The notes beneath the pieces were generated by a model, which worked only from the letters and a program-made list of their open reading frames with translations, ran no database searches and had not been told where the DNA came from. Shown here one piece after another: positions 1-64,000 of a stretch of 64,000 nucleotides of DNA (within the stretch, counting starts at the first letter, position 1; the number at the start of each line of letters is the position of its first letter). The DNA lies in assembly GCA_947494195.1 (NCBI GenBank), contig CANLUC010000006.1:32380-96379 (forward strand), in the 5' to 3' direction. This DNA is from an uncultured Nesterenkonia sp. GTDB lineage: Bacteria; Actinomycetota; Actinomycetes; Actinomycetales; Micrococcaceae. Both the position numbers and the translations under genes were made by a program.

Positions 1-668
1 CCGACGATCGAGCCGTTGCCGTCGCTGGAGGCAGGTGCTTCGCTCTGTGCTGGCTCGGAGGAGGCGACCTGGGTGTTGCCCTGACTCTGCTGCTGCGCCT
101 GCCCGCCAGTGTCAGCCCGCTGGGAGTCCTGCGCGGGGGCCGGCTCCGGTTCTGGCTCTGGTGCCGGCTCAGGCTCTGGTTCCGGTGCCGGGGCTGGCTC
201 TGGTGCTGGCGCTGGAGCGGGCTCTGGTTCAGCTGCGGGCGCGGGGGCTTCCACTTGTTCCGGCGCTGGCGCTGGGGCCGGCTCAGGTTCGGGGGCTGGG
301 GCCGGCTCAGGTTCGGGAGCCGGGGCGGGGGCTGGCTCTGGTTCGGGGGCCGGTGTGGACTCCACGACTGGTCGGTCGAAAGTGAGCTCGACCTCCCGGG
401 AGGCGGTCACTGCTACGGGAGAGGTCTCGCTGGCACGCTCCACGCTCAGCCCGGAGGCCGATACGTCAAGGGTGGTCACCTCGGGCGACTCGATGTCGGT
501 GCTGGCGCTGGCGGCGGCACCAGAAGTGATCACCAGACCAGAGGCGGCGAAAGTAGCTGCAGCGCCGCGGCCAAAGGTGCCGGCGTGGAAGGCTACTGCG
601 TTCGCCAGGAAAGGCTTGGTTGAGCGGCGCCGGTCCCGGCGCTGTGCGGAAGTCATGTTCTCAGTCAT
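1..668 (-). CDS. Secreted protein N-terminus (runs off window): signal-peptide-like start followed by a Pro-Glu-Pro-Ala repeat linker; possibly a cell-wall hydrolase
   Basis: Minus-strand reading from ATG at 668 (RBS GGGAGAGG) gives [50 protein letters not shown]... then (PEPAPAP)n and ...[45 protein letters not shown]. Absent from the ORF track because it is open at the edge. The hydrolase guess is inference from architecture. Confidence 0.75.
120..350. repeat. Degenerate tandem repeat encoding the PEPA-rich linker
   Basis: Repeated ggctc(a/t)ggttc(c)gg(g)gc(c)gg units on + strand; PEPEPAPAP units on - strand. Confidence 0.8.
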
Positions 669-870
669 CGGTAGGAAACCTCTCCCAATTGTTGCGGGAC
701 CGCATCGGTGGAGTGCGAGCCGGTAAGCTCGAGCGCTCCAGATCTTGATCGATTGCGATACTCCGCACCCTGCCTAGCGGTAGTTTTTGCGAACGGCTCC
801 GGTCAGCGGCAGAGGAGTCTGACCCGAGGTGCTTGCGACATCGGACTGCAGTCGCGAGCACAAGTTCGAC

Positions 871-898
871 GGTATAACAGACTGATAACAAATGTCAC
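871..898 (-). promoter_or_regulatory. Candidate sigma70-type promoter GTGACA-N16-TATACC giving a ~200-nt leader for the secreted protein
   Basis: Minus strand GTGACATTTGTTATCAGTCTGTTATACC. Confidence 0.45.
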
Positions 899-1040
899 GT
901 TCAGGTCACGGTGATCTATGCCATCTGCCTCGAACCCTGCCTTCTGCACCCGCTGCGGGCCCGTGGCGGGCGCCGATGCCCGCCCCGGAGTGTGAGACTC
1001 GAGGTCTTGGACTGGGTTCCGGCGGGGGTCTTGGGTTCGC

Positions 1041-1502
1041 TCACAGGGCGGGTGTTCCATCTGGAAACACTCGTGGATCAGACGGCGGCTGCTTGCGGTC
1101 ATCGTTCACGTAGTACAGCGTCCCGACCACGACACCGATCACGAGCCGGGGATATGGAACGCGCATCCTGCGCAATGCCGCTTCAGAGGCCGTGTCGACC
1201 CACCAGCCGAAGCGCCACAGACCGTAGGTGAAGGCAGCTCCGCCGACCGCGCACCCGGCGCGCGCCGCGGGGCTCAGTGTGACGGTCTCCACCGTTTTCT
1301 GCCCGGAGGCGCGTTTCAGCGTCGCGGAGCCAACGCCTGGCACCGCGATGATGGCGGCCACTGTGGCGGCAGAGCCCCAGGTCATCGTGCGCCTCAGCCA
1401 TGCCGGGTATTTCGAACCTGGGACGAGGGCCAGCGCTCCTCCGGTGAGGGCCTGAGACCAGGGGCTGTCCATGAATCTGGAGGCGGGGTACTTGGACGAC
1501 AT
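1041..1502 (-). CDS. Hypothetical membrane protein
   Basis: Intact 153-aa ORF with hydrophobic segments; -10-like TAGGCT 6 nt before ATG. Confidence 0.7.
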   Translation of the reverse strand: MSSKYPASRFMDSPWSQALTGGALALVPGSKYPAWLRRTMTWGSAATVAAIIAVPGVGSATLKRASGQKTVETVTLSPAARAGCAVGGAAFTYGLWRFGWWVDTASEAALRRMRVPYPRLVIGVVVGTLYYVNDDRKQPPSDPRVFPDGTPAL

Positions 1503-1573
1503 GTCTGCAGCCTAGGGCGGCCCAATCCTCAGGTCATCAGCCCTAGGTTGTAACTCGTCCATCCGGGTGGGAG

Positions 1574-1963
1574 TCAGGAGGGCTGGCGCGTGGACCACAC
1601 CGCGAGCGCGATCAGCGCCGGCTGGAAGAACAGCCGCACCAATCGCTTGCGGTCCGTATCCAACCCGAACCCATCACGCTGGTGCACATACTGGGCGATG
1701 TTGCCGGGGAAGACCGCGGCGAAGAAGAGGCCCGCCGCATCGCCCACCAGCGGACGGTACTGCTGGGGAGAGAACAGCAGCGCGGTTCCCAGCCCGATCT
1801 CGGCCACCCCTGAGGCGAGGACGGTGGTATCCGGATCCAGCGGCAGCGACTTCGGAACCTGCGCGCGGAACTCCTCGCGGGCCCAGGCCAGGTGGGAGAC
1901 ACCGGCGAAGGTCAGAGCGGATCCGAGGAAGATTCGGCCGGTGGTGCGCGCAAGGGAAGCCAT
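1574..1963 (-). CDS. DoxX-like membrane protein
   Basis: MASLARTTGRIFLGSALTFAGVSHLAWAREEFRAQVP...; TACTGT-N6-ATG upstream. Confidence 0.7.
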   Translation of the reverse strand: MASLARTTGRIFLGSALTFAGVSHLAWAREEFRAQVPKSLPLDPDTTVLASGVAEIGLGTALLFSPQQYRPLVGDAAGLFFAAVFPGNIAQYVHQRDGFGLDTDRKRLVRLFFQPALIALAVWSTRQPS

Positions 1964-2033
1964 AGCTCAACAGTAGCGCTGGAAGCAGCCTCCAACGATG
2001 GAGGAGGAGGTTTTCACTCTAGAAGCGAAATGG

Positions 2034-2106
2034 TGGGCCCTGCCGGGATCGAACCGACGACAACCGCGGTGTAAACGCGGTGCTCTACCAGCTGAGCTAA
2101 AGGCCC
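2034..2106 (-). tRNA. tRNA-Val (anticodon TAC), CCA encoded at 2031-2033
   Basis: Minus strand GGGCCTTTAGCTCAGCTGGTAGAGCACCGCGTTTACACCGCGGTTGTCGTCGGTTCGATCCCGGCAGGGCCCA; cloverleaf arms, loop TTTACAC. Confidence 0.95.
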
Positions 2107-2110
2107 GGGT

Positions 2111-2139
2111 GCAGATCCCGCCCGCAGGGCGCGATCTGC
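2111..2139 (-). terminator. Hairpin downstream of ppgK
   Basis: GCAGATC...GCCC gca GGGC...GATCTGC inverted repeat. Confidence 0.4.
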
Positions 2140-2173
2140 CGCAGCAAGAAGTGTAGCAACCCTCGTGTGAAGC

Positions 2174-3037
2174 TCAGGACCGTCCGCGGGCCTGGTTCAG
2201 CTGGGTCTGCTCCGCGGCGTACAGCGCCGCCCCGACGATCCCGGCGTTGTTCTGCAGTCCGGCGACCTCCACCTTCGCGCGCAGGTCCGTGACATGCGGC
2301 AGGAAGTCCTCGCTGCGCTTGGAGATCCCGCCGCCGATGATGAACAGCTCGGGGGACTGCAGCCGCTCCACGTGTTTCAGGAATCGGTTCAGGAGCTTGC
2401 CGTACTCGTCCCAGGGCATGTCCGCGCGTTCGCGCGCAGCGGCGGATGCCTTCTTCTCCGCCACCTCGCCCTCGAACTCCAGGTGACCCATCTCGCTGTT
2501 GGGGACCAGCACGCCGTCGTGCACCAGAGCAGAACCGATTCCTGTGCCCAGCGTGATCGTCATGACCGTGCCCTCCAGTCCCTTGCCTGCTCCATACCGG
2601 GCCTCAGCAAGACCCGCGCCGTCGGCGTCGTTCAGGGTGTGGATTTGGCCGGGCAGATGCTTCAGCAGCGCGGCGGCGTCGGTGTTGATCCAGGACTCGT
2701 CGATGTTTGCCGCGGAGAGCACGATGTTCTTGTCCACGATCGCCGGGAACAGCACGCCGATCGAGAGCTCGGACTCCGCGGGGGCCTTCTCCCGACCAAG
2801 CAGCTCCTCGAGGATCTGGCCGATGACCTCGGCCACCGCCTCCGGGGTCGCCGGCTTCGGGGTGGGGATGCGGAAGCGCGCACCGGTCAGCGTGCCCTTG
2901 TGCAGGTTGACGATCCCGCCTTTGATGCCGGTGCCGCCCACGTCGATGCCGATGGCCCGCTTGGGCAGATCCGAGACGGTCTCGCTGGCAGGGGCGACGG
3001 CCTGGGCAGCCAGCGGCTGCTCGTGAGAAGAGCTCAT
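2174..3037 (-). CDS. ppgK: Polyphosphate glucokinase (ROK family)
   Basis: RAIGIDVGGTGIKGGIVNLHKGTLTGARFRIPTPKPATPEAVAEV... characteristic PpgK. Confidence 0.9.
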   Translation of the reverse strand: MSSSHEQPLAAQAVAPASETVSDLPKRAIGIDVGGTGIKGGIVNLHKGTLTGARFRIPTPKPATPEAVAEVIGQILEELLGREKAPAESELSIGVLFPAIVDKNIVLSAANIDESWINTDAAALLKHLPGQIHTLNDADGAGLAEARYGAGKGLEGTVMTITLGTGIGSALVHDGVLVPNSEMGHLEFEGEVAEKKASAAARERADMPWDEYGKLLNRFLKHVERLQSPELFIIGGGISKRSEDFLPHVTDLRAKVEVAGLQNNAGIVGAALYAAEQTQLNQARGRS

Positions 3038-3078
3038 AGTGGTGCAGTATCTCCGTGCTGTGGGGGAGGGGACCGGTC

Positions 3079-3981
3079 TCAGTCGCCCGAAGGCAGCGTG
3101 AGGATCTCGGCGCCGTCATCGGTGACGACCAGAGTGTGCTCGAACTGCGCGGTGCGCTTCCGGTCGCGGGTCACGGCCGTCCAGCCGTCCTCCCACATGT
3201 CCCAGTGGCGCGTGCCCAGGGTGAGCATCGGTTCGATGGTGAACACCATTCCCGGTTCCATCAGGCGCGCGTGGTCCGGTGCCGCATCGAAGTGCGGGAT
3301 CACCAGTCCGGTGTGGAACGCCTTGCCCACTCCATGGCCGATGAACTCGCGTACCACACCATAGCCGAAACGCTTCGCGTAGGACTCGATGGCGCGACCG
3401 ATCACGTTGATGGGGCGCCCGGGTTTCACCGCGCGGATCGCGCGCATCATCGCCTCCTCGGTCCGCTCCACCAGCAGGCGGGACTCCTCATCGACCTCAC
3501 CGACGAAGAACGTGCGGTTGTGATCCCCGTGGACACCGTCGATGTAGGCGGTGATGTCCAGGTTCACGATGTCGCCCTCGGCGAGCATGGTGGTGTCCGG
3601 GATCCCGTGGCAGATGACCTCGTTGACCGAGGTGCAGATCGCCTTCGGGAACCCGCGGTAGGACAGGCAGGACGGGTACGCACCGCGATCGGTCAGGTAC
3701 TGGTGCGCGTAGGCGTCGAGCTCCTCGGTGGTGACCCCGGGGCGGATCAGCTTCGAGGTGGCGACCATCGCGTCCGCGGCGAGCTGGGCGGCGCGGCGGA
3801 TGCGTTCCACCGTGGCGGCGTCATAGACGTCCTCACCGGTGTACTCCGGCGGCGCCTCCAGGCCCACGTAGTTGGGCCGCTCGATATGAGCCGGGACCGC
3901 CCGCTCGGGGGAAACGGCACCCTTGGTCAGGGTGCCCACCGGGGCATGGGAGGACAGGGGAGTGGACTGCTGGGTAGCCAT
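3079..3981 (-). CDS. map: Methionine aminopeptidase type I
   Basis: PSCLSYRGFPKAICTSVNEVICHGIPD..., FIGHGVGKAFH, FTIEPML motifs. Start chosen at ATG 3981 because TAGGAT lies 7 nt upstream; the track ORF begins at 3990. Confidence 0.9.
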   Translation of the reverse strand: MATQQSTPLSSHAPVGTLTKGAVSPERAVPAHIERPNYVGLEAPPEYTGEDVYDAATVERIRRAAQLAADAMVATSKLIRPGVTTEELDAYAHQYLTDRGAYPSCLSYRGFPKAICTSVNEVICHGIPDTTMLAEGDIVNLDITAYIDGVHGDHNRTFFVGEVDEESRLLVERTEEAMMRAIRAVKPGRPINVIGRAIESYAKRFGYGVVREFIGHGVGKAFHTGLVIPHFDAAPDHARLMEPGMVFTIEPMLTLGTRHWDMWEDGWTAVTRDRKRTAQFEHTLVVTDDGAEILTLPSGD

Positions 3982-3998
3982 GCGCGCCATCCTATCGG

Positions 3999-5243
3999 TC
4001 AGCCGGCGTCGTGCTGCGGCGTGGACTCAGCCGCAGCACGACGTGGGCGCAGCTGCAGCACCAGGGCCAGCACGGCGATGACCACCACCACGCTGATCGC
4101 CACCGGCAGGGAGGAGCCCTGGGTCATCACGCCGATCGCCGGGGACAGGCTCAGCATCACAGCGCGCATGGCCCAGCTGATCCAGGTCACCCCGCTGTGA
4201 TCCGGAAGTCCCGGGACCCGATCGGCGCGGGCGAAGGCCAGTGGCACCGTCACCGCGCAGCCCAATCCCGCCACGGCCAGGCTGATCAGAGTCAGTCCGA
4301 TCCCCGGCGCCCAGGCCGCACCGAGCAGCCCAAGGATCACCGCGCTCAGGCTGACGATCAGCGAGGCGCGCTCGCCGAGCCCGTCGATGACCCGGTCGCC
4401 GAGCATCCGCCCGATGAACTGAGCGCCGAGCAGCACACTGAGTCCGACGCCGGCCGAGGCGGGGTCCATCCCCCGTTCCGTGGAGAGCAGCACGGCCGAC
4501 CAGTTGTTGCCGATGTCCTCCACGGAGATCCCGGCCAGCGCGATCAGCGCGAGGGGGAGCAGGATTTTGGCGGTGGACCAGCCCGAGGGTCGCGCCGGGG
4601 TTTGGGCAGAGTCGTCTGCCACCACCGGTTCGGGCGTGAACGCCCGGGCGGCGAGAGTCATGGCAAGGATGCAGAAGATCGCCCAGATCGCCATGTGCAC
4701 CAGCAGCGGCACGCCCAGCACCGCGGCCAGTGTTCCCACGCCGCCGCCGATCGCTGCGCCGATGCTCCATCCGGCGTGCATGGAGTTCAGCAGGGACCTG
4801 CGGTACGCCGCTTGGACGCGCAGGCCCTGTGAATTCTGCGCCACGTCCACGCTCGCATCGCCGAAGCCCGTCAGCAGCAGGCCCAGTACCACCACCCAGG
4901 GACTGCCCAGGGCGACCCCGGCCGCAGCCAGGGTCAGCGAAGCCCCCATCCAGAGGCTGCCGAAGCTGGCGGTCCTGGCCACGCCGATCCTCCGCGCGAT
5001 CACTCCCGGGAAGTGCAACGCCAGGGCCCCACCCAGCCCGAGACCGACCACCACCAGACCGAAGACCGCGGGGCTCAGCCCAAGCGTGTCCTTGACCTCG
5101 GCGTAGCGGGCGAGCAGCGAGGCGGGCAGGGCCCCGTTGGTGGCGAAGGCGGCCATGGTCGCCAGCCGACTGCGCCGCAGGGAGGGCGCGCTGCGTCGTC
5201 GTGAGGTGGCCGATGTGGTGTCGGATGGGGAGCTTGCGTGCAT
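3999..5243 (-). CDS. MFS transporter
   Basis: 414 aa, ~12 hydrophobic segments, MFS-like glycine-rich motifs. Confidence 0.8.
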   Translation of the reverse strand: MHASSPSDTTSATSRRRSAPSLRRSRLATMAAFATNGALPASLLARYAEVKDTLGLSPAVFGLVVVGLGLGGALALHFPGVIARRIGVARTASFGSLWMGASLTLAAAGVALGSPWVVVLGLLLTGFGDASVDVAQNSQGLRVQAAYRRSLLNSMHAGWSIGAAIGGGVGTLAAVLGVPLLVHMAIWAIFCILAMTLAARAFTPEPVVADDSAQTPARPSGWSTAKILLPLALIALAGISVEDIGNNWSAVLLSTERGMDPASAGVGLSVLLGAQFIGRMLGDRVIDGLGERASLIVSLSAVILGLLGAAWAPGIGLTLISLAVAGLGCAVTVPLAFARADRVPGLPDHSGVTWISWAMRAVMLSLSPAIGVMTQGSSLPVAISVVVVIAVLALVLQLRPRRAAAESTPQHDAG

Positions 5244-5303
5244 GAGCAGAAGTCTGGCACGTCGCCTCGGTGGTGCAGCTCACCCGGGGCGTATCCTGGG
5301 CAC

Positions 5304-5513
5304 ATGAGTACCGAATATTGGTTCAACGTGCGCACCGGAGCGATCGAAGAGGGCGCGCAGTCCTCCTGGAAACACCTGCTGGGTCCCTACACCAGCCGCG
5401 ATGAAGCCGCCGAGGCGCTCAAGCGGGTGGAGGCCAACAACGAGGCCTGGGACGAGGAGACCTCCGAGCACTGGGACGACGACGGCGGCCACGATCGCAC
5501 ACCGAAGAGCTGA
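5304..5513 (+). CDS. Small conserved actinobacterial hypothetical protein (SPOR-like)
   Basis: MSTEYWFNVRTGAIEEGAQSSWKHLLGPYTSRDEAAEALKRVEANNEAWDEE...; TATCCT-N6-ATG. Confidence 0.75.
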   Translation: MSTEYWFNVRTGAIEEGAQSSWKHLLGPYTSRDEAAEALKRVEANNEAWDEETSEHWDDDGGHDRTPKS

Positions 5514-5556
5514 GTCCGCGCTGGATCAGGACGGCGGACCAGTAGTGAGTCGGCAC

Positions 5557-5592
5557 TGAACCACCGGCAGTTCTCGCTGAGCCGCCGGTTCA
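5557..5592. terminator. Hairpin between convergent genes, overlapping the panB stop
   Basis: TGAACCaCCGGC ... GCCGcCGGTTCA. Confidence 0.5.
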
Positions 5593-6408
5593 ATTGGTGA
5601 AGCTGTGCTCCTCGGCTGGGAAGTGTCGCTCGCTGACGTCCTTGCGGTACTGCCCCGCGGCGCGGGAGACGACCTCGCGGAGATTTGCGTACTGCTTGAC
5701 GAACTTCGGCACCCGGCCGGTGCCCAGACCCAGCATGTCCTGCCAGACCAGCACCTGGCCCGTGGTGCCGTTGCCGGCACCGATCCCGATCGTGGGCACG
5801 CCCAGCTTGCCGTCCACCTCGGCGGCCAGGTCCGCTGGGACCATCTCCATGAGCACGCAGAACGCGCCCGCGGCTTCCAGCGCCAGCGCGTCGGCCCTAA
5901 GCGCTTCGGCGGCCTCTCCACGGCCCTGCACCCGGTAGCCGCCCAGGGCGTGCTCGGACTGGGGGGTGAAGCCGATATGCGCCATCACCGGGATGCCCGC
6001 TGCGACCAGCGCGCGGACATGCTCAGCCATCGCCGCGCCGCCCTCGATCTTCACCGCCTGCGCTCCGCCCTCCTTCATGAACCGCACACCCGTGGCCACG
6101 GCCTGGGCGGGGGAGGACTCGTAGCTGCCGAACGGCAGGTCGGCGACGACCAGCGCGCGGTTCGCGCCATTGACCACTGACCTGGTGAAGACCAGCATCT
6201 CCTCGACGGTGATCGGCAGGGTGGAGGAGTGCCCCATCATCACGTTCGACGCCGAGTCACCCACCAGCAGCAGCTCGATCCCGGACTCGTCGAAGATCGA
6301 GGCGATCTGGGCGTCATAGGCGGTCAACATGGAGAATTTCTGGCCGGCATCCTTGAACTGCTGAAGATGCACGGTGCGTACCCGTTTGGGGCTGATCTGC
6401 TCGGACAT
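5590..6408 (-). CDS. panB: 3-methyl-2-oxobutanoate hydroxymethyltransferase
   Basis: LTAYDAQIASIFDESGIELLLVGDSASNVMMGHSSTLPIT...; TAGCCT-N6-ATG. Confidence 0.93.
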   Translation of the reverse strand: MSEQISPKRVRTVHLQQFKDAGQKFSMLTAYDAQIASIFDESGIELLLVGDSASNVMMGHSSTLPITVEEMLVFTRSVVNGANRALVVADLPFGSYESSPAQAVATGVRFMKEGGAQAVKIEGGAAMAEHVRALVAAGIPVMAHIGFTPQSEHALGGYRVQGRGEAAEALRADALALEAAGAFCVLMEMVPADLAAEVDGKLGVPTIGIGAGNGTTGQVLVWQDMLGLGTGRVPKFVKQYANLREVVSRAAGQYRKDVSERHFPAEEHSFTN

Positions 6409-6511
6409 GGGATCAGGCTACCGAACTCTGCGCGGACTCACCCGTGGGAGCGGGAGGAGTTGGGTAGAGTGGTCCCGGCGACACCCACGGCATTTCAGGA
6501 GGCTGCACCGC

Positions 6512-7852
6512 ATGGATCGACAGCAGGAATTCGTACTGCGCACCATCGAGGAGCGCGACGTCCGCTTCGTGCGCCTCTGGTTCACCGATGTCGTGGGCTC
6601 CCTGAAGTCCGTGGCCCTGGCTCCGGCCGAGGTTGAAGGGGTCTTCAGCGAAGGCCTGGGCTTCGACGGCTCCTCGATCGAGGGGCTCTCCCGCGTCTTC
6701 GAATCCGACATGCTGCTCAAGCCGGACCCCTCCTCCTTCCAGATCCTTCCCTGGCGCGGTGAGGAAGAGCCCACCTCGCGGATGTTCTGCGACATCCTCA
6801 CCCCGGACCAGGAACCCGCCGCCGGGGATCCGCGCAACGTGCTGCGCCGCCAGCTCGACGTCGCAGGGGAGATGGGCTTCACCTGCTACACCCACCCGGA
6901 GATCGAGTTTTACGTGCTCGAGTCCGAGGAGACCGACGCCGACGGCAGTCCCATCCCCGTGGACCGCGCCGGATACTTCGACCACGTCACGGGCAGCGTC
7001 AGCCAGGACTTCCGCCGCCACACGGTCAACATGCTCGAGGCCGTGGGCATCTCCGTGGAGTTCAGCCACCACGAGGCAGGCCCCGGTCAGAACGAGATCG
7101 ACCTGCGCTACGCCGACGCGCTGACCACTGCGGACAACATCATGACCTTCCGCACCGTGATCAAAGAGGTCGCGATCACCCAGGGCAAGTACGCCAGCTT
7201 CATGCCCAAACCCTTCACCGAACACCCGGGCTCGGGCATGCACACCCACTTCGGGCTCTTCGAAGGCGACACCAACGCGTTCTTCGCGCCGAACACCGAG
7301 TACAACCTCTCCACGACCGCACGGCAGTTCATCGCCGGCATCCTGCGCCACGCGCCGGAGTTCACCGCGATCACCAGCCAGTTCGTGAACTCCTATAAGC
7401 GTCTCTGGGGCGGCGGCGAGGCTCCCTCCCACGTCTCCTGGGGCCACAACAACCGCTCCGCACTGGTCCGGGTCCCGCTGTACAAGCCCACCAAGGGCGG
7501 CTCGGCCCGCGTCGAGTTCCGCGGCATCGACTCCGGCGCGAACCCGTACCTGGGCTACGCCGCCGTCCTCGGCGCCGGGCTCAAGGGCATCCGCGAGGGC
7601 TACGAGCTGATGGACCCGGTGGGTGAGGACGTGTGGTCGCTGACCACCTCTGAGCGCAAGGCGCTGGGCATCAAGCCGCTTCCGGGCACCCTGCATGAGG
7701 CGCTGCGCCAGATGGAAGACTCGGAGCTGATGGCCGAGATCCTGGGCGAGCAGGTCTTCGAGAACTTCCTGCGCAATAAGCAGCAGGAATGGGACGACTA
7801 CCGCGTCAACGTCTCCCCGTTCGAGATCAAGCGGTATCTCGGCCTGATCTGA
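6512..7852 (+). CDS. glnA: Glutamine synthetase, GlnA2-type
   Basis: MDRQQEFVLRTIEERDVRFVRLWFTDVVGSLKSV...; GSGMHTHFGLFEG; MQEWDDYRVNVSPFEIKRYLGLI-type end. RBS AGGAGG upstream. Confidence 0.92.
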   Translation: MDRQQEFVLRTIEERDVRFVRLWFTDVVGSLKSVALAPAEVEGVFSEGLGFDGSSIEGLSRVFESDMLLKPDPSSFQILPWRGEEEPTSRMFCDILTPDQEPAAGDPRNVLRRQLDVAGEMGFTCYTHPEIEFYVLESEETDADGSPIPVDRAGYFDHVTGSVSQDFRRHTVNMLEAVGISVEFSHHEAGPGQNEIDLRYADALTTADNIMTFRTVIKEVAITQGKYASFMPKPFTEHPGSGMHTHFGLFEGDTNAFFAPNTEYNLSTTARQFIAGILRHAPEFTAITSQFVNSYKRLWGGGEAPSHVSWGHNNRSALVRVPLYKPTKGGSARVEFRGIDSGANPYLGYAAVLGAGLKGIREGYELMDPVGEDVWSLTTSERKALGIKPLPGTLHEALRQMEDSELMAEILGEQVFENFLRNKQQEWDDYRVNVSPFEIKRYLGLI

Positions 7853-7854
7853 TC

Positions 7855-10800
7855 GTGGCCGCCTCCACGCTCACCCACCGGGACCTGATCGCCGCGGGCT
7901 TCCAGGAGCTCGAGCGGGCCTCAGGATTCCTGGCCGACGAGCATCTCAGCGGCCTGGACGCAGCGGTGCTGCTGCGCACCCTGCACTACGCGCCGAACCC
8001 CGATCAGGCGCTGCTGCTGCTGATCCGTCTGGTCGAGCGCGCCGGGAACGTCTGTGACCTCTTCACCGATGACACCGACGGGGTCTACCTGCGCGCGGTC
8101 CCGCTGATCCGGCTGCTCGGGGCTTCCGAGGCGCTGGGCGAGTTTCTGGTCCGCCGTCCGGAGAACTGCGATCTGCTCTTCGAGATCGCCGACACCCTGC
8201 AGGCGGACCGGGACGAGCATCAGCACCACCACACCCCCGACGACGCCGCGGCCATCGCCCATCCGGAGGTCACCGAACCCGGGGTGCTGCGCGCCCGGCT
8301 GCTGGAATCCGTCCATGCGGACCCCGATGCGGAGACCCCCGCCGCCGAGCTGACCGAGGAGTTCACCGCCAAAGAGGCAGGCGTCGCGCTGCGGCGGGCT
8401 TACCGGCGGGAGCTCACCGCGCTGGCACTGGCCGATCTCAGTGCGGCTGATCCCGCCGCCTACCAGCCGCTGGTCTCACGCCAGCTCGCCGACCTCGCCG
8501 CCGCGGCTATCGACGCCGCACTGGCAGTCAGCCGCGCGGAGCTCACTGCGCGCAACGGACGCACCGCCGCCATGGTGGAGCTCGCGGTCATCGGCATGGG
8601 CAAATGCGGGGCCCGGGAGCTGAACTACATCTCGGATGTGGACGTGATCTTCGTGCACCGCGCCGCCGAGGACATCGATTCCGCCGCCGCACGCAACACC
8701 GCCGTGGCCATGGCCTCGGGCATCTCCAAGGTCATCAACGGCGCGGGCCCCGAACCCGGTCTGTGGGAGGTGGACGCGAATCTGCGTCCGGAGGGCCGCG
8801 AGGGAGACCTTTCCCGCACCCTGGAGTCCCATCTGGAGTACTACAAGCGCTGGGCCCACGGCTGGGAGTTCCAGGCTCTGCTCAAGGCCCGACCGATCGC
8901 GGGCAGCCGCAGCCTGGGTCAGGACTACATCGAGGCGATCTGGCCGCAGGTCTGGACCTCCTCCGCCCAGGAGAACTTCGTGGAGAACGTCCAGCGGATG
9001 CGCCGGCGGGTCTTCGACAACATCCCCGCCGATGAAGTGGACCGGGAGATCAAGCTCGGCCGTGGCGGGCTGCGTGACATCGAGTTCACCGTGCAGCTGC
9101 TGCAGCTGGTCCATGGCCGGGTGGATGAGTCCCTGCGGGTGCGGGACTCGCTGACCGCCATCGAGATGCTCGAGGCGGGGGAGTATGTGGCGCGGTCCGA
9201 TCGCGATGCGATGTCTCGCTGCTACCGGATGCTGCGCCTCTACGAGCACCGGATCCAGATGAGCCATATGCGTCGGACTCATCTGATGCCCGTGAAGCCC
9301 GATGAGATCCGCGCGCTGGCCCATGCCGTGCGGCCGCCGAACCGGCGTCGTCGTCCTGCAGGGGATGAGGTGCTGAACCAGTGGCGCGACATCGCCCGGG
9401 AGGTCGCCAGCTTCCACGAGCGGATCTTCTACCGCCCGCTGCTCTCCACCACGGCCGTGCTCTCCGACGATGAGGTGCGGCTCACCGCCAAGGCCGCCCA
9501 GGACCGGCTCTCCGCACTGGGTTACCACGATCCCGCCGGCGCCATGCGGCACATCTCCGCTCTGACCTCCGGGCTGACCCGCCGCGCGAAGCTGCAGCGC
9601 CGGATCCTGCCGATGATGCTGGGCTGGTTCGGCGAAGGCGTGGACCCCGACGGCGGACTGCTCGCCTTCCGGCGGCTCAGCGAGTCACTGGGGCAGAGCC
9701 CCTGGTACCTGACCATGCTGCGGGATTCCTCCGTGGCTGCCGAGCGGCTCTCGCTGATCCTGGCCGGGTCCAAGTTCATCTCCGACATGCTGGAGCACTC
9801 GCCGGAGTCCACCAAGTGGCTCGGGGACAACGCGGCGCTGGCTCCGCGCAGCTTCGAGACCCTCTGGCGCGAGGTCAGCAACAAGATCACCCGACACAAG
9901 GGCGACCTGGAGACCGGGATGCGACTGACCCGGCTGGTACGCAAGCGTGAGACCCTGCGCGTAGCCATCGCTGACGCGGTGGGGCTCCTCGACGTCTCCG
10001 CTGTGGGCATCGCACTCTCCGATGTGGACCGCGCGGCCACGCTCGGAGCGCTGCGAGTGGCCGAGCGCGAGATCTGGGACGCCGAGGGTCGGCACGCGGA
10101 TCTCGCCGTCATCGCGATGGGACGCCAGGGTGGTCGCGAGATCGGGTACAGCTCAGATATGGACGCGCTCTTCGTGCACACGGTGGCCGAGGACGGGAAT
10201 GCCTCGCGGGCCGATGTGCAGGCGCAGAAGCTCGCGGCGCGGGTCAGCGCGCTGCTGTCGAAGCCGCTCAAGCCCGCGATCCGCGGCGAGTTCCCGCTCA
10301 AACTTGACGCTGACCTGCGCCCGGAGGGCAAGAACGGCCCGCTCTCCCGTTCCCTGGACTCCTACGGCGAGTACTACCGGCGCTGGATGGACGTCTGGGA
10401 GCGGCAGGCGCTGCTGCGTGCCCGGCCGATCGCTGGAGACGACCACCTCCTTGACGAGTTCATGGAGATGGCCGATGCGGTGCGCTACGGCCCGGCGCCG
10501 AGCGCCTCACAGATCCGCGAGATCCGTCGGATCAAGGCACGGGTCGAGTCCGAGCGGCTGCCCCGCGGGGCTGATCCTTCCCGCCACGTGAAGCTGGGCC
10601 GCGGTGGACTCAGCGATGTGGAGTGGCTGGTGCAGCTGCTTCAGCTCGAACATGCCCACAACAAGCCGAGGCTGCGCACCACCTCCACGCTGACCGCACT
10701 AGACGTGCTGGTGGACGAGGAGCTGCTCAGCCCCGCTGAGGCCAAGCAGCTCACCGAGGCGTGGACCCTGTGCACCCGGGTGCGCTCGGCGAGCACAGTC

Positions 10801-10971
10801 TGGAGCGGCAAGACCTCAGATGTGCTGCCCTCGGCCCGGCGCGACCTGGACGCCGTCGCCCGCTGGTGCGGATTCGAGGCCGGTGGCAGCGCCGAGTTCG
10901 AGGAGCACTATCTGCGCACCACTCGGCGCTGCCGTCAGGTCTACGAGCGGCTGTTCTACGACGAAGCCTGA
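7855..10971 (+). CDS. glnE: Bifunctional glutamine synthetase adenylyltransferase/deadenylase
   Basis: Two nucleotidyltransferase modules (ELNYISDVDVIFVH; EIGYSSDMDALFVH); GTG start 7855 immediately after glnA2 stop. Confidence 0.92.
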   Translation: MAASTLTHRDLIAAGFQELERASGFLADEHLSGLDAAVLLRTLHYAPNPDQALLLLIRLVERAGNVCDLFTDDTDGVYLRAVPLIRLLGASEALGEFLVRRPENCDLLFEIADTLQADRDEHQHHHTPDDAAAIAHPEVTEPGVLRARLLESVHADPDAETPAAELTEEFTAKEAGVALRRAYRRELTALALADLSAADPAAYQPLVSRQLADLAAAAIDAALAVSRAELTARNGRTAAMVELAVIGMGKCGARELNYISDVDVIFVHRAAEDIDSAAARNTAVAMASGISKVINGAGPEPGLWEVDANLRPEGREGDLSRTLESHLEYYKRWAHGWEFQALLKARPIAGSRSLGQDYIEAIWPQVWTSSAQENFVENVQRMRRRVFDNIPADEVDREIKLGRGGLRDIEFTVQLLQLVHGRVDESLRVRDSLTAIEMLEAGEYVARSDRDAMSRCYRMLRLYEHRIQMSHMRRTHLMPVKPDEIRALAHAVRPPNRRRRPAGDEVLNQWRDIAREVASFHERIFYRPLLSTTAVLSDDEVRLTAKAAQDRLSALGYHDPAGAMRHISALTSGLTRRAKLQRRILPMMLGWFGEGVDPDGGLLAFRRLSESLGQSPWYLTMLRDSSVAAERLSLILAGSKFISDMLEHSPESTKWLGDNAALAPRSFETLWREVSNKITRHKGDLETGMRLTRLVRKRETLRVAIADAVGLLDVSAVGIALSDVDRAATLGALRVAEREIWDAEGRHADLAVIAMGRQGGREIGYSSDMDALFVHTVAEDGNASRADVQAQKLAARVSALLSKPLKPAIRGEFPLKLDADLRPEGKNGPLSRSLDSYGEYYRRWMDVWERQALLRARPIAGDDHLLDEFMEMADAVRYGPAPSASQIREIRRIKARVESERLPRGADPSRHVKLGRGGLSDVEWLVQLLQLEHAHNKPRLRTTSTLTALDVLVDEELLSPAEAKQLTEAWTLCTRVRSASTVWSGKTSDVLPSARRDLDAVARWCGFEAGGSAEFEEHYLRTTRRCRQVYERLFYDEA

Positions 10972-11020
10972 GATCCGCTGCGACGAGACTTGGAGGCCGT
11001 GGGGTCGACTCTGATCTAGA

Positions 11021-11701
11021 TCAGGAGGCGAGCTTGGCGATCAGTGCCTCGGCAGTCTCTGCGGAGGACTGGGGGTTCTGCCCGGTGATCAGCAGACCAT
11101 CTTCGACCACGTAGGAGCTCCAGTCATCGCCCTTGGAGTACTCGCCACCGAGCTTGGTCAGCTCGTCTTCGACCAGGAACGGGACGACGTCGACCAGGTC
11201 GACCCCGGCTTCCTCCGTATTGGTGAAGCCCGTGACCCGCCTGCCCTTGACCAGTGGCGCGCCCTCCTCATCGGTGGTGTGGCGCAGCACGCCTGGAGCG
11301 TGGCAGACCAGCGCGACCGGCTTGTCGGCGCTCAGTGTGGCCTCGATCAGCTGGATCGATGCGGGGTCCTCGGCGAGGTCCCACAGCGGGCCATGTCCAC
11401 CGGGGTAGAACACCGTGTCGTAATCGGCCTCGCTGACCGTCTCCAGGCGAATGGTGGCTGCCAGTGCGGCACCGGCCTCGGCGTCGTCCTCAAAGCGGCG
11501 GGTGTCATCGGTCTGGAAGTCGGGCACATTGCTTGCGGGATCCAACGGCGGCTGGCCACCCTTGGGGGAGGCAAGGGTGATCTCATAGCCGGCATCCTTG
11601 AACCGGTAGTACGGGGCAGCCAGCTCTTCGAGCCAGAATCCGGTCTTCTTGCCGGTGTCGCCGAGCTCGTCATGTGAGGTGAGTACGATCAGGACCTTCA
11701 T
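11021..11701 (-). CDS. Type 1 glutamine amidotransferase domain protein (DJ-1/PfpI-like)
   Basis: MKVLIVLTSHDELGDTGKKTGFWLEELAAPYYRF...DTVFYPGGHGPLWDL...VALVCHAPGVL nucleophile-elbow Cys. Confidence 0.85.
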   Translation of the reverse strand: MKVLIVLTSHDELGDTGKKTGFWLEELAAPYYRFKDAGYEITLASPKGGQPPLDPASNVPDFQTDDTRRFEDDAEAGAALAATIRLETVSEADYDTVFYPGGHGPLWDLAEDPASIQLIEATLSADKPVALVCHAPGVLRHTTDEEGAPLVKGRRVTGFTNTEEAGVDLVDVVPFLVEDELTKLGGEYSKGDDWSSYVVEDGLLITGQNPQSSAETAEALIAKLAS

Positions 11702-11751
11702 ATGGTTCTCCTTGAAGTATGGGTTCTTGGGTTGAACTCCGGCGAGCAGGC

Positions 11752-12795
11752 TCACGCCACCTGAGAGGCATCCTGCGTGGAGTTCCTCTGGGATCCGGCC
11801 GCGCCGGGTGCGAGCAGCTCGAGGGTGCGGTGCTGGACGGACTCCTCCGGCGCCAGGTTCACCAGCATCAGCTCATCGGCCTGCACCTCCTGGGCGAAGG
11901 CGTCCAGCCAGGAGACCACGTCTGTCTGCGTCCCGACGGCGGCGCGCGAGAGCATGCTGAGCACCTGACGGCCAGCGGGGTGGTCCCTGAGCATGTGGAC
12001 GTCGTCGTCGGTGATCTGCCGGTTGCGGCCCAGGTGGTTCTTGATCCACGCGTTCTCCGCCTGGGTCTTCTGCTCCTGAGCGACCTCGGCGTCGTCGTGC
12101 GCGATCACATTCGCGGCCGCGATGAAGTGCGGCTTCGCGTTCGGCCCGGCGAGGGAGTTGGCGGCATCGAAGTGGGTTCGGTAGGTGTAGGCAGCCTCGT
12201 TGAGCATCTGCGGTGCGAAGTGGGAGGCGAACGCGTAGGGCAGTCCCAGTTTGGCGGCCAGCTGTGCGCCGAAGAGCGAGGAGCCCAGGATGTAGAGCGG
12301 CACGTCGGTCCGGGAGCCCGGGTACGCGTTGACTCCGGGGATGCGGCTGTACCCGGAGAGGTATCCGCTGAGCTCCATCACATCGGACTGGAAGCGGTCG
12401 GCCTCGGTGCCGTCCCGGCGCAGCGCGCGCATCGTGGCCCCGTCGGTTCCGGGCGCCCGGCCCAGCCCCAGATCGATCCGTCCCGGATACAGCGTCTCCA
12501 GGGTGCCGAACTGTTCGGCGATCATCAGCGGCGCGTGGTTGGGAAGCATGATGCCTCCGGAGCCCACGCGGACGTTCTCCGTCTGCGACGCCACATGCTG
12601 GATCAGCAGCGCGGTGGCGCTGGAGGCGATATTGGGCATGTTGTGGTGCTCCGCGAACCAGATGCGCGAATATCCCCGCTGATCTGCCGTCTGCGCCAGG
12701 CGCACACTGCGAGCGATGCCATCGGCAACTGTCTCGGGTGGGCGGACGAAGGCGAGATCCAGCAGGGACAGCGGAGTAGATGCGGTTGTTGACAT
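11752..12795 (-). CDS. LLM-class flavin-dependent oxidoreductase
   Basis: [59 protein letters not shown]; start at ATG 12795 with AAGGG RBS. Confidence 0.85.
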
Positions 12796-12898
12796 ATCCC
12801 TTGCAACACCAGGAGGGCTCGATCTCATTCCGGCGGCGGGGATTCGCCCCCGCAGGGCAGCCCCCGGTGCGCCGAGGGACATGGGTTACCGTGGGTCC

Positions 12899-13327
12899 AT
12901 GGCACTCATCACCAGCAATGGCTTAGCCCATGTCCGACTGACCGTGACCGACATCGACAGGTCCAAAGCGTTCTACGACCAGGTCTTCGGCTGGCCGGCC
13001 GCCGTGGACATGTCCGAACACGCCGAGGACCCGGAGGTGCGAACATCTCAGGAGCAGTTCTACGGCGGTGTGGTCTACCAGACCCCGCAGGGCACCCTGT
13101 TCGGGCTCCGTCCCGTGGGGGAGCAGGCTTTCGACGCCGACACCACCGGCCTGGACCACGTGAGCTTCTCCGTAGAGTCCCGCGAGGCCCTGCAGCAGGC
13201 AGCGGAGGCGCTCTCCGCAGCCGGGATCGAGCACGGTGAGATCAACGATCTCCACGACACCGGGCTCGCCATCCTCTCCTTCCAGGACCCCGACAACATC
13301 AATCTGGAGCTCACCGCGCCGCTGTAG
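12899..13327 (+). CDS. VOC/glyoxalase family protein
   Basis: MALITSNGLAHVRLTVTDIDRSKAFYDQVFGWPAA...; TACCGT-N6-ATG. Confidence 0.85.
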   Translation: MALITSNGLAHVRLTVTDIDRSKAFYDQVFGWPAAVDMSEHAEDPEVRTSQEQFYGGVVYQTPQGTLFGLRPVGEQAFDADTTGLDHVSFSVESREALQQAAEALSAAGIEHGEINDLHDTGLAILSFQDPDNINLELTAPL

Positions 13328-13337
13328 TCGATGCGCA

Positions 13338-14771
13338 TCACGCGCCCGGCACCGGAGGCAGCGTGCGGGTCTTGATGAACTCGGAGTACCACCGCGCGCT
13401 GTCCTTCGGAAGCCGTTCCAGAGTCCCGTAGTCCACGCGGACGATTCCGAACCGTTTGGAGTAGCCGTAGCCCCATTCGTAGTTGTCCAGCAGGGACCAC
13501 ACCTGGTAGCCACGCAGATCCACCCCGCGGGCCATGGCGCGGTGCGCGGCGGTGAGGTGCCGCCGAATATAGTCCGTGCGCTCCGTGTCGTGGACGGCAC
13601 CGTCCTCCACGACGTCTTCGAATGCCGCCCCATTCTCGGTCACCATCAGCGGAAGCCCCGGGAACTCTTGGCTGAGCGAGACCAGCAGCTCCTCCAGGGC
13701 CTCCGGCGCGATGTTCCACCCCATGGCGGTATAGGGACCGGGCTGCTGGATGAACTCCACATCATCGGCGCCGGGCCAGGCTGATCCGCCCATGTCCTTG
13801 TGGCCGTCGTTGCTCTGTCTGGCGGTGCTGCCGTCCCATTGCCGCACGGTGGTGGTCGAGTAGTAGTTGACACCCAGCATGTCCAGGGGCTGGGAGATCT
13901 CCTTGAGGTCGCCGCTGTAGACGAAGGACCAGTCGGTCAGTTCAGCCGTGTCTTCGAGCAGATCTGCCGGATACTCGCCGCGAAGCATCGGGTGGGTGAA
14001 CGCACGATTGGCCAGGGCGTCGATCTTCCTGACCGCGTCATGCGAGTCCGCATCTGCGGCGCGGATGGAATGGAAGTTCAGCGTCACCGAGAACTCCGGG
14101 TCATTGGTCGCCACGCTTCGCAGCCGCTGGATCGCCAGGCCGTGGGCCAGGTTCAGATGATGCACCGACTGCAGCGCAGAGACCGGGTCGGTCCTGCCCG
14201 GGGCGTGCGCGCCGGAGCCGTAGCCCAGGTAGGCCGAGCACCATGGTTCGTTCAGCGTGGTCCACATGCTCACCCGGTCACCGAGGGCCGCCCCCACCAG
14301 TTCCGCGTAGTCCGCGAACTTCTCGGCCGTCTCACGCCGCGGCCATCCGCCGAGGTTCTCCAGAGCCTGAGGGAGGTCCCAGTGATAGAGGGTGGCGATC
14401 GGTCGAATGCCGCGTTGCAGCAGCCCATCGACCAGTCTGTCGTAGAAGCCGAGTCCTTCAGACAGTGCTGGTCCGGTGCCCAGCGGTTGAATCCTGGGCC
14501 AGGCGATCGAGAAGCGGTAGGCCTCGAGACCCAGCTCCGCCATGAGGTCGAGGTCCTCTTCGACGCGGTGATAGTGGTCGACGGCGACGTCGCCGGTGTC
14601 CCCGTTGAGCACCTTGCCCGGGGTCTTGCTGAACGTGTCCCAGATCGAGGGGCCTCGCCCGCCCACGTCGAAGGCGCCCTCCACCTGGTAGGAGGCGGTG
14701 GCTGAGCCCAGGAGAAACTCCTGCGGGAAGACGAGCCCAGAGTCCCTGAAGTCTGCTGAATATTCGGTCAT
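13338..14771 (-). CDS. GH1 beta-glucosidase
   Basis: [22 protein letters not shown] and VTENGAA GH1 motifs. Confidence 0.92.
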
Positions 14772-16936
14772 GGGTGAACCTCCACGGTGATCTCAGGTGC
14801 GATATGCGGGGGCTGCTCTGTCTCCGCTGCTTGAACTGGGAATATGGCGCCCTCGCGGGCGTAGAGCGGCAGCGAGTCGAAGCCGTGCCGCTGTCTCAGC
14901 CAGCGGCCGCCCTCGACGGTCTCGCCGGTGAGCAGGTGGGTCCAGTCCCCCTGCGGAAGGTAGAACTCCACGGTTCCGTCCTCCTGCATCACGGGGGCCA
15001 CCAGCAGATCCGGGCCCAGCATGTACTGACGGTCCAGGTAGGCCACCGCAGGATCCTCCGGGAACGACAGTTGCATGGGTCTGAGGATAGGCGTCCCGGT
15101 GCTCGCGGCCGCGCGACCCGCCTGGACCAGGTAGGGGGTCAGGGTGCGCTTCAGCTCGGCGAATTTCCGTGTGACAGAGACGGCGCTCTCGGGGTCTTCC
15201 TCGGCGGTGCCGTCTGCCTGATCGAAGAGCCACGGCACGCGGTAGCTCTCCGAGCCGTGCAGCCGACTGTGGCTGGAGAGCAGCCCGAAGGCCACCCAGC
15301 GCTTGAAGACCGCGGGGGCGGCTGTGCCTTCGAACCCGCCGATGTCGTGGCTCCAGTAGCTGAAGCCGCTCATGGCCAGGGAGAGACCGCCACGCAGCGT
15401 TTCCGCCATGGATTCGAAGGTCGAGGTGGAATCGCCGCCCCAGTGGACGGGCATGGACTGACCTCCCGCGGTCGCGGAGCGGGCGAAGACCACCGCTTCA
15501 CCGCGACCGTGCGTCTCTTCCAGGACCTCAAAGACCGCAGTGTTGAAGAGGTGGGTGTAGTAGTTGTGCATCCGTTCCGGGGAGGAGCCGTCGAAGTAGT
15601 CGACTTCCACGGGGATCCTTTCACCGAAGTCGGTCTTGAAACAGTCGACCCCCTGGTGGACCAGCCGGCGCAGCTGGGATTTGTACCATTCGACGGCGCC
15701 AGGGTTCGTGAAGTCCACCAGCCCCATGCCAGGCTGCCACAGGTCCCATTGCCACACGCCGCCGTCGGGGCGCTTGACCAGGTAGCCGTTCTCCATGGCC
15801 TCGATGAAGAGGGGCGAGCGCTGGGCGATATAGGGGTTGATCCACAGCGAGACCTTCAGTCCACGGTCGTGGAGGCGCTTGAGCATCGCCTTGGGTTCGG
15901 GGAAGACCCGGGGATCCCATTGGAAGTCGCACCAGTTGAACTCCCGCATCCAGAAGCAGTCGAAGTGGAATACGCTCAGCGGGATGTTTCGAGCCTCCAT
16001 CCCGTCGATGAACTGGTTGACCGTGTCCTCGTCGTAGTCGGTGGTGAAGCTCGTGGAGAGCCACAGTCCGTAGGACCACTCCGGTACCTCCGGGGGGCGA
16101 CCGGTCAGGGCCGTGTAGCGTTCGAGCACTCCGGCGGGTGCACCGCCATTGATCACGAAGTATTCGACCCGTTCGCCGGGCACCGAGAGCTGCACGCGTT
16201 CCACCGCCTCGGAGCCGACCTCGAACGAGACATGACCGGGGTGATTCACGAAGACGCCGTACCCGCGGTTCGTCAGATAGAACGGCACGTTCTTATAAGA
16301 CTGCTCACTGGACGTGCCGCCGTCGGCGTTCCAGATGTCGACGGTCTGACCATTGCGCACCACCGGCCCGAATCGTTCGCCGAGGCCGTAGACGAGCTCC
16401 CCGACTCCGAGGCTCAGCTGCTCATGGACATAGGTGTCGGAGGTGAATCGGGTGCTGCGCTCGCGTCCGTTGCCCACCGGACCCCGGTCCACTTGGGCGT
16501 CCTGGTCAAGCCGCACGTAGCCCAGCGCCTTGTCCTTGCTGGAGGTGAGGACCCTGCCAGTAGCGGTGTCGACGAAGCGCAGGTCCCACGGGGCTCCCAG
16601 TGAGACCTCAGCGGTGATGTCGCCGCTGACCAGGCGAGCCACGCCGTCGTCGACGCTGGCCTGGCCATGACCGGACTCAGCACCTGGCAGGTCGAAGGAG
16701 AGCTCTTTCCTGCGGCCCTGGTGGTGTTCCACCGTCACCCCGATGATGCCCGGCAGGGGTGAGGCCAGGGTCACGGTGAGCACCGGGCGATTCAGCGTGT
16801 CGCCGCGTCCCTCAATGACCTTGGTGGGCACCGTGATCTTGATCGTGTCTGCCTCGGTCCAGGCGTCGTAGGCTTCGCGGCCGTAGAGGGCATCGACTCC
16901 TGGGCGAACTTGCCAGAATCCATCTGTGAACTTCAT
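14768..16936 (-). CDS. GH31 alpha-xylosidase/alpha-glucosidase
   Basis: [46 protein letters not shown]-like motifs (YicI-like). Confidence 0.9.
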
Positions 16937-17833
16937 TTACTTGACTGCTCCTGCCGTGATTCCTCGGGTGAGGGTGCGCTGGAAGATGAGAAAGAAGATG
17001 AGTGTGGGGATCATGCCCAGCAGCGCCGAGGCGCTGGTCGTGGTGACGTCCATGAGTCGATCGCCCTGCAGGGCGGTGATCGCCACCGGAACCGTCTGGT
17101 TGGCGTTGCTGATCAGGAAGGTCAACGGGATCAGGAACTCGTTCCAGGTCCAGATGAAGAAGAAGACCATCAGCACGCCGAGAGTCGGCCAGCTGATCGG
17201 CACGACCACCGACCACAGAGTCCGCCATCGTCCCGATCCATCGATGGCGGCTGCCTCGAGGATCTCTTTGGGGAACGTGCCGAAGACTGAGGACAGCAGG
17301 TAGGTGCCGAATGCGCTCTGGATCACGACGAAGGTGATGATCACCGACCACACGTTGTCGTACAGACCGACGGAGCGGAAGATCGTGTACAGCGGGTACA
17401 GCAGCACCTCCTGCGGCAGCATGTTGGCCAGCAGGAAGAGCAGTATCAGTGAGACCCGGCCCTTGACCCGTCCGATTCCGATCGCATAGGCGTTGAGCAC
17501 GGAGATCACCACGGCGAGCACCGCGACCACTCCGGCGATGAAGAAGCTGTTCCAGACCTTCTCCGGGAAGTTCACCCGCTCCCAGAAAGTGGTGATCCCG
17601 TCCAGATAGATCGAGGTCGGCAGCGACAGCGGACTGCCGGTGGCGTAGTCAGTCGGTGACTTGAATGAATTGATCAGGATGACGATAAACGGAAAGACCA
17701 CTGCCAGCGCGAACGCCACGATGGCGGCGAGCACGATCCAGTCTCCCAGGGACCGGCGGCTGGTCTTCTTGAACTTGGGAGCGAGGCGGGGTGCCGCTGA
17801 GCTGGCCTGTGGAGTTTCGATGGTGGTCTGCAT
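16937..17833 (-). CDS. Carbohydrate ABC transporter permease (MalG-like)
   Basis: Six TM segments; EAAAIDGSGRWRTLWSVVVPISWP EAA loop. Confidence 0.9.
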   Translation of the reverse strand: MQTTIETPQASSAAPRLAPKFKKTSRRSLGDWIVLAAIVAFALAVVFPFIVILINSFKSPTDYATGSPLSLPTSIYLDGITTFWERVNFPEKVWNSFFIAGVVAVLAVVISVLNAYAIGIGRVKGRVSLILLFLLANMLPQEVLLYPLYTIFRSVGLYDNVWSVIITFVVIQSAFGTYLLSSVFGTFPKEILEAAAIDGSGRWRTLWSVVVPISWPTLGVLMVFFFIWTWNEFLIPLTFLISNANQTVPVAITALQGDRLMDVTTTSASALLGMIPTLIFFLIFQRTLTRGITAGAVK

Positions 17834-18789
17834 CAGTGCCCCTGATCTGCTCGCTCGGAGCGGGTTTGTGCCACGACGAACAGGATTGAGACCGCGAGGA
17901 TGACGACGGTGAGCGCCGTGGCGATGGTCGCTCCGTATCCGACCTGCTGGCTCTGGAAGAACTGGCTATACGTGTAGTAGCTGGGAACGATCGTCGCGTT
18001 GTTGGGGCCTCCGCCGGTGAGTGCGTAGACCGGGGCGAACACCTTCAGGGCCGCGATCGTGCAGGTCAGAGCGACGACGAAGGTCTCCGGACGAATCTGC
18101 GGGAGCGTGATGGCGTGAAAGCGTCGGAACCACCCCGCGCCGTCAACCTCAGCTGCCTCGTAGAGCTCAGGGTCCACCCGCTCCAGTGCAGCCATGAAGA
18201 TCACCACGGGATAGCCGATCTGAACCCAGACCAGCACCGCCATGATGCTGATCAGCGCCGTGTTCGGGTCTCCGAGCCAGTTGCGCTCCAGCGACCCGAG
18301 GCCGACCATCCCCAGCAGCTCGTTCAGCGCTCCGTTCTCGGAGCGGAGGATCCAGCCGATGACAATGGCGGCCACGACGGCAGGGATGATCTGCGGCAGG
18401 TAATAGGTGGCGCGCAGGAAGCTGGCGAGCTTCGAGCCGAATCTGCGACCAATCACATCGAAGAGCGCGGCGGCGAGCACCAGTCCGACAAGTGTCGGGA
18501 CGAGAACCATGGCGATGATCATGGCGATGCTGTTTCGGAAGGACAGCCAGAACGTCGCGTCCCCGAGAAGCCGGGTCCAGTTCTCCAGACCGATCCATTG
18601 CGGGGACACCACGCCGCGGTAGTCGGTGAAGCTGAGGTAGATGTTCCATCCCAGCGGCACCAGGATCACGATCGCGAGCAGCGCGAAACCGGGCAGCAGG
18701 TACCACCAGTAGCTTCGACCACCGACGACACCGCTCCGGCGCGGAAGCGGCCTGGTCTCTTCAGAAGCTTCTCTTTCAAGGGTTGTCAT
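17833..18789 (-). CDS. Carbohydrate ABC transporter permease (MalF-like)
   Basis: ELYEAAEVDGAGWFRRFHAITLPQI EAA loop. Confidence 0.9.
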   Translation of the reverse strand: MTTLEREASEETRPLPRRSGVVGGRSYWWYLLPGFALLAIVILVPLGWNIYLSFTDYRGVVSPQWIGLENWTRLLGDATFWLSFRNSIAMIIAMVLVPTLVGLVLAAALFDVIGRRFGSKLASFLRATYYLPQIIPAVVAAIVIGWILRSENGALNELLGMVGLGSLERNWLGDPNTALISIMAVLVWVQIGYPVVIFMAALERVDPELYEAAEVDGAGWFRRFHAITLPQIRPETFVVALTCTIAALKVFAPVYALTGGGPNNATIVPSYYTYSQFFQSQQVGYGATIATALTVVILAVSILFVVAQTRSERADQGH

Positions 18790-18867
18790 AGGACTCCTCC
18801 CAGTGACCCGCTGTCGTGTCTTCCGTCGGGCGGAGCCACGACAGCGGGTCCTCGTTGTGACAGGGGA

Positions 18868-20148
18868 TCAGTCCTGCGGAATGCCGGACTCGTAGTCGTC
18901 GGCGATCTGGGCGTTCATGGCATCGGGATCAAGCCCGCCATTGACCAGGCCCTGCAGCCCGGCGTTGAGATCGTCGTAGAAGGTGGGGGTCGGCCAGTCC
19001 GGGTAGAACGCGAGGCCGTCACGGTCCAGGAGGGTGTTGAAGTTCTCGACCAGCGCGAGAGACTCTTCATCGGTGATGTCGGAGGCATCTGCGGCCACCG
19101 GGACGCCTCCGCTGTTGCCCATCAGGGCCTGGATCTCGGGGCGCAGCGTGATGTCGATGAACTCGTAGGCGAGGTCCTTGTTCTGCGATGCCTCGGGCAC
19201 GACCCAGAGGTTGCCGGAGGAGCCCGGGGACATCCCGTCGCCGGGAAAGAGCGCGGTCTCCCAGTCCTGGTCGACCTCTTCCAGGAAGCGGCCGTACCAC
19301 CAGCTTCCTGAGAAGAACATCGGATACGTGCCATTGATGAAGCCCGTGCCCGCGTCCTCGGCGGTCAGACCGGTGGAGTCATCAGAGATGTAGCCCTCGT
19401 CGAGCCATTCGTCGAGGGTCTCGGTCGCGTAGGTCAGCTCTGGGCCCTGGAAGTCCACGGGGTTCTCGTAGATCTGGAAGTCGTTGACCCACTGTTGGTC
19501 CGCCTGGGTCAGCGCGAGCTGGTACCAGAGCTGACCCAGCGGATACTCGCTGGCCGCCTGCGCCAGGGGAGTGACGCCCTCGTCCACGAAGGCCTGCATC
19601 ACGGACTCGAGCTCTTCCATGGTCTCTGGCACTTCGAGGCCGTACTCGTCGAGCATCTCGGTGTTGTAGTACATCATTGTGAACTCGCCGTAAGTGGGGA
19701 TTCCGTACCATGAGCCGGACCCCATGACCCCCTCCTCGTCATAGCGTGAGGTGGTCTGCAGCGAGTCTGCGAGCTTGGAGTCCCATCCGTATTCCTCGAC
19801 GGCGTCGTCGAGGGGGTCCAGGAGTCCCTGGCTTGCCAGAAGTCCAGCGGTGGCATTGCCCTTGTTGTATTCCAGGATGTCGGGAGCCTCATCGGAGTTG
19901 ATGACCTGGCTCGCCGTCTGACGGATCTGTTCAAAGCTCCGCTCTTCGAACTCCACAGGTACGCCGGTCTCTTCCTCGAAGATCTCGATGGCGCGGTCCC
20001 AGGCGATGCCCATCGCGGAGGTCTCGTTCTCGTAGTGCCAGAGCTTCAGGGACTCGCCGGCCCGGTCCTCGCCCTGCGAGCAGCCTGAGAGCATCGCGAT
20101 GCTCATTGCCGTGATGCCGAGTACACCGGCTGAACGTCGAAGTGTCAT
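18868..20148 (-). CDS. Extracellular sugar-binding lipoprotein
   Basis: MTLRRSAGVLGITAMSIAMLSGCSQGEDRAGESLKLWHYENETS lipobox LSGC. Confidence 0.9.
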   Translation of the reverse strand: MTLRRSAGVLGITAMSIAMLSGCSQGEDRAGESLKLWHYENETSAMGIAWDRAIEIFEEETGVPVEFEERSFEQIRQTASQVINSDEAPDILEYNKGNATAGLLASQGLLDPLDDAVEEYGWDSKLADSLQTTSRYDEEGVMGSGSWYGIPTYGEFTMMYYNTEMLDEYGLEVPETMEELESVMQAFVDEGVTPLAQAASEYPLGQLWYQLALTQADQQWVNDFQIYENPVDFQGPELTYATETLDEWLDEGYISDDSTGLTAEDAGTGFINGTYPMFFSGSWWYGRFLEEVDQDWETALFPGDGMSPGSSGNLWVVPEASQNKDLAYEFIDITLRPEIQALMGNSGGVPVAADASDITDEESLALVENFNTLLDRDGLAFYPDWPTPTFYDDLNAGLQGLVNGGLDPDAMNAQIADDYESGIPQD

Positions 20149-20200
20149 TTCTGTTTTACCTTCCACAGTGTTGTGTTTTCTAGGCCTTGATCATGCTTTG

Positions 20201-20214
20201 TCGAAGCGTTTCGA
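20201..20214. promoter_or_regulatory. LacI-type operator upstream of the SBP operon
   Basis: TCGAAGCGTTTCGA, LacI-family near-palindrome centred on CG. Confidence 0.75.
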
Positions 20215-20252
20215 TAATGGTGGAGAAAAGCTACGGGGGAGTGTCTCGGGAG

Positions 20253-21257
20253 CTATCTCTTATGCAGTGATCCGCGATCGATGAACTCGGGTCGGAGCAG
20301 GACCGGTTCGGCGGGGGGAAGTCCATTGATCACCCGCATGGTCGTCTCCACGGCCACGGTGCACATCTCTTCGATCGGCAGCGAGATGCCGCTGAGCGGA
20401 ATCTCCAGGGAGGCCGGGTCGTAGCTTGCTGCTGCGGCGAAGAGCGAGATCTGCTCCGGCACCCTGAGGTCGAGTTCACGCACGCGGCGTTCGACCTCCT
20501 CCACCACGGGTTCGTTGCAGTGAAAGATCACGGCACTGAGGTCGGGGACCTGGCTCAGAAGAGCGTCCAGTGCCTTCCTGCCAGAGCCGCGCTCGAGGCC
20601 CGCCCACTGGGTGATGATCCGCAAGTCGCGCTTCTTCGCCTCCTCCTGTAGGGCGGAGTCGAAGCGCTCGATGAAGCCGGAGTGGCGGTTGACGTAGCCG
20701 TAGGGGTGCCCGACCAGGCCGACCGTGTCATGGCCGAGCCCGGCCAGCCGCTCGATGCAATCGCGGGCTGCCGCGGCGAAGTCCAGGTCAACGTAGGCGT
20801 AGTCTTTCATCTCCTCGGGAATGCCGATGAAAGAGCCGGGAAGCTTCAGCTGGCGCAGCAGGGCCAGTCTCTCGTCACCGGTGGTGACGCCCATGCTCAC
20901 GACGCCATCGACGATCGAGGACGCTGCCACCCGTTTGATGCCTTTGACCTCGTCGTCGGTGGCGAGCATGACGACGTCGTAGTCGTGCTTTCTGGCGGCT
21001 CGGATGACTTCGGTGACGAAGCGCATGTGGGTGGGGAGGTGTCCATCTTCGTGCAGCGGAGCGCTCAACGCGATCAGATGAGTCTTGTCGCCCGCCAGCA
21101 CCTTGGCCCCGAAATGGGGGTTATAGTCCAGTTCCGTGATGATGTCCATGATGCGCTGCCGGGTCTTCTCGGCGATCGAGCGCTTGCCGCTCAGCGCGTA
21201 GGACACCGTGCTGATCGAGACGCCGGCCGCGTCGGCGACATCTTTAATCGTGGTCAT
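20253..21257 (-). CDS. LacI-family transcriptional regulator
   Basis: MTTIKDVADAAGVSISTVSYALSGKRSIAEKTRQRIMDIITELDYNPH. Confidence 0.92.
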   Translation of the reverse strand: MTTIKDVADAAGVSISTVSYALSGKRSIAEKTRQRIMDIITELDYNPHFGAKVLAGDKTHLIALSAPLHEDGHLPTHMRFVTEVIRAARKHDYDVVMLATDDEVKGIKRVAASSIVDGVVSMGVTTGDERLALLRQLKLPGSFIGIPEEMKDYAYVDLDFAAAARDCIERLAGLGHDTVGLVGHPYGYVNRHSGFIERFDSALQEEAKKRDLRIITQWAGLERGSGRKALDALLSQVPDLSAVIFHCNEPVVEEVERRVRELDLRVPEQISLFAAAASYDPASLEIPLSGISLPIEEMCTVAVETTMRVINGLPPAEPVLLRPEFIDRGSLHKR

Positions 21258-21294
21258 ATAACCTCCCTCCAAGTGTGCGTGATGTAGATCATAT

Positions 21295-21308
21295 TCGAAG
21301 CGCTTCGA
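21295..21308. promoter_or_regulatory. LacI-type operator upstream of its regulator gene
   Basis: TCGAAGCGCTTCGA, perfect 14-bp palindrome 37 bp before the ATG. Confidence 0.8.
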
Positions 21309-21338
21309 GTCTGGCAATAGTTTTTTGAGATCAGACAG

Positions 21339-21375
21339 AAGAAGCCCCGCACCAGGAGCTGGTGCGGGGCTTCTT
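21339..21375 (-). terminator. Strong intrinsic terminator hairpin of glnA1
   Basis: 16-bp perfect stem AAGAAGCCCCGCACCA-ggagc-TGGTGCGGGGCTTCTT. Confidence 0.85.
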
Positions 21376-21395
21376 GAGCTGGTTTCAGCGAGGAA

Positions 21396-22820
21396 TCAGA
21401 CCGAGTAGTACAGCTCGAACTCGTAGGGGTTCAGCCGCAGGTTCAGCGGTGCGATCTCTTCTTCACGCTTGTATTCGATCCAAGCCTTGATCAGGTCCTC
21501 GGTGAACACGCCGCCTTCGAGCAGGAACTCGAAGTCGCCCTCGAGGGCGTCGAGTGCCTCTTCCAGCGAGCCCGGGGCCTTCTGGATGTCGGCGAGCTCT
21601 TCGGCGGGCAGCTCGTAGAGATCCTTGTCCACCGGGTCAGCAGGCTCGATCCGGTTGCGGATGCCGTCCAGGCCAGCCATCAGCTGGGCTGCGAACGCCA
21701 GATAGGGGTTCGAGGATGGATCCGGTGCGCGGAACTCGAGGCGCTTGGCCTTCGGGTTCGAGCCGGTGATCGGGATGCGGATCGCCGCGGAGCGGTTGCC
21801 CTGCGAGTAAACCATGTTGACCGGGGCCTCGTAACCCTTGACCAGGCGCTTGTAAGAGTTCACGGTCGGGTTGGTGAAGGCCAGCACTGCCGAGGCGTGC
21901 TTGAGCAGGCCGCCGATGTACCAGCGAGCGGTGTCGGAGAGGTTGGCGTAGCCCTTCTCATCGAAGAACAGCGGCTCGCCGTCAGTCCAGAGCGACTGGT
22001 GGCAGTGCATGCCGGAGCCGTTCTCGCCGAAGACCGGCTTCGGCATGAAGGTGGCGGATTTGCCGAACTGATCCGCGGTGTTCTTCACGATGTACTTGAA
22101 CTTCATCAGGTCATCCGCGGCGTGGGTCAGCGTGTTGAACCGGTAGTTGATCTCCTGCTGGCCGGGGCCGGCGACCTCGTGGTGGGAGCGCTCGACCTCA
22201 AGGCCGACGGCGTCCAGCGCCACGCAGATCGCGTCACGCAGGTCGGCGCTCTTGTCCTGCGGGCTCACGGGGAAGTAGCCGCCCTTGTGACCCATCTTGT
22301 GACCCAGGTTTCCGCCGGGGATCTCCTCTGAGGACTGCCAGGAGGCCTCATCGGAATCCAGGGAGTAGAAGGAGGCGTCCGGGCTGGACTGCCACTTCAC
22401 ATCGTCAAAGAGGAAGAACTCGGCCTCGGGGGCGAAGAATGCGGTGTCGGCGATGCCGGAGGCCTCGAGGTACTCCTCGGCCTTCTGCGCCACGCCGCGG
22501 GGGTCGCGGGCGTAGGGCTCACCGGTGCGCGGGTTCACGATCGAGAAGGTCATCACCAGCGTCTTCTCGGCGCGGTACTCATCGACGAAGGCGGTGGCCA
22601 CATCGGGGATGAGCTGCATGTCGGATTCGGCGATGCCCTGGAATCCACGGATGGAGGAGCCGTCGAAGAGCTGCCCGTTCTCGAAGAAGTCGAGGTCAAC
22701 AGTCTTGGCCGGGACATTGAAGTGGTGCTGAAGACCGGGAAGGTCGGTGAATCGAACATCGACGAATGCGATGTCCTCTTTCTCGATGAACTTCAGAACT
22801 TCATCAGGGCTTGTGAACAT
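21396..22820 (-). CDS. glnA: Type I glutamine synthetase
   Basis: [38 protein letters not shown]...[15 protein letters not shown] (GlnA1). Confidence 0.95.
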
Positions 22821-22899
22821 ACGTCCGTGCTCCTCGTCAGGTGTCTGGGCTTGCGCGCGTAACAGTGGTGAACGCTCTGCTCTACGCTATGGGCCAGGC

Positions 22900-22937
22900 A
22901 TTTCCCGGCCATCACGCAAATGTTTCGGTCATGTAAC
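22900..22937 (-). promoter_or_regulatory. GlnR box upstream of glnA1
   Basis: Minus strand GTTAC-N6-GAAAC-N6-GTGAT-N6-GAAAT; matches gTnAC-n6-GaAAC-n6 in duplicate. Confidence 0.8.
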
Positions 22938-23058
22938 TTAAGTTGCTCATGGAGCCGGTGACTAGGGCGCCTGGTCGGAGGAATAGACTGACCGGGGCCG
23001 TCGTCGGGCGGCGACATGCTCTACATCACCTTCTCATATCCCGTGCACAAGGAGACCT

Positions 23059-23490
23059 GTGGCGAAGAACGACGGCGCGCGCCCACCTGGAGCCGGCGCA
23101 GACCCCGGCGAGCCGCGCTGGGCGGGCGAACAGCTGGGCCTGCCAGAGACCGGACCGGGCAGTATGGCCCCCTGGAGCCGTCGGATCATCGCCCTGTTCA
23201 TCGACTGGGGACTCGCCCTGCTGATCTCGCTGACCTGGTTCGACGGCAATGAGCTGGTGACCCTGATCGTCTTCGCCGCCACCGAGATCCTCTTCATCGG
23301 CCTGTTGGGCGTGACCGTGGGCAAGCGGCTCATGCGCATCCAGGTGGTGCGCGGGAACAGCATCCCGGGGCCGCTTTGGTCCACGGTCCGCACGCTGCTG
23401 CTGATGCTGATCCTTCCCGCCATTATCATCGGCTCGGACAGCCGCGGCGCTCATGATCGGGCAGCTGGCACCGTCCAGCTGCGGATGTGA
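23059..23490 (+). CDS. RDD family membrane protein
   Basis: MAPWSRRIIALFIDWGLALLISL...; GTG start with AAGGAG RBS, as commonly seen near glnA1. Confidence 0.85.
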   Translation: MAKNDGARPPGAGADPGEPRWAGEQLGLPETGPGSMAPWSRRIIALFIDWGLALLISLTWFDGNELVTLIVFAATEILFIGLLGVTVGKRLMRIQVVRGNSIPGPLWSTVRTLLLMLILPAIIIGSDSRGAHDRAAGTVQLRM

Positions 23491-24365
23491 GCGCGACCCC
23501 TCCACCCCGGGTGAGTCGCCTCGCCGACCGCCCGGGACGCGGGCTGGCCGTGATCAGCGCCAGCGCGGTGAGTACTCAGTTCGGGGCCGCCGTCGGTTCG
23601 CTGGCCTTCTCCGGGCTTACCCCGGTCGGCGTCGTCGCCGTGCGCCAGGTGGTCGCCTCCACAGTCCTGCTGGCACTGACGAGTCCCAGGTTCTGGCGCT
23701 TCACGCGCAGCCAATGGGCTCCGGTGCTGCTGCTCGCGCTGTTCTTCGCCGGCATGAACACGGCACTGTACGCCGCGCTGGAGCGTGTGGGTCTCGGCAC
23801 TGCCGTCACCATCGAGTTCCTGGGCCCGCTGGCGGTCGCGGTGCTGGCCTCTCGGCGCCTCCGCGACGGGGTCTGTGCCGTGATGGCGCTCACCGGGGTG
23901 GTTCTGCTGACTCGGCCCGGGCCCACCAGCGACCTGCTCGGGCTGGGCTTTGCCGTGCTCGCGGCCGGGTGCTGGGCCGGATACATCCTGACCAACCGTG
24001 TCGTGGGACAGCGCCTCGACGGGGTCCAGGGTGTGGCGATGGGCACCGCGATCTCCGCCCTGGGCCTGGTGCCGATCGCCGCCGTCGTCGTCTGGCACCT
24101 GCAGCCTCCGCTCGAGGCCTTCCTGTTCGCGGCGGTGGCCGGGGTCCTGGCGTCGGTGGTGCCCTACTCGCTGGATCTGATCGTGCTGCGGCACATCAGC
24201 CCGGTGATCTTCGGCCTCGGCATGTCCCTGCACCCGCTCTTCGCGGCGCTGATCGGCGCGGTGTTCCTGCACCAGCTGCTGCCACCGGTGGCCTGGGTGG
24301 GAATCCTGCTCGTGGTGCTCAGCAATGCGCTGACCCTGGGCGGGGGAGCGCGCCGTCGCCGTTGA
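23487..24365 (+). CDS. EamA/RhtA-type transporter
   Basis: Ten hydrophobic segments, EamA-like repeats. Confidence 0.85.
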   Translation: MSATPPPRVSRLADRPGRGLAVISASAVSTQFGAAVGSLAFSGLTPVGVVAVRQVVASTVLLALTSPRFWRFTRSQWAPVLLLALFFAGMNTALYAALERVGLGTAVTIEFLGPLAVAVLASRRLRDGVCAVMALTGVVLLTRPGPTSDLLGLGFAVLAAGCWAGYILTNRVVGQRLDGVQGVAMGTAISALGLVPIAAVVVWHLQPPLEAFLFAAVAGVLASVVPYSLDLIVLRHISPVIFGLGMSLHPLFAALIGAVFLHQLLPPVAWVGILLVVLSNALTLGGGARRRR

Positions 24366-24432
24366 GCGGCGGATTCTCCGAGTAGTTGAGTGGGTTCGAG
24401 GCCTTAGATGCTCGGAAAATCCGCCGCTCAAC
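24361..24432. repeat. 72-bp hairpin element with 22-bp arms (REP/MITE-like or terminator)
   Basis: GTTGAGCGGCGGATTcTCCGAG (24361-24382) vs CTCGGAaAATCCGCCGCTCAAC (24411-24432), one mismatch. Confidence 0.7.
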
Positions 24433-24475
24433 GCAGGGGGGACGTGAAGCCTGCACCCTGTCAGCCGCGCTTTCC

Positions 24476-24515
24476 AGGCTGTAACCTTGAATGAACTTGT
24501 TGAAGGCTGTAGCCT
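24476..24515 (+). promoter_or_regulatory. Direct repeat AGGCTGTARCCT x2 overlapping the leaderless promoter of the SatD-like gene
   Basis: AGGCTGTAACCT (24476-24487) and AGGCTGTAGCCT (24504-24515), 28-bp period; second copy contains -10 TAGCCT 6 nt before ATG 24522. Confidence 0.5.
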
Positions 24516-24521
24516 ACTTCC

Positions 24522-25169
24522 ATGTTCGTCCTTACCGCCGATCAGCATCGCAGCACCGAATCCGGGGAACGGGTCGATGAGCTGCTGGACGAACTCGCCG
24601 GCTGGAGCGAGCTGTGGCGCGAGGCTATCGTCCTGCCGCTGGAGCGCACGGTGGGCGACGAGGTGCAGATCCTGCTGAGCAGCGCCGATGCCGCCGTGGA
24701 CCTGGCTCTGCGGCTGTGCCGCACCGAACAGTGGGCCGTGGGGATCGGGGCCGGCCCGGTGGATCAGCCGCTGGGTTCCAGCGCGCGGGCCAGCTCCGGC
24801 AGTGCCTTCATCCATGCACGCTACGCCGTGGAACGATCGCGCGGCCGCACCGAACCTGTGCCTCTGGTGGTCCAGGGGGAGGACCCCGACGCCGCCGCGG
24901 CCGCCACCGCCGTGCTGCAGCTGCTCGGCGGAGTCCTGCGTCGTCGCGCCGCGACCGGATGGGAGGTCGCCGACCTCACAGCGGCAGGCAGCACCCGCGC
25001 GGAAATCGCCGCGGCACTGGGCATCACCGTCTCAGCCGTCAGCCAGCGCGCGCGTTCTGCCATGCTCGAGGAGGAACGACGCGCCCGCCCGGTGGCCCAC
25101 GCCCTGGTGACCGCCGCCGCGGGGGAGCCCGGCTGGAGCGTCACACCCCTGCCGGAGAAGGAGGACTGA
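24522..25169 (+). CDS. SatD-like protein with C-terminal helix-turn-helix
   Basis: MFVLTADQHRSTESGERVDELLDEL...; GSTRAEIAAALGITVSAVSQRARSA HTH. Confidence 0.7.
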   Translation: MFVLTADQHRSTESGERVDELLDELAGWSELWREAIVLPLERTVGDEVQILLSSADAAVDLALRLCRTEQWAVGIGAGPVDQPLGSSARASSGSAFIHARYAVERSRGRTEPVPLVVQGEDPDAAAAATAVLQLLGGVLRRRAATGWEVADLTAAGSTRAEIAAALGITVSAVSQRARSAMLEEERRARPVAHALVTAAAGEPGWSVTPLPEKED

Positions 25170-25173
25170 GGCC

Positions 25174-25548
25174 ATGACCTGGCTCTGGATCACCGCCGTG
25201 GTGCTGCTCGCCCTGGGAGTCTCAGCCCTGCTCGGCGCCGCACTGGTCGGCCTGCTGCTGCGCCGCGTGGAGCCCGAGGGCTACGGCCCCGGCATCCTGC
25301 GCGGCGGAACCTGGATCGGCATCCTGGAACGCCTCGCCATCACCGGTGCAGTCTTCGCCGGCTACCCGGAGGCCATCGCCGTGGTGCTGGCGATCAAGGG
25401 ACTTGGCCGCTATCCCGAGCTGCGTGCCTGGAAGGCGGAGCACCGCGCCAAGGCCACCGAACGATTCATCATCGGCACCCTGGCGAGCTACATCTGGGCC
25501 GGAGCCGTGGGCCTCATCGGGGTGGCCGTGGTCGCCGCGATCAGCTGA
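25174..25548 (+). CDS. Small membrane protein, likely co-transcribed with the SatD-like gene
   Basis: 124-aa hydrophobic ORF 4 nt after the upstream stop. Confidence 0.7.
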   Translation: MTWLWITAVVLLALGVSALLGAALVGLLLRRVEPEGYGPGILRGGTWIGILERLAITGAVFAGYPEAIAVVLAIKGLGRYPELRAWKAEHRAKATERFIIGTLASYIWAGAVGLIGVAVVAAIS

Positions 25549-25555
25549 GGCACGC

Positions 25556-26890
25556 TCAGCTGACCATGACCTCCGCAACCTGGTGCTCGGAGAGTCGAGA
25601 CTCGATGCTGCGGGCCAGCGCGAGCGCCGCCGCGGGCGCGAGGTGCAGATTCAGCGCCGGCTCGAAGAGCTCGGCCTCCAGCAGGACGGTGCCGAACTCC
25701 GCGGAATCCACCAGGTCGACCCGGCCATAGAGCGGAATGGGCGTCTCGGTCCGCCGTCCCGCGGCCGCCAGCACGCGCTCTCCGAAGTCCACCTCGGCCG
25801 CACTGGCCTCCACCAGCTGCGGGTCCTCCTGATAGCTGCCTCCCCGCAGTCCGCCGCCGCGAGCCAGCAGCGCCCCCTTGGCGATCGAGTGCGTATGCCG
25901 CCCGTCGATGAAGTACAGTGCCTTCTCCCGGCCCTGGCTGAGCTCAGGGATCTCGGGCTGGATCATGACCGTCAGACCCCGGGCCAGGATCCGCTCCCCC
26001 AGGGCCAGCGCCGCGGCGGAGTCCGCGCGCAGCAGCCCAGTGTCGAAGGACCCGGCGGAGATGGTCGGCTTGATCACGACCCATCCCTCCGCGTGGGCGG
26101 CCAGGCCGTGGCGGAGTGCGGCGTCGTCGTCGGCCCAGTGGGTGGGCACAGCGGCGATCCCCTCGGCCTCGAGCTCACGCAGGTAGACCTTGTCCAGGTT
26201 CCAGCGGATCAGCGCGGGAGAGTTGAGCACCCGAACCTGCTCCTCCGCGCGGTCCAGCCAGCGCAGGAACTCCTCGGCGCGCGAGGAGTAGTTCCACGGG
26301 GTGCGGATCACCAGCAGGTCATACTCCGGGCGGGGAGTCCACTCGTGCCAGACGACCGGCTCGGCCACGATCCCGAGGAGCTGCAGCTGCGCGATCAGCG
26401 GCGCAGTGTCCCGGTCGGGAGCTTCCGAGTAGTCATCGGTGACCACGATCCCGACCCGCCGCCGTTCCAGTGTCGGGACCAGCGCATGCTCGGGCAGCCA
26501 GCGGAAGCGTTCGACGACGACGATCTCCTGCTCGTCCCAGCGCTCCTCGCTGAGCTCGCCGGTGCCGCGCCAGAAACGCTCATGAGCCTCGCGCCAGGCC
26601 TGTACAGAGTCGAATCCCTCACCTTCGCCGCGGGCGATCTCCTGGGTGATCTCACCCAGCGGCACCAGCGTCACCTCCTGCACCTCGACGACGCCGAGGC
26701 TCTCGTCCCCGTGGCTGACCAGGCGCTGGAGCCCCGGGACGGGCAGCGGCTCGGATTCGGTCAGGTAGGAACGGTGCAGGCTCGTGGTCATGGTCTTGAC
26801 CCCGGCGATGACGGCGGTGGTCAGCATGGTGCGGAGCTCACCGTCGCCGAGCTCCATGGCGGGGAGGGCGTGGATCTCGTCAGGGGTCAT
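25556..26890 (-). CDS. ASCH domain fused to ATP-grasp domain
   Basis: N-terminus LGDGELRTMLTTAVIAGVKTMTTSLHRSY...GDESLGVVEVQEVTLVPLGEITQEIARGEGEGFDSVQAWREAHERFW (ASCH); C-terminus RVGIVVTDDYSEAPDRDTAPLIAQL...YDLLVIRTPWNY...WVVIKPTISAGSFDTGLL...GRVDLVDSAEFGTVLLEAELFEPALNL (ATP-grasp). Confidence 0.75.
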   Translation of the reverse strand: MTPDEIHALPAMELGDGELRTMLTTAVIAGVKTMTTSLHRSYLTESEPLPVPGLQRLVSHGDESLGVVEVQEVTLVPLGEITQEIARGEGEGFDSVQAWREAHERFWRGTGELSEERWDEQEIVVVERFRWLPEHALVPTLERRRVGIVVTDDYSEAPDRDTAPLIAQLQLLGIVAEPVVWHEWTPRPEYDLLVIRTPWNYSSRAEEFLRWLDRAEEQVRVLNSPALIRWNLDKVYLRELEAEGIAAVPTHWADDDAALRHGLAAHAEGWVVIKPTISAGSFDTGLLRADSAAALALGERILARGLTVMIQPEIPELSQGREKALYFIDGRHTHSIAKGALLARGGGLRGGSYQEDPQLVEASAAEVDFGERVLAAAGRRTETPIPLYGRVDLVDSAEFGTVLLEAELFEPALNLHLAPAAALALARSIESRLSEHQVAEVMVS

Positions 26891-28410
26891 GGCTTCATGC
26901 TGCCGGTGCTCTGGTAGTTGCCGTGCCAGCTCAGCGCCTCGCTGAGCAGATGCGGGGTGTGCCGGCCGCGCGGGTTCTGCGCCAGGGCGCGGTCGAAGTA
27001 GTCCTGGAGCAGGTCCTGATAATCGGGGTGCGCGCAGTTGGCGATGATGGTGCGGGCTCGGGCAGCGGGGGAGAGGCCGCGGAGATCCGCGAGGCCCTGC
27101 TCGGTGACCAGGATCTGGGTGTCGTGCTCAGTGTGGTCGATGTGGCTGGCGAAGGGCACGATCGAGGAGATCGCCCCGCCCTTGGCCACCGACCCTGAGA
27201 CGAAGAAGTTCAGGTAGGCGTTGCGGGCGAAGTCTCCGGAGCCGCCGATGCCGTTGATGATGGAGCTGCCCATGACGTGGGTGGAGTTGACGTTGCCGTA
27301 GATGTCCGCCTCCACCATGCCGTTGATCGAGATGACGCCGAGACGTCGGATGGCCTCTGGGTGGTTCGAGACCTCCTGGGTGCGCAACAGGATCCGGCCC
27401 TTGTACTCCTCGGCGCGCGCGTTGAACTGCTCCGCCCGCTCTGCGGAGAGCGAGAAGGAGGTGGCGGAGACGGCGGTGAGCTTGCCGGTGTCGATCAGAT
27501 CCAGCATGCCGTCCTGGATGACCTCGGTGTAGGCCAGCAGGTCCTCGAACTCGCTGTGCGCCAGCTCGGCCATCACTGCGTTGGCCACGTTGCCGATCCC
27601 TGACTGCAGCGGCAGCAGATTCTTGGGCAGCCGACCATGGTTGATCTCATGACGCAGGAAGTCCACCACATGCGAGGCCATCGCTTTGGAAGCCTCGTCG
27701 GCGGGTTTGAAGGGCAGGTTCCGGTCCGGGGCGTCGGTGTGCACCACCGCGACGACCTTCTCCGGGTCCACCCGCAGGTACGGATCACCGATGCGCTGCA
27801 GCGGATCGGTCAGCTGGATGGGGCGCCGCTCCGGGGGCAGCTTGGTGCCGTAGTAGATGTCATGGAATCCCTCATAGGCGCGCGGATGCCAGTCGTTGAC
27901 CTCGAGGATGACCTTGTCGGCCAGCTGCAGCCAGGTCTTGTTGTTGCCCACGGAGCTGCCGGGGACCAGGAGCCCGTTGGGCAGGATCGCGGCGACCTCG
28001 ATCACGGCGACGTTGAGCTTGCCGTAGAAGCCGAACCAGGCCTGCTGAGCAGAGTGGCTCAGGTGGGTGTCCACGTATTCGGTCTCGCCGGTGTTGATGG
28101 CCTCGCGCAGGCTCGGATCGGACTGGAAGGGCAGCCGCTTGCGGATGGCTCCCGCCGCGGCGAGCACGCCGTCCAGTTCAGGAGCCGTGGAGGCGCCGGT
28201 CCACAGGTCAATTCCGAAGTCCTCGCCGCGGTCGTGGGCGTCCTTGACCCGTTCGGCCAATGCGGCCGGCACGGCCTTGGGGTACCCGGCGCCGGTGAAC
28301 CCGCTCATGCCGACCCGGTCGCCGTCGTGGATGTGGGTGGCGGCCTCGGCGGCCGTGGTGACCTTGGTGGCCAGCGTGGGGCAGGTGATGCGACTTTGAA
28401 CGGCACTCAT
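26887..28410 (-). CDS. Acetyl-CoA hydrolase/transferase (succinate CoA-transferase type)
   Basis: GDRVGMSGFTGAGYPKAVPAALAERV...; TAGGCT-N6-ATG. Confidence 0.9.
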   Translation of the reverse strand: MSAVQSRITCPTLATKVTTAAEAATHIHDGDRVGMSGFTGAGYPKAVPAALAERVKDAHDRGEDFGIDLWTGASTAPELDGVLAAAGAIRKRLPFQSDPSLREAINTGETEYVDTHLSHSAQQAWFGFYGKLNVAVIEVAAILPNGLLVPGSSVGNNKTWLQLADKVILEVNDWHPRAYEGFHDIYYGTKLPPERRPIQLTDPLQRIGDPYLRVDPEKVVAVVHTDAPDRNLPFKPADEASKAMASHVVDFLRHEINHGRLPKNLLPLQSGIGNVANAVMAELAHSEFEDLLAYTEVIQDGMLDLIDTGKLTAVSATSFSLSAERAEQFNARAEEYKGRILLRTQEVSNHPEAIRRLGVISINGMVEADIYGNVNSTHVMGSSIINGIGGSGDFARNAYLNFFVSGSVAKGGAISSIVPFASHIDHTEHDTQILVTEQGLADLRGLSPAARARTIIANCAHPDYQDLLQDYFDRALAQNPRGRHTPHLLSEALSWHGNYQSTGSMKP

Positions 28411-28542
28411 TTTCCCAGCCTAGGCGACCGGTGGCCCTGCTGTGATTCCGCGTCTCCGGGCTACGCTACGTGTCATGGCACCGCATGGAGCTCCTCCGGC
28501 GAGGTGCTGAGACCTCATGTGAGTCCGCGTGGAAGGAACATC

Positions 28543-29100
28543 ATGGATACCTTCGAGCCCTATCCGGTCCGCGAGACCTACCGGTTGATCGAGCCGGGGC
28601 CCACGGTGCTGATCTCCACCTCCGATGGCGCCCGCGACAATCTCATGACCAATGCGTTCAACATGCCGGTCCGTCATGACGGGATCCTGGCGGTGGTCGT
28701 GGGCACCTGGGACGCCAGTTTCGCCACGCTGCAGAAGAGCCGTCAATGTGTGATCGGGATTCCCGGCGCTGAGCTCATGCGCACCACTGTGGAGGTGGGC
28801 AACTGTTCCGGGGAGGATGTGGACAAGTGGGAACACTTCGGACTGACTCGTGTGCCCGGTGTCAGTGTGGCGGCACCGCTGATCGGGGAATGCGTGGCGA
28901 ATATCGAATGCAAGGTCGAGGACGATTCCCTGGTGGAGGACTACTCGCTGTGGCTGCTGCGCGCCACGGCCGCCTGGATCAGACCCGGCGCTGATCTGAC
29001 CAGCGAGTTCCACCACCGCGGCAATGGCACCTTCTCCACCAATGGCGAGCTCCACGATCTTCGCGACCAGATGACCAAGTGGAAGTACTTCACGAACTGA
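28543..29100 (+). CDS. Flavin reductase family protein
   Basis: ETYRLIEPGPTVLISTSDGARDNLMTNAFNMPVRHDGILAVVVG; RBS GGAAGGA. Confidence 0.85.
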   Translation: MDTFEPYPVRETYRLIEPGPTVLISTSDGARDNLMTNAFNMPVRHDGILAVVVGTWDASFATLQKSRQCVIGIPGAELMRTTVEVGNCSGEDVDKWEHFGLTRVPGVSVAAPLIGECVANIECKVEDDSLVEDYSLWLLRATAAWIRPGADLTSEFHHRGNGTFSTNGELHDLRDQMTKWKYFTN

Positions 29101-29154
29101 TCCCTCGGGTCCACTTGCCCACCGGGTTCGCGGTGCCGACCGGGCTTTCTGGGA

Positions 29155-29913
29155 TCAGTGCGCGCCGACCTTCCGCGCGGCCTCCACCGCCGCCTCGGCG
29201 CCCTCATGCCAGGCCGCCCCGTGTCCGGGCAGCACATGCTGGGCCTCCGTGAGCGCGATGGCCTGCAGGGAGTCCATCGCCTCAGCGGTGTTCTTCGTCG
29301 CTGCGCCGGCCACGATCTGCGGCCCCGTTTCGGCGGTGTAGGGGTCGAGGGTGACCAGGGCGTCACCGGTGAACACCGCGCGGCGATCCGGCAGGTGCAG
29401 GATGCAGTGCCCATCGGTGTGCCCCGGGGTGTGCACCGGCACCGGGTTTCCTGGGAGCTCGAGCATCACACCATCGGGCATGAGCTGAATCCCGTGCACC
29501 CCCTTGACGTTGAGGGCTCCAGAGACTGCCATCTTCCCCAGCAGCGGCAGCGAGCGTGGATGCTTCAAGGGGTAGAGGAGCCGGTTGCGTTCGGTGGCGT
29601 AGCGATACGGGTGGGCGGCGAGCCACGCGTCCTGGTGGTGGACGATCACCGGAACCCCGAGGCTCTGCTGGGCGCGCAGCGCGAAGCCCATATGGTCGAA
29701 GTGCGCGTGGGTCAGCACCAGCGCCTGGACCTCGTGAGGCATGCGAGCCCGAGCCTTGAGGATCTCCATGACACCCTCCCACATCCGCGGAAGCCCGGCG
29801 TCGACCAGGGTGATGCCCTTCTGATCCTCGATGACGTAGCAGTTCACATTTGCCTCGGAGACACGGTGGATGCCGGGCGCGACCTCGAGTGTGATCATGT
29901 GGGCAGACTCCAT
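29155..29913 (-). CDS. MBL-fold metallo-hydrolase
   Basis: LTHAHFDHMG, HTPGHTDGHCILH, VLPGHG metal-binding motifs. Confidence 0.9.
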   Translation of the reverse strand: MESAHMITLEVAPGIHRVSEANVNCYVIEDQKGITLVDAGLPRMWEGVMEILKARARMPHEVQALVLTHAHFDHMGFALRAQQSLGVPVIVHHQDAWLAAHPYRYATERNRLLYPLKHPRSLPLLGKMAVSGALNVKGVHGIQLMPDGVMLELPGNPVPVHTPGHTDGHCILHLPDRRAVFTGDALVTLDPYTAETGPQIVAGAATKNTAEAMDSLQAIALTEAQHVLPGHGAAWHEGAEAAVEAARKVGAH

Positions 29914-29941
29914 TCGGTGGGACTCAAGGATGAGGATCGGG

Positions 29942-30370
29942 TCAGCTGCGGCGCCGCCTGAGCAGCTTCCAGGTGTTGCCATCATGCACGTCGTAGGTGA
30001 GCTGGTCCAGAGCCATCGTCGCGATCGCGAGGCCGCGGCCAGATTCAGCAAGCTCCTCGGGGAGTTTCGCCTCGGCCACGCTGACGTCGGCGGGCGCGGC
30101 GTCATCCACGAACCTCGCCGTGAGGTTCTCGGCCTCCACCGTGAGGTCCACCGAGACGGAGACCCCGGAGAGCTGACCTGTGGGGGAGGCGCAGGCGTGG
30201 GTGACGATATTGGTGGCGACCTCGCTGACCGCCAGCGAGAAGAAGGTGCGATCCTCCGCGGAGACATTTCCCGCCTTCTCGTAGAGGGCCGTCAGGGCGT
30301 CGAGAACCTCTTCGACGAAGGGCAGCTCGGCAGTCCCACTGAGCGATCTGCGAAACGTGGTCTCATTCAT
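29942..30370 (-). CDS. RsbW-like ATP-binding (HATPase_c) anti-sigma-type protein
   Basis: SLAVSEVATNIVTHA...ESGRGLAIATMALDQLTY N-box and G-box. Confidence 0.8.
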   Translation of the reverse strand: MNETTFRRSLSGTAELPFVEEVLDALTALYEKAGNVSAEDRTFFSLAVSEVATNIVTHACASPTGQLSGVSVSVDLTVEAENLTARFVDDAAPADVSVAEAKLPEELAESGRGLAIATMALDQLTYDVHDGNTWKLLRRRRS

Positions 30371-30695
30371 TCCCGAATGCCGCTTCCGCGGTGGGGTAAT
30401 CCTTCAACACCCGGTCCAGGCTGGTCAGCTTGAGCACGCTCTTGACCGGGTCGGTGGCGGAGGCCAGACGGAGGTCGCCTTCTGCCACCCGCGCCGCTTT
30501 GAGCCCGCCGATCAGCGCTCCAAGCCCGGAGGAGTCGATGAACTCGGTCTCCGCGAGGTCGACGACGATCCGCGGCTGCCCGGACTCGATCAGCTTCTGG
30601 ACCTCCTGCTTGAGCCGCGGAGCGCCTGAGGCGGTGAGGCGCCCCACCGGCCGCACTGCCGCGTAACCCTCGTGAGTGGTGACTGTCAGCTTCAT
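30363..30695 (-). CDS. STAS-domain anti-sigma factor antagonist
   Basis: PRIVVDLAETEFIDSSGLGALIGGLKAAR. Confidence 0.9.
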   Translation of the reverse strand: MKLTVTTHEGYAAVRPVGRLTASGAPRLKQEVQKLIESGQPRIVVDLAETEFIDSSGLGALIGGLKAARVAEGDLRLASATDPVKSVLKLTSLDRVLKDYPTAEAAFGNE

Positions 30696-32650
30696 GTGAC
30701 TCCCTTCGGCTCTTCGGCGTATGCCGCTGGGCCCTTGTAGAAAATTGCCTGGACGATGATGCTCAGCGCGGCGAGGTCGTAGCCGACCCAGACGGTGTTG
30801 ACCAAGGTGCCGGTGCCATCTCCGGCGCCCACCAGCACCCGGATGATGCCGATGACGAAGGCGATGACCAGCAGCACGATGGCGGTCAGCTGAGGCCACA
30901 CCTCGCGCAGCGGCAGGCCCTCTCCGCTGCGACCGTCCTTGCGGGTGACGACGAAGCTCAGCGGCTTCTTGAACACCACGTTGGCGAAGGAGCTGGTGCA
31001 GGCCTTGATCCAGACGGGGAAGAGCGCCAGTGAGTATTGCTGGCCTCGCCAGGTACGGATGCCGCGGGCGACCACCAGAAAGAGCAGCTGGTTCATCAGG
31101 AAGTACGGGATGAATCGAGCGAAGAAGTCCACGCTCCACGCGGTGACGGGCAGGACCCCGAGCGTGAGGTAGATGATCGGTGCGGCGAGGTAGACCAGTG
31201 CGGCGAAGCCGGAGAGGTAGCTCCACATGGTGCCGAAGTACATCAGCCGCTGACCGCCTGAGAGGCCCTTCTTGGCCAGCGGGTTGTCCCGCAGGAAGAC
31301 CTGCATCGTCCCTTGGGCCCAGCGCAGACGCTGCTTGAGCATGGTCTGCAGGTCCTCGGGGGCAAGCCCGCGAGCAAGCACCTCGTGGTGGTAGACGCTC
31401 CGCCATCCCATCCCGTGCAGCTGCATCGCGGTGGCCATATCTTCGGTCACCGAGATGGTGGCCAGCGGCTGGATGGGCTGGGCCTCGTCAGGACGGTCCA
31501 CGCGCAGCGCGTCCAGCAGGGCGGCCACGGATTTCACCGCACCCAGGGGTGAGAGCTCGCGGGCAGCCAGCGCATCGAGAGCGACATCGTTGACCACCAA
31601 GGTGCCCAGCTCGGCGTCGCGCTGGATGGGAAGCGATTCAATGGCCGCCAGGTCATCGGCCATCGTGGCGAGGTCATTGTCCACGAGCCTGCGGGAGGCT
31701 GCGTCGATCTTCGCACGCAGCCGGTACGTGACCTCGGCGATCGGTTCGGCCTGGGAGATGTCTGCGCGGGACCGCGTCACCTCCTGACGCAGCTCGCGAA
31801 GCTCCAGGTGCATCTCGGGGACCGACTGGTTCCGCCGTGCCTCGCGCCCGAGCAGCTTCTCTGCTGCCCGCAGAGTCCGCTGGGTGGAGTCCTCGACGTC
31901 GCGCACGTAGCCGACGATCCCGAGCTGCATCAGTGATTCTCGGCGCAGCACGGCGTTGGATCCGCAGAAGAACGCCGCGTTCCACCCGTCTTTGCCCTGC
32001 TGGATAGGTCCGTAGAACAACGGCGCCTGGCTGCCCAGGGGGTCTGCCTCATTGACGTTGATGAACCACTGCGGAGTCTGCACCAGCGCGACCTGCGGGT
32101 CATCAGCGAAGTACCCCAGGGTCCGATGCAGGATCAGCGGGTCGGGGATCTGATCGGCGTCGAGGATGAGCAGGAACTCGCCCTCGGTCTCGAAGAGGGC
32201 GTTGTTCAGGTTTCCCGCTTTGGCGTGACGAGGCTTGTCCTGCCAGTCCGCGGTGCGGGTGATGTAGCCGAGACCTGCCGAGCGGGCCGCTGCGGCCATC
32301 TCCGTCCGGTCGCCGTCGTCGAGGATCCAGGTCTCATGCGGATAGGCGATGCGCTTGGCGGCGCGGGCGGTCTCCATGACCATCTCGACGGGTTCGTTGT
32401 AGGTGGTGATGAAGACGTCCACCGTGCCCTGAGGCGCGGACTTCGGTCCTTCTCGCTCCTTGGCCCGCCACATGGTGGTGGAGAAGAGAATGGTGTCGAT
32501 GAGGCTGTAGGTCTCGGCCACGATCAGCGGAACTGCGATCCACCAGGCCTCCCAGTTGATCGATTCCAGCCAGCGCCAGGTGATGTAGTTGACACCGAGC
32601 AGCACCACCAGCCCTGCCAGGACCCGGATGAGGATGAGCCGTCTGCTCAC
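30692..32650 (-). CDS. Membrane glycosyltransferase family 2 (BcsA-like) with large insert before the TED motif
   Basis: ILDDGDR, LDADQIP, SVTEDMATA, KQRLRWAQG motifs; multiple TM segments. Confidence 0.88.
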   Translation of the reverse strand: MSRRLILIRVLAGLVVLLGVNYITWRWLESINWEAWWIAVPLIVAETYSLIDTILFSTTMWRAKEREGPKSAPQGTVDVFITTYNEPVEMVMETARAAKRIAYPHETWILDDGDRTEMAAAARSAGLGYITRTADWQDKPRHAKAGNLNNALFETEGEFLLILDADQIPDPLILHRTLGYFADDPQVALVQTPQWFINVNEADPLGSQAPLFYGPIQQGKDGWNAAFFCGSNAVLRRESLMQLGIVGYVRDVEDSTQRTLRAAEKLLGREARRNQSVPEMHLELRELRQEVTRSRADISQAEPIAEVTYRLRAKIDAASRRLVDNDLATMADDLAAIESLPIQRDAELGTLVVNDVALDALAARELSPLGAVKSVAALLDALRVDRPDEAQPIQPLATISVTEDMATAMQLHGMGWRSVYHHEVLARGLAPEDLQTMLKQRLRWAQGTMQVFLRDNPLAKKGLSGGQRLMYFGTMWSYLSGFAALVYLAAPIIYLTLGVLPVTAWSVDFFARFIPYFLMNQLLFLVVARGIRTWRGQQYSLALFPVWIKACTSSFANVVFKKPLSFVVTRKDGRSGEGLPLREVWPQLTAIVLLVIAFVIGIIRVLVGAGDGTGTLVNTVWVGYDLAALSIIVQAIFYKGPAAYAEEPKGVT

Positions 32651-33795
32651 GCATCTCTCCTCACGACGACGACTGTGACATCATCCTGAGCCTTGCCGCG
32701 CACGGCCCGGCGCAGTGCTTCCTGCACCGCTCCGTCGACGCCTGAGGCCGCGAGGATCTCCTCCACCTGACCGAAGGGGTCCTCAAGGTCCAGCAGATCC
32801 AGCAGACCGTCGCTGCAGCACATCAGAGCATCGCCGGGGTTCAGGTGCACCGTCCCGAGTTCGTGGGGCTCGTCCATGCCCATGGCCAGCGGCAGCCCTG
32901 TGGAGTTCAGGTGCTCCCATGTTCCATCTGCTCGGTAGATGAAGCTGAGGCTGTGTCCGCCGTCCACGTAGCTGATCTCACCGCTGGTGGTGTCCACATC
33001 GGCGGAGAACAGGGTGACGAACATATGCAGGTCCCCGAGGTCGTGTTCCAGGAGCGCATCGACTTCCGAGACAGTGCTCAGCAGGGTCCGATCAGGAGCG
33101 GTGCGCATAGAGGCTCGTACCGCGGAGGCGATGATCCCGGCACCGGTGCCCTTGCCCATCACATCGGCGAGAGTGACGCGCAGCTGGTCACCGCGGAGCT
33201 CAACGTCGTGGAAATCACCCGAGACGCTGCCAGCGGGGGCGGAACCCGCCGTGACGGTGAACCCGGCGGGCTGGGGCAGATTGCGTGGGGTCAGGGCTCG
33301 CTGCACGACGGCGGCGTGGTCCAGCTCCTGCTGCTGGGCAAGTTCTGTCTGGACCCAGAGCGCCAGGTCGCTGAGCATGCCACGCTCATGATCACTCAGC
33401 TGACGGGGCTCGGTGTCGAGCATGCAGAGGGTGCCCACATGTTCACCGCCGGGGGCCTGCAGCGGATGGCCGGCGTAGAAGCGAAGATGAGGGTCGCCCA
33501 GTACGAACGGATTTGAGGCCCAGCTGGGATCCTGCGCTGCATCTTCGATGACCAGGGTGCCGGTCTGTTGGATCGTGGCCTCACAGAACCCGTCGGCGCG
33601 AGGGACCTCCTTGACGCCGATACCGATCTCTGACTTGCGCCATTGGCGGTCCCGGTCGAGAAGGTTGACGCTGACCATGGGCACGTCGAAGATCTGCTGC
33701 GCCAGGCGAGTGATGCGATCCACGCGTTCATCCGGTGGAGTGTCCAGGATGTTCAGTGCGTCCAGGGCTCGCTGGCGGCGATCTTCGTCCAGCAT
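32647..33795 (-). CDS. GAF domain + SpoIIE/PP2C-type serine phosphatase
   Basis: GAF-like N-terminus; GSAPAGSVSGDFHDVELRGDQLRVTLADVMGKGTGAGIIAS; start chosen at ATG 33795 with AGGAG RBS (track ORF starts at GTG 33843). Confidence 0.85.
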   Translation of the reverse strand: MLDEDRRQRALDALNILDTPPDERVDRITRLAQQIFDVPMVSVNLLDRDRQWRKSEIGIGVKEVPRADGFCEATIQQTGTLVIEDAAQDPSWASNPFVLGDPHLRFYAGHPLQAPGGEHVGTLCMLDTEPRQLSDHERGMLSDLALWVQTELAQQQELDHAAVVQRALTPRNLPQPAGFTVTAGSAPAGSVSGDFHDVELRGDQLRVTLADVMGKGTGAGIIASAVRASMRTAPDRTLLSTVSEVDALLEHDLGDLHMFVTLFSADVDTTSGEISYVDGGHSLSFIYRADGTWEHLNSTGLPLAMGMDEPHELGTVHLNPGDALMCCSDGLLDLLDLEDPFGQVEEILAASGVDGAVQEALRRAVRGKAQDDVTVVVVRRDA

Positions 33796-33896
33796 GCTCA
33801 GGCTCCTCTCAAGCTCAGTTTCAGAAAACTGTTTGAGAGTCACCCTAGTACACGGTGGATGAGCCGTAAGGCCCCTCCACCTGGGGCGACGTGAGC

Positions 33897-33927
33897 GCGC
33901 AGGACCCCAGGCCTTGGGGTCCTGCGC
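33897..33927 (-). terminator. Terminator hairpin downstream of DEAD-box helicase
   Basis: GCGCAGGACCCC-aggcctt-GGGGTCCTGCGC perfect 12-bp stem. Confidence 0.6.
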
Positions 33928-33950
33928 ACGGAGTCAGTCCTGTGTGGTGC

Positions 33951-35453
33951 TCAGCGCGCGGGGCGCTGTGACCGTCCGGCCGAGGCCGAACCGCCGCGGG
34001 GAGCGCCGCTGCGTCCACCGCGTGAGGGTCCACCCTGACCGCCGCGGGAGGACCCGCCGCGTCCGCCGCGGGCCGCTCCGGCGCCGCGGGAGGAGGGAGG
34101 CCCGGAGCGACGGCGGGGCTGCTGCTGCTGCACCGCTGCGCGGGGGGAGGGCTTCACGAAGGGAGCGGTCTCGCCGACCAGATCGCTGACGGCCTCGGAT
34201 TCGCTGTTGACCCGCACGGGGTGCACGGCGATGGCTGCCTTGCGCAGCAGGGCCTGGGTGTCGCGGCGCTGCTCGGGGAGCATCACTGTGACCACGTCAC
34301 CGGCGCTGCCGGCGCGCGCGGTGCGACCCGAACGGTGCAGGTACGCCTTGTGCTCGGCCGGCGGGTCCACGTGGACCACGAGCTCCACGGAATCCACGTG
34401 GACGCCGCGGGCGGCAACATCGGTGGCCACGAGGACCTTGATGTCGCCCTCGCCGAAGGCTGCGAGGTTGCGGTCGCGCTGGGACTGGGACAGGTTGCCG
34501 TGCAGGTCCACCGCGGGGGTGCCCTGCTCGGTGAGCTGCTTGGCCAGCTTCTTGGCCTGGTGCTTGGTGCGGGTGAAGAGGATGCGGCGACCGGTGCCGG
34601 AGGCGAGCTGCTTGACCAGGTCGCGCTTGTCGTCGTTGTTGACCTCGAACACGTGGTGGGTCATCGCGGAGACGTGGGAGGTGGCCTCGTCCACGGAGTG
34701 CAGCACCTCGTTGTTGAGGAAGCGCTTGACCAGCTTGTCCACGCCGTTGTCCAGCGTGGCGGAGAAGAAGAGGCGCTGTCCCTTGGCGTCGGTCTTCTCG
34801 AGCAGGCGGGTGACCACGGGCAGGAAGCCGAGGTCGGCCATGTGGTCGGCCTCGTCCAGCACCGTGATTTCGACAGACTCGAGGCTCAGTGCACGCTGGT
34901 TCAGCAGATCCTCGAGGCGACCTGGGCAGGCCACCACGATGTCCACGCCGGACTTCAGCGCGTTGATCTGGCGCGAAGCCGTCACGCCGCCGAAGACGGT
35001 GGTGGTCTTCAGGTTGTATGAGGCGGCAAGGGGTTCCAGCACGGCATTGATCTGCGTGGCCAGCTCACGGGTCGGAGCGAGCACCAGGCCGAGTGGGCGG
35101 CCCGGACGACGGCGCTTGGCCGCGTCCTTCTCGCCAAGGCGGGCGACCATCGGGATGGAGAAGGCGAGGGTCTTGCCGGAGCCGGTCTTGCCGCGGCCGA
35201 GGACGTCGCGTCCGTCCAGCGTGTCGGCGAGGGTCTGCTGCTGGATGGCGAAAGCGTCAATCTTGCCGTCTGCAGCGAGTGCGCGCACCAGCGGTGCGGG
35301 GACGTTGAGATCGGCGAAGGTCTGGGTCTCAGAAATGGCGGGAGCCTTTCGGAAAGCGCCAGACACAGAGAGGGCAGGGGTCACCGGCCGGGAACTGGTC
35401 TGGCATAGGGCGAAGGCATCGGTTGATGCACTCGGTCGCCGCGAGAAAATCAC
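33951..35453 (-). CDS. DEAD-box RNA helicase with RGG-rich C-terminus (true start may be ~35336)
   Basis: GRGKTGSGKT, VLDEADHMAD, SAT, HRSGRTAR motifs; C-terminal GGRGGSSRGGQGGPSRGGRSG. Confidence 0.9.
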   Translation of the reverse strand: MIFSRRPSASTDAFALCQTSSRPVTPALSVSGAFRKAPAISETQTFADLNVPAPLVRALAADGKIDAFAIQQQTLADTLDGRDVLGRGKTGSGKTLAFSIPMVARLGEKDAAKRRRPGRPLGLVLAPTRELATQINAVLEPLAASYNLKTTTVFGGVTASRQINALKSGVDIVVACPGRLEDLLNQRALSLESVEITVLDEADHMADLGFLPVVTRLLEKTDAKGQRLFFSATLDNGVDKLVKRFLNNEVLHSVDEATSHVSAMTHHVFEVNNDDKRDLVKQLASGTGRRILFTRTKHQAKKLAKQLTEQGTPAVDLHGNLSQSQRDRNLAAFGEGDIKVLVATDVAARGVHVDSVELVVHVDPPAEHKAYLHRSGRTARAGSAGDVVTVMLPEQRRDTQALLRKAAIAVHPVRVNSESEAVSDLVGETAPFVKPSPRAAVQQQQPRRRSGPPSSRGAGAARGGRGGSSRGGQGGPSRGGRSGAPRGGSASAGRSQRPAR

Positions 35454-35577
35454 TGCTGAAACGTGGGCCGGTGGAACGGCACGGCCCCGTTGATCAAGGC
35501 GTTCTTACGACGCAGGCAACCACGCGAGGTGGGCACCAGATTCTCCACTATACCTGCTTATCTGCACAGTCCTAATG

Positions 35578-36966
35578 TCAGCCCTTGCCGCTGATCTGGC
35601 TGTAGTGCGCCAGAGCCTCCTCGCGAGAGGCTTTGAGGTCGATGATCGGGGCGGGGTACTCCGGTGTGTTCAGCTCCGGAATCCAGGCGCTGATATAGCG
35701 CCCCTTCGGGTCGAAACGGTCACGCTGGCGCTCAGGGTTGAAGATCCGGAAATAGGGTGCGGCGTCCATCCCGCATCCGGCCACCCACTGCCAGTTGGCG
35801 GGGTTGGAGGCGGCGTCGGCGTCGACCAGAGTGTCCCAGAACCAAGCCTCGCCCTCACGCCAATCGATGCCGAGGTTCTTGATCAAGAGACTTGCCGAGG
35901 CCATGCGCACGCGGTTGTGCATATGACCGGTCTCCCAGAGCTGGCGCTGGCCGGCATCGACCCAGGGGAAGCCGGTCCGTCCCTTTGCCCAGGCCCGAAA
36001 TTCCTCGGGTGATTCGCTGCGTGACTTCCAGGGGTAGGCATCGAACTGGGAGCGGAGGTTGGTGTGCGGCAGATGCGGGAAGTGGAAGAGAAGGTGCCAG
36101 CAGAACTCCCGCCAACCGATCTCGGAGAGGAAGGTGCTCACCGATTCGGGGCTCTGCTGATGGGCGGCTTCCCAGAGCTGCCGCGGGCTGAGCTGGCCGA
36201 AGCGCAGATAGGGGGACAGGCGCGAGGTGTCATCATCGGCGGGAACATCGCGGGCGTCGTCGTAGTCCTGCACCTGGGTCTCGAGGAAATCGCGCAGCCG
36301 CTCCTTGCCACCTGTCTCGGTGGGGGTCCAGGTCCTGCGCAGGCCTCCGGCCCAGTCCGGCCGGGTCGGCAGCAGCTCCCAGTCCTCGAGATGATCCGTC
36401 CGCGGGCGGGGCTGCGGCAGCGCGTCCCATGCAGACTCCAGGGTGCCCAGGGCCGCCGGTCGGTCCCGCGTGGGGCCGGGGTCGCGCACGCTGATCTGGC
36501 GCCAGAACGGGGTGTACACCTTATAGGGCCCGCCGGTGTTGGTCTGCACAGTCCAGGGCTCATGCAGCAGGGAGGCGTTGAAGCTCTCCACCTCGATGCC
36601 GTGTTCAGGCAGCGCGGCCTTGATGCTGGCATCGACCTCGCGTTCCGGGCCGCCGTAGCGCCGGGACCAGTGCACCCGCTGCACGCCGAGCTCGCCGCCG
36701 AGCTCCAGGAGGATCTGCCGAGGGTCACCGCTGCGCAGCAGCAGGGGGATGCCCAGCTCGGCGAGGTTCTCCTGCAGGGAGCCTAATGCGTGGTGCAACC
36801 ACCATTTGGCCGCGCCACCGAGGGTCCTGACACCGGGGCTGACCTCATCCAGGACATAGAGTGCGACGACGTCGCCCGGATGCCCTGCGCGGCGACAGGC
36901 TTCCGCGAGCGCCTCGTGGTCTGCCGTGCGCAGATCGTCGCGGAACCAGACCAGAGTGCGGGTCAT
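35578..36966 (-). CDS. phr: Deoxyribodipyrimidine photolyase/cryptochrome
   Basis: MTRTLVWFRDDLRTADHEAL...; GRTGFPWVDAGQRQLWETGHMHNRVRM; FWDTLVDADAASNPANWQWVAGCG. Confidence 0.93.
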   Translation of the reverse strand: MTRTLVWFRDDLRTADHEALAEACRRAGHPGDVVALYVLDEVSPGVRTLGGAAKWWLHHALGSLQENLAELGIPLLLRSGDPRQILLELGGELGVQRVHWSRRYGGPEREVDASIKAALPEHGIEVESFNASLLHEPWTVQTNTGGPYKVYTPFWRQISVRDPGPTRDRPAALGTLESAWDALPQPRPRTDHLEDWELLPTRPDWAGGLRRTWTPTETGGKERLRDFLETQVQDYDDARDVPADDDTSRLSPYLRFGQLSPRQLWEAAHQQSPESVSTFLSEIGWREFCWHLLFHFPHLPHTNLRSQFDAYPWKSRSESPEEFRAWAKGRTGFPWVDAGQRQLWETGHMHNRVRMASASLLIKNLGIDWREGEAWFWDTLVDADAASNPANWQWVAGCGMDAAPYFRIFNPERQRDRFDPKGRYISAWIPELNTPEYPAPIIDLKASREEALAHYSQISGKG

Positions 36967-37392
36967 GAATGCCTTTCAGTGAAGCGGTGCCGCTTGCGCG
37001 GCCGTCCTGGCTGGCACAGTAGCAGGAACATACCCCAAGGCCACCTCGAGGCGGCTTCGGAGAGGGTAGACATTCTCGCGACGTGAGTGCGGCAGTTTTG
37101 ACTTTATTGCTGTCGATGCCTCTGCGAGGTCGCGCGCCTGCTGGACTATGACCCTGAGCTTGATGGACATTCAGGGACAGCGATCCGCCGTCATGCCACC
37201 CGTCTTGCCGTGTTGCTCCTATTGCGTGGACTAGCTACATCGCGGTCTCGTCCTGTTGCGCAAGAGAATCCCAGAGCAGAGCGCGTTGCTGATCGTATGG
37301 TGGACGACATCGAGCTCCAAAAGTCTCCAGTGGATGCTCCGTGATCTCGCGTGTATCTACGCGGTTCCTGTTCGAGAGGGCCTCGGCGTATG

Positions 37393-37421
37393 TTGGTCTT
37401 ATAAAACAGTAGGTTTATGAG
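37393..37421. terminator. AT-rich hairpin 3' of the fusion glycosyltransferase gene
   Basis: GTCTTATAAAAC-AGTA-GGTTTATGAGAC. Confidence 0.35.
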
Positions 37422-37440
37422 ACACCGACCTAGTCCCCGT

Positions 37441-39609
37441 CTACAAGTTCCTCGCAGCTTCTGAGTTGCGGGAGTTGTCCATGCCGTCCGTCCCGGACTG
37501 AGTGGAACTAGTGATCTGCATTGAGCGAATACTTGCTGATGCTGGAAGTTTTGCTGCCGCCAGGCCCCCAGCGAACTCCTTCGATCGAGAGTGCCAGAGG
37601 TTGAGGTTGAATTGGAGAGGCTCGTCGGGGATCGGGGTGGGCTGCCACATGTTCCGCTCATAGACGCATTCGCCGTCAACGAGCCATCGGATGATGTTCG
37701 GGCGCCAATCGATTTCGTATGTGTGGAACCCCTCGGCGGCATCGAAACCAAGGTCGATGATGGTTGGTGTTCCGCGGTACCCGTACTCGAGCTTGGTGGT
37801 TTCTGGACCAGGGTTATAGAACACGTTGATCAACATTTTGCTGGTGTCTTTGCCCAGGAACTCGATGTCGATCTCCTGCCGCGGTCCGTTGCGATGAAGG
37901 AACATGCCCGTCACGAGTCCGGACACCCTAGGCGGTTGGAGCTCGGCTTTGAAGGAGCCATAGCGGTAGGAAGCCGTAGAGGCAATTGACCCTGATGTGA
38001 GTTCGCGAACAGCTGTCACCTCACGACGAAGGGTGAGAAGTATCTCTCGGGCAGACTGCGTGACGTTCGCGGGCGTGAAAAACGCCAGGTTGCTCGGGAA
38101 TGTATCGTCCCGGAGTTCCCAGTTGTCTTGGTCCAAGGGTCTTCCCGACGTCCAGTCGACCTGTAATGCCAGGGAATCGGGAACGGGGACTGTCTCGATG
38201 GGAATACCTCTCCACCCGCGAGTGGGTTTCAGCACCCATGGTCCGACGTCGGGTTTCAGGTCAGTGGAGCTATAACCGCTCCGTAAGTCTGTGAGTCGGG
38301 AAAGGCTGCGGTGCCCGGTTTCTGGGCCACTTGGGTAGGGGAACGAGGGGTAGTCGATCCGGAGGAAGGTGCTTAGCGCCTCCCATTTGTCTTGCAGCTC
38401 AGAGTCAAGCAGTAACGTGCGCTGTTTACTGTTGGGAGGCAGGGCTGGATGGGCGGAAGTGATGATGAAACGTGCGTCGGGGTTCGTTTGGGAAATCTGT
38501 ACGAGGGACGCAACTGAGAAGGACCCGATGTTGACGTACGCATTGAATAATTGGCCGCGACTTCCATCGAGAAGAGCTCGTTCCTCTGAGGTGGGCAGTC
38601 CGTCAAGGTCACTGACGACGGTATATCCAAGCATGGAGAGGGCTGTAGAGAGTGCGGTCAAACCAGTGCCGGGTCCACCGATGGCGACAATGGGTCCGGG
38701 TAGGTGCTTGACGGAGGGTACTAGCGGTTTCTCACGGGTAATGACTCCAACTTGGGACAAGACTGGCAAGACGGAGTAGGAGTTCGTAGACGGTTCATCG
38801 ATACGTTGTTCGATGAGTGGCCGTGCTGCGGTAAATACTCGCAACCGATCGAACTGCAGGTTCAACCACAGGTCGACAGGTCCATATACCGGTAACTGAT
38901 CGAGTAACTTTCGGGCGCCCTCCTGGCTCAAGACATATCCAGAGGCCTCCCAAATTCCCGGTTCTACCCGTCGACGGACGCCCGGTTCGTTTCCGGGAGA
39001 GGGAATATTTGCTACTTCATTGAAGGCTAAATACAGAAGGTCGAATTCGGGTGTGCCGTTGACCGATCGATTCAGCGAGGACCAGTTCAGTCTCATCTCG
39101 GAAGCGAAGCCATAGGTTAGGAACACATCGTCTTCAAGGACAAGTGCGCTGGGCACGTCCCCCTCTGCGATAAGCTTCCACACTTCGATGTGAGAAAGGG
39201 CTACCGCGATCTCTTGTTTTGTCATCCCGATCGTGCGCGCGCGAGTCTCACTACCAATTTGCAGCTGCGCGTTCGGCGCAATAGTGAGCTGATCCGCGAG
39301 CGTGTATCGCGGGGTCAAGTCAGGGGTGGGGGACGAATCAACGTATCGCGCATCAATTGCAGAGAATCGCCGGACCATCGTAGGCAGTCGTTCGCCGTGG
39401 CGGCTTCGAAATCGATTGAGCTCTCTGTGTACACGGCGCCAGCGGTCGGGCCGGCGGTCGAGGTTGATTACATAGATGCGACGCAGGGCGTCGGGCTCGT
39501 TGCCTGGCGAGAACACCGTGGCACGTCGGCGCCGATCTAGGAGGCGCAGTCGAAGTCGTCCGTGGTGGATTAAGGCTTGGCTAAAGTCCGCGAACGATCG
39601 CACGTTCAT
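37441..39609 (-). CDS. Multidomain GT25-family glycosyltransferase / P-loop sulfotransferase-like / GH16-like fusion
   Basis: GT25: RRIYVINLDRRPDRWRRV...ALSHIEVWKLIAEGDVPSALVLEDDVF; P-loop: PIVAIGGPGTGLTALSTALSMLGY; GH16: ASYRYGSFKAELQPP...GPRQEIDIEFLGKDTSKMLINVFYNPG...FHTYEIDWRPNIIRWLVDGECVYE. Confidence 0.75.
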   Translation of the reverse strand: MNVRSFADFSQALIHHGRLRLRLLDRRRRATVFSPGNEPDALRRIYVINLDRRPDRWRRVHRELNRFRSRHGERLPTMVRRFSAIDARYVDSSPTPDLTPRYTLADQLTIAPNAQLQIGSETRARTIGMTKQEIAVALSHIEVWKLIAEGDVPSALVLEDDVFLTYGFASEMRLNWSSLNRSVNGTPEFDLLYLAFNEVANIPSPGNEPGVRRRVEPGIWEASGYVLSQEGARKLLDQLPVYGPVDLWLNLQFDRLRVFTAARPLIEQRIDEPSTNSYSVLPVLSQVGVITREKPLVPSVKHLPGPIVAIGGPGTGLTALSTALSMLGYTVVSDLDGLPTSEERALLDGSRGQLFNAYVNIGSFSVASLVQISQTNPDARFIITSAHPALPPNSKQRTLLLDSELQDKWEALSTFLRIDYPSFPYPSGPETGHRSLSRLTDLRSGYSSTDLKPDVGPWVLKPTRGWRGIPIETVPVPDSLALQVDWTSGRPLDQDNWELRDDTFPSNLAFFTPANVTQSAREILLTLRREVTAVRELTSGSIASTASYRYGSFKAELQPPRVSGLVTGMFLHRNGPRQEIDIEFLGKDTSKMLINVFYNPGPETTKLEYGYRGTPTIIDLGFDAAEGFHTYEIDWRPNIIRWLVDGECVYERNMWQPTPIPDEPLQFNLNLWHSRSKEFAGGLAAAKLPASASIRSMQITSSTQSGTDGMDNSRNSEAARNL

Positions 39610-40448
39610 GCGAGATCTTCCCCGGTGTCTTCGCGCACCCAGTTTCTCCAGTTACGCGCGTCCGACCGGTAGGACAGCGGCCACTTGCTGATAGCAATGT
39701 CATCCCAAGTGGTGAGCAGCTCGAAATCGCGTGGTTCATGGCCTGCCTGCTTCCGCGCGGCATGCTCGACGAGGCTGGCGGTGAGATTGCCCGGTCCGGT
39801 TACCGACTGGAGGTCACGGTGAGGTCTATTGGCGGTAAGCAGGAGTTCCGTTGAACGCTCTAGGGCTCGGGCGATGATGGGGTGTCCCGCTCTAGCGATG
39901 AGCGGGTTGTTGTTAACGTAGAAGATCCGCTCAGAACCTGATCCGTCCGTAAGCGCCTCAGTCACATCGATCATTGAGGCGGATGTGATGTCGTAACACA
40001 GCGCCTGGAGATGCAGTCTGCCGCTGGCGATCATGGGTTCGATGTCGGCGCCCTGGTATTCGTCGTCGGCGTCAACGTACATCCCGCCTGCACGGAGGAT
40101 GAGGCACAGTCGAAAGTAGTCTGCCCGCATTGCTGGGTGATTGCAGTGGTCGAATGCCTCGAGGTGATGCTCACTGAAGTGTTCGTCGATGAAACTCCGC
40201 GCGGATGTGTCGTCAAACAGCATGCGCTCGAACCCTGCCTCCTCGAGCGGTGCCCAGCTCTCGAGGCATGCGCGGACGTCGTCCGGGAGGGCACAGAGAT
40301 CATCCCAGAACTGCACAAGCAGCCTGGGCATCGGAGCTCGACCGCTACCCGCGGAGACATCAACTGCCTTGGACAGGAGCTCTCGCATGAACTCTGACCT
40401 CAAGCCATCGACTTCGGCGATCTCGGTGGCGCTTGGGTTCGGTGGCAT
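39606..40448 (-). CDS. DXD-sugar-binding glycosyltransferase (OCH1-like/capsular)
   Basis: PRLLVQFWDD...CNHPAMRADYFRLCLILRAGGMYVDADDEYQGADIEP. Confidence 0.85.
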   Translation of the reverse strand: MPPNPSATEIAEVDGLRSEFMRELLSKAVDVSAGSGRAPMPRLLVQFWDDLCALPDDVRACLESWAPLEEAGFERMLFDDTSARSFIDEHFSEHHLEAFDHCNHPAMRADYFRLCLILRAGGMYVDADDEYQGADIEPMIASGRLHLQALCYDITSASMIDVTEALTDGSGSERIFYVNNNPLIARAGHPIIARALERSTELLLTANRPHRDLQSVTGPGNLTASLVEHAARKQAGHEPRDFELLTTWDDIAISKWPLSYRSDARNWRNWVREDTGEDLA

Positions 40449-40571
40449 TCGATTCGAACTCGCTATCTGTGCTTGAAAAAGGGTGCGGTGTCAACGACCT
40501 AACCTTGCCACAATGCTCAAATTTTAAACCTGGATGTTCGCTCAGTGTCCTTCGAGAGACTCCTTCTAATC

Positions 40572-43382
40572 TTATTCACGCGATTGGGCGGTTCTCCGGT
40601 CTTTCAAATCTTTGACGAAGTCTCTTATGACCTGGAGTCTTCGTGTCATCTCAGCAGGAGAAGGAAGCGCTTGTTCATTTCCCTCGGCGGTGGAGTGAAC
40701 ATAGAAGTTGTTGACATTAAGTCCGTCGTTGATAATTACGATGTCTTTCTCCTCTAGTACGAGAAGAGTACGTAGATGCTGGGTAGATACTCCAGGTTTG
40801 TTCCGGGCGACTATGCCATTGACCACTTTTTCCTCGACGGCGTACTCCCAGACCTTTCGAAGATTGTTGGCGAAGTTCTCGCATGCTCGGGCGTAGCCTG
40901 CGTGGTCGTCGGCGTCGTACAAAGCTTTTGCCGCAGGCAGCTGTTCCTGTTCCAAAAGAAGCATCAAGGGATTGTAACCACCCTTGGGTGAGCCGGTGCC
41001 CGCAATCTGTTGCCCCGTGCCAGTTTCCTCACGCTGGGTCATTTCGATGAAGTTATATTTTACTTTGACCGGTTTAGCGATGCCTTCTCTGATCTGGTCG
41101 TCACGGTCTTTTTCTATGCCTTCGTGCCATAGAGCACTTGCGAACGGCATGGAGTGAGTGAAAATAATGACTTGACGGTTTCTGGCTTCCTTCACCAAAC
41201 GCTGGGCGACCTTAATCTGGAATGCTTGGTCCAATGAGGTGATGGGGTCGTCGAGAATGATCGCCGAGCCATCGCCGCTGGATGAAACGTCACTCAGGAA
41301 CGCTGCGATGGACACCGCTCTCATTTCCCCTTCACTAAGGACCCCGTCTGCTGCCCTCTTCTTGGTCCCGAGGATGTTGAAGGCTATTTTGCTGACTCCC
41401 TTGATCACACTGGTCGAAACAAGGTCGACTTTCAGATGGGGTTCGTTGCTTGCTCCCCGGGGCCGATCCTCAAGGATTCGGAGGTTGTGTTTGAAGTCGC
41501 CGGCAACCTTGTCAACGTATTCCCGACAGACCTTGCCTGAGAACTCCGAGAGACTTCGAGTGGCGCACTGCTCGAGGACCTTCTGGAAAGCCTGGATCTG
41601 AATCATCCGGTCGTGCAACTCTTTGAGTGCTGGCCTTGCCTTATTGACTTGGGAGCGCTCCTGCAGGGTGGTCAGTCTCGTCTGCAGCTCAGCCAGTTCG
41701 GAACCGTCAGCGGATTCGTTCTGTATCTTACGGACTTCTGCTTCATAGGTTTGGCCCCTCCGTTCGATGAAACTAGACGCCATACGCAATTCGTCCTGGA
41801 TGGTGACGCTCTCCATGTCGACGACGTCGGTTTCTCCAGCCACTGAGCATTTAAGGAACGGGGCGATCTTCTTAGCAATAGGCTCAGGGCTTTGAACGTC
41901 CGTCGGTGGATTCTCGAGAAGGTCTGCGATGGTCTGTAGATTCAACCGGAGCTGACGGATGACAGCGTCACCATCGTCTTCTTCCAGCACTGTTAGCAGG
42001 TCATCGTCTATCTGCTCCGGTGAAGCAGCCACCGTGATTCCCTGGACGACCTCCGCGGCACCGGCGGTTAGCCTCCGTCGCTCAGCGCCAAGGTCCAGTT
42101 TCATCGCCTTGTCGAACTCATGGAACCTCTGATGCGCTTCCTCGGTCAGGGGTTGATGACATAGCGGGCAATTCTCCATACCGCCGAGCGGGAACTCTCC
42201 ATCAGGGTAGGCAATCTTGTCGACGTACTCTTTCGTGGCGTTCCACATCTCGTGCCAGTGGGTGCTCAGGACCCCGGGTACGGCCTCTGCCGAGAAGTCC
42301 CGCCGTTCCTGGGCTGCTTCTTCTACCTCGATCTTTTGCAGTCGTTCCCAAACTGCTCGTAGGACCTCGATCTGACTAGGATCAACCTTCTCCGCAAGAG
42401 TTGAAATTCTGCTTGCCAGGGTTTTGACCTGGTTCATTCGGGCTTGAGCCTGGGCCAGACGTCTACTCTTACTGTTGGTTTGGCGCTGACTGATGGTTGC
42501 AGGCAAGGTCTCGATTTCGGCAAGTTCTGATTCGTCTAGTGTTCCCAGCGCCTCCAGAGACTCCAGCCCAGCCAATGTGTCGATGGTCAGCATCGCCTTG
42601 CTAATTTCCTGATCCGTGGCTTCGTTGTAAATGCCTGGTGCGGGCACTGCCTTTAGTGCAGCTTGTCTACGCTTGGCCTCAGCTCCCACGGCGTCGTAAG
42701 TCTCGATGAGACTTTGCAGAAGCTCCAGCCCGTCGGGGGTAACCGTGAGCGTGGTCCCCTTGGCATTTACATGCGACGCGGCGGTTTTGGAGTCGTAAAC
42801 GGCCACTCGGGAGAGGTTGGAGTCCTCGCTTGGATTCTTCAGGTCCCAGGTGTGGCTGGCCTCTTTGTCCCCCAGGAAGTACTGGACGGTAGCGCGGGGC
42901 TCGACGTCTTCCTCTTTGAAAACATTCCCCAGGATGGCCTCAGGATGTCGTGAGTGGCAGGAAGACTTGAGGATCCTTGTATAGCCGGACTTTCCCACGC
43001 CGTTAAGACCGTAAACGATGACAACACCCTTGGGGTCGAGGGCGAGGTCGGTATTATCACGCATCCTATTGACGCCCTGATGATGGGTAACTTTCCTGAG
43101 CGCGACCGGAGGCATGTCCGAAGAACTGGTAGGAATATGGTGCCCCGTGAGTGGCTCGGGTTCGAAAGGATTCAGCGGCGTAGCTTTGTCGGGGATTTCA
43201 GTACAGAGATCTAGGTCCGATAGGGCCGATGCGTACGCCGTATCTGCGAGACGAGTGATCTCAGTGTCAGAAAGCGAGGTGTTCACGGTATGCCTTCTAA
43301 GAGCATCGCGTTGCCATGGCAGTAAATTTTCTGAGTACGTCAGGACTTCGGAGTAGATGGAACCGGCGATGACTTCCCCCAA
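40572..43382 (-). CDS. AAA_13-type SMC-like ATPase, RloC/PrrC-like (putative anticodon-nuclease/abortive-infection protein)
   Basis: Walker A YGLNGVGKSGYTRIL; zinc-hook NCPLCHQPL; signature LSEGEMRAVSIAAFL; Walker B AIILDDPITSLD; C-terminal RKVWE (R-x3-E) then VHS. Confidence 0.75.
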   Translation of the reverse strand: MGEVIAGSIYSEVLTYSENLLPWQRDALRRHTVNTSLSDTEITRLADTAYASALSDLDLCTEIPDKATPLNPFEPEPLTGHHIPTSSSDMPPVALRKVTHHQGVNRMRDNTDLALDPKGVVIVYGLNGVGKSGYTRILKSSCHSRHPEAILGNVFKEEDVEPRATVQYFLGDKEASHTWDLKNPSEDSNLSRVAVYDSKTAASHVNAKGTTLTVTPDGLELLQSLIETYDAVGAEAKRRQAALKAVPAPGIYNEATDQEISKAMLTIDTLAGLESLEALGTLDESELAEIETLPATISQRQTNSKSRRLAQAQARMNQVKTLASRISTLAEKVDPSQIEVLRAVWERLQKIEVEEAAQERRDFSAEAVPGVLSTHWHEMWNATKEYVDKIAYPDGEFPLGGMENCPLCHQPLTEEAHQRFHEFDKAMKLDLGAERRRLTAGAAEVVQGITVAASPEQIDDDLLTVLEEDDGDAVIRQLRLNLQTIADLLENPPTDVQSPEPIAKKIAPFLKCSVAGETDVVDMESVTIQDELRMASSFIERRGQTYEAEVRKIQNESADGSELAELQTRLTTLQERSQVNKARPALKELHDRMIQIQAFQKVLEQCATRSLSEFSGKVCREYVDKVAGDFKHNLRILEDRPRGASNEPHLKVDLVSTSVIKGVSKIAFNILGTKKRAADGVLSEGEMRAVSIAAFLSDVSSSGDGSAIILDDPITSLDQAFQIKVAQRLVKEARNRQVIIFTHSMPFASALWHEGIEKDRDDQIREGIAKPVKVKYNFIEMTQREETGTGQQIAGTGSPKGGYNPLMLLLEQEQLPAAKALYDADDHAGYARACENFANNLRKVWEYAVEEKVVNGIVARNKPGVSTQHLRTLLVLEEKDIVIINDGLNVNNFYVHSTAEGNEQALPSPAEMTRRLQVIRDFVKDLKDRRTAQSRE

Positions 43383-43511
43383 TGGACTGTACGAGGCAGA
43401 GAATAGGAAGTCATTCGGTGGACGACGTCCTGTATTAATTCTCTAGTACGGACTCTACGAGCTGAGCCTCGTGCCATGAACTATCCCAGACTTCTAGGGT
43501 GATTCAAATGG

Positions 43512-44065
43512 TCAGACGTCAGAATGTGACCGCTGCAGCTCTCGGTAGATGGTCGCCCTGGATACATCGAAAAGCTCCGCCAACTCGGCCTGAGTGTGAG
43601 TCCCGGCCTTGTGGGTGGCGAGGAGGTGCTTCCGCTTTGAAGGGGAAAGCTTGGGCTGCTTCCCACGGAGCCGACCTTTTGACTTGCGATCGCCATTCCC
43701 TCACGAGTGCGGGCTCGGATGAGGTCGGCTTCAAACTCGGCCACCATCCCCAGGACGTTGAAGAGTAGCAGGCCGACTGCGTCGTTGGGATCGTAGAGAC
43801 TGCCCCCGATACTGAGCGTGACTCCCTTGGTCGTGAGTTCCTCAGCGATGTTCCGTGCATCGGGTAGCGACCGGGCGAGGCGGTCCAGTTTCGTGACGAC
43901 CAGGGTGTCTCCAGACCGCACCGCGGCGAGGGCTTCGCGGAGCCCGGGGCGGGTCCGGTTGGTGCCGGTGAGGCCTTGGTCAACGTAGACCTGATCGGCG
44001 TCGACGCCGAGTCCGATGAGTCCTTCGCGTTGGGCGGTGAGGTCTTGTCCGGTGGTCGCGAGTTC
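43512..44065 (-). pseudogene. Degenerate Tn3-type serine resolvase
   Basis: TTGQDLTAQREGLIGLGVDADQVYVDQGLTGTNRTRPGL...TREGMAIA then frame change to KSKGRLRGKQPKLSPSKRKHLLATHKAGTHTQAELAELFDVSRATIYRELQRSHSDV*; N-terminal Y(A/V)RVS lost. Confidence 0.85.
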
Positions 44066-44159
44066 AACCGGTGGTCGCCCATTTGCTGTGTCCGATGACG
44101 CTGCGACGCAGCCCTCGAGGAGTCCTTGCTGAGCTCTCGGCGTGAGTCGCAGAGACTGT

Positions 44160-44760
44160 GAGAATAGCCTTCTCGGAATATGGGTGTGGGTCATCAGCAC
44201 CACGCTGCGTTGGCCGTCCGTGTCGCCGAGGAGTTCCTCCAGGAGCTACTCGGCGATCTGTTTCTCCACATTGGTGGTCGGCTCGTCGAGGATCAGAACT
44301 GCGGCACCGGAGAGCAGTCCCCTAGCGACGGCGATGCGTTGGGCCTAACCCCCCGAGGTCAGTGAGCCGAACATCCCCGCCGGGATATCCAGCCCACGCC
44401 GTGACTGCGCCCAGCCCCAGAGCCCGACGGCGCGCAGCACCTGCTCCAGCTCGGCATGGGCCGCCGCAATCGGTCCCTGCTGGTGAGCCAGCGCGAGATT
44501 CGCCCGCAGCGTGTTGTCGTAGATGTGCGCTTGCTACTCGATCAGGCAGACTTGCCGTCTGAGCTGCTCGGAGCCGAGCGTCTCCGCGGGGCGCCGGGCC
44601 ACCCGGTACTGTCTCTGAGGCTTGAGGAAGCCCGAGCGCCAGTGCGCTCTCCCCGCGCCGCACCCGTGCCAGGGCCAGCGCCAGTGCAAGGATTAGGGTT
44701 TGATCCTTGCTGAGCTCTGCCGAGGCCCCGGTGACACCACCGGCCAGCAAGGGAACGGTT
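44160..44760 (-). pseudogene. ABC transporter ATPase fragment (CydC/exporter-like) with three in-frame TAG codons
   Basis: Minus reading: ...QVCLIE*QAHIYDNTLRANLALAHQQGPIAAAHAELEQVLRAVGLWGWAQSRRGLDIPAGMFGSLTSGG*AQRIAVARGLLSGAAVLILDEPTTNVEKQIAE*LLEELLGDTDGQRSVVLMTH. Confidence 0.8.
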
Positions 44761-44834
44761 TAGGGGCAGACTGGTCGGGTGATCCTGCGGTGCCGGCCCG
44801 CAGAGCTGAAAGCTAACACTACGAATGGAGCCTC

Positions 44835-45209
44835 ATGCCTACACCGCAAGCCCAGACACCATCCCAGAGGCCCTCGGAGTACCAACGCAACGCCTTCGCC
44901 CCAGCGATCCTCGCAGCGATCGTCTGCCTGGCCGGGATCGCCCTGATCGACCATGAGTACTACTTCGAGGTCCGCTACATCATCACGATCCTCGCCGTCA
45001 TCATCGGGTGGTTCGCTCTGCAGGCACGCCAGTGGTGGTGGGTCCCCGCGATGCTCGCTATCGCGGTGTTGTGGAACCCTCTCTACCTATTCGAGTTCGA
45101 GGGCCCGCAGTGGGCTGGGGCGCACGTGACCGTCGCAGGTGTCTTCCTCGCAGCCGGCATCTTGATCAAGACACCACGGAAGCCAGTCGCTGGCCGGTCT
45201 GGCGCGTGA
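44835..45209 (+). CDS. Small membrane protein (DUF6804-like)
   Basis: EYQRNAFAPAILAAIVCLAGIALIDHEYYFEVRYIITILAVIIGWFALQARQWWWVPAML. Confidence 0.75.
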   Translation: MPTPQAQTPSQRPSEYQRNAFAPAILAAIVCLAGIALIDHEYYFEVRYIITILAVIIGWFALQARQWWWVPAMLAIAVLWNPLYLFEFEGPQWAGAHVTVAGVFLAAGILIKTPRKPVAGRSGA

Positions 45210-45464
45210 AGCGCCCAGGGCTGAGGTTGCCCGCCATGACTGGGGTTGCACCATGCCGGCACGCACCGCACTGGACGAATCGAATTTCTGGCTCTCCATG
45301 AGAAGGGGTGGCGGCGCTGCTGAGGTCGGTCAGTGTCAATCCCGCACCTGTGCCACCCAGAGGAACCGCACCCCCGAGGCGGCCGCTTCCTCGGTGACTG
45401 TCTGTTTCGTCTGACCGCTGTTCTGACTGTGATCGCGTTGCAGAAATACGTTGTGGGGTTGTTC

Positions 45465-46193
45465 TCAGAGGTATGCGGAGATCAGCGCGAACAGAGCGAA
45501 GCCAGACGTCAGGACTACGGTCCCCAGCGGGCTGGTGTCGCCCTTGTGTGCCTCAGCAAGCATCTCTTCGATGACCACACTGATCAGTATCCCGCCGGTA
45601 AACGCCAGCACAGATACGGTCAGCAGTTCAGGCGCTGATTGGAGCACGAAATAACCTAGAGCTGCTCCGGTGAAGACTGGGATGCCGAAGGCCAGGGCGA
45701 GCAGGATCCGTTTGCCGCGGTTGACTCCTGCTCGACGCAGGGTAGCGATCGCGGCGAAGCCTTCAGGGGCATCTGCGGGCACTTGACCAAGGGCCAGTAT
45801 CAAACCGAGTCGTGGGTCGATGAGGGCCCCGGCACCGATCATTATCCCGTCGCTGAACAGGTCCAGAGAAACACCAGCGAAGATCGCCCAAGGACCGTTG
45901 CTCTCAGCACCGCGTCCTAAACGGTGGCGCACGGAGTCAATGACACGTTCTAGTCCCATGAAGCCCAACCCACCTGCCGCCAGTGCCAGGATCGGCACCC
46001 ACGCGTGAGTCGCTGAGAGAGCTTCCGGCATCAGTTCAAGTCCGACGACAGCTAAGACGATACCAGCGGCGAGATGCAGTGCCAGGCTCAGGGTGCGGTC
46101 GGAGACCTTGGTGATTTCCGCGAGCAGCCCACCGAGAAAATTCCCGGCAGCCGGCAAGGCTGCAAGGACCAGGACGAGGGCGAATCCCTCCAT
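45465..46193 (-). CDS. ZIP family metal transporter
   Basis: SLDLFSDGIMIGAG, GQVPADAPEGFAAIA, VIEEMLAEAH motifs; RBS GGAGG. Confidence 0.85.
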   Translation of the reverse strand: MEGFALVLVLAALPAAGNFLGGLLAEITKVSDRTLSLALHLAAGIVLAVVGLELMPEALSATHAWVPILALAAGGLGFMGLERVIDSVRHRLGRGAESNGPWAIFAGVSLDLFSDGIMIGAGALIDPRLGLILALGQVPADAPEGFAAIATLRRAGVNRGKRILLALAFGIPVFTGAALGYFVLQSAPELLTVSVLAFTGGILISVVIEEMLAEAHKGDTSPLGTVVLTSGFALFALISAYL

Positions 46194-46260
46194 CGTTTAA
46201 CCTCCAAGGTGTTTCATCGTGGCGAGACTCTCGTAGAGAACTCGCAGCGACACTACGCGA

Positions 46261-48234
46261 TCAGTGGGCCGGTGCGGTGAGGTGTGGCCTGGCTCTCGGT
46301 TCTGCTGAGATGAAAGCATGCTCGGCTGAGGGAGAGCGGGCGGCGCGCAGCCCGTTGAGGATGACGAAGACTTCAGCGATCTCATGGACCAGCACGACAG
46401 CGGCTAGACCGAGCACACCGGTGATCGCCGGGGGGAGCAGCACGATGATCAGCGCCAGTGACAAGACGATGTTCTGGGTGATGATCCGTCGGCCTCGCCG
46501 GGTGTGATCAAGTGCCTGGGGGATCCGACGCAGGTCTTCGCCGGTGAAAGCGACATCTGCTGATTCGACTGCGGCGTCCGAGCCGGTGGCACCCATCGCG
46601 ATACCGATATCTGCGGCGGCCAGGGCGGGGGCGTCATTGATGCCGTCACCGATCATCGCCACCGGACCTGCTCCGGCTTCGCGCAGCTGGGTCACGGCGT
46701 GTGCCTTGTCCTGGGGGCGCAGCTGAGACCGGACCTCGGTGATGCCCGCCTCGTGGGCGAGTGCTTCTGCGGTGCGGGTGTTGTCCCCGGTGAGCATGGT
46801 CACGCCCAGACCCCGGGAGGTCAGGGATGTGATGACCTGGCTGGTCTCCGGGCGAAGCTCATCACGGACCCCGATCGCGCCAACCGGCTGACGCCCCCGG
46901 TGCAGGATCACCATGGTCATGCCTCGATTCTCGAAGTCTTCGACCTGTTCAGCGAGTTCACCTGGGCTGAGCCAGCGCGGATTCCCCACAGAGATCGGCA
47001 CCTCATCGACGATGCCGCTGATTCCTTGACCAGCCGTCTCTGTGACCTGCTGAGCATCAAGCACTTCGGTGGACTCGGTCGTGATGGCTGCGGCCAACGG
47101 GTGGGTGCTATGGGCCTCCAGAGACGCCGCCCAGTTCAACACCTGGGACCGGGTGGTGTCACCGGTGGTGAGCACCACGGTGACGGTGGGCTCATTGCGG
47201 GTCAGGGTCCCTGTCTTGTCCAGGGCCACATGGCGGATGCCACCGAGGCGTTCGAAGGCGGCGCCGGACTTGATGATCACTCCAAATTTGCTGGCTGCAC
47301 CGATGCCAGAGACCACCGTGATCGGCACTGAGATCGCTAACGCGCACGGCGAGGCGGCCACCAGGACGACCAGGGCACGCTGCACCCATAGCTCCGAGTC
47401 GCCGAGGATCCACCCGACCAGAGCGACCACGGTCGCCAGGAGGAGCACCCCTGGCACGAGGGGTCGAGCTAGACGATCGGCTAAGCGGGCTTGGTTGCCC
47501 TTCTGAGTCTGTGCCTGCTCGACCAGCTCCACGACCGTGGTCAGGGAGTTATCCGTGCCTGAGGCGGTGGCTTCGACGTCTAAGGTCCCGGAGGTGTTGA
47601 TCGATCCGGCCAGCACGTCATCCCCGGGGCTGACTTCTACAGGGATGGATTCTCCGGTGATCGCTGAGAGATCCATGCTGCTGTGCCCAGAACGCACCAC
47701 CGCGTCGGTGGCCAGACGCTCACCAGCGGCTAGACGCAGCACATCACCGGCGACGAGATCCTCAACCGGTGTGGTGCGCTTTGTACCATCGGCCGCGAGC
47801 ACGGTGGCGGTGGTGGGGATCAGGCCTAGGAGTGAGCGCAGCCCAGACTGGGCCCGGTCCATGGAGAGGTCCTCCAGCGCCTCGACGATCGAGTACAGGA
47901 AAGCCAGAGCGGCGGCTTCCTCGATATACCCCAGGAGGACTGCGCCCGTCGCGCTGATCGTCATCAGCAGTCCGATTCCCAGCCGACCGCGAGTGAACAG
48001 TCCCGTCAGCGCCCCCGGGACGAACTGGGAGGCACCGAAGAGCAGCGAACTCCAGAACAGCACCATAGCGAGCGTCTCGGCTTCGCTGGAGAGCCACTCC
48101 ACCAGGAGCCCGAACACCAGCAGCAGGCCCGAGGATGCAGGAATCAGCACGGAAGGGCTACGCCACCACGGGGTGTGGCGCTCTTGCTCAGCGGCCGGTC
48201 CGGGGGCTTCGCAGCCGCAGGCCGATGTGCTCAC
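46261..48234 (-). CDS. Heavy-metal translocating P1B-type ATPase with SPC transmembrane motif
   Basis: TGESIPVE, VAASPCALAIS, DKTGTLT, GDGINDAPALA, HEIAEVFVILNGLRAAR; GTG start overlaps the cmtR stop. Confidence 0.9.
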   Translation of the reverse strand: MSTSACGCEAPGPAAEQERHTPWWRSPSVLIPASSGLLLVFGLLVEWLSSEAETLAMVLFWSSLLFGASQFVPGALTGLFTRGRLGIGLLMTISATGAVLLGYIEEAAALAFLYSIVEALEDLSMDRAQSGLRSLLGLIPTTATVLAADGTKRTTPVEDLVAGDVLRLAAGERLATDAVVRSGHSSMDLSAITGESIPVEVSPGDDVLAGSINTSGTLDVEATASGTDNSLTTVVELVEQAQTQKGNQARLADRLARPLVPGVLLLATVVALVGWILGDSELWVQRALVVLVAASPCALAISVPITVVSGIGAASKFGVIIKSGAAFERLGGIRHVALDKTGTLTRNEPTVTVVLTTGDTTRSQVLNWAASLEAHSTHPLAAAITTESTEVLDAQQVTETAGQGISGIVDEVPISVGNPRWLSPGELAEQVEDFENRGMTMVILHRGRQPVGAIGVRDELRPETSQVITSLTSRGLGVTMLTGDNTRTAEALAHEAGITEVRSQLRPQDKAHAVTQLREAGAGPVAMIGDGINDAPALAAADIGIAMGATGSDAAVESADVAFTGEDLRRIPQALDHTRRGRRIITQNIVLSLALIIVLLPPAITGVLGLAAVVLVHEIAEVFVILNGLRAARSPSAEHAFISAEPRARPHLTAPAH

Positions 48235-48593
48235 CGCTGGGCCGCCTGGCCCTCGCAGCACCCTGCTACCGTGCATTGCGGATCCACACAGGGGGCCTCT
48301 TCATCGACGGCCAGTGTGGTCTCTACCAGCGTGTTCAGCGCTCGAGACAGGTGAGCGTCGACGATCTCGTAGCGGGTCTTCCGACCCTGATGCTCCACGA
48401 CGATGATCCCGCAGTCCCGCAGGCACGCCAAGTGGTTCGACACATTCGACCGCGAGAGCCCCAGCTCCCGAGCAAGATCTCCGGGATACCGTGGCCCCTG
48501 GAGCAGGAGCAGCAGGATTCTCGAGCGGGTGGGATCAGCCATCGCCCGACCCAGCCGGTTCATCACATCGAGACGCGAAGCAATAGTCAGCAT
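48231..48593 (-). CDS. cmtR: CmtR-like ArsR/SmtB-family metal sensor
   Basis: RLGRAMADPTRSRILLLLLQGPRYPGDLARELGLSRSNVSNHLACLRDCGIIV...APCVDPQC; matches CmtR Cys arrangement. Confidence 0.85.
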   Translation of the reverse strand: MLTIASRLDVMNRLGRAMADPTRSRILLLLLQGPRYPGDLARELGLSRSNVSNHLACLRDCGIIVVEHQGRKTRYEIVDAHLSRALNTLVETTLAVDEEAPCVDPQCTVAGCCEGQAAQR

Positions 48594-48630
48594 GCGCTGA
48601 ACTATACATCAAGTAGTGAACTGTTTGGAG
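48594..48630 (-). promoter_or_regulatory. Leaderless promoter/candidate operator of cmtR
   Basis: Minus CAGTTCACTACTTGATGTATAGTTCAGCGCATG; TATAGT 7 nt from ATG, flanked by TTCA repeats. Confidence 0.5.
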
Positions 48631-48744
48631 AGTCTCCTACGGCCTCGGTGGGCGAGAAAAGTTTCTCAATTCCCCCGGCCCCGGGAGTCTTGGCAGACAC
48701 CAGAAAATCCCAGGGCCATCTTCGTAGTGAGGGCGGCTCTTTGA

Positions 48745-49509
48745 TCAGATGGGCATGACTACTTCGTTGGCGAACCAGTCTTGGAGAGCGTAGGTCCAGT
48801 CATTCCAGATGCCGGTGACCATTAACAGGCCCACGGTGATCAACATGCCCCCGCCCAGGCGCATGACAGTGGTCTTGTGCCGGGTGAAGAACTTCAAGGT
48901 GCGCATGCCACGTTGCATGCCTGCGCTGATGAGGATGAAGGGGATTCCCAGTCCCAGGCAGTAGGCAAACACCAGGAGGGCTCCGCGTGTGGAATCTTCT
49001 CCGTAGACCAGCGCCAGGACCGCGGCCAGGGTCGGTCCGATACATGGTGCCCAGCCGATGCCGAAGGTCGCACCGAGGAAGGGTGCTCCGAGCAGTCCGT
49101 CTGGTGGGCGGCGGTGGATCTTTCGTTCACGCTGGAAGAAGCTGAAGGCGCCCATGAAGATCAGGCCCATGAAAACGACGATGACCCCGAGCAGCTGAGT
49201 GACCCAGCCCCCCTCGACCCTGAGCCAGGTCGTGGCGTAGATGAATACCGACCCGATCAGCATGAAGACCACGCTGAACCCCAGGACGAAGAGCAGCGCG
49301 CCGAGCACCATGCGTGAGCGCGAGCGTTGATGCAGTTCAACCCCGGAGAGCCCGGTGATATACCCGAGGTAGCCAGGCACCAGCGGCAGCACGCACGGAG
49401 AGAGGAAGGAGACCAGGCCCGCGAGCATGGCAACCGGTGCTGCCAATAACAGCGAGCTGTCGAAGACGATTTCTGCGAAAGGGTTATTCGTGGTGGCTGC
49501 GCCGAGCAT
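48745..49509 (-). CDS. ccdA: Cytochrome c biogenesis protein CcdA
   Basis: AGLVSFLSPCVLPLVPGYLGYITGLSG...FGIGWAPCIGPTLAAVL. Confidence 0.92.
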   Translation of the reverse strand: MLGAATTNNPFAEIVFDSSLLLAAPVAMLAGLVSFLSPCVLPLVPGYLGYITGLSGVELHQRSRSRMVLGALLFVLGFSVVFMLIGSVFIYATTWLRVEGGWVTQLLGVIVVFMGLIFMGAFSFFQRERKIHRRPPDGLLGAPFLGATFGIGWAPCIGPTLAAVLALVYGEDSTRGALLVFAYCLGLGIPFILISAGMQRGMRTLKFFTRHKTTVMRLGGGMLITVGLLMVTGIWNDWTYALQDWFANEVVMPI

Positions 49510-50189
49510 CAGCGGTTCCCCCTCTGCTCCTCGCCGACGCTGTCAACGACGCCGCTGCCGGTTAAGTCGGCTTGATCTTCTTCCAGTACGGTGCTGATCA
49601 GGGTGCGCAGTGTGCTCGGCTCGATGATTCCTACGACACGAGCGCTGACCCGAGCCTGGGTGTCCAGGACCAACGTCGTGGGTACCGCGGAGGGGTGGAC
49701 GTAATCGGTCATGGCCATCATGACCTCTCCGGTCCGGTCCTCCATGGAGGGGTAGGTGATGCCGAAGTTCCGTTCAAAAGCCTCGGCAGTCGCTTGGGTG
49801 TCGCGGGTATTGATCCCGAAGAATTGGACGCCATCGGGTCTGAACTCCTCATAGGCGGCTTGTAAGTCGGGAGCCTCTACCCGGCACGGAGCGCAGGCGG
49901 CGTACCAAAAGTTCAGGACGGTGACCTCACCCTGGAGGGTCTCCGGGGTGATCTTTGTACCGTTGAAGAGTGTGGCCTCGAAGGCCACGGCAGCCCCACG
50001 ATTACCAGGTGCGAATTCCTCCACGGAACCGTCACCAGAGATGTAGTTCGATCCATCATTTTGTGCTCGCTGTGCCAGGTCGTCATTGTCGGAGCCGCAA
50101 GCGCTGACCATAAACGCCGTGGCGGTCAACGCGATCGTGGTGAGGGCGTGTCGGCGGGTCCGAGGTGTGGGGGAAGAATCTGCTGTCAT
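49509..50189 (-). CDS. TlpA-like thiol:disulfide oxidoreductase
   Basis: VTVLNFWYAACAPCRVEAPDL CAPC motif; lipobox-like signal VSACGS. Confidence 0.88.
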   Translation of the reverse strand: MTADSSPTPRTRRHALTTIALTATAFMVSACGSDNDDLAQRAQNDGSNYISGDGSVEEFAPGNRGAAVAFEATLFNGTKITPETLQGEVTVLNFWYAACAPCRVEAPDLQAAYEEFRPDGVQFFGINTRDTQATAEAFERNFGITYPSMEDRTGEVMMAMTDYVHPSAVPTTLVLDTQARVSARVVGIIEPSTLRTLISTVLEEDQADLTGSGVVDSVGEEQRGNR

Positions 50190-50288
50190 GGAGTCTCCTG
50201 GGTGTGAGATCTTCGCGGTCCTGTGCGGCCGGTCGGGCTCTGTGCTTGCCGTCCTCGCCGCGCTCTGGGACAAGGGGAGCCGCACGCT

Positions 50289-50930
50289 TTAGGAGAAGTT
50301 CAGAGCGGCAACGATCACGAGTCCCGCGATCAGCACGAACCATGTCAGCAACACGGTGCCGTGGTGCTCCAGCACGGCCCGTTCCAGTCGTGGGGGTCCT
50401 CCAGATCTCTGGTGGCCCCATCGGCTCAGGGATTCGAGGCTGACGTACCACATGGCGGAGAACATGGCGGCCCACGCGAGCATGCAATAGGGGCAGAGCG
50501 CTTCGATGCTGAATAGGCTCTGAGACATCAACCAGCCCACGAAGAACGTGCCAAGTGTGACACCGGCCTGCAGCCCACCCCAGTACCACCCGCTCAGGCG
50601 GGCACCACCCAGAAGTGCCCCGCCGGTGGCAGCGACCAGTGCAAATCCTACGAGGCCGATATACGGGTTGGGGAACCCAAAGACCTCAGCTTGCCAGGAG
50701 TTCATCACCGGCAAACAGGACACGGTCTCGCCCAGGGTGCAGCTCGGAGAATAGAAGGGGTTGGTCAGCAGCCAGTACTTCTCCACCGCGAGGATGAAAG
50801 AAGGCACCAGTCCCAGGACACCAGAGACGAGAAGCACCAGCCCCGTGACCTTGGAAGGTAGGCCCGGAACGCTTCCGGGTGATACTGGCGCGGAACTTTC
50901 AGACGACTCAGGTGTGGTGTGTGTCCTCAC
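50289..50930 (-). CDS. Vitamin K epoxide reductase (VKOR) family protein
   Basis: VSCLPVMNSWQAEVFGFPNPYIGLVGFALV...ALCPYCMLAW. Confidence 0.9.
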   Translation of the reverse strand: MRTHTTPESSESSAPVSPGSVPGLPSKVTGLVLLVSGVLGLVPSFILAVEKYWLLTNPFYSPSCTLGETVSCLPVMNSWQAEVFGFPNPYIGLVGFALVAATGGALLGGARLSGWYWGGLQAGVTLGTFFVGWLMSQSLFSIEALCPYCMLAWAAMFSAMWYVSLESLSRWGHQRSGGPPRLERAVLEHHGTVLLTWFVLIAGLVIVAALNFS

Positions 50931-51650
50931 TGAGCTTCGAGGGCTTCATCAAGGGGGTCTGTGAGGTCTTCGATCGACTCAGGGTTGAGCTGTTCGTCGT
51001 TGACGAAGAACGTCGGTGTCCCCTGGAGTTGAAGCTCTACAGCATCGTCAAAGTCCGCTTGGACCCGGTCTGCGACCTCATCGGAGAAGTAGTCCTCTTC
51101 CCATTGATCCATGTCGAGTCCGAGTTCCTCGGCGTAGCCACGAAACACATCGTCCTGAGGGTCTTCGTTGTGGCTCCATTGCTCCTGGGTCTCGTACATC
51201 TGCTGATACATCGCCTCGAGTTCACCCTGTCGGGCGGCAGCTTCCACCGCGTGGGCTGCCTGCCGGGAGTTTGGGTGCCCATCGAGGGGGAAGTACCGGA
51301 TCACGAAGGACACTTCTCCTTCGTAGCGTTCCCGAAGATCTTCGACGGCGGGGTAGATCGCGCCGCAGGCCTCGCACTCGAAGTCCAGGAACTCCACAAA
51401 GGTCACATCGCTCTGCGGGACGTCGTCGAGTCTGCGTGAATCTTCTCTGACGATCAGCTCGGAGTTCACTGCGCTGGACCCAGAGGCAGGGGGAGTTTCT
51501 TCTGGGGAATCGCGGAAGATCATGATCGCGACCACGGCTAGGACCACGACGACTGCTACGCCAAGAAGCCATCGTAGAGTCTTTTTCTTGGTGGCCGTGC
51601 CGCCAAGGGGGCTGTTGATAGGGGGATCTGAGGGGTGATCAGCAGACATG
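50927..51650 (-). CDS. DsbA-like thioredoxin-fold protein, membrane anchored
   Basis: FVEFLDFECEACGAIYPAVEDLRERYEGEVSFVIRYFPLDGHPNS...GTPTFFVND. Confidence 0.9.
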
Positions 51651-51760
51651 GGGATCCGTTCTTGAGGCAGGTTCTTGGTCACCGGTAGAGCGCAGCTCAC
51701 CGGGGCAGAGCAAAACGAGCCATCGCCGAAGCGCAGCAGCGATCAAGTCTCAGACGCGCT

Positions 51761-52456
51761 TCACGAGGCCAGGATGAGCTCTGGTGGCCCCCGAAGAGGA
51801 GTGGGCCCCTCCCCAGGGCGAGGTCTGACGGGCGCCCATATCGTGTTTGCCACGGCCACACAGGCTGGGTAGGAGGCCCGGGGAATGGCCTCGGGCAGCG
51901 GCTGAAACAGCGACATCCCCAGCACCAGGTACAGCACTTCTACCAGCTCATCGCCGCGACGGATCACCGCGTAGGTGACCACCAGAGCCACCACATGAAT
52001 CGAGAGGGCGCCGAATTCGAGATGAATCAGCAGCGGATGCTGATGATCCCCCACAGCAGTGGGACCTGGCCCGAACAGCAGGTGAAGGAAGACTTGACCA
52101 GTCAGTACCGCACTGACGAGTCGTCCTCGGCTGCGCGGCACGCGTGAGAGACCGATGCAGACCGGTGTGGCCACAGTGAGGGCGAGGAGAACTATTACTG
52201 GTTCCGGAACATGGCCGGTGGCGGAGTAGTGAGCCACAGCGGTGGAGAGCACGGCGGTGAAACCGATGATGATTCCCCGGGCGATCCGTCCAAGACCGCG
52301 AAGATTTGAGGCGTACACAGCACCCTGCCTCCTCCCAGTCTCCACACCCCAAGGGTGGGGATCGGCTATCTGCAGAAATTCTACAGGACGTAGAAAACGG
52401 CATACCGAGAGGTGCCTGTGGCGAGCCACCGAAGCCCGGCCCGGCAGCGAATCCAC
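51761..52456 (-). CDS. Hypothetical membrane protein of the copper locus (start uncertain, likely GTG near 52322)
   Basis: Hydrophobic ORF with several predicted TM segments. Confidence 0.55.
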   Translation of the reverse strand: MDSLPGRASVARHRHLSVCRFLRPVEFLQIADPHPWGVETGRRQGAVYASNLRGLGRIARGIIIGFTAVLSTAVAHYSATGHVPEPVIVLLALTVATPVCIGLSRVPRSRGRLVSAVLTGQVFLHLLFGPGPTAVGDHQHPLLIHLEFGALSIHVVALVVTYAVIRRGDELVEVLYLVLGMSLFQPLPEAIPRASYPACVAVANTIWAPVRPRPGEGPTPLRGPPELILAS

Positions 52457-52753
52457 CTGAAGTCCTGCGGGGATCGTTCCCGTGCGACTGACGGTCAGCC
52501 TCGTGGTGTAGATGCTGCCATCGCCGGTCTGTGTGATGCTGCTCGCGGGTCATGCTGCACTGATGTGGTCAAGGCGCCGCCCTGGATTTCGCTCGCGTCA
52601 GGATGCGGACCCAACGTTGAGCAGGAATGTCCCGTCGTGGCCGAGGGGCTCGACCCTTCGGGGCATCACCGGCTGGGGTCTCAGCAGGGACCCCCAAGCG
52701 CGCGGGTTCATCTCCTGACTTGCAACCGGGGCCCGCCGATCGACGCGTCAGCG

Positions 52754-53410
52754 TCAGAGTTTGCGGCGCCTGGTGACAGTGATGATTACTGCGCCCAGCA
52801 CCACTGCGCCCAGCACCAACGCAGCGAGGACAAGCGCCTGCCAGGCGGGCAGGCTGCCTGAATCCTGGGTCCCGGAAAGGTCGGCGTCCGCCTCGGAGGT
52901 GGGGTCACGCTCAGGGCTCTGAGAAGACGCTGGTGGGGCTGGGGTGCCAGCCTGTTCTGGGTCCTCGTCGGTGGGTTCGGAGCTGGGATCCTGTGCAGAC
53001 GGTGATTCTGCTGCGACGCTGAACGAGTAGCTGCCTTCGATGCGGTGTCCGTCAGAGGACACCACCGACCATTGCACCCGGTAGTCCCCGGCGCCCACCT
53101 CGGGCAAGGGCACGGTGGCGGTACCAGAATCGATGCGCGGGGGAGTATCGGTGATGACCTCGCCCTCGGCGTCAGAGACGATGATCAGCGGGTTCATCTC
53201 CACCAGCTCCCCAGAAAAAGTCAGCGAGACCTGGTGCGGGGGTTGCTGCAGCACGGCTCCGTCCGCCGGGGTGGTGTCCATCAGGACGTCGTGGGCCAGA
53301 GCTCGGGGCGCGGTGACGGTGCTGATCACACCGAGCAGAGCGATGATCATGGTGAATATGAAGACTCGGGGTAGTACTCGGGTAGGGCGAGGAGAAACGT
53401 GGCTTCGCAT
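52754..53410 (-). CDS. copC: CopC-domain copper resistance protein
   Basis: LAHDVLMDTTPADGAVLQQPPHQVSLTFSGELVEM...YRVQWSVVSSDGHRIEGSYSF; TAGGAT-N6-ATG. Confidence 0.88.
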   Translation of the reverse strand: MRSHVSPRPTRVLPRVFIFTMIIALLGVISTVTAPRALAHDVLMDTTPADGAVLQQPPHQVSLTFSGELVEMNPLIIVSDAEGEVITDTPPRIDSGTATVPLPEVGAGDYRVQWSVVSSDGHRIEGSYSFSVAAESPSAQDPSSEPTDEDPEQAGTPAPPASSQSPERDPTSEADADLSGTQDSGSLPAWQALVLAALVLGAVVLGAVIITVTRRRKL

Positions 53411-53644
53411 CACACCATCCTAAGTGGACAGGAACGCTGAACCCTTCTCTGCGTCTACAGGGACGGGACTACGGAGTCACCAAGAGCCTCTGCGCGGGAT
53501 GCTGAAGAGGGTGTCTGCTCCGGTGTCACCAGGCTGAGGGCCTGCACGTAAGGGGCCTGCCTGTGCGAGGTCTCACTTGGTCGCTGGTGTGAAGCACCAG
53601 GGCGCCGTCATCGGTCCGGACGGGATTGAGGCTAACCTTGGCGG

Positions 53645-55711
53645 GTGAAGAATTTGAGTCGTATTGGTCGCCCGTCGGTGTGGTGGTTCGTTCTCGCGGG
53701 TCTGCTCGCAGCGGTGCTCGCTACCGTGACCGGACTGCTGATAACCGGTGCCTCCGCTCCGAGCTCCCTGGCCGATCCTGGCCCGGTGGTGCGGTGGGGC
53801 ACACCGATCGTGACAGTACTCCTGAACCTGACGGCGACGGTGGCCATCGGAGCCTTCTTCCTTTGTGCCTTTGTTCTTCCCCGACGGCACCCGGAGATCA
53901 ACGGCCAGCCCCACACCGGTGGCGCTATCGGGGCTCCGGAATCCGCTGCTGGCTCCGGGAAAGAGCCAGTGGGGGGCGCCTGGCGTTTCGCCGCCGGCAT
54001 CGGAATGTTCGCCGTGATCCTCTGGGTCCCGACACAGCTGGCGCACTTGATCCTGACCCACCTCGCGGCCCTTGGCACGGAGATCGGCAGCGTCTCCTAC
54101 ATGGAGCACCTGGTGCAGTACGTCACCGAGATCGACGCGGGACGCATCCTTGTCGTGGGAGCGTTGATAGTCGTCCTGGCCTCCGCGGTCGCGGTCACGG
54201 TCACTGGGTACACCTCAGCTGCTGTGACCGTGTTGTTTGGAGTGCTGGCCCTGGTGCCGCTGGCCCTGACCGGTCACGCCGCAGGAGCAGCCAATCACCA
54301 ACTGGCGGTGACTGCCATCTGGTTGCACGTGGTCGGGGTCACGATCTGGGCCGGCGGTCTGGCGGTGCTATGCCTAGTGTCACCGCGCACCGGTCCAACC
54401 CTTGGCGCTGTGGTGCAGCGCTATTCACAGGTGGCCCTGTGGTGCTTTGTCCTGGTGGCCGTCTCGGGCATCACCAGTGCCTGGATCCGGCTGCAGAGCG
54501 TGACGGACCTGGTCACAACGACCTATGGCTGGTTGCTGCTGATCAAAATCGTGTTGACCCTGGTGCTGGGTGTGGCCGGGTGGTGGCACCGCCGAGTGAC
54601 GATCCCGGCGATCGGCAGACACGCGGTCGCCTCCCAGGCCGACGTCGGTTCTGAAGGCAAGCCCCGTCAGGTCCGGGGTTGGGCGTTCTGGCGATTGGCC
54701 GGTGTGGAGGTGCTGGTCATGGGCGCCGTCATGGGAGTTGCCGGGGCTCTAGGCTCTTCGGCACCGCCCATCCCCCAGGAACCTGCTCCCACCGATTCAG
54801 GGTTGGCCTTCTTCCTGACTGGCAGCCCGGTGCCACCACCGCCGACGGTGCTGAGCTACCTCAGCCACTGGCGACCGGATCTGATGCTGGGACTGCTCAG
54901 CGTCGCCGCCGTCCTGATCTACCTGCGCTGGGTGGCGCGTCTGCGTCGGCGCGGCGAGATCTGGGCTCCGGGTCGTACCGCCAGCTGGATCCTCGGCTGG
55001 GCGCTGTTCTACTGGTTAACCAACGGAGGCCCCAGCGTGTACGGCGCGGTCATGTTCAGCGGATACGCGCTGCAACTGCTGACAATCACTGCGGTAGTGC
55101 CCATTTTTCTGGTGCACGGAGCTGGCCCCACACTGGCGTTGCAGGCGTTGCCCCCACGCCAGGACGGCTCCTATGGTCCCCGGGAATGGATTTTGCACCT
55201 GACTCGATCACCCAGAGTGAGTGCCTTGGCCCATCCGATGCTGCTGGCGGGGATTCTGGGTGGGTCCCTGCTGGTGCTGTTCCTCACTCCGCTGTTAGAC
55301 CTCACGGCAGGAAGCTATTTCGCTCGCGCTGCCCTGGTGGTGTACCTGTTGCTGATCAGCGGGGCCTTCATCCAGGCTGTCACCAACGCGCCCGGTCATC
55401 GTCAGACTACTTATCCTGGGCGATTGCTTGCTCTAGGAGTGGCACTGGCCTGCTACGCCGTTCTGGGATTCGGCATCATTTCCCAGACCGGACTGCTTTC
55501 GGTGGACTACTTCGCACAGATGGGGCTGCCCTGGATGGACAATGCTCTGTCCGACCAAGACTTGGGAGGCATGATCGTCCTTGGCGTTGGGGGCGCAAGC
55601 ATCGTGGCTCTAACTCTCGGGGCCACAGCCACTCGGCGTTCACCTGCCCGGACAGCATCAACGTCGCACCCTGTGCCCGTCCCCAGCGACAGGGGTGCAT
55701 CTAGTGATTGA
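53645..55711 (+). CDS. CopD-CtaG fusion (copper import / cytochrome oxidase assembly)
   Basis: CopD N-terminal half; CtaG-like C-terminal half with YLTNGGPSVYGAVMFSGYALQLL; TAACCT-N6-GTG. Confidence 0.88.
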   Translation: MKNLSRIGRPSVWWFVLAGLLAAVLATVTGLLITGASAPSSLADPGPVVRWGTPIVTVLLNLTATVAIGAFFLCAFVLPRRHPEINGQPHTGGAIGAPESAAGSGKEPVGGAWRFAAGIGMFAVILWVPTQLAHLILTHLAALGTEIGSVSYMEHLVQYVTEIDAGRILVVGALIVVLASAVAVTVTGYTSAAVTVLFGVLALVPLALTGHAAGAANHQLAVTAIWLHVVGVTIWAGGLAVLCLVSPRTGPTLGAVVQRYSQVALWCFVLVAVSGITSAWIRLQSVTDLVTTTYGWLLLIKIVLTLVLGVAGWWHRRVTIPAIGRHAVASQADVGSEGKPRQVRGWAFWRLAGVEVLVMGAVMGVAGALGSSAPPIPQEPAPTDSGLAFFLTGSPVPPPPTVLSYLSHWRPDLMLGLLSVAAVLIYLRWVARLRRRGEIWAPGRTASWILGWALFYWLTNGGPSVYGAVMFSGYALQLLTITAVVPIFLVHGAGPTLALQALPPRQDGSYGPREWILHLTRSPRVSALAHPMLLAGILGGSLLVLFLTPLLDLTAGSYFARAALVVYLLLISGAFIQAVTNAPGHRQTTYPGRLLALGVALACYAVLGFGIISQTGLLSVDYFAQMGLPWMDNALSDQDLGGMIVLGVGGASIVALTLGATATRRSPARTASTSHPVPVPSDRGASSD

Positions 55712-56001
55712 GGCCGATTCTGGAGAAGTCTCCCCGGCTGCACCACTCTCGTAGTTGGACTCGCAACAGGTACCGGGTAGAGCTGCGACGCAGATCTCGA
55801 GGCTGGATCAAGACCCGCTTCAATACGGGCGCCAGGAGCTAAGTTGCGACCATCAGGAAACGACCTTGATCACTGCACAGTGACCCGGGTGGGCACGGAT
55901 GTACGCGCCCCATGGTCGTTGACCGGTCACGTACTAGGGTTCTTGAGTAACTCCACGAAGACATAGCTCTGCGTCTCAGGCTCTCTCATCGAGGTCGATG
56001 G

Positions 56002-56703
56002 TCATCCTTCATCGGCGCCGAGAGGGGTATGTCCGGGCTGGGGGAGCACCCAGAGAGCTGCTGCGTCAGAGGTGAGTATTGTGATCGACCCGTGGTCGGG
56101 GGTGGTGCAGATAGTGGTCGCGTCCGGATCACGGTGGGTGACGTGGATGATGGTGCCCGGAGAGAGATGGTGATCGCGAAGGTTCTTCAGTCGCTCCGGG
56201 TTGGCGTCGGAGACCCGGCAGATCTCGTAGGATCCCACTTCAGCGCTGTCGAGCCGGATCGAGTGCGGAGGACGGTGGGTGTGGCCGGTTGCCGTGGGGA
56301 TGGGGTCCCCGTGCGGGTCCTGATCTGGGTGTCCTAAGACCGTGTCGATGCGCTCAATCATCATGTCAGAGACAGCGTGTTCAAGACGTTCGGCCTCATC
56401 GTGGACCTCCTCCCATCGGTAATCCAAGACAGTGACGAGAAAAGACTCCAGTAATCGATGCCGACGGACCATGGCCACCGCGTATTCGCGCCCGGTCGAG
56501 GTCAGGGTCACCGGCCGGTAGGGCTGGTGGTCGACGAGCCCCTGGGTGGCTAGTCGCTTAATCGTGTCGCTGACGTTGGGTGCACTGGTGCCGAACCGGT
56601 GAGCCAGGGCTGTGGTGGTGATCGGCGGCTCACCCCATTCGATGGCGGACCAGATTGCCTTGAGATAGTCCTGGGTGACCGGGGTGATCTCGGATAGGTC
56701 CAC
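56002..56703 (-). CDS. mntR: DtxR/MntR-family metal-dependent regulator
   Basis: PVTQDYLKAIWSAIEWGEPPITTTALAHRFGTSAPNVSDTIKRLATQGLVDHQPYRPVTLTSTGREYA... with C-terminal FeoA-like domain. Confidence 0.88.
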   Translation of the reverse strand: MDLSEITPVTQDYLKAIWSAIEWGEPPITTTALAHRFGTSAPNVSDTIKRLATQGLVDHQPYRPVTLTSTGREYAVAMVRRHRLLESFLVTVLDYRWEEVHDEAERLEHAVSDMMIERIDTVLGHPDQDPHGDPIPTATGHTHRPPHSIRLDSAEVGSYEICRVSDANPERLKNLRDHHLSPGTIIHVTHRDPDATTICTTPDHGSITILTSDAAALWVLPQPGHTPLGADEG

Positions 56704-56751
56704 GGTCTGCTCCTCTCTTAGCTCTGGAGAATGCGGGGCCAGGCGCGGTGG

Positions 56752-58011
56752 TTAACCCTGGCCGGTGACGGTGAGCCCGATCAGGGCCACGTTGAGCGCC
56801 ACGATGAGGAAAACCACCATCCAGGTGACCACCTGCAGCAGGAAGCGATTGGTAAAGGTGCCCATCAGTTCGCGATCGCTACTTAGCTTGACGAGCGGGA
56901 TCAGAGCGAAAGGGATCCCGATGCTCAAGACCACCTGAGACAGTACCAGCGCCCAGGTCGGTTCCACCCCGGCCGCGATAACGACCAGTGCGGGGATCAG
57001 TGTGATGGCACGCCTGGTGGTCTGCGGGATGTGACGGTGTAACAGGCCCCCCATGATGGTGGAGCCTGCGTAGCAGCCCACTGAGGTCGAGGCCAGGCCT
57101 GAGGCCAGAAGCCCGATCCCGAACCCCACCCCGATCACCGGGCCCAAGGCGGCGGTGATCGCCGTGTGCGCCCCCTCGATGCTGTCGGTACCTGGCACTC
57201 CGGCCAGGCTCGAGGCGGCCAGCAGTAGCATCGCGATGTTCACCGAACCGGCCACCAGCAGCGACAGCACCACATCCCACCGAGTCGCTACCAATAGCCT
57301 CGGCAGTGCCGCCGTCGGCGGGGGTCGGCCGTGGCGATCCCGCGCCAAGGAGGAATGGGCGTAGATGGCGTGCGGCATGACAGTGGCTCCCAGCATGCTC
57401 GCGGCCAGCAGCACCGTCTGGGCACCTTCGAAGCGCGGCGCCACCCCTGCGGCGGCTTCGGACCAGGAAACCGAGCCGAAGAACAGCCCCGAAACGAAAC
57501 CGATGGTGATGATTACCAGCAATCCGACCACGACGAACTCGAAAGGTCGCTGCCCGCGCCTGGATTGGATCACCAACAGCAGCATGGACGCCACTCCGAC
57601 GATCAGCCCGCCGGCCAGCAAGGGGATGCCGAAAAGGATATGCAGGGCGATCGCCCCTCCGAGCACTTCGGCTAAGTCGGTGGCCGCGGCTACCAACTCG
57701 GCCTGCACCCAATAGGCCAGCCGGCGGCGTCGTGGCAGCCGCCGACCTAGAAGCTCGGGCAGTGAGGCGCCTGTGACCAGTCCGAGTTTGGCTGAGAGGT
57801 ACTGCACGAGAACTGCCATGAGGTTGGCCGCCACGAGAACCCACACCAGCAAGTACCCATACTGGGCGCCGGCGGTCAGGTTCACTGCGACGTTGCCGGG
57901 ATCCACGTAGGCAACTGCGGCCACGAAGGCCGGCCCCAACAGCCATGGCAGCGGCTGACGGCGGACCCATTCCTCGCTAGGGGAGACCGTTTCGGCCCGC
58001 CCGGTGTTCAC
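56752..58011 (-). CDS. mntH: Nramp family Mn2+/Fe2+ transporter
   Basis: AYVDPGNVAVNLTAGAQYGY (DPGN) and MPHAIYAHS motifs. Confidence 0.93.
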   Translation of the reverse strand: MNTGRAETVSPSEEWVRRQPLPWLLGPAFVAAVAYVDPGNVAVNLTAGAQYGYLLVWVLVAANLMAVLVQYLSAKLGLVTGASLPELLGRRLPRRRRLAYWVQAELVAAATDLAEVLGGAIALHILFGIPLLAGGLIVGVASMLLLVIQSRRGQRPFEFVVVGLLVIITIGFVSGLFFGSVSWSEAAAGVAPRFEGAQTVLLAASMLGATVMPHAIYAHSSLARDRHGRPPPTAALPRLLVATRWDVVLSLLVAGSVNIAMLLLAASSLAGVPGTDSIEGAHTAITAALGPVIGVGFGIGLLASGLASTSVGCYAGSTIMGGLLHRHIPQTTRRAITLIPALVVIAAGVEPTWALVLSQVVLSIGIPFALIPLVKLSSDRELMGTFTNRFLLQVVTWMVVFLIVALNVALIGLTVTGQG

Positions 58012-58014
58012 GAC

Positions 58015-58037
58015 ATCTCCATCATGGTCATGGAGAT
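58015..58037. promoter_or_regulatory. Candidate MntR operator upstream of mntH
   Basis: ATCTCCAT-catggtc-ATGGAGAT, perfect 8-bp arms. Confidence 0.65.
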
Positions 58038-58156
58038 TTAAGGTACACGAACTTTCAGGAGAATGGGAGCGCTGACGCGAGAGGGCGCGTTTCTATTTAG
58101 ACCTGGCGGGTTCAGGTCCTCTTGAGAACCTCTCAGGGGGACTTGGCATCGAGTCT

Positions 58157-58375
58157 TTAGTGGCGGGATGTCCGCCGTAGCTCTTCCAGGACGGGTTCAT
58201 CCAGTGCTCCCGGCGCTTGCCCGGAGCCCCGCTGTGGTGCCTCTTGACGCACCTGCGCCTCGGCATCCCGCTCACTGCGGTCCGCGCGGAAGATGGCACG
58301 CATGGCCATCCAGAAGACCAGTCCCACTCCTATGGAAGGAGCAAGAACCTCAAAATACATTAAGAAGTTGTCCAT
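58157..58375 (-). CDS. Small single-TM protein
   Basis: MDNFLMYFEVLAPSIGVGLVFWMAMRAIFRADRSERDAEAQ; RBS AGGA 5 nt before ATG. Confidence 0.55.
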   Translation of the reverse strand: MDNFLMYFEVLAPSIGVGLVFWMAMRAIFRADRSERDAEAQVRQEAPQRGSGQAPGALDEPVLEELRRTSRH

Positions 58376-59197
58376 TGTATTCCTAGCTGTACTGAATGTT
58401 TCTGCGAGAGAAGTGATTTATTTAAGATCTTCACACTTCGGTGTGGGTCTCCCGCTTAGGTGGATCTGGGGGCTTCGGCGTGTCCGCCTGAAGCTCTTGC
58501 CAGGATACGTGACTGGTAGTTGGTCGGGCTCCGGCAGCCGCGCGGCCACTGCCAGGTCGAAGTTGCTCCCCGCGTCGCGAGCATTCTCCATGGTCTCTCA
58601 GTTCAGAATTTTGCGTGCAGTTCCTTCTCCACCCAGCCCGCGACGATCTGTTCCAGGCGCTGCTGTCGATGACGCGTGAATACTGGTCACCTTGCCACGC
58701 GATGAGTACCCATTTTTGGGGAGTCGTCGACACAGGCACCGCTGATTCCTCCTGACATCCACGACTGGCCCTTGCGTCGCGGCAGTAGATGTTGTGGTCA
58801 CCGCCTGCAAGCCGGTCGGCTTGCGGGCATGCGTCCTCCAATTGAGGACTCAGTGCACGCTGAGGGATCGGCTCACGGGCAGTGGGAGGGGCCCGTGCGC
58901 TTCGAGATCGCTGACGCGTCTCTGTGATTGAGGCACCAGTGTTGGCGGTGAAAGTTGTGGCGCGTGTCGGTGCGCCCTCTAGCAATGAGTGTCCAGCGGG
59001 TATGGGCCCTCAGGTCCCACGTATTGGAGGCATGCTTTCTTGAGCCAGATTTCGGGACAGCGCTGTGCTGAAGCCTCCGATGCAGGAAGCTATCTGCGAG
59101 GCCCGTCTCAGAAACAAGGAACTGGGACGATTCTGAAAGGCCCGAGTGGAGCAGAGCCGTGGAGAATCTCACAAGAGCCCCTCTCCCAGAAGCAGCG

Positions 59198-59241
59198 GGT
59201 GTCCAACGTGAAAGCGGGTCACGTGGGAGAAACACGACACC
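59198..59241 (+). promoter_or_regulatory. Nested hairpin in the SMR gene leader
   Basis: GGTGTC-ca-ACGTGA-aagcggg-TCACGT-...-GACACC. Confidence 0.4.
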
Positions 59242-59274
59242 TGCAGAATAAGGAGTGAAAGGTAGGTACAAGAC

Positions 59275-59625
59275 ATGCTCGCTTGGATCGCCCTGGTATT
59301 CGCCGGGCTGATGGAAATCATCTACGCCGCGGCGTTGGAGAGATCAGAAACCTTCACTCGCCTGTGGCCCTCGGTTGTTTTCGTTGTTGCCGTGGCATTG
59401 AGTATGGGAGGCCTCGCCTACTCAATCCGCACCATTCCTCTTGGGACCGCTTACGCCGTCTGGGTCGGCATCGGAGCCGTGGGCACCGTGATCTACGGAA
59501 TGGTCGCGCTCGATGAGCCGGCGACCGCGCTGCGCATGGGATGCATAGCACTGATCGTCATTGGGATCGTAGGGCTGAACCTGCTTCACGTCAGCTCAAC
59601 TGGCGAACCCCACGCCGCCCTCTAA
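59275..59625 (+). CDS. Small multidrug resistance (SMR/SugE-QacE) transporter
   Basis: MLAWIALVFAGLMEIIYAAALERSETFTRLWPS...IPLGTAYAVWVGIGAVGTVIYGM. Confidence 0.9.
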   Translation: MLAWIALVFAGLMEIIYAAALERSETFTRLWPSVVFVVAVALSMGGLAYSIRTIPLGTAYAVWVGIGAVGTVIYGMVALDEPATALRMGCIALIVIGIVGLNLLHVSSTGEPHAAL

Positions 59626-59844
59626 GACCAGGCCACCTTGTAAGGCTGCGCTGACAGGACTGCCTCGAGCTCCACGGCACTGCCCTGGTGTCCACGACGT
59701 CGCAGGCCCGTTGTTGGTTCTTGACCCACAGCGGAGCAGCGTCTGTTTTCTCGCTGCGCCAGGACACATCGGCATCGGGGGCGGCCCACGTGCCCTGAAC
59801 TCGATTCCCTGAGCACAGAGCTCTCCGGGGGATATCGTGACGTG

Positions 59845-60696
59845 GTGACCTCCTCACCCACCCCGATCGATTCTTCGGCGCGGTCGTTGCCCCTGGCATT
59901 CCTCGTCGGTGCCGTCGTCGGGACCATGGGTGGGTTGATCGGGCTCGGAGGCGCAGAGTTTCGGCTGCCGCTGCTGATCGGGGTCTTCGGCTTCTTCGCT
60001 CTCCACGCGGTGATTTTGAACAAGGCCATGAGTCTGGTCGTCGTCGCGACCGCAATCCCGGCCCGGCTGATGGTCATGCCCCTGGATCAGGTCGGGCCGC
60101 ACTGGTACATCGTGGTGAACCTGCTGATCGGAACCTTCATCGGCGCATGGGTCGGGGCGACCTGGGCGACGAAGATCGCTTCACACACCCTCTACCGGGT
60201 CCTGGGTGCTCTGCTTCTCTTCATCGCGGTGCTCTTAGCTGTGACCCACCTTTGGGCCACGCCTTCCCTGGATCTGGTCATCGGTGTCCAATGGGCTGCC
60301 GGGATAGTGGCAGGGTTTGTCATCGGGATCGTGGCCGCGCTGATGGGTGTCGCGGGCGGGGAGCTGCTGATCCCCACCCTGGTTCTTCTCTACGGGATTG
60401 ATATCAGAACGGCCGGGACCCTGTCTCTGTTGGTGTCTTTGCCCACGATGCTGGTCGCGTTCGCACGATATAGCCGTGATGACAGTTTCGGGGTGCTCCG
60501 AAGACATCCGCGTTTCTTGATCGCGATGACTCTTGGCTCGATCACCGGTACCTTCATCGGCGCAGTGCTCGCCGGGGTGGTGCCTGTCTCGGTGATCGTG
60601 CCCTTGTTGGTCGCGCTTCTAGTCTTCTCCGCGTGGAAAGTCTGGAACCACAAGGAACCACCCACCCAGGCGGCCCAGAACTCGGCGCCGGCCTGA
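59845..60696 (+). CDS. TauE/SafE family sulfite exporter-like permease
   Basis: GAVVGTMGGLIGLGGAEFRLPLLI...; TATCGT-N6-GTG at 59845 (track start 59842). Confidence 0.85.
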   Translation: MTSSPTPIDSSARSLPLAFLVGAVVGTMGGLIGLGGAEFRLPLLIGVFGFFALHAVILNKAMSLVVVATAIPARLMVMPLDQVGPHWYIVVNLLIGTFIGAWVGATWATKIASHTLYRVLGALLLFIAVLLAVTHLWATPSLDLVIGVQWAAGIVAGFVIGIVAALMGVAGGELLIPTLVLLYGIDIRTAGTLSLLVSLPTMLVAFARYSRDDSFGVLRRHPRFLIAMTLGSITGTFIGAVLAGVVPVSVIVPLLVALLVFSAWKVWNHKEPPTQAAQNSAPA

Positions 60697-60750
60697 TCAT
60701 CCTCACCAGGCGCTGGCGCGACGATCCTCACCGGGCACCGGGCTTCATCC

Positions 60751-61833
60751 TTACGGCACCCTGATGGTGTGGCAGTGCTCGATGGGCACCTCCACGCTCA
60801 CCAGTTCCCCCAGGTGGCGCATGCTCTGAGCCCCGGAGCCTAACGCGTAGGCGGTGACCACCGGATCGGTGTCCAGGTGGATCTGATGCAGCGCTCCGCG
60901 TTCCTTGGTCTGGGAGACCCGGGCGGTGAACCGATTGACCACTTCTCGGGAATTAGGACCTGCACCTGCGGCGGTGAGGGTGACGTTTTCCGCCCGGACA
61001 CACACCGCCACCGACTCTCCCAGCGCGAGCCCCTCAGGGTTGTGAGTGACCAGAGACAGCCCTCCGGCTTGTACCTCGATGGTGTCCCCACGATCCGCGG
61101 TGACGTGACCGGGGAGAATGTTCTCCACCCCCACCGCCCGGGCGGCGGACACCGTGGCCGGATGGTTGAAGACCTCACCCACACCTCCGACCTGCTGCAC
61201 CGCCCCGTCCACTAGGCTCACCATCCGATCTGCTAAAGCCCAGGCCTCGGCACGGTCATGAGTGACCAACAGCGCAGGAGTCCCGGTCTCTAACAGGATC
61301 TGCCGCAGCTCCCCGCGCAGCTGATCACGGGTCGGAGCATCCAGGGCGCTGAAGGGTTCATCCAGGAGCAGCAGCTTCGGTGCACTGGCCAGCGCCCGGG
61401 CCAGTGCGACCCGCTGGGCCTCCCCACCGGAGAGGCTCCTGGTGTCCCGGCCGAGCAGATGCTCAGCCCGAGCATTCTTCAGCGCCCTCCGGAGGTGTTC
61501 CTCGCGCAGAGCCCGCGGTAGTTTCCCCATCCCGTAGACCACATTCGCGGCCACCGAAAGGTGCGGAAACAGGGCATGGTCTTGGAAGAGGTAGCCGACG
61601 CCGCGGTGTCGGACCGCAACTGTGCGCCGGCCCTCATGCCACACCTCATCTCCCAAGGCGACCCGTGACCCCTCCCCAAGGTGAACCAGACCGGCGATGC
61701 AGCGCAGCAGGGTGGTCTTCCCCGCCCCTGAGGGTCCGAACACCACAGTGACCGGTGCCTCTCGCTCCAGCGGGATGGACAGGTGTACGTCCAGGACCTG
61801 GTGGCGTATCCGGGCGCTTAGATCCTTGGCCAT
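60751..61833 (-). CDS. modC: Molybdate ABC transporter ATP-binding protein
   Basis: FGPSGAGKTTLLRCIAG, LSGGEAQRVALARAL, LLLDEPFSALD, C-terminal TOBE-like. Confidence 0.9.
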   Translation of the reverse strand: MAKDLSARIRHQVLDVHLSIPLEREAPVTVVFGPSGAGKTTLLRCIAGLVHLGEGSRVALGDEVWHEGRRTVAVRHRGVGYLFQDHALFPHLSVAANVVYGMGKLPRALREEHLRRALKNARAEHLLGRDTRSLSGGEAQRVALARALASAPKLLLLDEPFSALDAPTRDQLRGELRQILLETGTPALLVTHDRAEAWALADRMVSLVDGAVQQVGGVGEVFNHPATVSAARAVGVENILPGHVTADRGDTIEVQAGGLSLVTHNPEGLALGESVAVCVRAENVTLTAAGAGPNSREVVNRFTARVSQTKERGALHQIHLDTDPVVTAYALGSGAQSMRHLGELVSVEVPIEHCHTIRVP

Positions 61834-62492
61834 GTGGTCCGTCCCTTGCTGTTGAGCCCATAGGTCAGCCCGAGTACGACGACGGAGAAGAGCAGCAGCC
61901 ACAGGCTGGTGGTGGCTGCGGTGTCGTAGTCGAAGGCCTGGACGCTGTCGTAGATGGAGATCGCGATGGTGCGGGTCTCCCCGGGAATGTTGCCACCGAC
62001 CATGAGCACCACCCCGAACTCTCCGATGGTGTGGGCGAATGTCAGCACTGCGGCGGTTGTGATCCCGGTGCGCGAAAGCGGCAGCACCACCCGCACGATC
62101 GTGGACGCCCAGGATCGGCCCAGGACGGTGGAGGCCTCGAGCAGGCGTCGATCCACCCCGACGAAGGCGGCCACCATCGGTTGTACCGCGAAGGGCAGGC
62201 TGTAGATCACCGAGGCGATGAGCAGCCCGTTGAAGGAAAACGCCAACGGGGACCCGGTCAGCTCGGTCCACCACCGCCCGATCGGAGACTGATTGCCTAA
62301 CGCGACCAGCACGTAGAACCCCAGCACCGTGGGGGGCAGCACCAGCGGCAGCGCGACCACGGCTTCGATGAGCGCGGTCCAGCGCTGGTGTGAATACGCT
62401 AACCAGGCCGCCAGCGGCACTGCCAGGATTATGAGGATCAGCGTCGTGAGCATTGCCAGCCGGATGCTGAGCTCCACTGCGGCCCAATCCAT
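61818..62492 (-). CDS. modB: Molybdate ABC transporter permease
   Basis: PLVLPPTVLGFYVLVALG...GEFGVVLMVGGNIPGETRT. Confidence 0.92.
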   Translation of the reverse strand: MDWAAVELSIRLAMLTTLILIILAVPLAAWLAYSHQRWTALIEAVVALPLVLPPTVLGFYVLVALGNQSPIGRWWTELTGSPLAFSFNGLLIASVIYSLPFAVQPMVAAFVGVDRRLLEASTVLGRSWASTIVRVVLPLSRTGITTAAVLTFAHTIGEFGVVLMVGGNIPGETRTIAISIYDSVQAFDYDTAATTSLWLLLFSVVVLGLTYGLNSKGRTTWPRI

Positions 62493-62498
62493 TCCGGG

Positions 62499-63314
62499 TC
62501 AGTCCTGGTCTGAGGGCGGGTAGAACCCGTAGTCGGCGAGGATTGCCTGGCCCTGGTCGGCACCGAGGAACTCCACGAAGTCTTCATCCTCGCCGGTGGC
62601 ACCGTCGAGGAGCATGCCGCCCTGGCGCAGGGTCGGGAAGGAATCCAGCGGCACCTCGGTGTAGCTGCCCGCATCGGTCATCGGGGGCGAGAGCGCCAGA
62701 GAGAGGGCGACGATGCCGGCATCGGCGTTGCCGCTGAGCACGAATTCCGCGGCCTGGGCGATGTTCTCTCCTAGTACCAGCTTGTCCTGGAGCTCTTCGG
62801 TCACCCCGGCGGTGTCCATCGCGGCCTGGGCGGTCTCACCATAGGGGGCGTGTTGAGGGTTCGCGATCGCCACTGTGGCGACCTCTTCTGAGGCCAGGCC
62901 CTCGATGCCGGCCTCGACCTCTGCCGGGGAATCTTGTGGGGCCCAGACCACCAGCCGGCCTACCGCGTAGTCGAACACTGATTCCGGATCTCCGAAGCCA
63001 TCATCTGCGAGATCCTGGGCTAGCTCGATGTCCGCGGAGAGGTAGACATCGAACGGGGCGCCATTGCGGATCTGGGCTGCGAAGTTCCCGGAGGACCCAT
63101 AGGTCACCTCCACCTCGACCTCTGGGTGATCTTGGGTGAACTCTTCAATCACGTCGTCAAGGGCGAACTGCAGATCTGAGGCGGCCGCGACACGCACCGA
63201 CGAGGAAGGATCCCCTTCTTCCGCTTCGGGGGAGGTGTTCGCGCACCCGGTGAGCATCAACACCACGCCCAGACCAGCCCCAGCGATCTGACGAGGAGAG
63301 CGGCTACTGGTCAT
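62499..63314 (-). CDS. modA: Molybdate-binding protein
   Basis: SVRVAAASDLQFALDDVIEEFTQDHPEVEVEVTYGSSGNFAAQI; lipobox LTGC. Confidence 0.92.
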   Translation of the reverse strand: MTSSRSPRQIAGAGLGVVLMLTGCANTSPEAEEGDPSSSVRVAAASDLQFALDDVIEEFTQDHPEVEVEVTYGSSGNFAAQIRNGAPFDVYLSADIELAQDLADDGFGDPESVFDYAVGRLVVWAPQDSPAEVEAGIEGLASEEVATVAIANPQHAPYGETAQAAMDTAGVTEELQDKLVLGENIAQAAEFVLSGNADAGIVALSLALSPPMTDAGSYTEVPLDSFPTLRQGGMLLDGATGEDEDFVEFLGADQGQAILADYGFYPPSDQD

Positions 63315-63708
63315 CGGCAGTGCCTGCTCGCTCGATCACAGCGGTGGTGGCTTTGACTACCACGGTCGCCAGGACACCTGGTGCCAGGTGCATCTCTTCT
63401 GCAGCGTCTCGGGTCATCAATGAGGTCAACCGGAATCTGCCTGCGGTGACTTCGATCTGGGCCATGACACCATCGGTCTTCACCTCGGTGACGATGCCTT
63501 CGAGACGGTTCCGGGCAGAGACTCGTGTCCCATCAGCCCCCGGGGCAGATCGTGATTTGGCGTAGGCCGCGACCGATTCACCACTGACCCTGGTCGGCCC
63601 TGTAGTGGTTGGTTCAGCAGTCAGCGCGCCTGAACCGATCAACCGCCGCACACTGTCAGGACTGACCCCTAAGAGGTGAGCTACTTCAGAAACTCGCACC
63701 TGCGTCAT
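63304..63708 (-). CDS. Excisionase-type HTH + TOBE (molybdenum-binding) regulator
   Basis: MTQVRVSEVAHLLGVSPDSVRRLIGSGALTAE...RNRLEGIVTEVKTDGVMAQIEVTAGRFRLTSLMTRDAAEEMHLAPGVLATVVVKATTAVIER. Confidence 0.85.
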   Translation of the reverse strand: MTQVRVSEVAHLLGVSPDSVRRLIGSGALTAEPTTTGPTRVSGESVAAYAKSRSAPGADGTRVSARNRLEGIVTEVKTDGVMAQIEVTAGRFRLTSLMTRDAAEEMHLAPGVLATVVVKATTAVIERAGTADDQ

Positions 63709-63919
63709 GATGATGACTCTACCGTCGACCACGCGTCTAGAAATCGACTTTCGTGGCGCAAGTGGCGACTGCAAGGTAGAAGCTCGACGAGTAAGACGCT
63801 CACGGATTTCACGGTAGATCGGTGGTTCGCAGCGGGGTCCGCCTAGCAGTCACACGACCGCCCCTTATCGCCGCAACCCACACCAATCGTTCTAGCCGGC
63901 CTGAAAGGTGCCCGCTGAG

Positions 63920-64000
63920 GGGTCGGTGGATTCTGGCGGTCATTGCAACAGGAGGTCTTCGATCAATTCGATCGGCTTCTGAAACCCTAGTCTTTTCCGC
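63920..64000 (-). mobile_element. IS30-family element end: transposase C-terminus plus terminal inverted repeat
   Basis: Minus strand encodes RKRLGFQKPIELIEDLLLQ* (stop 63940-63942) running off the window; TGTTGCAATGACCGCCAGAATCCACC resembles IS30-type ends. Confidence 0.6.

Follow-up and report, generated by a model that had tools for sequence, protein, structure and literature searches.

A mobile cassette of a GT32 gene and a GT25–degenerate sulfotransferase-like–GH16 fusion gene recurs in bacterial defence islands and may serve in anti-phage protection

On the minus strand of the window, by which we mean the whole 64-kb stretch of uncultured Nesterenkonia DNA that was analysed, a 722-residue protein (37441..39609) joins a GT25 glycosyltransferase domain, a degenerate sulfotransferase-like P-loop domain, and a GH16 domain. 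Its gene is paired with a GT32 glycosyltransferase gene, and together these make up a rare, patchily distributed, and mobile cassette that recurs among phage-defence genes. The likeliest role of this cassette, to which we assign a probability of roughly 0.4, would be as anti-phage or anti-mobile-element cargo of defence islands that builds and remodels a glycan at the cytoplasmic face of the membrane. While all of the domain families are already known, the architecture, the GT32 pairing, the mobility, and the defence-island setting were found neither in PADLOC-DB nor in open papers, to which the literature search was confined, so that a prior mention elsewhere is possible.

The fusion gene reads from 39609 down to 37441 as 722 codons without interruption, and the plus strand of the same interval is full of stops. 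The initial annotation, which had the coordinates right, missed the strand, as well as the mobility, the defence-island setting, the linked carbamoyltransferase, and the wide spread of the family. Its description of a three-domain fusion bearing the motifs VINLDRRPDRW, LEDDVF, and EIDIEF nonetheless holds, as each of the three motifs occurs in the stated form, the GT25 and GH16 domains score well over their Pfam cut-offs, and the P-loop domain lies in between. It had also allowed for profile searches failing with two of the three domains; here, GT25 (over the whole domain) and GH16 were each matched in 17 of 17 members, and Sulfotransfer_4 in 12 of 17 at E < 0.1 (best E 1.2e-5). The search for the same architecture that it had proposed showed the order GT25, P-loop, GH16 recurring in 17 distinct proteins, and these (the window's protein included) were aligned. 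Homologues are about 35–68% identical to the window's protein and stem from Actinomycetota, Chloroflexota, Alpha- and Gammaproteobacteria, and Campylobacterota. Scanning genomes turned up six full-length homologues of like domain order at 55–68% identity (Dehalococcoidia/Chloroflexi MAGs, one Actinomycetes MAG, Pseudarthrobacter siccitolerans, and Lentzea aerocolonigenes), and nine of 72,556 plasmids carry a full-length homologue at 35–41% identity, their hosts being Citrobacter (IncC), Klebsiella (IncFII), four Aliarcobacter, Rhizorhabdus, Sphingobium, and Rhizobium. Moreover, the cassette is present on an ICE in 4 of 5426 E. coli genomes, and two of 398 Actinomycetota genomes (the window's own among them) and four of 295 genomes from the class of genome G490 were positive, adding one and two members, respectively; Proteobacteria were sampled through plasmids and E. 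coli genomes only. No homologue was found in phage records (INPHARED). Because 16 other full-length homologues keep the identical domain order, as single open frames in independent genomes and plasmids, a fusion made by misassembly or chance is ruled out.

The GT25 domain (residues 44–246; 38872..39480, minus strand) matches PF01755 with an E-value of 9e-18 and 65.2 bits against a gathering cut-off of 24, and its EDD metal/donor-site motif (residues 159–161; 39127..39135, minus strand) is identical across the alignment, with E159, D160, and D161 invariant in 17 of 17 members. By this motif and by its nearest PDB chains, the domain resembles both the bacterial LgtB/LOS-type GT25 beta-1,4-galactosyltransferases and COLGALT1, but its identity to COLGALT1 is 24–25%, and it differs from these enzymes in being fused to two further domains and in lacking a secretory signal.

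The GH16 domain (residues 515–682; 37564..38067, minus strand) is licheninase/XTH-like, without a beta-bulge, and matches PF00722 at E 1e-28 (100.2 bits; gathering cut-off 22). Its EIDIEF motif, called intact in the initial annotation, is indeed present, and the E-x-D-x-E core (EIDIE, 37861..37875, minus strand) is invariant in all 17 members, with E579 as nucleophile and E583 as acid/base by homology, and D581 between them. While the motif without beta-bulge is shared with licheninases, plant XTH, and EG16, and the best PDB matches (3o5s, 1gbg, and 1mac) are from the B. licheniformis/B. macerans beta-glucanase group, the domain departs from lichenase in the residues just ahead of EIDIEF (W-D replaced by R/H-Q), and from licheninases in an extra stretch around NPG...YGYRG and in not being secreted. 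Likewise, the NCBIfam BglS match has an E-value of 7e-32, yet its 110.8 bits stay far below the equivalog cut-off of 300 for licheninases. A signal peptide, usual for GH16 enzymes though not strictly defining, is missing from every one of the 17 proteins, and the oddity of an intracellular GH16 module, remarked on at the outset, stands. In fact, neither a signal peptide nor a membrane helix was found in any member, the highest 19-residue Kyte-Doolittle mean being 1.65, which agrees with the earlier reading that no signal peptide is obvious. The N-terminal segment (residues 1–40; 39490..39609, minus strand) is poorly conserved in sequence, yet basic in most members and amphipathic in character, and it may act as an anchor at the membrane face.

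Conservation differs along the protein, with GH16 having the highest mean pairwise identity among the 17 members (0.56), followed by GT25 (0.49), the middle domain (0.40), and the linker (0.24). Similarly, dN/dS over three pairs is 0.08–0.21 for GH16 and 0.10–0.14 for GT25, and 0.35–0.42 for the middle domain and linker. Purifying selection is strongest on GT25 and GH16.

The middle domain (residues 302–430; 38320..38706, minus strand) gave a weak Sulfotransfer_4 match in the window's protein (residues 399–428, 13.7 bits against a cut-off of 22.8). A full-length AlphaFold2 model built with seven sequences had a mean pLDDT of 38 and was taken as weak support, whereas a 131-residue model of the middle segment alone reached a pLDDT of 81 and a pTM of 0.77. 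The structural neighbours of the latter in the PDB are P-loop kinases and sulfotransferases (bacterial SgdX2 and Schistosoma enzymes among them), and Foldseek matched it to 8y9p with a probability of 1.00 and a TM (query) of 0.59, with gluconate kinases ranked slightly higher. Taken with the Sulfotransfer_4 matches across the family, this is a sulfotransferase-type P-loop fold, and the C-terminal W...P..P motif is also shared with Sulfotransfer_4 and bacterial sulfotransferases such as SgdX2 (8y9p). Unlike in those enzymes, however, the domain is shortened to about 130 residues, its PAPS residues are mostly lost, and selection on it is relaxed. At the positions that are canonical in sulfotransferases for the PAPS (5'-phosphosulfate) loop and the 3'-phosphate Arg, the basic loop residue (K/R) is absent from most of the 17 aligned members and the Arg after the strand from all of them, and the loop itself is eroded or lost in two alphaproteobacterial members (L014 and L015). 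Because the PAPS-binding residues are mostly missing despite the sulfotransferase-type fold, we regard the middle domain as a pseudo-sulfotransferase, probably a scaffold kept from a former sulfotransferase. An active sulfotransferase was rejected on these lost residues and on the relaxed selection (dN/dS 0.35–0.42). Of the P-loop segment likened initially to sulfotransferases, the fold was thus retained and the PAPS binding dropped, and the build-modify-trim enzyme suggested in the same place loses its sulfation step.

Directly upstream, and overlapping the fusion gene by 4 bp, is the gene for a 280-residue GT32 (OCH1-like) glycosyltransferase with a DADD motif (39606..40448, minus strand), which matches PF04488 at E 1e-6 (29.7 bits; cut-off 23). 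A GT32 gene takes this same position in 16 of 17 loci, with a gap of −4 to +95 bp where measured, the Lentzea locus being the one without it, and D-x-D is found in 16 of 16 partners. Moreover, a near-full-length GT32 of the same subfamily occurs in exactly the same nine of 72,556 plasmids as the fusion gene, followed by partial or weaker matches only. The GT32 and fusion genes form an obligate-looking two-gene unit, much as the initial annotation had surmised from the overlapping OCH1-like gene. While the DxD motif and the Pfam match liken the cassette GT32 to OCH1-type transferases, it sets itself apart from other OCH1-like proteins as a discrete subfamily, at least 37% identical throughout, which appears in plasmids only alongside the fusion gene.

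Six loci have a carbamoyltransferase gene (Carbam_trans N and C domains) linked to the pair, its side (upstream or downstream) and its orientation varying, and one of these copies (L004) is a pseudogene. None lies within the 64-kb window, and with its absence from most loci the carbamoyltransferase is an optional part of the cassette. Separately, a truncated carbamoyltransferase gene, whose product is 64% identical to the cassette's, stands alone among transposases on a Sinorhizobium fredii symbiosis plasmid (L078:8031-9179) and is possibly the remnant of a lost cassette.

The patchiness of the GT32-fusion pair is apparent close to home, as none of the 98 relatives sampled, 30 of them from the same genus, carries it. 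Synteny stops at 37096 and 37027 against the closest relatives (96% and 93% DNA identity), and this marks the approximate left edge of a genomic island at 37090..37100 (no strand). GC content is 54–58% at 38–44 kb versus 62–70% further left, and a serine recombinase with a Resolvase N-terminal domain (43481..44203, minus strand) provides the island with a mobility gene. From 44300 to 64000 the island goes on with what, read by eye, are apparent metal-ATPase, ZIP, CcdA/DsbA-like, and MntH-like genes, a stretch that is non-syntenic in the nearest relatives.

Elsewhere, the cassette rides on IncC and IncFII conjugative plasmids. In Klebsiella, two 697-bp direct repeats (L011:5526-6222 and L011:10185-10881), which are 94% identical and each contain a gene for a 200-residue tyrosine integrase, enclose the GT32 and fusion genes together with a GFA-family gene. 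On the E. coli ICE, where this cassette is found as well, a remnant of the Klebsiella-type integrase lies upstream of it. The Klebsiella integrase segment is found in hundreds of enterobacterial plasmids, and 944 plasmid records match when this region is the query, those among the matches listed doing so over the integrase segments only; the enzyme may serve to move cargo. The Pseudarthrobacter cassette has on either side a copy of some 240 bp from a helix-turn-helix (recombinase-like) gene (L005:521-756 and L005:4033-4271), and further cassette-spanning direct repeats are located at L001:8500-8678 and 12370-12543, and at L012:6606-6704 and 12675-12779. The repeats of these three loci are 77–82% identical and are possible insertion scars; cassette-spanning repeats were found in L011, L001, L005, and L012 only, and none in the window. 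In the tree, the window's protein groups with Chloroflexota, an Actinomycetota member with proteobacterial plasmids, and Citrobacter with Rhizorhabdus, and this mixing of phyla therefore points to transfer across them.

As for the surroundings of the cassette, PADLOC models recognise 10 of the 81 ORFs lying within 6 kb at E ≤ 1e-50, as against none of 94 control ORFs at the laxer E ≤ 1e-30 (Fisher p 3e-4 by ORF and 9e-4 by locus), a contrast that is overstated in that the control stretches hold mostly core or conjugation genes. Near and control ORFs were called by one rule, the controls coming from elsewhere in those genomes and replicons. Because of the make-up of these controls, the statistics show island residence rather than function. 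Within about 10 kb, PADLOC matches occur in 12 of 17 loci from unrelated genomes, and include PDC-S06 (window, L005, and L010), Hma, Bil, and a GajB-like helicase (L001), Gabija A and B (L002), PDC-S20, SoFic, and a Ppl-like gene (L003), AbiEii (L004), MzaB (L005), AbiD (L010), Lit and Shedu (L012), a GmrSD-type gene (L009), Orf5/HEC-06 (L015), and LmuB/ABC-3C (L017). Among the five loci without a PADLOC match, L032 to L034 are on short contigs, L014 and L006 have defence-type genes at the Pfam level (multiubiquitin and AbiV, respectively), and L011 has neither kind nearby. The candidate phage-defence gene PDC-S06, encoding an AAA ATPase, lies 123 bp upstream of the window's GT32 gene (40572..43382, minus strand), and it adjoins the cassette in 3 of 17 loci from two phyla, the others being L005:4292-6922 (minus) and L010:12994-15639 (plus). 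We do not claim it as a component, and it may either cooperate with the cassette or be a common companion in such islands. Beside the cassette on the Aliarcobacter plasmids there is also a 1230-residue protein (L012:2824-6516, minus strand) without any Pfam or PADLOC match.

The cassette is thus like the anti-phage systems of PADLOC-DB in its setting, near Gabija, Hma/Bil, Lit, Shedu, AbiE, AbiD, Lamassu, PDC-S06, and GmrSD-type genes, and unlike them in offering glycan enzymes in place of nucleases, NTPases, and toxins; no PADLOC-DB 2.0.0 model matches the fusion or the GT32 protein at E ≤ 0.01. Defence-island residence is guilt by association, and such islands also hold toxin-antitoxin, resistance, and surface genes. 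By analogy with this setting, we tentatively see anti-phage protection as the most likely role. Here, the GT32 protein and the GT25 domain would glycosylate an acceptor on the cytoplasmic side of the membrane, where the basic N-terminal segment would hold the fusion protein, and the dead sulfotransferase core would space or dock the two catalytic ends. GH16, as a putative retaining beta-glycanase or transglycosylase, would next cut or transfer the glycan product, which some lineages might cap with the O-carbamoyltransferase. Protection could come from altering a surface glycan used by phages, or from an action on an intracellular glycan tied to infection. Counting against this reading, the phage records gave no homologue, five loci are without a PADLOC match, and a cytoplasmic beta-glucan pool is not known from the cassette's hosts.

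Among the other readings, the one that survives best is that of a cassette diversifying a surface glycan or exopolysaccharide for a benefit other than phage defence (biofilm, or host and niche), islands being places that gather all accessory cargo. Decorating lipopolysaccharide, lipooligosaccharide, or capsule is a common function of the GT25 and GT32 families, and ExoK-type GH16 enzymes trim exopolysaccharide; in fact, the GH16 domain has an NCBIfam ExoK match (E 5e-17). Plasmid-borne glycan clusters exist too, and one of these, in Lactococcus, yields a surface polysaccharide that hinders phage adsorption (PMC11942015), a precedent that resembles the cassette in its mobile glycan genes and serves the anti-phage reading as well. 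However, the Lactococcus plasmid has a whole EPS cluster, while the cassette has two or three enzymes without export genes, there being no flippase, polymerase, priming transferase, or glycan export gene annotated alongside it on the annotated plasmids and the ICE. With the pair also kept in Gram-positive and Gram-negative hosts that have no common polysaccharide, and with its neighbours so often being defence genes, we hold this reading to be unlikely.

Somewhat less probable again is that the pair glycosylates a protein or nucleic acid, of host or phage, to stop infection, with GH16 editing or removing the sugar and the carbamoyltransferase capping it. Collagen galactosyltransferases are among the nearest solved GT25 relatives, Nol-like carbamoyltransferases are phage morons (PHROG 1601, E 2e-73), and the lack of a glycolipid export gene nearby would fit as well. 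GH16 enzymes, though, are endo-acting on beta-glucan or galactan chains, so that a single protein- or base-linked sugar would offer no chain to cut, and no nucleic-acid-binding or methylase partner appears consistently. A diffusible decorated oligosaccharide serving as toxin, signal, or storage compound, by a Nod-factor- or aminoglycoside-like logic, accords with the TobZ/NodU-type carbamoyltransferase linked in six loci, but is improbable given that most loci are without it and that no immunity gene, exporter, or lipid transferase was seen.

Returning to anti-phage protection, a bolder and rather doubtful version is that the fusion and GT32 proteins, with or without the carbamoyltransferase, represent a new anti-phage class that blocks infection by intracellular glycan chemistry in both Gram-positive and Gram-negative hosts. 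The defence systems in the catalogues depend for the most part on nucleases, NTPases, signalling nucleotides, and toxins. If true, glycan chemistry would be a portable and self-contained form of immunity, carried across phyla in defence islands, and a GH16 enzyme without a secretion route would have a role.

Lastly, the family is easily overlooked, because the annotation 'family 16 glycosylhydrolase', which is all that RefSeq gives for the fusion protein in the Citrobacter IncC plasmid, hides its GT25 half. The GT32 gene of that same plasmid, near the end of the record (L009:3-800), is unannotated.
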